Below are positions 1 through 35,245 of a DNA stretch of 35,245 nt, piece after piece; the stretch's first letter is position 1, and each line of letters begins with the position of its first letter. The notes under the pieces were generated by a model. That model did not search any database, was not told where the DNA came from, and saw nothing but the letters and a program-made list of their open reading frames with translations. The translations under genes were made by a program, and so were the position numbers. The stretch comes from Clostridia bacterium DTU025 (GTDB taxonomy: Bacteria; Bacillota; DTU025), in assembly GCA_001513145.1 (NCBI GenBank), contig LFSP01000034.1, forward strand, positions 4,799 to 40,043, read 5' to 3'.

Positions 1-1
1 C

Positions 2-112
2 CTGAAACGCGAAGGGTGCTTACACGGGAACTCGCTGGAGGTCTTCATCGTCACAATAGACGAAGCAACCACTACTGACGCCCGCCTCCGCGGCAGCGGC
101 CGAAGAACATGA
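2..112 (+). CDS. Possible 3' end of a gene cut by the window edge
   Basis: This reading frame is open from the left edge and closes with TGA at 110-112, giving 36 codons. It contains the acidic, Thr-rich segment VTIDEATTTDARLR. The stretch is too short to recognise a family. It is listed because the only good plus-strand terminator upstream of the 836 gene (438-470) needs some upstream transcript, and this frame could be its last gene. It could equally be chance, since short open frames are common in GC-rich DNA. Confidence 0.22.
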   Translation: MKREGCLHGNSLEVFIVTIDEATTTDARLRGSGRRT

Positions 113-333
113 TGGCAGCGTTCGAACGTAGGAATCGCCGAGTGGCCGGGCCGCAGGGCGTTCTATATACGGGGCGCGACGTCGCAAGGGCGACTCGCGC
201 CCTGATTGATCCCCACGGACCGGGATTCCCGCGGACCAGTTGCGGCGCGTTCTCCGCGAGCGTCAGAGAGCGGTCGTGGCGCCCCACCCATGGGTCGTTT
301 GCACAGGAATGTGAGGGTCAAGTCACGATGTAA

Positions 334-362
334 GAGCCCCCGCCAAGCCAAGGCGGAGGCTC
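334..362 (+). other. Intergenic hairpin
   Basis: GAGCC-c-CCGCC (334-344) pairs with GGCGG-a-GGCTC (352-362) around a 7-nt loop, giving ten pairs with one mismatch. No T-run follows, so it is not a classical Rho-independent terminator. Its right arm overlaps the dispersed repeat at 358-383. Confidence 0.5.
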
Positions 363-383
363 TCTCGTATTGATTTGACGCTT
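358..383 (+). repeat. Dispersed intergenic repeat, copy A
   Basis: This 26-bp segment, GGCTCTCTCG followed by a TTGAyTTGACGCTT core, recurs in the same orientation at 22763-22788 with three differences. Both copies are in non-coding DNA. The TTGAC content could make it promoter-like, but no good -10 box sits 16-18 bp downstream of either copy. Confidence 0.45.
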
Positions 384-437
384 ACACAGGAAGCGCTCCG
401 CTCCGGCCTCGGCTCGAGGGCTGTGGTTGAAGGTGGT

Positions 438-470
438 AGCCGGCGCCGCGGCGCCGGCTTCGCCTTTTTT
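438..470 (+). terminator. Rho-independent terminator
   Basis: A perfect 22-bp palindrome at 438-459 (AGCCGGCGCCG and its complement) is followed by TCGCC and then six T residues at 465-470. This is the standard plus-strand terminator layout. It would end transcription entering from the left and insulate the tandem acyltransferase genes that begin at 836. Confidence 0.7.
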
Positions 471-835
471 CAGCTACACGCGTTGCGCCATCCCCGCGGA
501 CGCGAAGCGCCACGAGGTGCTCTGCCTTCGGCGTCGCGCTCTCGTGTAAACGGCCCACCGGCAGGTCGAAGCCGCGCGAAATCGACCCATGGGTCGGCTT
601 GCGTAGCCAGGGCGGCCGGCGGTTCATCCGCGTTGGCTTGATGCTCGATTGTCCCGACACGCGCGCCGACGTCCGCCGATGGGGCCGCCCCGCCGCTCCG
701 CCGCGCGGCGCCGTCCTCTGCCTGTTCACCTCACGCCCATGAGATATCGACAGTTGTTGGCACTTACCAGAAGGAACCGGTAAGGCGACGCAGAAGCTTC
801 TTGGTGCATTAAGCGGCATCAGGCGGTGGTACCCA

Positions 836-2671
836 ATGGGCAGAAGCGGAAGCTCCCGCGGCGCGGGCAGCTCCTCTGAAATCGGCAACGGCGCAGCTCT
901 GGCTGGCGTCGGGTTTTGGGCGCAGGCAGCGCTCTTCCTCGCGGCCATTCCCGTGATCATGTTCAGGTTCGTGGCGCGCATCGACGTTCCATGGCAGGTC
1001 AGCGCATTTCATATGCCCGGCGTCCGCCTGGCCAGCTCAAGCGCGGGCGCTCTCATAAGCGCGCTTGGAGCGTACGTCGCCATCAGGGCGTGGATGTGCC
1101 TGTCGCTGGTGGGAGCGAGCCCTTTGGGTCAAGCCCCCCGCGTCCTGGTCACCCGCGGCATCTACCGTTTCGTGATGAATCCCATGTACTGGGGGTATAC
1201 CGTGTTCTGGCTGGGCATGACTGTGCGCCTACGCAGCGCCGCCATGCTGGCGGCGTCGGCCGTGGTGGGAGCGGGTCTCGCTCTTTGGAGCCTCGCGGTG
1301 GAGCGCCCAGCCCTCAGGCGCAGGTTCGGCGCCGAGTACATCGAGTATGAGCGACACACCCCGTCCATCCTGCCCACCTGGAAGGTGCTGTTCTACGACT
1401 GGCGCGACTTCCCCATGATCCGGATGCTGGTGGCGTTCGTCCTCAGGATCGTCGCCCGGGCACTGTGGCGTGTCGACGTCAAGGGCATCCAGCATGTGCC
1501 CAGAAAGGGGCCGGGCGTCATCGTCTCTAACCATGTGATGTACCTTGATCCGTTCCTCATCAATATGTTCGCAACGGCCTCCACCAGATATGTCGCTTCC
1601 GACGAGCTGTTCCGCAAGCCCTTCACCAGGTGGTTCTTCCGTGCCATGGGAGCCATATCGAAGAAGAGATGGAGTAGGGACATAGGCGTGCTGAGGCAGA
1701 TCCGTTCCGCGCTCAACCGGGGAGAGCTGGTGGGGATATTCCCCGAAGGGGGGCGCAACTGGGACGGCGCGCCGGTGCCAGTGGGCGACGAGGTCTACCG
1801 TCTGCTGATGCACCTGGACGCTCCCGTCACCTGCGTGAGCCTCCACGGCGCCCATGAGGCGTGGCCCCGCTGGTGCCGCTGGCCTTCAGTCTGCAACGTC
1901 ACCGTGGAGTTCTTCGAGCCGCTGCGCCCCTCGGATTTCGAAACCGTCGAGCGCTTCAGGCACGAGGTGGAAAGGCGCATCTTCGCGTGCGCCGATGATG
2001 AGCCTCAGCCCAGGAAGGGCGTTCCAGCCCGCGGGCCATCGCACGTCGGGATCACCACGGTGGCATGGGGGTGCCTCAGGTGTGGCGCTCCGATGAGCCT
2101 GGGCCACACTGATGCTGGCCTTGAGTGTCGCTCGTGCGGCGCGTCGTATACGGTGACACCAGCGCTGGAAGTCGTGGACGACGCCACCGGCCGCCGGATG
2201 CTGGAGCGAGACTACAGGGCTGCGCTGCTGGAGCGCTTGCGGGCAGGCAGGATGCTTGATGCACCGGGCGGCGAGTTCAACGTCGACTGCCAGGCGGACG
2301 TGTATAGCATACGTTCCACCCGCGAGCTCGTCCCGCTGGCAAGGGGCGCGTTGAGGCTCACACGGTCCGGCCTGCATTTCTCAGGCAGGGCCGCGCCGCG
2401 CAAAGGCGAGCGAGGCGAGCGGGGCAAGGGGGAGCCTTTCGAGCTTGACTGTGCCGTTGAAGACATCGATTTCACCTATCTGAACCTGGCAAACCATTTG
2501 GTCGTGGTCAGTCGCGGCCGGGCGTTGCAGTTCCACATAAAGGGCGACTCGCCGGTGAGGTGGGAGGATTACCTGCTTACGGCGAGGGGGTCAGCTGTTC
2601 GCCAGTGGCGCAGCGGCGAGCAGGTGCGCAGGCGCGCCAAGGCCAACGGAGGAGGCGTCGATCCCGCATGA
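836..2671 (+). CDS. Membrane ICMT-like / PlsC-like acyltransferase / zinc-ribbon fusion, copy 1
   Basis: This 611-residue protein has four recognisable parts. The N-terminal ~180 residues contain several hydrophobic segments and a phospholipid/isoprenylcysteine methyltransferase-like signature: TRGIYRFVMNPMYWG at 106-120, then an ERPALRRRFGAEYIEYE block near 156-172. The RHP/RNP signature reads MNP (114-116). Residues ~205-385 are a PlsC-type lysophospholipid acyltransferase domain with NHVMYLD (NHx4D, 232-238) and FPEG (302-305) intact. A zinc ribbon follows (C413, C416, C431, C434). The last ~120 residues look beta-rich and may be a PH/GRAM-like lipid-binding domain. The ATG is preceded by a weak AGGCGG. 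The stop overlaps the next gene's start, so the two paralogues are probably co-translated. A role in membrane-lipid modification is inferred; the substrate is unknown. Confidence 0.8.
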   Translation: MGRSGSSRGAGSSSEIGNGAALAGVGFWAQAALFLAAIPVIMFRFVARIDVPWQVSAFHMPGVRLASSSAGALISALGAYVAIRAWMCLSLVGASPLGQAPRVLVTRGIYRFVMNPMYWGYTVFWLGMTVRLRSAAMLAASAVVGAGLALWSLAVERPALRRRFGAEYIEYERHTPSILPTWKVLFYDWRDFPMIRMLVAFVLRIVARALWRVDVKGIQHVPRKGPGVIVSNHVMYLDPFLINMFATASTRYVASDELFRKPFTRWFFRAMGAISKKRWSRDIGVLRQIRSALNRGELVGIFPEGGRNWDGAPVPVGDEVYRLLMHLDAPVTCVSLHGAHEAWPRWCRWPSVCNVTVEFFEPLRPSDFETVERFRHEVERRIFACADDEPQPRKGVPARGPSHVGITTVAWGCLRCGAPMSLGHTDAGLECRSCGASYTVTPALEVVDDATGRRMLERDYRAALLERLRAGRMLDAPGGEFNVDCQADVYSIRSTRELVPLARGALRLTRSGLHFSGRAAPRKGERGERGKGEPFELDCAVEDIDFTYLNLANHLVVVSRGRALQFHIKGDSPVRWEDYLLTARGSAVRQWRSGEQVRRRAKANGGGVDPA

Positions 2672-4470
2672 CCTACAGAAGCGGCAGGCCCGTCTGGGCG
2701 GGGCTGTTGATCGTTGGAACGTACTTTGTTGCTGTGCCTTGGGCGCTCCGGAAAGCCGCCGCCTGGCTGGCTCCGGCCTTGCCTGGCGCGATGGCCTGGC
2801 CTTACGTGAGGGTTCCGCTGGGCGTGGCCATCTGCGCGCTGGGCGCGTACGTGGCGGCGAGGGGGTATATGGTCCTCGCGCACATGGGCAAGAACTGGCC
2901 CGGCGGGCGCACGATGTATCTGGTGGACACCAACACCTACAGGTTCATCCGGCACCCGGTGTTCTGGGGCTACACCGTGTTCTGGGTGGGGCGGTCGATC
3001 ATCGCCGGATCGTGGAGCTTGCTTGCGGCCACCGGCCTGTTGGCGGCGGGGTTCGCGGTGGTGGCGGCGCTGGAAGAGCGCGAGCTGGCGCAGAGGTTCG
3101 GCGACGATTTCCTGGAGTACCGCAGGTCCGTCGGGGCAGTGATACCGGACTTCGCCGCCCTCGTGGAGGACTGGCGGGACATTCCCAACGTGGGCCTGAT
3201 AGTCATAACGCTGGCGCGGCCGCTCGGGGAGTTCCTGTGGAGGGTACGGGCTGTGGGCATGGAGCACATCCCTCGCAAGGGCCCTGTGGTGTTCGCGTCC
3301 AACCACATGACCAACGCCGATCCATGGGCCATCGCCCTGTTCGCTACGAGGATGATCCACTTCGTCACCGCAGACGAGGTGTTCCGCCACCCCTTCGGCA
3401 GGTGGTTCTTCGGGGCCCAGGGCGCCATACGCAAGAAGAAGTGGACGCGGAACGTGTGGGTGCTTCGGGAGATGAAGCGCATCGTCGACAGCGGGCGCGC
3501 CGTCGGCATCTTCCCGCAGGGCCAGTACAACTGGGACGGCGGGCACAACGTCGTCGGCGACGAAGTATACCGCGTGCTGCGCTTCCTGAACGCCCCCGTG
3601 GTGCCGGTCACCTTCGTCGGAGCGCACGAGGCGTGGCCTCCCTGGTCTTTCTGGCCCGCCCGCAGCGACTGGGAGGTCAGGTTCTTCGAGCCGGTGCACC
3701 CCCGCGACTACGCTGACGTGGCCGAATTCCGCAAGGCGCTGGACTCGAAGATGTTCTCCACCAACGGCTACCCGCCTGTGCGGCGCAGGGGCTTCGCATC
3801 GCACAAGGGCATCACTGTCGTTCTGTGGGGCTGCGTCAGGTGCGGCGGCGCCGCCACCCTGGAGGAGACCAGGGAGGGGGTGCGGTGCCGGAAATGCCGG
3901 TCTGAGTTCAAGGTTGAGCCTGATCTCAAAATTGTAGACAAGGCCAACGGGCGCGCCATGACTGAGGCGCAGTACCGGTCGACCCTCCTGAAGATGCTCG
4001 CAGACGGGAAGCTGGAGGACGCCGCCGACGGCAGGCTGTCGCTTGCCAGCCGCGCGAAGGCGTACAGGATCGAGTCCACTGACCTGTTGACCAGGGTGGG
4101 CGAGGGCACCGTGAGCTTGACCAACGAGCAACTGGCCTTCGCCGGCACGTCGGAGAGGGGAGAGGCGGTCTGCTTGGAGATTCCCGTGGCAGACGTGGAC
4201 TTCACGTTCCTGAACGGCGCGGGTCACCTAGTGGTTTCCGCCGGTCCGCTGGGCGTCTACCAGTTTGCGTTGATAGAAGACTCGAATCTCCGACTCGAAG
4301 ACTATCTCATGCACGCCAGGGGCAGAATTGTGCGCATGTGGCCGACGCCGGAGGAGATCCGCGAGCGGGCCAGGGCGCGCCGGCGCCAACGGCAGGAGGC
4401 GGCAGAAGGCGCGGCTGAGGCTGAGGCTGCGGCGGAGGCAGGGGTTGAGGCGGAAGCCGGGGTCGAGTAG
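2668..4470 (+). CDS. Membrane ICMT-like / PlsC-like acyltransferase / zinc-ribbon fusion, copy 2
   Basis: This 600-residue paralogue shares the same architecture along its whole length with the preceding gene. The start is the ATG whose ATGA overlaps the upstream stop, with GGAGG at 2649-2653; an in-frame start further upstream would lie inside copy 1. The methyltransferase-like region keeps the canonical RHPVFWG (95-101) and EERELAQRFGDDFLEY (near 136-151). The acyltransferase region keeps NHMTNAD (212-218), but motif III reads FPQG (282-285) instead of FPEG. Zinc-ribbon cysteines are at 389, 392, 407 and 410. The tail is very Ala/Glu-rich after an Arg-rich stretch. Copy 2 thus keeps the signature lost in copy 1 and has changed the one copy 1 keeps, which suggests division of labour or a hetero-oligomer. 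Confidence 0.8.
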   Translation: MTYRSGRPVWAGLLIVGTYFVAVPWALRKAAAWLAPALPGAMAWPYVRVPLGVAICALGAYVAARGYMVLAHMGKNWPGGRTMYLVDTNTYRFIRHPVFWGYTVFWVGRSIIAGSWSLLAATGLLAAGFAVVAALEERELAQRFGDDFLEYRRSVGAVIPDFAALVEDWRDIPNVGLIVITLARPLGEFLWRVRAVGMEHIPRKGPVVFASNHMTNADPWAIALFATRMIHFVTADEVFRHPFGRWFFGAQGAIRKKKWTRNVWVLREMKRIVDSGRAVGIFPQGQYNWDGGHNVVGDEVYRVLRFLNAPVVPVTFVGAHEAWPPWSFWPARSDWEVRFFEPVHPRDYADVAEFRKALDSKMFSTNGYPPVRRRGFASHKGITVVLWGCVRCGGAATLEETREGVRCRKCRSEFKVEPDLKIVDKANGRAMTEAQYRSTLLKMLADGKLEDAADGRLSLASRAKAYRIESTDLLTRVGEGTVSLTNEQLAFAGTSERGEAVCLEIPVADVDFTFLNGAGHLVVSAGPLGVYQFALIEDSNLRLEDYLMHARGRIVRMWPTPEEIRERARARRRQRQEAAEGAAEAEAAAEAGVEAEAGVE

Positions 4471-4489
4471 GGAAGCTATAGAAGCGGAG

Positions 4490-4522
4490 AGCCGCTGCCT
4501 GTCGCGGTGACGGGCAGCGGCT
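4490..4522. terminator. Bidirectional terminator-like hairpin between convergent genes
   Basis: AGCCGCTGCCTGTC pairs with GACGGGCAGCGGCT (14 pairs, one a wobble) around a 5-nt loop. It sits 20 bp after the acyltransferase stop and 26 bp beyond the livF stop on the other strand. T-runs are poor, so termination efficiency is uncertain. Confidence 0.55.
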
Positions 4523-4547
4523 TCGCTGTCGGATTGGGCGCAGTGGG

Positions 4548-5266
<719 letters not shown>

Positions 5267-5270
<4 letters not shown>

Positions 5271-6121
5271 ACTGCCTCACCTGCTTCCTGCGCTGCTTCC
5301 TGCGTGACTTCCTCCATCGCGCCTTCCTTGAGGGTGGCAAGAAGCTCCTCGTCCTCCTCGGAGCCGAGGTAGGCCTCGATGACGTCGGGGTTCCGCTGGA
5401 CCTCCTCAGGCGTGCCCTCCGCGATCTTCCTGCCGTACTCCATCACTGCCACCACGTCGGATATGCCCATGACGACGTGCATGTCGTGCTCGATGAGGAA
5501 CACGGTGATGCCTGAATCGCGGATCTGGCGGATCTTGTCCATGAGCTCGTCGCTCTCGTTCTCGTTCAGCCCGCCGGCGGGCTCGTCGAGGATGAGCAGC
5601 TTCGGGCGGCTGGCCAGGGCGCGGGCGATCTCAAGGCGCCTGCGGTCTCCATAGGAGAGGTTCTTGGCCAGCTCGTCGCGGAACTCCCATATCCCCATCA
5701 GGCGCATGCACTCTTCGGCGAAGTTGAAGGCCCGGGCGTCCTCCTCCCGTCGCGACTTGGTGTTGAGGAGGCACGCGATAACCCCCGACCTGCAGCGGCA
5801 ATGCTGCCCTGACACGACGTTCTCGAAGCAGGTGAGGTTCTCGAACAGCCTGAGGGTCTGGAAGGTTCGGGCTATGCCGGCTTCCACGACGGCGTGCGGC
5901 TGGATCCCGGTGATGTTCTTCCCGTCGAAGACCACCTGGCCGGTATCGGGGCTGTAGATGCCGGTGACCAGGTTGAAGACGGTGGTCTTGCCGGCGCCGT
6001 TGGGGCCGATCAGGCTGGTGATGCTGCCCTCCATCACGTCGAGGGTAAAGTCGGCGACGGCTTTCAGGCCGCCGAAGTTCTTCGATATGTTGTCTATTCT
6101 CAGAAGCGCCTTCCCGGTCAC
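5267..6121 (-). CDS. livG: Branched-chain amino-acid ABC transporter, ATPase LivG
   Basis: This is the second ATPase of the transporter, 284 residues from the GTG at 6121. That GTG overlaps the livM stop (GTGA) and has a purine-rich GGGAGAG about 10 bases upstream. An in-frame ATG at 6154 lies inside livM and has no better site. Walker A is GPNGAGKT (39-46), the signature is the degenerate LSYGDRR typical of LivG, Walker B is LLILDEP, and the switch His is in FLIEHDM. The C-terminus carries an extra, acidic Glu/Ala-rich tail of about 30 residues after the usual EAYLG end, which most LivG proteins lack. Confidence 0.93.
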
Positions 6122-7140
6122 TTGCCACCACTCTCCCGCATCTTCGTAGTCCATCTGGTGCTGGGCCAGAGCCCCTGCGGCCTGAAGATCATCATCAGCA
6201 CCATTGCCAGGCCGAAGAAGAGCATCCTGTACCGAGCGAAGTCACGCAGCACCTCAGGCAGGACCAGCATGGCTCCTGAGGCCAGGATGACGCCGGGGAT
6301 CGACCCGGTGCCGCCCAGGATGACGATGGCGAACAGCATGACCGAGGCGGCGAAAGTGAAGGAGTCAGGGGATATGACCATCATCTTCGCCGCGTATATG
6401 GTGCCTGTGGCCCCGGCGATGCCGGCGCCGATGGTGAACGCCAGCGCCTTGGCCCAGCGCGTGTCGACGCCGGTGGACTCAGCGGCCACGGGGTCCTCGC
6501 GCACGTAGTTCCAGGCCCTGCCGATGCGCGAACGCTGCAGCCGGAAGAGGGAGAAGAGGAGCACGGCGACGCAGGCCCATACCAGCACGTAGAAATCGCG
6601 GGGGGTCTGTATCACCTTGCCGAAGATCCTGAACTGGTCCAGCACCAGGAGGCCGTTGGGGCCGCCGGTGAGGCCGAACGGGTTGTTGATCAGGGTTATG
6701 CGGATCATCTCGTTGAGGCCGATGGTGACCACCAGCAGGTAGTCGCCTCTCAGGTGCATGATCGGCGCGGTCAGGATGTACCCGGCCAGGGCCGCGGTCA
6801 GGCCGCTCAGCACCATGAGAATCCACAAGTTTATGCCAAACCGCTGCGAAAGGATGGCGGTGGTGTAGGCGCCGATAGCGTAGAATGCGCTGTGCCCCAT
6901 GTTGAAGAGGCCCACCTCGCCCAGGATGATGTTGAGGGAGAGGCTCAGCAGCGCGTTGATGCCCCAGAACACGCACACGTCGATCCAGTAGTCAGATGCC
7001 ACGAAGGGCAACACTATCAACACAGCTGCGAGGATCGCCAGGAACAAGGTGGTACTGGACGTCGACATCCTCGACGTCCTTGCCTTCGCCAGTGCCGAGT
7101 TCGCAGTTGGAGTTTTCTGAATGTCATGGCCGTTGCTCAT
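6118..7140 (-). CDS. livM: Branched-chain amino-acid ABC transporter permease LivM
   Basis: This inner-membrane permease subunit has 340 residues when started at the ATG at 7140. That ATG overlaps the livH stop (ATGA) and is preceded by GGAGAAGGT; a longer in-frame start at 7230 would lie inside livH. A polar N-terminus of ~28 residues is followed by multiple hydrophobic segments. The conserved block LSLNIILGEVGLFNMGHSAFYAIGAY, of which NMGHSAFYAIGAY is the most diagnostic part, identifies LivM. A later segment, FAIVILGGTGSIPG, is the family's cytoplasmic coupling region. It pairs with LivH to form the channel. Confidence 0.92.
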   Translation of the reverse strand: MSNGHDIQKTPTANSALAKARTSRMSTSSTTLFLAILAAVLIVLPFVASDYWIDVCVFWGINALLSLSLNIILGEVGLFNMGHSAFYAIGAYTTAILSQRFGINLWILMVLSGLTAALAGYILTAPIMHLRGDYLLVVTIGLNEMIRITLINNPFGLTGGPNGLLVLDQFRIFGKVIQTPRDFYVLVWACVAVLLFSLFRLQRSRIGRAWNYVREDPVAAESTGVDTRWAKALAFTIGAGIAGATGTIYAAKMMVISPDSFTFAASVMLFAIVILGGTGSIPGVILASGAMLVLPEVLRDFARYRMLFFGLAMVLMMIFRPQGLWPSTRWTTKMRESGGK

Positions 7141-8057
7141 ACCTTCTCCGCCACCCTCTCTCCAAGTAGTCCTGTGGGCCTGAAGATCAGCAGCAGGATC
7201 AGGATGAGGAACACCATGACGTCTTTCCATGCAGCGGATATGTAGCCTGCGCCCAGCATCTCAAGGATGCCCAGCAGCAGGCCGCCTAGCATGGCGCCTG
7301 GAATGTTCCCTATCCCTCCGAGGATGGCCGCGGTGAATGCCTTCAGGCCGTACGACCACCCGACGCTGAAGTGGATCTGCCTGTAGTACAGGCCCAGAAG
7401 CACTCCGGCGATGGCGCCGAGAGCGGGGCCGATGATGAAGATCAGCCTGATGACGTGGTCGACGTTGATGCCCATCAACCTTGCTGTGTCGTGGTCGATG
7501 GCCGTCGCCCGGATGGCCGTGCCGGCCGTGGTGCGCTGAACGAACATATAGAGGCCTACCATAAGAAGAAGGGATACCGCCATGATGAGGACCTGCATGA
7601 AGCTGATGTTCACGCTGGCAACCCGCCACGTTGCCTCAGGAGCCGACCACGGAGGGTAGGCCTGGTACCTTGCTCCCCATACCAACATCGCGGCGTTCTG
7701 CAGGAACTGCGATACGCCGAGGGCTGACACCACTGCAGCGAGGCGGCCGGACTTCCTCAAGGGCCTGTAGGCCACCTGCTCAACGGACACACCGAGGATG
7801 GCCACTCCCACGGTGGAGGCGGCCGTGGCTATCAGGAGCATGAGCCAGAGGGGTAGTCCGGAGTCGGCTAGGACCATGACCAGTGTCGTGTAGCCCAGAT
7901 AGGATCCGATCATGAAGAACTCGCCATGAGCGAAGTTGATGAGCCTCATCACCCCGTATACCATGGTGTATCCGAGAGCGACCAGGGCGTACACCGCCCC
8001 GACTGTGAGGCCGTTTATCATCTGGTTGAGGAAGAATACCATGCTGTAGCTCACCAT
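7137..8057 (-). CDS. livH: Branched-chain amino-acid ABC transporter permease LivH
   Basis: This integral membrane permease of about 306 residues has the diagnostic RLINFAHGEFFMIGSYLG near residues 40-57 and a later AFTAAILGGIGNIPGAMLGG coupling block. Its hydrophobic profile fits about eight membrane segments. The start is not fully settled: GGAGG directly abuts the ATG at 8057, which is too close, while an in-frame ATG at 8042 lies 15 bases from it. The intervening GTG is also possible. The gene is separated from livK by 137 bp holding two hairpins, so its expression may be set below that of livK. Confidence 0.92.
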   Translation of the reverse strand: MVSYSMVFFLNQMINGLTVGAVYALVALGYTMVYGVMRLINFAHGEFFMIGSYLGYTTLVMVLADSGLPLWLMLLIATAASTVGVAILGVSVEQVAYRPLRKSGRLAAVVSALGVSQFLQNAAMLVWGARYQAYPPWSAPEATWRVASVNISFMQVLIMAVSLLLMVGLYMFVQRTTAGTAIRATAIDHDTARLMGINVDHVIRLIFIIGPALGAIAGVLLGLYYRQIHFSVGWSYGLKAFTAAILGGIGNIPGAMLGGLLLGILEMLGAGYISAAWKDVMVFLILILLLIFRPTGLLGERVAEKV

Positions 8058-8072
8058 CCTCCACTTTGCCGC

Positions 8073-8109
8073 GACCGGCCAAGGCTCCGGTGGGGAGCCT
8101 TGACCGGTC
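8073..8109 (-). promoter_or_regulatory. Strong intercistronic hairpin between livK and livH
   Basis: GACCGGCCAAGGCTCC (8073-8088) is complementary to 8094-8109 with a single mismatch, giving a 16-bp stem with a 5-nt loop. It lies 15 bases before the livH ribosome-binding site. No T-run follows on the minus strand, so it more likely stabilises the upstream livK message or causes partial termination than ends transcription. Excess of the binding protein over the permeases is usual in such operons. Confidence 0.6.
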
Positions 8110-8135
8110 TTGGCGATCCGCTAACCGGAAGCTTT

Positions 8136-8164
8136 GAGAGGGAGGCGCGGGCACCTCCCGTCTC
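8136..8164 (-). promoter_or_regulatory. Second hairpin downstream of livK
   Basis: GAGAGGGAGG (8136-8145) pairs with CCTCCC-g-TCTC (8154-8164), ten pairs with one bulged base, starting about 30 bp after the livK stop. With the neighbouring 8073-8109 hairpin it forms a tandem structure at the 3' end of livK that could protect that message from 3' exonucleases. Confidence 0.45.
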
Positions 8165-8194
8165 CATGGATTGCACGGACTGCTCGTGGGTCAA

Positions 8195-9340
8195 CTAGCG
8201 ACGAGGCCTGAAGTCGCCCTCCCCGAACACTTCGTACGCCAGGTAGATGGCGCCCTCGCGGTCGCCGTTGGCGTCGAAGGAGATCGGGCCGGTGATGCCG
8301 GGGTAATCCTTGAGCCCATCATGCAGGTAGTTCATGAGGGTCTCCGAGTTGGTGGAGCCGGTGGCCTCGATGGCCGCGCAAATCACCTTGAAGGCATCCG
8401 CGGCGTACACAGGCCACGGGCTTGACGGCGGAGCGCCGTGCCGACGGACGTACTCCTCGATGAAGGCCTTGGACTCAGGATACTCCAGGTCGGTGGGCAT
8501 GGGCTCCTGGGTCATCAGGGCACCCTTGGCGACATCGAGGCCGGCGATCTTGACGAACTCGTCGTTCACCGCCGCGTTGCCGCCGACGAAGGTGGCGGCT
8601 ATGCTCATGGTGCGCATCTGCCTGATGATGAGGCCCGCCTCGGCGTAGTAGCCGGTGAAGTACACGACATCAGGGTTGGTCAGGCTCATGCGGCCGAGGA
8701 TTGCGGTGAAGTCGCGCTCGCCAGGGGTGATGGCGTCGTAGAAGACGACCTCAGCCTTGGTCTGCGCCTGCAGAGGACGGAGCGCTGCCTCTGCGAGGCC
8801 CTTGCCGAAGGTCGTATTGTCGTGGATTATGGCTATGCGTTTCGCGCCGAGCACGTCGACGGCGAAGTTGGCGAAGAACTCGCCCTGCTTGTCATCGCGG
8901 AAGCATGTTCTGAAGAAGTACTTGCGGCCCTGCTGGGTGAGGGTTTCCGCCGTGGAGCCGTACGCCACGTTAACGATCTTGTTCCTCTCGTAGATGGCTG
9001 CGGCAGGATCGTTCACTGACGAGCCGTAAGTGCCGACGACGGCCACCACTCTCTCGCTGACCATCCTCTGAGCTGCCAGAGCAGACTGCTGCGGCTGACC
9101 CTGGTCGTCGCCGAGCACTATCTGGACTGGACGGCCGAGGATGCCGCCGGCTGCGTTGATCCAGTCCGCCACGATCTTCACGCAGTTGTAGGCCATTTCG
9201 CCTTCATAGGCCCATGGCCCGGTGATGGGCGCCTGGAGGCCGATCTTGATGGGTTCTTGGGCTCCTGCGAATGGAACCAACGATAGGAGCGCCAGAACGA
9301 CTAGGACCACCAGTAACCGAGTTGACCGTCTGCTACTCAC
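8195..9340 (-). CDS. livK: Branched-chain amino-acid ABC transporter substrate-binding protein LivK
   Basis: This 381-residue extracytoplasmic binding protein of the Peripla_BP_6 type delivers the ligand to LivHM. It starts at GTG 9340 with GGAGGTG 8 bases upstream. The signal peptide is SRRSTR, then a Leu/Val core ending FAGA|QEPIKIG, with a signal peptidase I site and no lipobox cysteine. The family opening IKIGLQAPITGPWAYEGE, the segment INAAGGILGRPVQIVLGDDQ and FRTCFRDDKQGEF are all present. It is the first gene of the operon and is transcribed away from a 399-bp gap containing a palindromic operator-like site. Confidence 0.92.
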   Translation of the reverse strand: MSSRRSTRLLVVLVVLALLSLVPFAGAQEPIKIGLQAPITGPWAYEGEMAYNCVKIVADWINAAGGILGRPVQIVLGDDQGQPQQSALAAQRMVSERVVAVVGTYGSSVNDPAAAIYERNKIVNVAYGSTAETLTQQGRKYFFRTCFRDDKQGEFFANFAVDVLGAKRIAIIHDNTTFGKGLAEAALRPLQAQTKAEVVFYDAITPGERDFTAILGRMSLTNPDVVYFTGYYAEAGLIIRQMRTMSIAATFVGGNAAVNDEFVKIAGLDVAKGALMTQEPMPTDLEYPESKAFIEEYVRRHGAPPSSPWPVYAADAFKVICAAIEATGSTNSETLMNYLHDGLKDYPGITGPISFDANGDREGAIYLAYEVFGEGDFRPRR

Positions 9341-9422
9341 GTGGACAACACCTCCGCATTGTAATGGAAAACGCTGACGGCGGGCGTTCAGCCCGTGCGC
9401 TAGTTGTTCTTCTTATTCTCCG

Positions 9423-9428
9423 TGTCAA
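9423..9428 (-). promoter_or_regulatory. Possible -35 element of the liv operon
   Basis: TTGACA reads on the minus strand at 9428-9423, about 85 bp before the livK start. No good TATAAT lies 16-18 bp further on, so this is only a weak candidate. Confidence 0.2.
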
Positions 9429-9471
9429 AGCTTTTTCCTTCAGCTGGAGAATCCCGAAAATTGTGATACTG

Positions 9472-9493
9472 GTATGGATATCAGTATCCATAC
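9472..9493. promoter_or_regulatory. Operator-like palindrome in the liv/GH73 divergent region
   Basis: A perfect 9-bp inverted repeat, GTATGGATA and TATCCATAC, flanks a 4-bp spacer. It overlaps a wider GATACT (9465-9470) and AGTATC (9483-9488) pair. The region lies between the divergent livK and GH73 genes and touches the plus-strand promoter candidate at 9496. A dimeric repressor or activator site is the simplest reading. Confidence 0.5.
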
Positions 9494-9495
9494 AC

Positions 9496-9524
9496 TTGAG
9501 AACACTTGAGAAAGATTTCACAAT
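9496..9524 (+). promoter_or_regulatory. Candidate sigma-70 promoter within a tandem 10-bp repeat
   Basis: TTGAGA (9496-9501), 17 bp, then CACAAT (9519-9524) forms a plausible promoter for the GH73 gene. The -35 lies in a tandem direct repeat: ACACTTGAGA occurs at 9492-9501 and 9502-9511. The repeat could instead be a regulator-binding site for the divergent liv operon. Confidence 0.4.
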
Positions 9525-9620
9525 ACGGGCCAATCAGAACGGTGGCAGCACGTACCCGGAACTCATATGGTTATCTAACAGGGATATCGAAGGCGGGCGC
9601 CGGATCGATGTAGGGGGATT

Positions 9621-9704
9621 CAGGTACGATCCAGGTACGATCCAGGTGATCCCGGCGCAACCCGGGGGTGATCCGGGGGCCAATCCCGAGAGCGATCCGG
9701 GGGC
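9621..9704 (+). repeat. Short tandem and near-tandem repeats before the GH73 gene
   Basis: CAGGTACGATC occurs twice head to tail (9621-9631 and 9632-9642), with a partial third copy at 9643. GATCCGGGGGC then occurs at 9670-9680 and 9694-9704. All units contain GATCC. The segment lies in the leader of the GH73 gene. A long frame runs through it but has no ribosome-binding site. Confidence 0.5.
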
Positions 9705-9739
9705 GATACCATCAGAGACGCAAGGAGGCTGAGTGTGCG

Positions 9740-10315
9740 ATGGAGCCGAGAGATTTCGTGAGGCTACTCAAACCCCATGCAGACATGGTTCACCAGCGGA
9801 CAGGTATCCCGGTGGAGGTCATGCTGGCCCAGGCGGCGTTGGAGACCGGTTGGCTGACAAGGACCGTGAAAGACAGGGTCACCGGCAGGGACAGCCTTAA
9901 CCTGTTCAACATAAAGGGAGAGGGGCCTGCCGGCTCGGTGACGGCTTCTGTGGTGGAGTACGTGAAGGGCAGGAAGGTGTGGCAGGACGCGCGCTTCAGG
10001 GCCTACAACTCCTACGAGGAATCTTTCGAGGATTACGCCAGCCTGATAGCGGAGGCGCCCAGGTACGCACCGGCGATGGCGGTGCGCGACAACCCGGTGG
10101 CCTTCGCGTGGCAGCTGCAAAGCAGCGGCTACGCCACCGATCCCAACTACGCGAAGAAGTTGGTGGCGGTGATGCAGCAGAACATCAGGCCGTATCTGGA
10201 GGCGGAGGACGAAGAGGACAAAGAAGAAGAGGAAGAAGAGGAAGAAGAGGAACAGGCGGAAAACGCGGCGCCGCCTGAGGAGCCGAGGTCTACCGGGCAG
10301 GAACCTGCTGTTTAG
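9740..10315 (+). CDS. GH73 (FlgJ-like) endo-beta-N-acetylglucosaminidase with poly-Glu tail
   Basis: This 191-residue peptidoglycan hydrolase domain starts at ATG 9740 with AAGGAGG 11 bases upstream; a longer frame to 9668 starts in repeats. The domain fills residues ~5-155. It has AQAALETGW (catalytic Glu of the Glucosaminidase family), SLNLFNIKG, EYVKGRKVWQDARFRAYNSYEESFEDYASLI and a final RY. It resembles the C-terminal half of FlgJ without the rod-binding N-terminal half. There is no signal peptide. The C-terminus has a run of ten Glu and then a Pro-rich end. Cell-wall remodelling is the family role; how it would leave the cell is unclear. Confidence 0.85.
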   Translation: MEPRDFVRLLKPHADMVHQRTGIPVEVMLAQAALETGWLTRTVKDRVTGRDSLNLFNIKGEGPAGSVTASVVEYVKGRKVWQDARFRAYNSYEESFEDYASLIAEAPRYAPAMAVRDNPVAFAWQLQSSGYATDPNYAKKLVAVMQQNIRPYLEAEDEEDKEEEEEEEEEEQAENAAPPEEPRSTGQEPAV

Positions 10316-10363
10316 GGGCCTGCGGGATGGCTGGCGGGTTCGGGCGGCTACCGACTGCTCTGA

Positions 10364-10765
10364 CTATGAATGCCGCTTTGGAGGCAGTCGCAGCGCAGAT
10401 GCCGCGGCCTTCATGACGGTTTGGATGTCGAAGGGCTTGTATATGATGCACTCGTATGTGCCTTGTGCCGGAGCGAGGTCGCGTTCGTGCCAGGCGCCAG
10501 TGACGACGATCACGGGCACCATTGGCACGCCTTGAGCAGCACACCGGCGTCTCAACGACTCTATGAGGCCTTTGCCGTCCATCAAAGGCATGCTCAGGTC
10601 GGTCATCAAGAGATCTGGCAGCGGGTTGCGAGCCATGTACTCTAGGGCCTCAATGCCGTTTCGAGCGGTCACAGTCGAGCATCCGATGGCAGCCAACACT
10701 TCTGACAGTATATATAATGTGTCGGGGTCGTCGTCCACAACGAGTACAGTAGGCATTTCCCTCAA
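10364..10765 (-). CDS. Stand-alone response-regulator receiver (CheY-like)
   Basis: This is a 133-residue single receiver domain with no output domain. The acidic pocket is D11-D12-D13, the phosphoacceptor is D56 in LLMTDLSMP, the switch Thr is T89 in VVTGA and the conserved Lys is K110 in YKPF, so phosphotransfer chemistry looks intact. The TTG at 10765 has GGAG 5 bases upstream; an ATG three codons later (10756) is the alternative. It is convergent with the GH73 gene and divergent from the aldo/keto reductase operon. No histidine kinase is nearby, so its partner is unknown. Confidence 0.88.
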   Translation of the reverse strand: MREMPTVLVVDDDPDTLYILSEVLAAIGCSTVTARNGIEALEYMARNPLPDLLMTDLSMPLMDGKGLIESLRRRCAAQGVPMVPVIVVTGAWHERDLAPAQGTYECIIYKPFDIQTVMKAAASALRLPPKRHS

Positions 10766-11030
10766 GCCAGCTCCACGCGATTTTTCTGTCTGTAAACATT
10801 ATTGACATTGTGTTCAACTGGGGGACAGGACATATCCAAAGATTATCGATGAAACCTCGCGTCACCTCCTGTGAATTACCGAGAACTAGCGATGTACTTC
10901 GATGCCGGGCGCTGGTGAGCGAGGAAGAGCGTCCGGGAGCGCGCGGGGGCGCCACGGAACCCAGGGTTGGATCGCAGTTGAGGCCGTCGGTGGACCAGCA
11001 CTCGCAGACGAAGGTACAACAGAAGCAGAA
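10766..11030. other. Divergent non-coding gap
   Basis: This stretch separates the receiver gene from the aldo/keto reductase operon. A 74-codon frame at 10810-11034 starts at GTG without a ribosome-binding site, has no recognisable sequence and ends inside the downstream promoter, so it is not accepted. A TTGAAC-17-TACAGA pair on the minus strand near 10790-10820 is a weak promoter candidate for the receiver gene. Confidence 0.35.
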
Positions 11031-11059
11031 TTGAAGGTTATGGGCCACTCAGATAGAAT
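11031..11059 (+). promoter_or_regulatory. Sigma-70 promoter of the aldo/keto reductase operon
   Basis: TTGAAG (11031-11036), a 17-bp spacer, then TAGAAT (11054-11059), followed by TAAGGAGG at 11070-11077 and the ATG at 11085. The -10 matches five of six consensus bases and the spacing is ideal, giving a short leader of about 20 bases. Confidence 0.6.
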
Positions 11060-11084
11060 TCCCTTAGCGTAAGGAGGCGACGCG

Positions 11085-12269
11085 ATGCGCTACAGGGACT
11101 TCGGCAGCACCGGTGCCAAGCACTCCGTTCTCGGTTTCGGGGCCATGCGCCTTCCCCATGAGAAGGGCGACTCATCACGCATCAGGGAGGATCAGGCCAT
11201 CGAGATGATCCGTCGCGCTGTCGACGGAGGAGTCACGTACGTAGACACCGCTTATGGCTATCACGGCGGGAACAGCGAGGCGCTGGTGGCGAAGGCGCTA
11301 CGGGACGGCCTCCGAAGCAAGGTGGCTGTGGCGGACAAGCTCCCGGTGTGGCTGGCGCACGAGCCCTCCGACTTCGAGAAGCTCCTGTCAACGCAGCTTG
11401 AGAGGCTCAACGACGAGCGCATTGACGTCTACCTTCTGCATTCCCTCAACCGCGATTCCTGGCGCCGCGTCAGGGACATGGGGGTTCTGGATTTCCTGGT
11501 GAAGGAGCGGGAGAGGGGGCGCATCGGATTTCTGGGGTTTTCGTTTCACGACAGCTACGAGGTGTTTGTGCAGATCGTTGACGCGTTCGAATGGGACATG
11601 TGCCAGATCATGCTCAACTACGTGGACGTGGAGTACCAGGCCGGTTTAGCCGGCCTGCAGTATGCCGCGGCGAAGGGTATGGCTGTTGTGGTGATGGAGC
11701 CCCTGCGCGGGGGAAAGCTAGCGGCGGGCCTGCCGCCCGAGGTTTCCCATGCGTTCTCCCAGGTGCATCCTGAGTGGACGCCGGCGGAGTGGGGGCTCAA
11801 GGCCGTGTTGGATTGGCCCGAGGTCTCAGTGGTGCTCAGCGGCATGAGCGACATGGATCAGGTGGAGGAAAACCTTCGGATCGCCTCGGAGTCTTTTCCG
11901 GGCAGCCTCGGCCCTGCAGAGCGGGAGGCTCTCCAGCGGGCGCGGCAGGTCTTCATGGACAGGGTGCGGATACTCTGCACCCAGTGTGGGTACTGCCATC
12001 CGTGCCCTGAAGGTGTGGCCATCCCGCAGGTGTTCGGGGTGTACAACAAGGCGTACATGTTCGACGACAGATCCGGTCTGGTCAGGGAGTACCGAGACCT
12101 CGTTCAGTCTCAGAAGGACGCGTCCCATTGTGCGCGATGCGGCAGGTGCGAGTCAGTGTGCCCGCAGGGGTTGGAGGTAATCAGTCTCCTGGAGAAAGTG
12201 TACGCTGAGGTAGTTGAGCTGATGGATAAAGCAGACGCCGGCGCCCGCGCCGCCCACAAGTCAGTCTGA
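11085..12269 (+). CDS. Aldo/keto reductase with C-terminal 4Fe-4S domain
   Basis: This 394-residue protein has a TIM-barrel aldo/keto reductase (residues ~1-290) joined to a ferredoxin-like tail. The catalytic tetrad is visible as D54 and Y58 in DTAYGY, K85 in ADKLPVW and H119 in YLLHS. Two cysteine clusters follow: C298, C301, C304, C307 (CxxCxxCxxCP) and C349, C352, C355, C359 (CxxCxxCxxxCP), expected to hold iron-sulfur clusters. Such Fe-S aldo/keto reductases are common in anaerobes; the substrate is not predictable. TAAGGAGG precedes the ATG. It leads a four-gene operon with DegV, the MobB-like protein and the kinase. Confidence 0.9.
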   Translation: MRYRDFGSTGAKHSVLGFGAMRLPHEKGDSSRIREDQAIEMIRRAVDGGVTYVDTAYGYHGGNSEALVAKALRDGLRSKVAVADKLPVWLAHEPSDFEKLLSTQLERLNDERIDVYLLHSLNRDSWRRVRDMGVLDFLVKERERGRIGFLGFSFHDSYEVFVQIVDAFEWDMCQIMLNYVDVEYQAGLAGLQYAAAKGMAVVVMEPLRGGKLAAGLPPEVSHAFSQVHPEWTPAEWGLKAVLDWPEVSVVLSGMSDMDQVEENLRIASESFPGSLGPAEREALQRARQVFMDRVRILCTQCGYCHPCPEGVAIPQVFGVYNKAYMFDDRSGLVREYRDLVQSQKDASHCARCGRCESVCPQGLEVISLLEKVYAEVVELMDKADAGARAAHKSV

Positions 12270-12286
12270 AGGTAGGGAGATGCAGC

Positions 12287-13138
12287 TTGAAAATAGCCAT
12301 AGTGACGGACAGCGTCGCCGATGTGCCGGAGTCACTCCGGAAGGAGCTGGGAATCACCGTGGTCCCGCTTTCGATCATCTTCGGCGACGAAACCTTCATT
12401 GACGGCGTGGACCTTGACATCTACTCGTTCTACACGAAACTCAAAGCATCGAAGGTGATGCCCTCAACGTCGCAGCCGTCGCCGGCCGATTTCATGAAGG
12501 TCTACACCGGGCTGCTGGATGAAAACGACTACGTGTTCTCGATACACGCGTCGAGCGCGCTGAGCGGCACCTACCAGAGCGCAGTTCTGGCCAAGGAGAC
12601 TCTGGCCGCCGACAACGTCGAGGTAATCGACTCGCGGCAGGCGACCATGTGCGAGGGTTTCGTTGCCGTCGAGGCGGCGCGGGCGGCAGCGCGGGGCGCA
12701 GGTACCGATGCGGTGCGTCGCCGGATAGAGCAGACGATGGCCTCGGTGAGGCTGCTCTTTGTAGTTGATACGCTGGAGTACCTAGCGAAGAACGGCCGCA
12801 TAGGCAGGGCGGCCTCGTTGGTAGGCGCACTGCTTTCGGTAAAGCCCATCCTGAGCATCGAGGACGGGGTGGTGGCGCCTTTCGAGAAGGTCATCGGCGC
12901 CCGGAAGGCCTTCCATAGGGTGATCCAGTCGATGAAGGAGCAGGTGGGCTCAGAGAGGGTGAGCGCCGCGGTGTTGCACTGCAACGCCCCGTACAAGGCG
13001 GAGGAGTGGAAGCGGGAGGTGGAAGCCAACTTCGACTGCGCCGAGCTGATCGTGGCTGACGTCGGCGCTGTGGTAGGGGCGCATGTGGGACCCGGGGCGG
13101 CCGGCATCGTGTGGCACACCCTCCCGCAGCTGGTATGA
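12287..13138 (+). CDS. DegV family fatty-acid-binding protein
   Basis: This 283-residue protein is of normal DegV (FakB-type) length. It opens IAIVTDSVADVPESL and carries the conserved FSIHASSALSGTYQSA and the VDTLEYLAKNGRIGRAASLVG block. Family members bind a fatty acid and, as FakB, present it to the kinase FakA for phosphorylation; no FakA is seen here. It starts at TTG 12287 with a GGGAG about 9 bases upstream, 17 bp after the reductase stop, and overlaps the next gene by 4 bp. Confidence 0.92.
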   Translation: MKIAIVTDSVADVPESLRKELGITVVPLSIIFGDETFIDGVDLDIYSFYTKLKASKVMPSTSQPSPADFMKVYTGLLDENDYVFSIHASSALSGTYQSAVLAKETLAADNVEVIDSRQATMCEGFVAVEAARAAARGAGTDAVRRRIEQTMASVRLLFVVDTLEYLAKNGRIGRAASLVGALLSVKPILSIEDGVVAPFEKVIGARKAFHRVIQSMKEQVGSERVSAAVLHCNAPYKAEEWKREVEANFDCAELIVADVGAVVGAHVGPGAAGIVWHTLPQLV

Positions 13139-13845
13139 GAGTGATCGCAGTGTCGGGCTTGCACCGGTCCGGCAAGACCACCGTGGTGGAGCACGTCGTG
13201 GCCGAGCTGGTTCGGCGCGGATACGCCGTGGGCACCGTGAAGAGCATCCACAAGGAAGGCTTCTCCATCGACAGGCTGGGCTCCAATACCCACAGGCACC
13301 GAATGGCAGGCGCCAGCATGGTGACGGCGGTGTCGGACGGTGAGACCGCGGTGATGATGACGCGACGCGCCAGCTACCAGGAGATCCTGTCATGGTACGA
13401 CACCGACTGGGTTGTCATCGAGGGGGCGCGGGGCGAGCCTTACGCCAGGATCGTGTGTGCCCGCACCGTGGATGATATCGACGAGTGCTTCGACGTGCAC
13501 ACGTTTGCGGTGTGCGGGCCGGTTGCGGACGGCGCGGGCGCGGATGGTGCTGCGGGCGGCGGCATCACTCGGTGGCGAGGCGTTCCGGTGCTCGACGCTC
13601 GCGTTCATTATAGGGAGGTAGTGGACTTGGCGGAAGAGAAGGCGACATCGGTTTCGAAGCCAGCCGCTGCTGGCCAGGCCGGCTATGAGGAGCGGTACGA
13701 GACGCTCATCACCGTCGATGGCGTCGAGTTACCTCTGAATCCGTTCATCCAGGAGTTCGTGGCGCGCACGGTGAAGGCGATGGTCATGTCCCTGAAGGAC
13801 GCTCCAGACGGCGACGAGATACGCGTCGAGATCAGGAGGTTCTAG
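13135..13845 (+). CDS. MobB-like P-loop nucleotide-binding protein
   Basis: This 236-residue protein resembles molybdopterin-guanine dinucleotide biosynthesis protein B in its first ~140 residues. It has Walker A GLHRSGKT (8-15), GTVKSIHKEGFSID, a THRHRMAGA segment and WVVIEGARGEPYARIVCA. The start is the ATG overlapping the DegV stop (ATGA). The C-terminal ~80 residues contain TVDGVELPLNPFIQEFVARTVKAMV, an extension seen on some MobB-like proteins from anaerobes. MobB assists nucleotide attachment to the molybdenum cofactor, but no other cofactor gene is in this window, so the role here is provisional. Confidence 0.8.
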   Translation: MRVIAVSGLHRSGKTTVVEHVVAELVRRGYAVGTVKSIHKEGFSIDRLGSNTHRHRMAGASMVTAVSDGETAVMMTRRASYQEILSWYDTDWVVIEGARGEPYARIVCARTVDDIDECFDVHTFAVCGPVADGAGADGAAGGGITRWRGVPVLDARVHYREVVDLAEEKATSVSKPAAAGQAGYEERYETLITVDGVELPLNPFIQEFVARTVKAMVMSLKDAPDGDEIRVEIRRF

Positions 13846-13846
13846 C

Positions 13847-14659
13847 TTGAACGCGGCATTCAGCCCGGATGAATGGGCGTCGCTCCTCGGCCAGCTCAAG
13901 CCGGTTGGCGCGACGCCCGTTCCCGTTGGGCTGGCGCCAGGGCCCGTGCTGACTACGAAGAAGAGCCTGACGTTCCTGGTGGTGTCGGTGCGGGCAGGGG
14001 CAGGGGCGCAGGAGGAGTACGTGATGAAGGTGTACTCCGACGAGGGGCGGGCGGAGCGCGAGGCCCGTGTGATGCAGCGGTTGGCAGCGGCTGGGGTTAC
14101 CGTGCCCGAGATCGTGGCTGTGGGCGAGCGAGCGCTGCTGCGGCGTCATGTGGCAGGCCGGCCGCTGCGGGAGCTCGACATCGACGAGCGCTCGTGCCGG
14201 GAGCTTGCCAGCTGGCTGTACAGGTGTCATGCAGTGGGAACCGAGGAAGCAAAGGCGGCATCCACGCATGCCGCAACCTGGCTGGTGGGCGACATGAACC
14301 TCGGAAACTTCATAGTTGGCGAGGCCGATGGCAGCATCTGGGGCATCGACTTCGGCGATACCAGGCTTGGCGATCCCTATGACGACGTGGGTGAGGGAGC
14401 GATGAGGATCCTGCTGCACACCCCTGCCTTCTCCGAACACAGGTGGCGCGCGGCGGTGGCGTTCGTTGAGTGCTACGGTGGGCTCGAGAGTGGAGGCAGT
14501 GGTGGGGAGGTCGCCCGCATGCGGGTGGTTCCCCATGTTCAGAGGGCGTTTCGACAGATGGCACAGTGGAGGCGCGGCGACGAGAACATGCTTAGGGCGG
14601 CCGACGACTTTCCGGGGCTGTGGCAAGAGGTACTTCGGGATGCCGGCGTCGGAGGGTGA
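13847..14659 (+). CDS. APH/choline-kinase-fold phosphotransferase
   Basis: This 270-residue kinase-like protein starts at TTG 13847, two bases after the MobB-like stop, with AGGAGGT 6 bases upstream. Kinase-fold landmarks are K61 (YVMKVYSDE), a catalytic loop VGDMNLGNF with D149 and N154 (the usual HGD has become VGD), and the metal-binding D168 in GIDFGDT. The following segment GDPYDDVGEGAMRIL is typical of aminoglycoside and small-molecule kinases. Substrate unknown. Antibiotic resistance should not be assumed, because the genomic setting is a housekeeping-type operon. Confidence 0.75.
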   Translation: MNAAFSPDEWASLLGQLKPVGATPVPVGLAPGPVLTTKKSLTFLVVSVRAGAGAQEEYVMKVYSDEGRAEREARVMQRLAAAGVTVPEIVAVGERALLRRHVAGRPLRELDIDERSCRELASWLYRCHAVGTEEAKAASTHAATWLVGDMNLGNFIVGEADGSIWGIDFGDTRLGDPYDDVGEGAMRILLHTPAFSEHRWRAAVAFVECYGGLESGGSGGEVARMRVVPHVQRAFRQMAQWRRGDENMLRAADDFPGLWQEVLRDAGVGG

Positions 14660-14745
14660 CGGTGATGCGGTGATACCGTGCCACTGTGATGCGGGTCCCC
14701 ACGTTTTCACTGGTCCGGGCTGGGGAGGCCGGGTGCGGGCAGGGC

Positions 14746-14857
14746 GCGGAGGCGCTTGCGGAAGGCATCATGTCGATTTCGTTACGAAACACCCCCGCGT
14801 TACTTACAAGAACACACCTTGGACCGTATACTTCGTTGCATAATCAACATAATGCCC
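14746..14857. repeat. Palindromic interspersed repeat, copy 1
   Basis: Inverted ends enclose a 94-bp unit. GGCATCATGTCGATTTCG followed by TTACGAA (14764-14788) mirrors TTCGTTGCATAATCAACATA followed by ATGCCC (14832-14857). Outside the left end, GCGGAGGCGC (14746-14755) is part of the match to copy 3, which lies in the opposite orientation at the window's right end. There is no coding capacity. Confidence 0.65.
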
Positions 14858-14982
14858 TTGGAGGCCGGGAGGTGGCCCGACGCGAACCGAATGGTGCGGT
14901 TTGGAAGAGCCTCTTGCCAGGACATTTGCTGAAGGTAGAAAGACTGTCCCCCTTCTGCCCCTCCACCGTTCCGCCTCCCAAC

Positions 14983-15060
14983 GGCCTTTATCCCGATTTC
15001 GTTACGAAAGACCGGGGGCAACCCCCGGTATCGCTACGAAAGGGTGCCCGATTGTAACGT
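14983..15060. repeat. Palindromic interspersed repeat, divergent copy 4
   Basis: The left end GGCCTTTATCCCGATTTCG with following TTACGAAAG (14983-15010) matches the family core CGATTTCGTTACGAAA. The right part holds CTACGAAAGG and GATTGTAACG in partly inverted form. Inside is a perfect 8-bp hairpin, ACCGGGGG and CCCCCGGT (15011-15029). It is less complete than copies 1-3. Confidence 0.5.
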
Positions 15061-15226
15061 GCTCACCCTTTCGGGCGAGCCCTCCCGCACTAACCCCTGC
15101 CCGCACCCCCCTCCACCATCCTGCCCACGCGAACCCAACATCCGCCTTTGCCTCCGGCTCCGCCTGCACCTTCACCTCCATCTCCATCCCGTGCCGGGGC
15201 CTTCCGTTGCCTCCCTCTCGAAACGC
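15061..15226. other. Pyrimidine-rich non-coding stretch
   Basis: This is C/T-rich on the plus strand, at the 3' side of the nuclease gene. A small imperfect hairpin GCTCaCCC/GGGcGAGC lies at 15060-15079. No gene is supported. Confidence 0.35.
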
Positions 15227-16012
15227 CTACCTCGCCGCCACCATCTTCGCGTAACCATCTGCCAACGCGTCCAGCTCCCTGGCCAGCGGCGACGCCGACG
15301 CAGGCAACGTGGCATACCTGCTCTTGGGTAGCTCGACATGTTGCGGTAGGAACTGACATCCGGCCTGGCAGAGCTCCAGGGCCGTGACTTCCACCAGCTC
15401 GAAGCCATGGCGCTTGCACGCTAGCAGTTTCTGGGCGTCGCGCTCCACCTGCTCCTGATACGCTTTGAGCCGTTCCCTGTGCGTGACTTCGTCGCAACGG
15501 CCTCCGCCCGGCACCGCTGGTGGGTGGTGCGACGCCCCCTGGTATTCAAAGACCACCTTCACTTCCGGGTACATTCGATCGCACTCCATCTTCATGCCCG
15601 TGACAACGTTCCTCAACCACCGTGGCCGGCAGTTGTCGTAGTACTCCGCGGTAGCCACGTGCAAGTCGAGCTTGGCGCGCATCAACCACTCGCCCTGGAA
15701 TGGAGCCACATCGAACGCCAGCCGTATCTCCTTGACCATGTGCTTTTCGACTACCTCCGGAAAGGCCGCCGCCACCTTGCGTGGCCTCGTCCTCACATCG
15801 CTGTCGTACACAAGCCACCCGCAGTCCACGAGCTCCCTGACGCCTGCGGCCGCAACGGCAACAGACGTAGCGGTCATCGCGGCTATCTCCCGGATGGTTC
15901 TGGGTCGGAGATCCCTCATGGCCACCCGCACACGTACAGCTCTGCTGGATATCGAACCATCGGCCACCAGCCACTGGCTGAGCGCGTTGTCCATGATGAG
16001 CCGAATCGACAC
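15227..16012 (-). CDS. Winged-helix / PD-(D/E)xK-like nuclease domain protein
   Basis: This 261-residue protein starts at GTG 16012 with AAGGAG 9 bases upstream; an in-frame TTG at 16042 is less well placed. Residues ~35-72 look like a winged helix-turn-helix (RTIREIAAMTATSVAVAAAGVRELVDCGWLVYD in outline). Residues ~148-212 resemble a restriction-endonuclease-like core: KVVFEYQGASHH with E156 and Q158, then ERDAQKLLACKRHGFELVEVT with D192 and K195. That order matches a PD-(D/E)xK-type nuclease, although the fold call is by eye. There are no modification or mobile-element genes beside it. It is flanked on its 3' side by the palindromic repeats and is divergent from a truncated exonuclease gene. 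Confidence 0.6.
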   Translation of the reverse strand: MSIRLIMDNALSQWLVADGSISSRAVRVRVAMRDLRPRTIREIAAMTATSVAVAAAGVRELVDCGWLVYDSDVRTRPRKVAAAFPEVVEKHMVKEIRLAFDVAPFQGEWLMRAKLDLHVATAEYYDNCRPRWLRNVVTGMKMECDRMYPEVKVVFEYQGASHHPPAVPGGGRCDEVTHRERLKAYQEQVERDAQKLLACKRHGFELVEVTALELCQAGCQFLPQHVELPKSRYATLPASASPLARELDALADGYAKMVAAR

Positions 16013-16097
16013 GCTCGTTCTCTCCTTTTCTTGTTTGTCCAACCACCAGCATAGCAGTTAGCCCAGCTACTGGTAATCGCCCAAACGGGCGAAGCCT

Positions 16098-16125
16098 TTG
16101 CAGTGTCACGCCTCTACAGTACACT
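16098..16125 (+). promoter_or_regulatory. Weak promoter candidate for the exonuclease fragment
   Basis: TTGCAG (16098-16103), a 16-bp spacer and TACACT (16120-16125) lie 64 bp before the start at 16189. Both boxes are imperfect. Confidence 0.25.
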
Positions 16126-16188
16126 TGCTACTGGAAGACTGAGGCCCCCGGGAATCCGACGACAACTCGGGCAATGGAGGGTGCAAGC

Positions 16189-16554
16189 ATGCCGGTAGCA
16201 TGTTTTCTCGATGTTGAGACCACGGGGCTCTCTCCTTACAGGGACGAAGTGGTCGAGCTCGCCATGATGCTTTTCAGCTACGATGCCCGCACCGGCGAGA
16301 TAGGCGAGAGCCTTGACTCGTACTCGGGCCTGCGGGAGCCGGCGGTACCGATCCATCCCGACGCCGCCAGGGTGCACGGCCTCACCATGGACGTGCTTCG
16401 CGGCCAACGCCTTGACGACGACCGCGTGAAAGGCCTGATCAAACGAAGCCTGCTACTCATCGCCCACAACGTCCCTCTTGACCGCCCCCCACACGGCAGG
16501 CCGTTCATGTACGATCTGCTCAATGCGGTCAACAGTCGACGCAGGGTGATATAA
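16189..16554 (+). CDS. Truncated DnaQ-like 3'-5' exonuclease
   Basis: This 121-residue protein starts at ATG 16189, with GGAGG 8 bases upstream. It carries the DEDD exonuclease motif I, FLDVETTGLSP, a motif II-like LLIAHNVPLD, and the conserved VHGLTMDVL between them. The usual third part with the HxAxxD motif is missing. After LIAHNVPLD the sequence turns into DRPPHGRPFMYDLLNAV and stops about 60-80 residues early. It is probably the remnant of an exonuclease gene broken by deletion or frameshift, and is unlikely to be catalytically complete. Confidence 0.6.
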   Translation: MPVACFLDVETTGLSPYRDEVVELAMMLFSYDARTGEIGESLDSYSGLREPAVPIHPDAARVHGLTMDVLRGQRLDDDRVKGLIKRSLLLIAHNVPLDRPPHGRPFMYDLLNAVNSRRRVI

Positions 16555-16749
16555 CCAGCGAAAGCATATGCCGGGAGCATAGAGATCTGGAGGCAACATG
16601 GGAGGATGCCCCATATCCCTGTAGAATCTCATCCTTTAGGGCGCAGCCCTGGTTCGTACATCCGGGGCAAATTGTCAGTCAATTAGGACGAGAGTCTCAC
16701 CGCTCCCCGACTGACTGCCTGGCAATTACTCAGGGAGGTATGCAGGGGT

Positions 16750-19700
16750 ATGCGTACGCTCAAAGCTCGCGCCTTGAGGCATGTTGCGCTCCTGGCAGCG
16801 TTCGTCGCCGCCGCAGGAGCAGTCGCACCCTCAGGCACTCTCGGTCTCCACTACGCGGAACACTTCCAAGGTGAAGTGCTCGTTCAGCTCAAACCGGGGG
16901 CATCTCGGGATGACATCGAAGCTACTATCATCGACTCCCTCTCCACCCACTCTGGCCGCATGCTGCTGAAGGTCGGCGTCGCCGACGGCGAAAGCCTTCC
17001 GCAGGCGCTGGCAAGGCTGATCGCCAGCGAGTTCGTGGATCGTGCGGAACCAAATTACGTGTGGCGCGCCTGCACGTTACCTGTCCATCCGCTGAGCCGT
17101 CCATCCATCCACCTTACCGGCCAGCCGCCGAGCTACCATGAGGGACTCTCCGCGAACACTTCCCAGAGCTCCACTCCACCCAGCGGCGATCCCGACTTCT
17201 GGCCTCAGTGGAACCTGCACAACGTCGGTCAGGACTTCTACCCGGGCATCCTCTGGGAGAAGGGCATCCCCGGCGCCGACGTCGACGCCGCCAGCGCCTG
17301 GGCCGCACGCACCGACGCCTCCGAAGTCCTGGTGGCGCTGCTCGACACCGGGGTGAGCGTGAACCACCCTGACCTTGCGCAAAACATCTGGCGAAACCAA
17401 GGCGAGATCCCCGACGACGGCATCGACAACGACGGCAACGGCTACATCGATGACGTGCATGGCTGGGACTTCCTCCACGACGACGGTTCCGTGTTCGACG
17501 GCGCCTTCCCCGACATGCACGGCACGCACATAGCAGGCATTATCGCAGCCGACGGCGGCAACGGCATCGCCGTGGCGGGTGTGGCCTGGAAGGCCCCCCT
17601 GCTTCCCCTCAAAGTGCTGGGCCCCGACGGCGTCTGCTCCACCTGGGCCCTGCTTGAGGCCATCGACTACGCCGTTCGCATGGGCGCTTCCATAGCCTGC
17701 TGCACCTGGTCTGCCGCTGGATATAGCAGTCTACTGGAGACTGCTATCGCCGACTCAGGGATGCTATTCATCGTGGCCGCAGGCAACACCGGTGCAGACA
17801 ACGACCTCGATCCGCGATACCCCGCGTGCTACGACCTGCCTAACATCATCTCAGTTGCCGCCTCAGACTGGAACGACAACCTCGCCAACTTCTCCAGCTA
17901 CGGCCGGGAATCGGTTCACATCGCCGCGCCCGGCCATTGGATCATCTCCACATACGGCCCGGTTGGGTCTGCCAACACCGCCTGGATGGGAGGCACCTCG
18001 CAGGCAGCGGCTCACGTGGCCGGCGCCGCTGCCCTGGTGGCTGCGGCACATCCTGACATCCCCCTCTTTGAGGGCGCCGGCGCCCCAGGGCCAGGGCAGG
18101 GGGCCCGATCGCAGCTCACCGTCAGGAAGGTCATCCTCGAGTCCGCAGACCAACACCCATCCCTGGCCGGCAAAGTGAGCACCGGCGCGCGCCTGAACGT
18201 CGCCAACGCCGTCAGCCTGCGGTTCCCTCTGAGAGCAGAAGTGTCGGCCGACATCGCCTTCGGCCAGGCGCCTCTCGGCGTTCGCTTCACTGCCACTGTG
18301 GACCGGCCAGCCGACGTCGCAGCGGTCTACTGGCATTTCGATGACCTCGCCTCCACGCTCGCCTCGGCGCCCACATCCCGCTCGGCGGCAGCTAGCCGGC
18401 AAGAGGGGTTCACCGCCTACCGCGTCTTCGAAGAGGAGGGCTCGTACCTGGTGCGCTTCACGGCCGTGGCCGCTGACGGAAGCGTCACCGAATGGCCTAT
18501 CCAGGTGGTCGTCGCGAACCCCGGTACCGCCATCTACGTGGACGACGACGGCGGTCACGACTGGAGCGACTCCTTCCTGGCCGACGCCGCGGCCGCCGGC
18601 ATCGACTGCGTGTCGATCGACGCGAGGCTGCCTTTCAGCCTGCCCGCCAACCTCGGCCCCAGGATGCTCATCTGGGATACGGGCCTTTCATGGAACGACA
18701 CACTCCTTCCCGACCAGGAGGATTATCTCGCGGCCTGCCTCGACAGCGGTGGCCGCCTCCTCCTGCTCTCAGCCGACTACTTCACTGACCGCGCCCAGGT
18801 GACGCCCTTCGCCAGGGACTACCTTCACGTTGCCGATGCCGAAGTTGACGTGTCCGGCTGGCCGCCGCTTCGCCGATGGGAGGGGGTTTCGGGCGATCCC
18901 ATCACCGACGGCATGTCCTTCGAGGTGATCGTCGGGCGCGGCCTGGAGGACGCCCTCGTGCCCGCCTCCGGTGCCCAGCCCATCCTGGTAAACCGTGACG
19001 GCTCCGAGCCCGTGTATCCAGCCATCAGGTATGCCGATGACACCTATCGCGTTGTGTTCAGCACCATGCCGTGGTCTGAGCTGCCCATGGAGGGCGACGA
19101 TCCCAACAATTCGGTCTATTTGCTCAAGAAGATCTACGACTATCTCACCGAGGGGATCGGCACGCCGCCCCCTCCTCCGCCGCCCGAGCTGCTCGCCCAG
19201 GCAAGCAAGCGATTCGTTCCGGTTGGCGAGGAGGTCACCTTCAAAGCCGCGGCGGAAGCCGCCACCTTTGTCTGGTCCTTCAGCGACGGTGCGGACGACA
19301 TGGAGGGACCCGTTGTCGCTAAGGCCTTCACCGAGCAAGGCCTTCATGTTGCGGCACTCACCGCGACGTGGGACGACGGCCGCACCAGCCAGGCCTCGAT
19401 CGAGGTGGCAGCCCTGGAGCCTGACGATGTCGTGTACGTGTTCGACGAGGCGCCCGGAGGCGCCGCCGGCGAGCAGCTGGACGATGCGCTCCGCGCCATC
19501 GGACAGGGCTTCGTGCAGGTGGAGCCCGCCATGATGCTGGACCAGGCCGCCTCCCGCGAGGGCCTCGAGCGGTTCCGCGTCCTATGGAACTGCGGAGAGC
19601 TTGGCACGGTCGATGCCGCGGAGCTCGACGCCATCGCCGACTACCTGGTGCGTGGCGGCGGACTCTTCCTCATCGGCCAGGACGCCCTCCAGGGCGACCC

Positions 19701-20589
19701 CGCGTGCGCCGAAATGATGCGCGTCGCGTTCGTGCATCGCGACGTAGGATGCGCGCAGGTCTTCGGCGTCGAGGACAGCATCATCAGCGGGGCTGGCCAC
19801 ATGGATCTTGTCTTCCCAGTAGAATTTGAAGACAGGACCGACGTCCTTGCCATCGCCGCGCAGGCGGATCCGGTGCTCTTCACTGAAGACGGAAGCGTCT
19901 GCGCCCTCAGCTACAGCGGACAGGGCCATCGTCTCGTGTTCATGTCGCTGGCGTTCGAGGCATTGTCACTACAGTCTCCAATGAGCCCGTTGAAGCTGCT
20001 GGCGAACGTGCTGGCGTGGCTTAACAGGCCCCTGGTGACGGTGCTGTCGCCGGTGGGCGGGGAGGTGTATGTGGGCGCGGTGCCCGTCAGGTGGAGCGCC
20101 GACGACCGCCTCGGCGAGGAGCTCGCGATTGGCCTGGCCTACTTGGCCGATGGCGGCGAGAGCTGGACGCAGCTGGCCAGCGGCGAGAGCGACGACGGGG
20201 AATACACGTGGAGCGTGCCCCGGACGGCGCCGGGCGGCCGCTACGTCGTGAGGGTGACGGCGAGCAAGGCCGGCGGTTACTCGGGCCACGGCGACAGCGG
20301 CGAGTTCGTGGTGGCGGCGGCGGGTGTCAGCGAGTTCGCGTTCGGGCCCAACCCCGCCAGCGACTTCGTGAACTTCTACGTGAACGCGGAGGGCGGGGCC
20401 GCGCTGTACGTGCACGACATCGCCGGCAGGCTGGTGTACCAGCACCGGTTCGAGGCAGGTGAGATGCACCATGTGTGGCCGCTGGTGGGCTCCGACGGGA
20501 GGCCGCTGCCGAACGGCCTGTACATGTGCTACCTGGTGGGCGAGGACGGCGCCAGGTCGGAGGTGCGCAGGCTGGTGATCAGCAGGTGA
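16750..20589 (+). CDS. Large secreted subtilisin-like (S8) serine protease
   Basis: This 1279-residue exported protease starts at ATG 16750 with GGGAGGT about 11 bases upstream. A signal peptide (hydrophobic to ~residue 26) is followed by a propeptide-like region (GEVLVQLKPGASRDDIEA, EPNYVW). The S8 triad is D199 (LLDTGV), H257 (MHGTHIAG) and S417 (GGTSQAAAHVAG), with oxyanion N346 (AAGN). The insert DGIDNDGNGYIDDVHGWDF is a typical subtilase calcium loop. Downstream come a PKD-like domain (~500-590), an alpha/beta domain like a glutamine-amidotransferase fold (~595-790), a six-Pro linker, a second PKD-like plus alpha/beta pair (~815-1090), an Ig-like SPVGGEVY domain, and a C-terminal FlgD/type-IX-tail-like domain (FGPNPASDFVNFYV...GLYMCYL). 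A degradative extracellular role is inferred. Confidence 0.9.
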   Translation: MRTLKARALRHVALLAAFVAAAGAVAPSGTLGLHYAEHFQGEVLVQLKPGASRDDIEATIIDSLSTHSGRMLLKVGVADGESLPQALARLIASEFVDRAEPNYVWRACTLPVHPLSRPSIHLTGQPPSYHEGLSANTSQSSTPPSGDPDFWPQWNLHNVGQDFYPGILWEKGIPGADVDAASAWAARTDASEVLVALLDTGVSVNHPDLAQNIWRNQGEIPDDGIDNDGNGYIDDVHGWDFLHDDGSVFDGAFPDMHGTHIAGIIAADGGNGIAVAGVAWKAPLLPLKVLGPDGVCSTWALLEAIDYAVRMGASIACCTWSAAGYSSLLETAIADSGMLFIVAAGNTGADNDLDPRYPACYDLPNIISVAASDWNDNLANFSSYGRESVHIAAPGHWIISTYGPVGSANTAWMGGTSQAAAHVAGAAALVAAAHPDIPLFEGAGAPGPGQGARSQLTVRKVILESADQHPSLAGKVSTGARLNVANAVSLRFPLRAEVSADIAFGQAPLGVRFTATVDRPADVAAVYWHFDDLASTLASAPTSRSAAASRQEGFTAYRVFEEEGSYLVRFTAVAADGSVTEWPIQVVVANPGTAIYVDDDGGHDWSDSFLADAAAAGIDCVSIDARLPFSLPANLGPRMLIWDTGLSWNDTLLPDQEDYLAACLDSGGRLLLLSADYFTDRAQVTPFARDYLHVADAEVDVSGWPPLRRWEGVSGDPITDGMSFEVIVGRGLEDALVPASGAQPILVNRDGSEPVYPAIRYADDTYRVVFSTMPWSELPMEGDDPNNSVYLLKKIYDYLTEGIGTPPPPPPPELLAQASKRFVPVGEEVTFKAAAEAATFVWSFSDGADDMEGPVVAKAFTEQGLHVAALTATWDDGRTSQASIEVAALEPDDVVYVFDEAPGGAAGEQLDDALRAIGQGFVQVEPAMMLDQAASREGLERFRVLWNCGELGTVDAAELDAIADYLVRGGGLFLIGQDALQGDPACAEMMRVAFVHRDVGCAQVFGVEDSIISGAGHMDLVFPVEFEDRTDVLAIAAQADPVLFTEDGSVCALSYSGQGHRLVFMSLAFEALSLQSPMSPLKLLANVLAWLNRPLVTVLSPVGGEVYVGAVPVRWSADDRLGEELAIGLAYLADGGESWTQLASGESDDGEYTWSVPRTAPGGRYVVRVTASKAGGYSGHGDSGEFVVAAAGVSEFAFGPNPASDFVNFYVNAEGGAALYVHDIAGRLVYQHRFEAGEMHHVWPLVGSDGRPLPNGLYMCYLVGEDGARSEVRRLVISR

Positions 20590-20597
20590 GGTAGGGG

Positions 20598-20623
20598 TAG
20601 GCCCAGCCGTGGGGCTGGGCCTA
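20598..20623. terminator. Bidirectional terminator between convergent genes
   Basis: TAGGCCCAGCC and GGCTGGGCCTA form a perfect 11-bp stem with a 4-nt loop, 9 bp after the protease stop. The last three bases are the TAG stop of the convergent gene. CTTATCT follows on the plus strand. Confidence 0.65.
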
Positions 20624-21616
20624 CTTATCTGGGGTTGAGTCCGTCGAGAGCACCGACGAGGCCAGGGCCGCGATGCGGTCGGGGGCGAAGGGGTGGCTGG
20701 CGATGTCGTCGGTGCGGTCGGAGAAGTAGCCGTCCAGCAGGGCACGGCCGGCGATGAGGCAGGTGTTGGCCGTGGACCGCGCGACCGGGCGCATGCCGTG
20801 GGCGGCCGCAGAGTCGTGCCTCAGCTGCCTGATGCGGGTGAGGGCGCGGTCGAGCTCCACCGGCTGGAGGGCGTGGCCGCGGTCGGCGTGGACTATGGTC
20901 TTACCCATGTCGTCAAAGAGGCTGTCGCCGTACACGGTGCGCAGGATCTCCCGCAGCTCGTGGACGTAAAGAGTGCCGCGGCCCCGCGAGCGGCCCAGGC
21001 GAGCCAGGTACTCGCTGAGCTTCAGCTCGTTCTCTTCGGATGGCCCTGGGTGAGGGCTGGTGAGGATGGGCTCCACGCCGTGGGCGGTGCGGAGCCGATG
21101 GTGGAGCAGGCCCTCATACAGGCGCCAGAACCTGGCCAGGCACGTGCAGTAGTCGCCGGTGAGGGCTTGGCAGACGGAGTTGTAGTAGGTATCGACGAGG
21201 TTGTGGTAGGTCTCGAAGTGGGCGCGCTCGTCGTCGGCGAAGGCGCGGACGATCTGCTCAATGGCGGCGGCCTGCTGCTCGAGAAGGTCCATCCAGGGCG
21301 ACAGCGCGTCGCAGCCCTGAGCATGCTCAATGGCTTGGTCCAGCAGCTCGCCGGCCTTCTCGTGCTGCACCAGGAACCAGCGGGCGTAACCGGCGGCCGC
21401 GGCGGAAAGGACGCGGGCGATCCGGCGGAGCTGGTAGGAGGCTGCGGTGGAGCTGAGCTCCGCCAGCACTCCGGATGCGGCCTGGTAGAAGCCCTGCTCC
21501 ATGAAGCGCCTGGCCAGCCGCATCATGTGGTCCTCGCAAGGGAGACGGGCGGGCTTGCGGTCTCGTTCTTGCGAGGTGTGTTGCGTGGGGTTCTGCGTGG
21601 TGTCCGTGGTCTCCAA
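20621..21616 (-). CDS. Helical protein with HEPN-like R-x6-H motif, resembling a CRISPR ancillary nuclease domain
   Basis: This 331-residue, largely alpha-helical cytoplasmic protein starts at TTG 21616 with AGGAGG upstream. The segment LARFWRLYEGLLHHRL (~160-175) and the later RIRQLRHDSAAAHGMRPV (~261-278) recall the C-terminal HEPN domain of Csm6/Csx1-like and related CARF proteins (RNxS-LAHG type). R266 and H273 would form an R-x6-H RNase motif. No N-terminal CARF domain, cas gene or CRISPR array is present. It could be an orphan RNase, an inactive relative or an unrelated helical protein; the assignment rests on motif resemblance only. Confidence 0.5.
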   Translation of the reverse strand: METTDTTQNPTQHTSQERDRKPARLPCEDHMMRLARRFMEQGFYQAASGVLAELSSTAASYQLRRIARVLSAAAAGYARWFLVQHEKAGELLDQAIEHAQGCDALSPWMDLLEQQAAAIEQIVRAFADDERAHFETYHNLVDTYYNSVCQALTGDYCTCLARFWRLYEGLLHHRLRTAHGVEPILTSPHPGPSEENELKLSEYLARLGRSRGRGTLYVHELREILRTVYGDSLFDDMGKTIVHADRGHALQPVELDRALTRIRQLRHDSAAAHGMRPVARSTANTCLIAGRALLDGYFSDRTDDIASHPFAPDRIAALASSVLSTDSTPDK

Positions 21617-21686
21617 TGTTGCCCCCTCCTCGAATCTCAGGTTCCTCAGTCTTCAGGTTGAGAGAATACCTTCATCCCCTTCAGCG

Positions 21687-22691
21687 TTAGTCTTCCAGGA
21701 ACTCGAGCCCGGCCTCGCGCAGCTGGCGGACGAAATTGCCGTTGCCCCTGGGCATGGCGTTGGCGGGGTAGTGGAGGCCGAAGTAGTACTGGGCCATGTT
21801 GATGGCGCCGTCGGCGCGAACGCGCTGGATGCACCTGGCGGCCAGCTCCTCGCCGCCGGCCTCCAGGCATGTCTGGTGCAGGCGCCCGATGCGGTCGTCG
21901 GTGATCTCGAAGGTTCGGCCCTGGTACTTGGCGTCGAGAGCCTCTTGGAGCTCTTCGTGGGAGGGGTCGCGGTAGACCTCCTCGTGCACCATCACTCTCT
22001 GCGGGAACTTGGGGCGCCGGCGCCGCTCGGCGGCGGGGTAGCCGATGGAGAGAAGCACCACCGGGAACACGCCAGCCGGAAGCTGGAACATCTCGCGGAG
22101 CTGGGTGAAGCATTCCAGCACGGTGCCGACGTAGCAGGAGCCCAGGCCGACGCTGTCGGCGGCGGTGCAGATGTTCTGGGCGGCGATGATGGTGTCTTGG
22201 AAGGCGATCCAGAAGTGGCGGAAGGAGCGGTTCGCTGTGAAAGGCGCGTCGCTCAGGTGGGCCCAGCGTCGGGAGCGGTGCCAGTCTATGCAGAAGAGGA
22301 GATTAACCGGCGCGCGGGCGATGAACTGCTGGTTGCCGCAGAGGGCGGCGAGCTTCTGGGAGGTTGAGCGGTTGCGGATGAGGATGATGCTGTATGGCTG
22401 CAGGTTGCCGCCTGACGGCGCCTGAACCCCGGCCTCCAGCACTGCTTGGAGCACGGGGGGCGGCACGGGACGGTCCTGGAAGGCGCGGCAGCTGGAACGT
22501 TCGTGCAGCAGCTTCATTGTGGAGTTCACTATGGGTATGGCATCGATGGGGGCCATATTGTCGATGTCGCCTGGGCCGCCTGGGTTGGCCGCTCTGCCCA
22601 CGTTGCCCGGGTTGGCTTGGTTGGCCGCGTTGGCCGGGTTGTTAGTGTTGTTGCTGTTGCCTGTATTGTCACTGGTGTTCGCGTTGTCCAT
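21687..22691 (-). CDS. Nitroreductase-family protein with Asn-rich leader and C-terminal extension
   Basis: This 334-residue protein starts at ATG 22691, 8 bases after GGAGG; the in-frame GTG three codons earlier overlaps that site. Residues ~1-45 are a low-complexity Asn/Ala/Pro/Gly segment with no known function. The FMN-dependent nitroreductase core (~55-235) has RSSCRAFQDRPVP, APSGGNLQPY and GLGSCYVGT, typical flavin-binding landmarks. About 95 further residues (from SHEELQEALDAKY) are not usual for the family, whose members are commonly near 200 residues. The family reduces nitro compounds, quinones or similar substrates with NAD(P)H. Confidence 0.82.
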   Translation of the reverse strand: MDNANTSDNTGNSNNTNNPANAANQANPGNVGRAANPGGPGDIDNMAPIDAIPIVNSTMKLLHERSSCRAFQDRPVPPPVLQAVLEAGVQAPSGGNLQPYSIILIRNRSTSQKLAALCGNQQFIARAPVNLLFCIDWHRSRRWAHLSDAPFTANRSFRHFWIAFQDTIIAAQNICTAADSVGLGSCYVGTVLECFTQLREMFQLPAGVFPVVLLSIGYPAAERRRRPKFPQRVMVHEEVYRDPSHEELQEALDAKYQGRTFEITDDRIGRLHQTCLEAGGEELAARCIQRVRADGAINMAQYYFGLHYPANAMPRGNGNFVRQLREAGLEFLED

Positions 22692-22762
22692 GTTGGGCAC
22701 CTCCTACGTAGCAGATTTCGCCGCAATGAGAGCATTCCCTGCGGAGGGGTGTGGGGCGCGGG

Positions 22763-22788
22763 GGCTCTCTCGCGTTGACTTGACGCTT
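22763..22788 (+). repeat. Dispersed intergenic repeat, copy B
   Basis: Same orientation and 23 of 26 bases identical to 358-383. It lies upstream of the nitroreductase gene and about 190 bp before the M20 peptidase gene. Confidence 0.45.
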
Positions 22789-22797
22789 GCCATGGGG

Positions 22798-22823
22798 GGG
22801 TCGGTGTCGCCGAATACCGACCC
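22798..22823. other. Hairpin in the nitroreductase/peptidase gap
   Basis: GGGTCGGT (22798-22805) and ACCGACCC (22816-22823) form a perfect 8-bp stem with a 10-nt loop. No T-run follows. Its role is unknown; it could be an operator or the end of a repeat element. Confidence 0.4.
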
Positions 22824-22903
22824 ACCTGGCGGGTTAGAACGCCCCCTCCTCATCATCGTTCGCGGCTGCCGCTACAAAATCTGCATGATGCATAAAATCG
22901 CGC

Positions 22904-22932
22904 TTGCATTGCATGACTTTGCGCGCTATAAT
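22904..22932 (+). promoter_or_regulatory. Sigma-70 promoter of the M20 peptidase gene
   Basis: TTGCAT (22904-22909), a 17-bp spacer and a perfect TATAAT (22927-22932) lie 44 bp before the ATG at 22977. The surrounding DNA is rich in TGCAT words (22882, 22905, 22910), which may be regulator half-sites. Confidence 0.7.
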
Positions 22933-22976
22933 CAAACCCATGAAGACAAACCCACTTGAGAGGAGTTGCGCGTAAC

Positions 22977-24665
22977 ATGTCCAAACACTACGTTATCGGC
23001 CTCGCAGCGCTGTTGATCGTGGCGCTGGTCGGGATAGCCCCGATGGCCTCATCTGCTGGGATCGCGGAGGCAACCGCCGAGCTGGCCCAATCCGCCGCCG
23101 CCTTCGACATTGAAGCGATCAAGGCGGCCGCCATGCAGTTCGCAGAGGACAACTCTGCCCTTACCATCGACATCGCTCAGGCACTGTGGAATTATGCAGA
23201 GATCGGCCTTAATGAGTACAAGTCTTACGTTCTGGTACGTGACGTTCTCAAGAACGCCGGCTTTGAAGTGGTGCAGTCTGCAGCGGGAGTCCCAACGGCC
23301 ATAGTGGCCAAGTGGGGCTCAGGCGAGCCGGTTCTGGGAATCTACGAGGACTATGACGCCCTGCCTGACGTCGGTCACGGATGCGGGCACAACCTGAACA
23401 CCGCAGCCGGCATCGTCGCGGCCATCTCCATCAAGAAGGCCATGGAGACCTACAACATCCCCGGAACCATCAAGCTGTTCATCACCCCTGCTGAGGAAGT
23501 GTGGGACGTGGCGCCCCTGGTGGCGGCCGCCGGCTACTACGCCGATGTGGACGTGCTCATCAGCGTCCACGCATCCGACGTCGCCACTTCCGAGTACGGC
23601 AGCACCATGGCCATGGACCATGTGGAGTACAAGTTCAAGGGCAAGGCGGCCCATGCCTCCGCCGCGCCTGAGCAGGGGATCAGCGCCCTTGACGCCGTGG
23701 AGATCATGAACGTCGCCGTGAACTACCTCAGGGAGCACCTCATCCAGGAGATGAGGCTCCACTACGTCATCACCGATGGCGGCGCGGCGCCGAACATCGT
23801 GCCGGCCACGGCGGCCAGCCGCTGGTTCATCAGAGGACCGCAGTGGCCTGACGTGGCCTACGCGAGAGAGCGCATTGACAAGTGCGCCCAGGCGGCGGCC
23901 CTCGCCACGGGCGCGGAGCTGGAGATAGGCTTCAGCTCGGGCATCTACAACAAGATCCCCAACAAGACCCTGGCGTATGCTGGCCTTGAGATCATGAAGG
24001 GTATCACGCCGCCCGAGTACACGGCGGATGACATCGCCGCCCTGGCGGCCCTGGGCGTCGAGGGTGTCCCGTCGTGGGAGGTTGTCGAGCCCGACGGTAG
24101 CCAGAGCTTCGGGTCCAACCCCATCGGCGACGTGACCTGGAACACCCCGACCACCTCCATCAACATCGCCACCTGGGTGCCCGGCACCCCCGGCCACTCT
24201 GCGGCATCGGCCCTCCAGTCCGGCACGGTATACGGCTTCAAGGGCGCCATCTACGGCTCGAAGGTTCTGGCGGCGCTCGGACTGGAGATGCTGCTCAACC
24301 CCGACGCGCTGGCGGCAGTGAAGGCCGAGTTCGAGGAGAGAATGAAGGGCATGCCTCCGTATGAGGGCAAGGCCGTGATCCCCGAGGTGGCGTATCCCGA
24401 GGCGCCCGGCGTGATCGTGTCGGCTGCCGGCAGCGTGGAGCTGGTCTGCGCGGAGACCCACTTCGACGAGTCCGCTGGAGATGAGATCATCGTCTCCACT
24501 GAAGACGGCAACCAGCTCGCCAAGTTCGTCATCGACGCCGCCGCGGCGGCCGCCGGGAAGATCGAGTTCGCGATCGAAGGCGTGTCGGCTGGCCAGAGAC
24601 TGGGCATCACCTACGTCGAGACTGACGACGACCCGTGGTTCTACGGGTGGGTGCATGCCAAGTAG
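22977..24665 (+). CDS. Secreted M20-family amidohydrolase/peptidase (AbgB-like)
   Basis: This 562-residue protein starts at ATG 22977, with GAGAGGAG about 11 bases upstream. An N-terminal signal peptide (SKHYV then a Leu/Val/Ala core ending near ASSAG) suggests export. The M20D-type catalytic core shows YEDYDALPDVGHGCGHN with C136 and H138, the PAEE pair E173-E174, VHASD with H198 and a later PGHSAAS. These are the metal ligands and general base of p-aminobenzoyl-glutamate hydrolase B-like enzymes. After the core, about 90 residues (from KAVIPEVAYP) appear beta-rich and are not part of the usual family. Export plus this tail is uncommon, since AbgB relatives are normally cytoplasmic. The likely reaction is hydrolysis of an N-acyl or amide bond; the substrate is unknown. 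Confidence 0.87.
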   Translation: MSKHYVIGLAALLIVALVGIAPMASSAGIAEATAELAQSAAAFDIEAIKAAAMQFAEDNSALTIDIAQALWNYAEIGLNEYKSYVLVRDVLKNAGFEVVQSAAGVPTAIVAKWGSGEPVLGIYEDYDALPDVGHGCGHNLNTAAGIVAAISIKKAMETYNIPGTIKLFITPAEEVWDVAPLVAAAGYYADVDVLISVHASDVATSEYGSTMAMDHVEYKFKGKAAHASAAPEQGISALDAVEIMNVAVNYLREHLIQEMRLHYVITDGGAAPNIVPATAASRWFIRGPQWPDVAYARERIDKCAQAAALATGAELEIGFSSGIYNKIPNKTLAYAGLEIMKGITPPEYTADDIAALAALGVEGVPSWEVVEPDGSQSFGSNPIGDVTWNTPTTSINIATWVPGTPGHSAASALQSGTVYGFKGAIYGSKVLAALGLEMLLNPDALAAVKAEFEERMKGMPPYEGKAVIPEVAYPEAPGVIVSAAGSVELVCAETHFDESAGDEIIVSTEDGNQLAKFVIDAAAAAAGKIEFAIEGVSAGQRLGITYVETDDDPWFYGWVHAK

Positions 24666-24692
24666 GGACGACACATGAGGAAAAGGAATAGG

Positions 24693-24725
24693 AAGGGCGC
24701 GCCGCCGATGGGCCGGCGCGCCCTT
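24693..24725. terminator. Terminator hairpin after the M20 gene
   Basis: AAGGGCGCGCCG and CGGCGCGCCCTT form a perfect 12-bp GC-rich stem with a 9-nt loop, 27 bp after the stop and 32 bp beyond the convergent small gene. Short flanking A- and T-rich tracts could let it work in both directions. Confidence 0.65.
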
Positions 24726-24757
24726 ACCTTTCGCACAGGTTTCGAGGCAGGACGGGC

Positions 24758-24967
24758 CTACTTGGGATTGCTGCTGAACCCGCCGGGCATCCCTGGGCTT
24801 CCAGGGGATCCGCCGGGGAAGCCGGGCCTACCCCACGGGAAACGCCACCACCACCAAGGTATTGTAGGCCTCCACCACCAGGGGAACGATGGTCTCCACC
24901 ACGGGCGCCCGAACTGGTCCAGCATGATATCGTCTGCCCCATACATGGAAGGGTCGTAAGGCATCAT
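24758..24967 (-). CDS. 69-residue Trp/Pro/Gly-rich small protein
   Basis: The start is well supported: GGAGGTG lies 7 bases before an ATG-ATG pair. The N-terminal ~20 residues are ordinary (MMPYDPSMYGADDIMLDQFG). Residues ~21-46 repeat an R-P-x-x-P-W-W-W pattern three times, giving eleven or so Trp, and the tail is a Gly-Pro-Ser stretch with collagen-like G-x-P steps. There is no signal peptide, cysteine or evident membrane segment. No family is recognised; a surface, coat or membrane-interface peptide is conceivable. It is transcribed towards the M20 terminator and sits alone. Confidence 0.6.
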   Translation of the reverse strand: MMPYDPSMYGADDIMLDQFGRPWWRPSFPWWWRPTIPWWWWRFPWGRPGFPGGSPGSPGMPGGFSSNPK

Positions 24968-25124
24968 CGTTCAGCACCTCCATTCGAATGGAGCTCGCAA
25001 AGCTCGAGACATGAGCTTCCACGACAGCGTATTCGCGGGCACCGTGGATGGGGTTATTTCAGACGGCATTGAGGCAGGGGGCATGGTGTGTGGGAAACAC
25101 GTCGCCGCGCGGACCAAGTGTGCC

Positions 25125-25153
25125 TTGACGGCCCGGGTAGCCCAGTCTACAAT
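25125..25153 (+). promoter_or_regulatory. Strong sigma-70 promoter for a short transcript
   Basis: TTGACG (25125-25130), an exact 17-bp spacer and TACAAT (25148-25153) each match five of six consensus bases. The expected start of transcription is near 25160, just ahead of the hairpin at 25172-25202. Confidence 0.65.
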
Positions 25154-25171
25154 GGGAGTACACAGACGATA

Positions 25172-25202
25172 CCCGGTAGGGGTATACTACACCCCTGCCG
25201 GG
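25172..25202 (+). promoter_or_regulatory. Leader hairpin
   Basis: CCCGGTAGGGGT (25172-25183) pairs with ACCCCTGCCGGG (25191-25202), 12 pairs including one wobble, with a 7-nt loop. It lies at the very start of the predicted transcript, before the 43-codon frame. It might stabilise the RNA or act as an attenuator, though no T-run follows. Confidence 0.5.
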
Positions 25203-25224
25203 CTTCGGGATTAGGCGGTGAGAT

Positions 25225-25356
25225 GTGGTCGTGAAGAGACTGCTTCGTTTCATATCGGACTTGTTCGCATCGGTAGCCAGGTCGCTCAAGGACGCCTGGA
25301 ACGCCCCGCTCGCAAGCTCGGACGACGAGCGCCCACGGCGCTCGGGTTTCGGCTGA
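25225..25356 (+). CDS. Possible 43-residue basic, amphipathic small protein
   Basis: GTG at 25225 opens a frame reading VVVKRLLRFISDLFASVARS, then LKDAWNAPLASSDDERPRRS and GFG before TGA. The first 25 residues form a plausible amphipathic helix, and the tail is charged. The purine-rich GGCGGTGAGA just upstream could be a weak ribosome-binding site; GTG at 25231 is an alternative. Support comes from the well-formed promoter and hairpin in front of it. The transcript could instead be a small non-coding RNA. No family is recognised. Confidence 0.4.
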   Translation: MVVKRLLRFISDLFASVARSLKDAWNAPLASSDDERPRRSGFG

Positions 25357-25374
25357 GGGCCCAGGTGGTAGCGC

Positions 25375-27417
25375 TTAGTTGAGCGCACGCGTGGAATTGG
25401 TGAGCAGGCCGCAGGCCTGAAGGCGCTTGAGGCGGCGCCACAGCGTGGTCTTGCTGATGCCGAGAGCGCGGGCGGCTGCGGCCTTGTTGCCGCCGGCAGC
25501 AGCCAGCGCCGTGAGGATGGCACGGGTCTCCAGAGTGCGCAGGTCGGGAAGGCTGGGCGTCTCACCAGGATGAGATGGGGATGCGCGCCCGCTCAGGCCG
25601 GCGGGTGCGTGTTCATTCGCCGTGGCTTCACACGCCGCCTTCGCGCCTGCCACCAACGTGCTGGCGCCGCTCGATGAAGTGTCGGTCGCCAGGGCGTAGC
25701 GGCTGAGGATCTTGTCAACCTCGGCCGCCTTTATCGGCTGGCGTTCCTGGCCCACGGCTACCAGCTGCTCAATGGTGTTCTCCAGCTGCCTGACGTTGCC
25801 AGGCCAAGAGTAGGATGCCAGGCGATCGAGAGCATCCGGCGTGAAGGTGCGGGCCGGTCGCTGCAGGCGGGCCGCAACTGACCTCATGAGGTGCACGGCC
25901 AGCACTGGGATGTCCTCAGGCCGCCTTCTGAGCGGAGGGATCTCAAGGTTGAGCACGCTGAGCCTGTAGAAGAGGTCGTCCCGGAAGGCCCCTTGCTGCA
26001 CCAGGCTGAATAGGTGTTTGTTGGTGGCAGCGATGATGCGCACGTCGATGGGTATGACTCTCGTGCCGCCGACGCGCATGGTCTGGCGCTCCTGCAGAAC
26101 CCGGAGGAGGCGGGCCTGCAGGGGCTTTGACATCTCTCCGATCTCGTCCAGGAAGATGGTGCCCATGTGGGCGATCTCGAAGAGGCCGGGCTTGCCTGAC
26201 TGGCGGGCTCCTGTGAACGCCCCAGGGGCGTAACCGAAGAGTTCGCTCTCGAGCAGGGTTTCGGGAATGGCAGCGCAGTTCACAGCGACGAAGGGCCCGT
26301 TCTGCCTGGCGCTTTCGGAATGGATCCCGTGGGCGAAGAGCTCCTTTCCTGTGCCTGTTTCGCCCTGAATGAGCACTGTGGAGTCGACCTGGGCGAACCG
26401 TGCGGCCAGGTTCACCGCCTCCCTGATGGCGTCGCTGACCCCCACCACGTCGTTGAGCCGGTGCTTGCTGGTATGCCCGGTATCGCGCACTTCCTCCCTT
26501 ACGATGCGTTCCAGCTCGCGGATGCGGGTGACGTCGTCAAGGCTCAACACTGCTCCGACGAAAGCCCCGTCGACAACGATGGGTTCGCGGCGGGCCAGCA
26601 CCGTGAGATGACCGATCCTGTCGATCCACTCGCCCCGGGACTCCAGGTCGAGCAATTCGGCGCCGGTCTGATGCGACCCGAGGATCGTTGACAGGTGCGT
26701 GCCGATGGCTTCCTCCGAGCTAATCCCCACCATGCGCTCTGCCGCTTGGTTGAAGTGGGTCACCTTTCCGGACGAATCCACGGCGACGACGGCATTGGTC
26801 ACGGATGAGAGTATCGCCTTCAGCCGTTCAGCCCTCTCGGCTTCGCTGTGTCGGGCCTTGGCTACAGCCATGGCCTCATTCAGGGCATCGTACACCGCCT
26901 CCTTCCCCGAGCTCAAGGGCACGAAGGGCAGTCCCACCTCGGCTGCGCGCCTCTGAACCAGGTTCCATCCGACGATGGCGCCGACACCTCCGTCGCGCAA
27001 AGACGTGATGGCCTCGCAGGTGTCGTCCCATGACTCCGCCACTCGGGTTGACACCTTTACGCCCAGCACGCCATCGAGGCTGCCCACCCAGCGGATCATG
27101 TCGTCGGAGCCGACGATGCCCACATGGTCTGTGTAACGTTTGGCCTTGATCAACGCCCGCACGGCATCATAGCCAGTGACCCGCACCTTGACCACAGGTG
27201 CCGGCAGCCCGCACCTGTCCATCAGCCTGGCGGTGGTGCCCCTGCTGACGATGACGGTGAAGCCCCGGGCGTTGGCCTCGTGGGCGATCTCCACGGCGGT
27301 CAACGGATTGCCCATCACCACTTCGAGCGAGAGCCCCATCTCCAGCGCTACCTGTCGGGCGATGTTTGCCAGCTCCTCATTGGTGGCTACGAACAGGATG
27401 TCATCGGAAACCTTCAT
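25375..27417 (-). CDS. Sigma-54-dependent activator with PrpR-type sensor domain
   Basis: This 680-residue regulator has a PrpR_N-like effector domain (~8-185; VIVSRGTTARLMD is diagnostic), a PAS domain (~195-300), an AAA+ domain and a Fis-type helix-turn-helix. The AAA+ part has Walker A GETGTGKE (352-359), the sigma-54-contacting GAFTGA (399-404) intact, and Walker B IFLDE (421-425). The DNA-binding end is NKAAAARALGISKTTLWRRLK. An Ala/Ser-rich linker of ~60 residues separates the last two. It is divergent from the CYTH-Ppx-Tct cluster, which has a near-consensus sigma-54 promoter, so it very probably controls it. PrpR-type domains sense small organic acids or their CoA derivatives. Confidence 0.92.
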   Translation of the reverse strand: MKVSDDILFVATNEELANIARQVALEMGLSLEVVMGNPLTAVEIAHEANARGFTVIVSRGTTARLMDRCGLPAPVVKVRVTGYDAVRALIKAKRYTDHVGIVGSDDMIRWVGSLDGVLGVKVSTRVAESWDDTCEAITSLRDGGVGAIVGWNLVQRRAAEVGLPFVPLSSGKEAVYDALNEAMAVAKARHSEAERAERLKAILSSVTNAVVAVDSSGKVTHFNQAAERMVGISSEEAIGTHLSTILGSHQTGAELLDLESRGEWIDRIGHLTVLARREPIVVDGAFVGAVLSLDDVTRIRELERIVREEVRDTGHTSKHRLNDVVGVSDAIREAVNLAARFAQVDSTVLIQGETGTGKELFAHGIHSESARQNGPFVAVNCAAIPETLLESELFGYAPGAFTGARQSGKPGLFEIAHMGTIFLDEIGEMSKPLQARLLRVLQERQTMRVGGTRVIPIDVRIIAATNKHLFSLVQQGAFRDDLFYRLSVLNLEIPPLRRRPEDIPVLAVHLMRSVAARLQRPARTFTPDALDRLASYSWPGNVRQLENTIEQLVAVGQERQPIKAAEVDKILSRYALATDTSSSGASTLVAGAKAACEATANEHAPAGLSGRASPSHPGETPSLPDLRTLETRAILTALAAAGGNKAAAARALGISKTTLWRRLKRLQACGLLTNSTRALN

Positions 27418-27521
27418 CTCTCATCTGAGCCCCCTCAGCCGACCCTTTCGTGCAAGCCTCATCGGCCCTCATCAGTCTTCACGTGGATGATACCATATTG
27501 AACCGCATCTGAAACCGTGAA

Positions 27522-27538
27522 AGTATCGTCTTGATACT
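27522..27538. promoter_or_regulatory. Candidate upstream activator site of the sigma-54 regulator
   Basis: The perfect inverted repeat AGTATC-N5-GATACT lies about 60-75 bp upstream of the -24 box at 27600 and about 105 bp before the regulator's own start. This is a suitable position for an enhancer-binding protein. Related GATAC words occur at 27489-27493 and in the liv promoter region. Confidence 0.5.
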
Positions 27539-27597
27539 ACCGACGGCGGGCCGTGCGGCTTAACCTGCTCTGTCAGGCCTTCGTGCGCTGGCATCAG

Positions 27598-27614
27598 TTG
27601 GCACGGTTTGTGCA
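27598..27614 (+). promoter_or_regulatory. Sigma-54 (-24/-12) promoter
   Basis: TTGGCACGGTTTGTGCA has the invariant GG (27600-27601) and GC (27612-27613) exactly 12 bp apart. It departs from the consensus YTGGCACGrNNNTTGCW by one base. It lies about 100 bp upstream of the first gene of the CYTH-Ppx-Tct cluster. Confidence 0.7.
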
Positions 27615-27716
27615 TTAGTATGTGGGTGAGCTGGCGACTGGGTGGCCCCTGAGGATGGCCCCTAATCCCCAGATCACCTTCGGAACATATATGCGCAAGG
27701 AACAGGAGGGGTGCAC

Positions 27717-28304
27717 TTGGAAGGTAAGATCATACCTAGGTGGGAATGGCGCACGTTCGCCGAGAACCTTGGGGCCGAAGGCCAAAGGGTGCTGACCCGC
27801 GGCGAGGCCAGAGTGAAGGAGAGCCGGGAGACTTACGTCCTGTCGCGCAGAAGCGACGAGAACACTAAGATCCGCGACGGCCTGATGGACATCAAGTCGC
27901 TCCAGGCTGTGAACGAGGACGGCCTCGAGCAGTGGTGCCCCATCATGAAGGAAGAGTTTCCCCTCAGCGCCGACAAGGTCCAGCGGCTGCTTGACGTCCT
28001 GAAGGTATCGGCTCCAGCTGAGCTGAGAGACTCGTACACCTTCGGGGAGTTCCTCTCCGAGCTTGTGGAGATTCATCCTGATCTTGTGGCGGTGGATGTG
28101 AAGAAGCGCAGACACGGGCTTACCATCAACGGCGCGATCGTGGAGTTCGCGGAGACCGAGTTCAATGGCATCCCCCTCCAGACCATCTGCGTCGAGCACG
28201 CCGACCCTGAGCTGGTGATGGCCACCGTGCGCGAGCTCGGCCTCGACCACCTGGAGAACATCAACTACATAAAGGCCATGAAACGGATTGTGGGGATCAG
28301 GTAG
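27717..28304 (+). CDS. CYTH-like phosphohydrolase domain protein
   Basis: This 195-residue protein starts at TTG 27717, 7 bases after AGGAGG; a GTG at 27711 overlaps that site. The charged-strand pattern resembles the CYTH (triphosphate tunnel) fold: PRWEWRTF with E10 and R12, TKIRDG (K51, R53), MDIK (D58, K60), DVKKRRHGLTINGAIVEFAETEFNG and a late KAMKRIVG. CYTH proteins act on triphosphates or polyphosphate. The first motif is WEWRT, not a full ExExK, so activity is uncertain. It abuts a Ppx/GppA phosphatase gene with no gap, which supports a shared phosphate-polymer or nucleotide role. Confidence 0.65.
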   Translation: MEGKIIPRWEWRTFAENLGAEGQRVLTRGEARVKESRETYVLSRRSDENTKIRDGLMDIKSLQAVNEDGLEQWCPIMKEEFPLSADKVQRLLDVLKVSAPAELRDSYTFGEFLSELVEIHPDLVAVDVKKRRHGLTINGAIVEFAETEFNGIPLQTICVEHADPELVMATVRELGLDHLENINYIKAMKRIVGIR

Positions 28305-29231
28305 ATGAACAGGAAAGCAGTGATCGACATCGGCACGAACTCCATCAAGATGTTCGTTGCCGAGATGGCCCCAAACGGAAGCCTCACTAAGATAATCGAC
28401 GTGAACAACATCGCTCGCCTGGGCGAGGGCATGGGCGAGGAAGGCCTGCTCAAGCCTGAGGCCATAGCCCGCAACGTCGAAGCCGTGGACCAGTTCGTCA
28501 AGCAGGCCGCAGCCAGCGGCGCAGGCCAGATCGTGGCGGTAGGCACCATGGCACTGCGCACAGCCAAGAACGCAGCTGAGTTCATAGATGCGGTGAAGAC
28601 AGCTACCGGCATCGATGTGAGGGTGATCCCAGGAGAGGTGGAGGCTCATCTGTCGTACCTCGCTGCGGTGTCGGGGCTGGGCCCGCACGCGGATGCCCTG
28701 GCCGTCTGCGACGTGGGAGGCGGCAGCTCCGAGTTTGTGTTCGGCCGCGGGGCCGAAGTCGACAGACGGCTCAGCATCAACCTCGGCGCTGTTAGAGTCA
28801 CCGACAGGTTCCTCACGGACGACCCGCCCGGCGCCGAGCAGGTGGAAGAGGCCAAGCGCTTCATCATGGACGAGCTCGAGGCCGGCGGCGTCAGGGGCGA
28901 GGTGGGACGTCTGGTGGGCATCGGCGGGACCGTGACGTCGCTGGGCGCCGTCAAGTTCGAGATGGTCCAGTACGATGCAGACCGTATACAGGGGGCCATC
29001 CTCACCGCCGCGGATGTTGACAGGCTCATAGAGCTCTTCATCTCCATGCCCTTGGAGCGGAGGAGGACGATCACGGGACTGCAGCCCAAACGGGCAGAGG
29101 TGATCGTCGGCGGGGCGTGCATACTGCGGTGCATAATGCAACAGCTTGGCGTGGCCGAGCTGACCATGAGCGACCGAGGTCTCAGGCATGGGCTGATGTT
29201 CCAGCTGTTCAGTGAGGGCTCAAACAGTTAA
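28305..29231 (+). CDS. Ppx/GppA family exopolyphosphatase / pppGpp phosphatase
   Basis: This 308-residue ASKHA-fold phosphatase has DIGTNSIKM (8-16) and DVGGGSSEF phosphate-binding loops, ALRTAKNAAEF and IGGTVTSLGA. Only the two-domain catalytic part is present, without the C-terminal HD-like domain found in longer Ppx and GppA proteins. The family removes terminal phosphates from polyphosphate or pppGpp. Its ATG directly follows the CYTH-like stop, so the two are co-translated. The sigma-54 promoter upstream suggests that expression depends on the PrpR-type activator. Confidence 0.9.
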   Translation: MNRKAVIDIGTNSIKMFVAEMAPNGSLTKIIDVNNIARLGEGMGEEGLLKPEAIARNVEAVDQFVKQAAASGAGQIVAVGTMALRTAKNAAEFIDAVKTATGIDVRVIPGEVEAHLSYLAAVSGLGPHADALAVCDVGGGSSEFVFGRGAEVDRRLSINLGAVRVTDRFLTDDPPGAEQVEEAKRFIMDELEAGGVRGEVGRLVGIGGTVTSLGAVKFEMVQYDADRIQGAILTAADVDRLIELFISMPLERRRTITGLQPKRAEVIVGGACILRCIMQQLGVAELTMSDRGLRHGLMFQLFSEGSNS

Positions 29232-29261
29232 CTACTAAGGATCATTTAGGAGGTCAGTGAG

Positions 29262-30227
29262 ATGAGGATCAACAGGGTACTAGTGTTGACTGCTGCTGCC
29301 GCGCTTATTGTGGCGTTGGCAGCAGGAGTGCTGGCCGCCGACTATCCGACACGACCCATCAGAATCATCAACTACGTTGCACCTGGCGGCCTGATGGACG
29401 TTACCACCAGAAAGTTCACCGAGGTTGCCGCCAAGTACACCAACGCCGTGTTCGTCGTGGAAAACCGCACCGGAGCGGGCGGACTCGTGGGAATGGAGTA
29501 CGTATTGAACCAGCCGGCCGATGGCTACACCATATTCGCCCCCACCATGTCCGTGGTGATCCAGGTGGTGGCCACGAGGAGCGACGTCGACAGGTACATC
29601 TGGGGCTTCGAGTGGACCTCGATGCTCATGAAGGACCCCGAGTGCATCATCACCAACAGCAAGCTGCCGATCAACACCTGGGAAGATGTCGTGGCCGACG
29701 CCAAGGCCAAGGGGGGCAGGCAGATCTGGGTGGGCCCGTCCACCGGAGGCAACGACCACCTCATGGCCATGAAGGTGTGGGACAAAGCCGGCATCATGGC
29801 CACGTGGATCCCGTACGAGAGCGGTCCGGCTGCCATGGCTGCCCTCATGGGTGGCCAGGGAGTTGCTTACGTTGGTAACCCCGCCGACATCATGGGCAGG
29901 CCCGACCTGAAGATCGCCGCCGTGTCCTCTGCCGAGAGGCTCCCTCAGTTCCCCGACGCGCCCACCTTCAGAGAGTTGGGCATCGAGGGACTGGACGAGG
30001 AGTCGATGTGGCGCGGCTTCTGCGTGAAGAAGGGCACGCCTCCGGAGGCCGTGCAGTGGCTGCAGAACCTGGTGGACCAGGTGACCAATGACCCCGAGTG
30101 GAGGCAGTTCTTCGAGAACCAAGCCATCGAAGTGGTTCACTACAAGACCGACAGGTTCACAGACATCGTCAGGCAGAACCTCGAGGACGCCGAGAAGTAC
30201 TTCAGGCAGTTCGGAATAATCCAGTAG
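29262..30227 (+). CDS. tctC: Tripartite tricarboxylate transporter substrate-binding protein TctC
   Basis: This 321-residue extracytoplasmic binding protein has a signal peptide ending AAGVLA|ADYPTRP and no lipobox cysteine. The Bug-family signature YPTRPIRIINYVAPGGLMDVTTRKF, whose YPTRPIRII core is diagnostic, is followed by VENRTGAGGLVGMEYV. It captures a carboxylate for the TctA/TctB membrane part. AGGAGGT precedes the ATG by 7 bases. It is 30 bp after the Ppx/GppA gene. Confidence 0.93.
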   Translation: MRINRVLVLTAAAALIVALAAGVLAADYPTRPIRIINYVAPGGLMDVTTRKFTEVAAKYTNAVFVVENRTGAGGLVGMEYVLNQPADGYTIFAPTMSVVIQVVATRSDVDRYIWGFEWTSMLMKDPECIITNSKLPINTWEDVVADAKAKGGRQIWVGPSTGGNDHLMAMKVWDKAGIMATWIPYESGPAAMAALMGGQGVAYVGNPADIMGRPDLKIAAVSSAERLPQFPDAPTFRELGIEGLDEESMWRGFCVKKGTPPEAVQWLQNLVDQVTNDPEWRQFFENQAIEVVHYKTDRFTDIVRQNLEDAEKYFRQFGIIQ

Positions 30228-30268
30228 TCCGAGCCTTCCGGGCTGCCCCATAGTTCGGAGGAGTTGAC

Positions 30269-30835
30269 ATGGACCGGTTCTCTTCTTGGGTGGCTGGCCA
30301 GGGGCAGGTGGTCCTGCCCCTGATCGGCGCCTCCATAACGCTGCTGAGCTGGGTTTTGGCGCGGACCGGCTCGATGCGGAAGTACGCCGGCAGGATAGCG
30401 GTAGATACAGGCCTCGTCTGCATAGGCCTGGTGGCGTACGCGCTGACCTACGGGTTCCGAGGAATGAGGTTCGCTGGAGCCAGCGCCGAGATGGTGCCCA
30501 GACTGTGGGCTGGGCTGCTGGTGGTGCTGGCCCTGGTGAGGCTGTTGCGCGCGTGGACCGGGAGAGAGGATCCCGATCCCGAGGTGGGACGGGTCGACAA
30601 GGTGCTGCTGCTCATGGCCTTGCTGGCAGCCAAGATCGTGTGCATCCCGTGGGTAGGCTACTACATCACGGCAGGACTGTTCGTGTTCGCATGCGGGCTG
30701 CTCCTGGGTTACCCGCACCGCGCTAGGCTCGCTCTGGTGTCGGCGATCTGGGTCGCTTTCTCATATCTCGTGTTCTACAGGCTGCTCACAGTTCCGCTAC
30801 CCACAGGCCAGCTCTTCGCTGGACTAGGCTGGTGA
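30269..30835 (+). CDS. tctB: Tripartite tricarboxylate transporter small membrane subunit TctB
   Basis: This 188-residue protein has four to five hydrophobic segments (near 14-30, 45-62, 78-92, 112-128 and 132-172) and the late GYYITAGLFVFACGLLLGY block typical of TctB. Such subunits are poorly conserved, so its position between tctC and tctA is the strongest evidence. GGAGGAG lies about 6 bases before the ATG. Confidence 0.88.
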   Translation: MDRFSSWVAGQGQVVLPLIGASITLLSWVLARTGSMRKYAGRIAVDTGLVCIGLVAYALTYGFRGMRFAGASAEMVPRLWAGLLVVLALVRLLRAWTGREDPDPEVGRVDKVLLLMALLAAKIVCIPWVGYYITAGLFVFACGLLLGYPHRARLALVSAIWVAFSYLVFYRLLTVPLPTGQLFAGLGW

Positions 30836-30850
30836 GAGAGGAGGGATGGG

Positions 30851-32359
30851 GTGCCAATGGATAGCTTGATTGGGCTTTTTCAGGCAGCACGGGACCTGAT
30901 GGGCCTGCAGCCCCTTCTCCTGATCACCTTCGGTGTCATCGTCGGGATACTGGCAGGCGCCATGCCAGGGGTATCGCCGTCAATGGGCGTGGCCCTCATG
31001 GTTCCCTTCACTTACGCCATGAGCCCGTCACTGGCTCTGGTGTACCTGGCGGCCATATACCTGGCGGCCAACTACGGTGGTGCCATCACTGCGATCATGA
31101 TAAACACGCCTGGCACGCCGTCGGCTGTGGTCACCGCCTTCGACGGATATCCCCTGTCCGCCCAGGGCAGAGCGAGCGAGGCGCTGGGCATGGCGCTGAT
31201 AGCATCGTTTCTTGGCGGAGCTATCGGCACCATTGTGCTGATGTTGTTCGCCGGCCCGCTGGCCAACATCGCCCTGAAGTTCTGGCCTGCGGAGTACTTC
31301 TCCCTGTCGGTGCTAGGACTGTCAACCATCGCCAGCATGGGCGGTGGGAACGCGTTGAAGAGCGTCATTACCGCCGGTCTGGGTCTCCTAGTGTGCACTG
31401 TGGGGATGGACCCGGTGTTGGGGGTGAGCAGGTTCACTTTCGGGAATGTGCACCTGTTCGACGGCTTTGAGTTCATTCCGATGCTCATCGGCATGCTGGC
31501 TCTGAGCGAGGTGTTCATGGAAGTCGAGAGGTTCGACTTCAGGGCGCAGCGCGTGTCCGATACCGGGAAGGCGAAATGGCCTTCCATAGCCGACTACTGG
31601 AGACTCAGAATGTCGATGATACGCTCGTCGTTGATCGGCACGATCGTGGGGATCTTCCCTGGTGCCGGTGCCACCATAGCGGCGTTTATCAGTTACGATG
31701 TTGAGAAGAGGCTGAGCAAGACCCCGGAGAAATTCGGGAAGGGCGCTCCCGAGGGAGTAGTCGCCGGCGAGGCCGCCAACAGCGCTTCGGTAGGCGGAGC
31801 CTTGGTCCCCATGCTCACCCTGGGCATCCCGGGTAGCGCCACGGCGGCAGTGCTCATGGGGGCGCTGATGATCCACGACCTTCAGCCAGGTCCAGAGCTG
31901 TTCACCAAGAACCCTGAGGTAGTCTACAGGCTCTTCGCCGCGCTTCTCATCGGAAACGTGATCATGCTCATCTTGGGCCTTGGTGGAAGCAGGCTCTGGA
32001 TCAACGTCACGCGAGTGAGAAAGGAACTCCTGTTCCCGCTGATCTTCGCCTTCGCCATGATAGGAAGCTACGCCGTGAACTCCAACATGTGGGACGTCAT
32101 GGTGTGCGTGGGCTTCGGCATAGTGGGCTACATACTGAAACGTAACGGCTATCCACTTCCTCCGTTCGTTTTGGGCATGGTCCTTGGAAACATGGCGGAA
32201 CAGAACTTGCGGAGAGCCATCATGATGGCAGGGCCTACCGCCATCTTCCAGCGGCCCATCAGCGTGGCGATGCTGGCAGTGGCTGCGCTGTCGTTCCTGA
32301 TACCGATCATGAGCGCGAGGAAGAAGAGGAAGGCGGAGCAGGCTGGCCTGGACGCGTGA
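30851..32359 (+). CDS. tctA: Tripartite tricarboxylate transporter large permease TctA
   Basis: This 502-residue multi-spanning permease moves the substrate delivered by TctC, driven by an ion gradient. Family blocks include GVIVGILAGAMPGVSPSMGVAL, AIYLAANYGGAITAIMINTPG and GEAANSASVGGALVPMLTLGIPGSATAAVL in outline. The length is normal. GTG 30851 is chosen because GAGGAGGG lies about 6 bases upstream; an ATG two codons later is the alternative. It closes the compact part of the cluster; the next gene is 271 bp away. Confidence 0.94.
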   Translation: MPMDSLIGLFQAARDLMGLQPLLLITFGVIVGILAGAMPGVSPSMGVALMVPFTYAMSPSLALVYLAAIYLAANYGGAITAIMINTPGTPSAVVTAFDGYPLSAQGRASEALGMALIASFLGGAIGTIVLMLFAGPLANIALKFWPAEYFSLSVLGLSTIASMGGGNALKSVITAGLGLLVCTVGMDPVLGVSRFTFGNVHLFDGFEFIPMLIGMLALSEVFMEVERFDFRAQRVSDTGKAKWPSIADYWRLRMSMIRSSLIGTIVGIFPGAGATIAAFISYDVEKRLSKTPEKFGKGAPEGVVAGEAANSASVGGALVPMLTLGIPGSATAAVLMGALMIHDLQPGPELFTKNPEVVYRLFAALLIGNVIMLILGLGGSRLWINVTRVRKELLFPLIFAFAMIGSYAVNSNMWDVMVCVGFGIVGYILKRNGYPLPPFVLGMVLGNMAEQNLRRAIMMAGPTAIFQRPISVAMLAVAALSFLIPIMSARKKRKAEQAGLDA

Positions 32360-32630
32360 TCCGGCGGCGGCATGAACGCCGAGAACATGACAATCAGGGC
32401 GTGGCCATGCAGGAGCAGAGTGCATGCCTGCGGGTCGCGCCCTGTCTGTTTGTGTTCGCAAGTTCTGCGTTTGCGGCGTGTGCGTCTGCAGCTGTGAGCG
32501 CTACTGGCAGAAGGCTACGGTTTCGCCTTTGCCGCCCGCCCAGGGGAGGACTCAGCCCGCATCCGTCTAATAGTGTGATACAGATTGTGGTATTCCCGAT
32601 GTGAGAATGGTCTTCGAAGGAGTGTATGTT
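32360..32630. other. Gap between tctA and the amidohydrolase gene
   Basis: No gene, clear promoter or terminator is recognised in this 271-bp stretch. A long in-frame start at 32601 for the next gene has no ribosome-binding site. Confidence 0.4.
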
Positions 32631-33989
32631 GTGCCAATCACTCTGATACGGAACGCTCTGGTGGTCACGATGGATCCCTCCCAGAGGGTGATCGAGGAAG
32701 GAAACATCCTCATCGAGGACGGCAAGATCGCATCTGTTCAGCCTGCACGCTCCGGGCCCGCGCCTCAGGCCGACAAGGTCATCGACGCCTCCGGGCTCAT
32801 CGCCATGCCCGGCCTCGTCCAAACCCACGTTCACCTGTGCCAGGTGCTGTTCAGGGGGCTGTCAGACGACATGGAGCTCCTCGACTGGCTGCGCCTGCGC
32901 ACGTGGCCTCTGGAAGCGGCCCACGATGAGGAGTCTGTTTACTACTCGGCGCTGCTGGGAACCGGTGAAATGCTCAAGGCCGGGGTCACCTCCATCATCG
33001 ACATGCAGACTGTGCATCACGCCGAGGCGGGGTTTCGTGCCATCGAGGAGTCGGGTATCAGGGCGGTCACCGGCAAGGTGATGATGGATGTTGGAGACGG
33101 GGTGCCGGAGCGGCTTGTGGAGTCGGCGGCGCGGTCAATTGAGGAGAGTCTGGAGCTTGCCGACAAATGGGACGGCGCCGCCGGCGGCCGCATCAGATAC
33201 GCTTTCACCCCAAGGTTCGCGCTGTCGTGCTCCGACAGTCTCCTGAGGGAAGTCGGACGGATCGCCCGGGAGCGCGGCGCCATCATACACACGCACTGCG
33301 CCGAGAACCGCGACGAGGTTCAGCTGGTCATAGAGAGCACGGGAGTGCGAAACGCTGTTTACCTGCACCAGGTGGGCCTTCTGGGCCCCACCACTGTGCT
33401 GGCCCATTGCATCCACATCGACGAGGAGGAGATGGCGCTCCTGGCCGACACCGGCACCCACGTGGCGCACTGCCCAGCGACCAACCTCAAGCTCGCCTCG
33501 GGGATAGCACCTGTTCCCGAGATGTTGGAGCGCGGGATCAACGTCGGGCTGGGCTCCGACGGCGCCGGCGCCAACAACAACCTCGATCCCTTCATCGACA
33601 TGCGCTTCGCGGCGCTCATACACAAGCCGCGGCTGGGGCCCACCGCCATGCCAGCGGCAAAGGTGCTGGAGATGGCCACCATGGGCGGCGCCAGAGCCAT
33701 GGGGCAGGCCCACCTGATCGGCAGCATCGAAGAGGGCAAGCTCGCCGACATAGTGCTTCTTGACCTGAACAAGCCGCACGCCTGGCCCAGCGCAGGTGTG
33801 GACCCGGTGTCGAGGATAGTCTACTCGGCCAAGAGTTCCGACGTGGTGATGACCATGGTGGGCGGAAAGGTGCTGTATGAGGGCGGGCGCGACGGCAGAG
33901 GCCTCACGCATATCGACGAGGAAGAGGTGCTGGCAAGCTGCACCGCTGCAATACACCGCGTCGCGCGCCGAGCCGGGCTGACCGCGTGA
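32631..33989 (+). CDS. Amidohydrolase, SAH/5'-methylthioadenosine deaminase-like
   Basis: This 452-residue metal-dependent deaminase of the ATZ/TRZ group starts at GTG 32631, 8 bases after AAGGAG. The metal site is visible as H66 and H68 (QTHVHLCQ), H222 (HTHCAEN), a further His in AHCIHIDEE or HVAHCPATN, and D310 in GLGSDGAGANNN. The segments LLDWLRLRTWPLEA and AENRDEV fit S-adenosylhomocysteine/methylthioadenosine deaminases; a guanine deaminase or chlorohydrolase-like activity cannot be excluded. It may extend the Tct cluster or be transcribed alone. Confidence 0.87.
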   Translation: MPITLIRNALVVTMDPSQRVIEEGNILIEDGKIASVQPARSGPAPQADKVIDASGLIAMPGLVQTHVHLCQVLFRGLSDDMELLDWLRLRTWPLEAAHDEESVYYSALLGTGEMLKAGVTSIIDMQTVHHAEAGFRAIEESGIRAVTGKVMMDVGDGVPERLVESAARSIEESLELADKWDGAAGGRIRYAFTPRFALSCSDSLLREVGRIARERGAIIHTHCAENRDEVQLVIESTGVRNAVYLHQVGLLGPTTVLAHCIHIDEEEMALLADTGTHVAHCPATNLKLASGIAPVPEMLERGINVGLGSDGAGANNNLDPFIDMRFAALIHKPRLGPTAMPAAKVLEMATMGGARAMGQAHLIGSIEEGKLADIVLLDLNKPHAWPSAGVDPVSRIVYSAKSSDVVMTMVGGKVLYEGGRDGRGLTHIDEEEVLASCTAAIHRVARRAGLTA

Positions 33990-33997
33990 GAGCGCGA

Positions 33998-34036
33998 GGA
34001 CGTGGGGGCGCGAGGAGGTGGGGACGTGGGGGCGCG
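33998..34036. repeat. 15-bp direct repeat
   Basis: GGACGTGGGGGCGCG occurs at 33998-34012 and 34022-34036, a 24-bp period, in the G-rich gap between the convergent amidohydrolase and pyrR genes. It is probably a small tandem duplication. Confidence 0.5.
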
Positions 34037-34103
34037 GGGCGGCATGGTGAGCGTCGGCGGCGCAGCGGGCGCGCCGGGCCCGGCGAGCGGCGCTCACGCG
34101 GGC

Positions 34104-34709
<606 letters not shown>

Positions 34710-34737
34710 CTAGCCGCAGCGCTGCGGGTTAGGCAGT
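34710..34737. other. Imperfect palindrome upstream of pyrR
   Basis: GCCTAGCCGCAGC and GCTGCGGGTTAGGC are near-complementary with a one-base bulge, about 60 bp before the pyrR start. No T-run follows on either strand. Confidence 0.4.
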
Positions 34738-34762
34738 CGTGACCAAACCCGTGCTATGCGTA

Positions 34763-34791
34763 ATGGTACTTGACTGCACCGGCCAAATCAA
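34763..34791 (-). promoter_or_regulatory. Candidate promoter of pyrR
   Basis: On the minus strand TTGATT (34791-34786), a 17-bp spacer and TACCAT (34768-34763) lie about 115 bp before the TTG start. Each box matches four of six consensus bases. Confidence 0.35.
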
Positions 34792-34895
34792 GCCACGTGA
34801 AGTCCCGCCGCATCAGCGCAGGCCCGAGACCAGTTGCAGTGAGGCCTATACGGGAGCTGATGATGGTGTGCTCCTCTCCAGCACAGCAGCAGAAA

Positions 34896-34990
34896 GCCGT
34901 TTATGTCGGATCCGTTACAAAAGGCCACCCCTTTTGCAATGGAATCGGGGGTAAGGTGGCATACATTGTTGCATGATCAACATGATGCTC
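34896..34990. repeat. Palindromic interspersed repeat, copy 2
   Basis: This 95-bp unit has inverted ends. GTTTATGTCGGATCCG plus TTACAAAA at the left mirrors TTGTTGCATGATCAACATG plus ATGCTC at the right (34966-34990). The right end matches that of copy 1 (GTTGCATrATCAACATrATG). Inside, ATCCGTTACAAAAGG (34910-34924) and CCTTTTGCAATGGAAT form a secondary hairpin. Confidence 0.65.
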
Positions 34991-35023
34991 TCGTGACGGC
35001 CCCATAGGCGCCACGCGGCGCCG

Positions 35024-35045
35024 GTCGCCCCGAAAGCGGGGCGAC
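35024..35045. other. Perfect 9-bp hairpin between repeat copies
   Basis: GTCGCCCCG and CGGGGCGAC enclose an AAAG loop. A-residues follow on the plus strand and the minus strand lacks a trailing T-run, so it is not called a terminator. Confidence 0.45.
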
Positions 35046-35117
35046 AAAACCCCAGTTCAAAGCGGTGCGGGCAGATAACCGTGATATGGCATCAAGGTCT
35101 CGCGGCGGCAACGCAGC

Positions 35118-35223
35118 CCTTTGTATCGATTTCGTTACAATTCGCCGAGCTTGGGCCCGAATTTACTGCGAAAGGCCCCTCCTTTTGTAACGGAATCGAC
35201 ATAATGCCCCCCGGCGCCTCCGC
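35118..35223. repeat. Palindromic interspersed repeat, copy 3 (inverted relative to copy 1)
   Basis: The left end TATCGATTTCGTTACAA (35124-35140) mirrors TTTTGTAACGGAATCGACAT plus AATGCC (35183-35208). Beyond it, GCGCCTCCGC (35214-35223) is the complement of the GCGGAGGCGC that flanks copy 1. The match therefore extends over about 40 bp at this end. An internal hairpin GCGAAAGG/CCTTTTGT is also present. Confidence 0.65.
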
Positions 35224-35245
35224 ACACCCCCCCACACCCCCCACA

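Follow-up and report, generated by a model that had tools for sequence, protein, structure and literature searches.

Tandem four-part lipid-enzyme fusions in uncultivated Bacillota look like specialised copies of a duplicated two-function enzyme

Two overlapping genes in the window (the whole stretch of DNA analysed here, 35,245 nucleotides) encode paralogous four-part proteins, and their motifs suggest that an ancestral two-function enzyme was duplicated and that its copies then specialised. In the best-supported reading, to which we give an even chance, copy 1 would be an acyltransferase and copy 2 a methyltransferase whose acyl-acceptor or binding site has changed. Duplication of a bifunctional enzyme, followed by specialisation, is suggested because the unduplicated relative in the metagenome-assembled genome (MAG) Firmicutes bacterium UBA4882 (L085), the single full-length copy of that genome, has RHP and FPEGQR intact together. 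The locus thus appears to offer a clear example, found in nature, of a fused enzyme dividing its two functions between its copies once duplicated in tandem, and it draws attention to membrane lipid chemistry that is unexplored in this uncultivated class of Bacillota.

The sequence-only reading had described tandem paralogues joining an ICMT/PEMT-like membrane region, a PlsC-like acyltransferase, a zinc ribbon and a possible PH/GRAM-like tail. Both ORFs are indeed present, and the four parts are recognised in each (Table 1). The start of copy 2 is best placed at the ATG preceded by GGAGG, and the 4-base overlap with the stop of copy 1 is identical in the relative G004. The locus is flanked by nadE on one side and by a branched-chain amino-acid transport operon on the other in the window's genome (G000) and in G004, G001 and G008. 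Elsewhere the window encodes a subtilase (Peptidase_S8) of 1279 aa with a PKD domain (16750-20589), and a PrpR-like sigma-54 regulator lies near tripartite tricarboxylate transporter genes (TctC, TctA; 25375-32359).

Table 1. Features of the fusion locus and its flanks (window positions unless a contig is named)
Feature	Position	Strand	Basis
Copy 1 (clade A), four-part fusion, 611 aa	836..2671	+	ORF and Pfam
Copy 1 PEMT/ICMT-like membrane domain (PF04191)	1043..1333	+	Pfam
Copy 1 MNP where RHP is expected	1175..1183	+	translation and alignment
Copy 1 PlsC-like acyltransferase (PF01553)	1469..1840	+	Pfam; fold match 5KYM
Copy 1 motif I NHVMYLD (HX4D)	1529..1549	+	alignment
Copy 1 motif III FPEGGR	1739..1756	+	alignment
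Copy 1 zinc ribbon CLRC..CRSC	2072..2137	+	family-invariant cysteines
Copy 1 PH/GRAM-fold tail	2282..2584	+	predicted structure and fold match
Copy 2 (clade B), four-part fusion, 600 aa	2668..4470	+	ORF and Pfam; ATGA overlap with copy 1
Copy 2 PEMT/ICMT-like membrane domain	2809..3105	+	Pfam; 4A2N by sequence and by fold
Copy 2 RHP	2950..2958	+	translation and alignment
Copy 2 PlsC-like acyltransferase	3241..3615	+	Pfam; 5KYM fold
Copy 2 motif I NHMTNAD (HX4D retained)	3301..3321	+	alignment
Copy 2 motif III FPQGQY (E and R gone)	3511..3528	+	alignment
Copy 2 zinc ribbon	3832..3897	+	family-invariant cysteines
Copy 2 PH/GRAM-fold tail	4042..4317	+	predicted structure and fold match
Branched-chain amino-acid transport operon, flank of the fusion locus	4548-9340		
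nadE side flank of the fusion locus	G000:C26:3969-4793		

Pfam searches placed both enzymatic domains above the curated cut-offs in both copies: PEMT (PF04191) with E 4e-11 in copy 1 and 2.7e-7 in copy 2, and Acyltransferase (PF01553) with E 6.5e-23 and 1e-13, respectively. The Pfam ribbon models scored below cut-off in both, and the tail had no Pfam match. The ribbon is formed by two CxxC pairs whose four cysteines are invariant across the family. AlphaFold models (mean pLDDT 75.5 for copy 1 and 83.2 for copy 2) contain membrane helices, a domain resembling PlsC, small strands in the ribbon region, and a tail of seven strands and a C-terminal helix, which matched the PH/GRAM structures of Lam6, ARAP3 and MTMR2 in Foldseek. 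The best fold match of both models is the Thermotoga maritima PlsC (5KYM). The copy 2 model also matched the methyltransferase Ma-ICMT (4A2N; prob 1.00, TMt 0.54, with a weak E of 9e-3), which is absent among the 50 best fold matches listed for copy 1. By sequence, the family profile matches both 5KYM and 4A2N (E 5.6e-8 for the latter), and the RHP and EE of the solved ICMTs 4A2N and 5V7P align at equal positions with the family. A methyltransferase-type fold of the N-terminal region is thus supported by ICMT homology in the profile and by the fold similarity of copy 2.

The motifs first reported for the two proteins, MNP and FPEG in copy 1 and RHP and FPQG in copy 2, are correct. Further changes had escaped that reading: K94, W96 and the second E of EE in copy 1, and the motif III Arg in copy 2, where FPEGxR became FPQGQY. 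Copy 2, with RHPVF and EE, fits the RHPxF/Y and EE of ICMT/PEMT enzymes; copy 1, with MNPMY and ER, does not. A survey of relatives showed that the reciprocal substitutions recur by clade and not at random. RHP, EE and FPQGQY occur in all six B-type copies that can be read at these positions; in the seventh (G003_C113) an assembly gap covers the motifs, and its apparent acyltransferase deletion is this N-filled gap. The B copy of G005 is cut at the C-terminus by a contig end. Among A-type copies FPEG is present in 4/4, all within FPEGxR, and the RHP position reads MNP, MDP or LHP ([M/L][N/D/H]P). The H of RHP is lost only in G000 and G004, and the g4 A copies and G008 read LHP, accompanied by EE in the g4 copies and by E[E/D] in LHP copies generally. 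Motif I HX4D is found in 12/12 aligned copies, and the motif IV position is Pro in B and Cys in A and the outgroups. Frameshifts or assembly errors were discarded as a cause of the motif changes, because FPQG and the non-RHP motifs are each seen again in assemblies made independently.

In the phylogenetic tree, B forms one clade (support 100/100) and A is weakly grouped (48/32). A single clade of A and G008 was rejected (p-AU 0.0007), which argues that the R to L change probably arose more than once.

Residue losses are concentrated in opposite halves. Of 69 acyltransferase residues that are otherwise invariant, clade B lost 16, and of 33 such PEMT residues it lost 0 (Fisher p 0.001); the copy 1 pair of G000 and G004 lost 6 of 25 PEMT residues (K94, W96, P97, D106, H115 and R172) versus 2 of 49 acyltransferase residues (p 0.015); these groups were defined after the alignment had been seen, and the p-values treat non-independent columns as independent. 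A fixed-difference test requiring both clades to be invariant was not significant (p 0.09). Among the changes in B are V234M (motif I), E304Q and R307Y (both motif III) and C333P (motif IV). Five positions separate the G000/G004 copy 1 from the remaining copies: K94, W96 and H115, with R114 and the second E in addition.

The acyltransferase stem branch measures 0.48 [0.37-0.63] in B versus 0.00 in A, and the G000-G004 distance after the stem is 0.22 in B versus 0.45 in A. The B acyltransferase is the slowest-evolving of all domains: between G000 and G004 the B copies are 83% identical in the acyltransferase and 66% in the PEMT domain (distances 0.22 and 0.54). Judged by its residues, the surroundings of the catalytic motifs have been rebuilt in this half of copy 2, which appears retooled rather than dead, because HX4D is kept and the domain is the most conserved of that protein. 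Relaxed constraint, as a mark of dead halves, was not seen in distances or in dN/dS. PEMT tip distances are 0.56 for copy 1 and 0.54 for copy 2, with NG86 dN/dS of 0.13 and 0.24, and dN/dS lies far below 1 in every domain of the compared pairs (0.04 to 0.34, with dS near saturation in several). As the PEMT domain evolves no faster in copy 1 than in copy 2, the case for loss of function is made here from specific residues only. The earlier proposal of one active half per copy is partly supported, by the clade-specific reciprocal motifs and by the loss of several otherwise invariant residues from the methyltransferase half of copy 1, but is too simple for the acyltransferase of copy 2 and for the copies that read LHP.

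These data also bear on two other readings. Both copies may still be bifunctional, with shifted specificities and substitutions that tune substrate choice without abolishing activity. The low dN/dS in all domains and compared pairs, the HX4D kept everywhere and the E[E/D] of the LHP copies speak for it, but the five altered positions of the G000/G004 copy 1 do not, nor does the LPAAT-alpha precedent, where replacing the motif III E by Q, or its R by A/K, is strongly inhibitory (reviewed in PMC6688108); we consider it unlikely. According to the same review, the Arg of the TmPlsC EGTR motif is placed to bind the LPA phosphate. On both grounds, ordinary LPA acyltransferase activity is not expected of copy 2. 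Its acyltransferase half could instead be a pseudo-enzyme that binds lipid or acyl-CoA and regulates the methyltransferase half or presents substrate to it, as the loss of the motif III Glu and Arg in 6/6 readable B copies, followed by strong conservation, would allow. The catalytic His and Asp kept without exception, together with the motif IV Pro in B, exceed the needs of a binding role, and make this quite improbable.

Full-length fusions were found in the window's family, in G008, a single-copy genome of the same taxonomic order, and in the MAG UBA4882. They comprise nine distinct genomes, all draft, with estimated completeness, where given, of 72 to 97%. No full-length fusion was found elsewhere in the phylum among 398 sampled genomes, and no relatives in the viral contigs searched; a first contig scan with copy 2 alone as query returned nothing. 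Full-length relatives were seen only in uncultivated Bacillota, probably of GTDB class UBA4882, a class name used in PMC11536998. Literature searches for the RHPxY motif, or for a fusion of this kind, gave no relevant match. Three-part proteins that lack the methyltransferase-like part are present in WOR-3, in Spirochaetes, in the window's order and in the same genome (G000:C9), and that of WOR-3 is homologous to the fusion over 356 columns. Because such proteins occur, the methyltransferase-like part looks like a late addition to an older three-part protein.

Copy B occurs without A in G001, G002 and G005. In the last of these, the decayed 3' end of a clade A copy lies directly upstream of B (L065:1563-1950; G005:C185). 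In G003 and G007, A and B lie on different contigs, and the one copy of G008 is A-like (LHP and FPEG), with no B. A tandem duplication between nadE and the transport operon, with later loss or dispersal, fits best, since the flanks recur, G005 keeps an A remnant and the g4 A copy adjoins nadE. An obligate heterodimer with one working half per copy, acylating and methylating one lipid, as first suggested, would agree with the reciprocal motif changes and with the coupled translation suggested by the ATGA overlap in G000 and G004, but is very doubtful because B persists without A and the two lie on separate contigs in another genus, and because the FPQG acyltransferase is the slowest-evolving domain.

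In the preferred reading of specialisation after duplication, an ICMT/PEMT-type SAM methyltransferase domain would have been joined N-terminally to the older acyltransferase-ribbon-PH protein. The gene of the resulting bifunctional enzyme of membrane lipids would then have been duplicated in tandem. The architecture, the motif pattern, the clades, the rates and the absence of A from some genomes are observed; the activities, the substrates and the direction of these changes are what we infer. Copy 1 would transfer an acyl chain onto a lysolipid, and its methyltransferase half, at least in the window's lineage, would have lost the cofactor-site motifs and now serve as a membrane anchor. Copy 2 is a predicted methyltransferase with RHPxF/Y and EE intact. 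Its acyltransferase half would have retained the catalytic His and Asp, given up the Glu together with the phosphate-binding Arg, and then been frozen; it probably binds, or acts on, some other acceptor that is not a phosphomonoester. The ribbon and the PH/GRAM tail probably dock the soluble domains to the membrane. Against this reading, the g4 A copies may still methylate, LHP is found in the single-copy G008 as well, the motif IV Pro of B is missing from A, the monophyly of A is weakly supported, and the genomes are few and draft.

PS decarboxylase (PF02666) was not found in 8/8 genomes searched, and the same search was positive in 6/14 controls, so PE is an unlikely methyl acceptor and was set aside as the methyl substrate. 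A CDP-alcohol phosphatidyltransferase (PF01066) was not detected in 7/8 fusion-bearing genomes searched, with 14/14 controls positive; the genomes with no detection are G000, G002, G003, G004, G005, G007 and G008, and G001 and G009 have one. The missing signal may reflect divergence or missing sequence. PlsY is present in 9/9 genomes searched and CdsA in 8/9, the exception being G007. That the two proteins put an acyl chain and a methyl group on an undescribed lipid, in bacteria apparently without the usual head-group enzymes, is a long shot.

Compared with known systems, both copies share with PlsC/LPLAT enzymes (PF01553; 5KYM) the fold and HX4D, and copy 1 also FPEGxR. They differ in the fusion to a methyltransferase-like domain, ribbon and PH tail; copy 2 differs further by FPQGQY and copy 1 by the missing motif IV Pro, and the position aligned with TmPlsC K105 is Ser, Thr or Ala in the fusion family. 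With ICMT/PEMT enzymes (PF04191, PF04140; Ma-ICMT 4A2N) the fusion shares the membrane helices, and copy 2 the RHPxF/Y and EE motifs; it differs in the attached acyltransferase and in the MNP and ER of copy 1, and scores far below the equivalog cut-offs for ICMT, LmtA and MddA. The three-part acyltransferase-ribbon-PH proteins resemble it in the acyltransferase-ribbon order and a homologous C-terminal region, with FPEGQR in most, and are unlike it in having no N-terminal methyltransferase-like domain.
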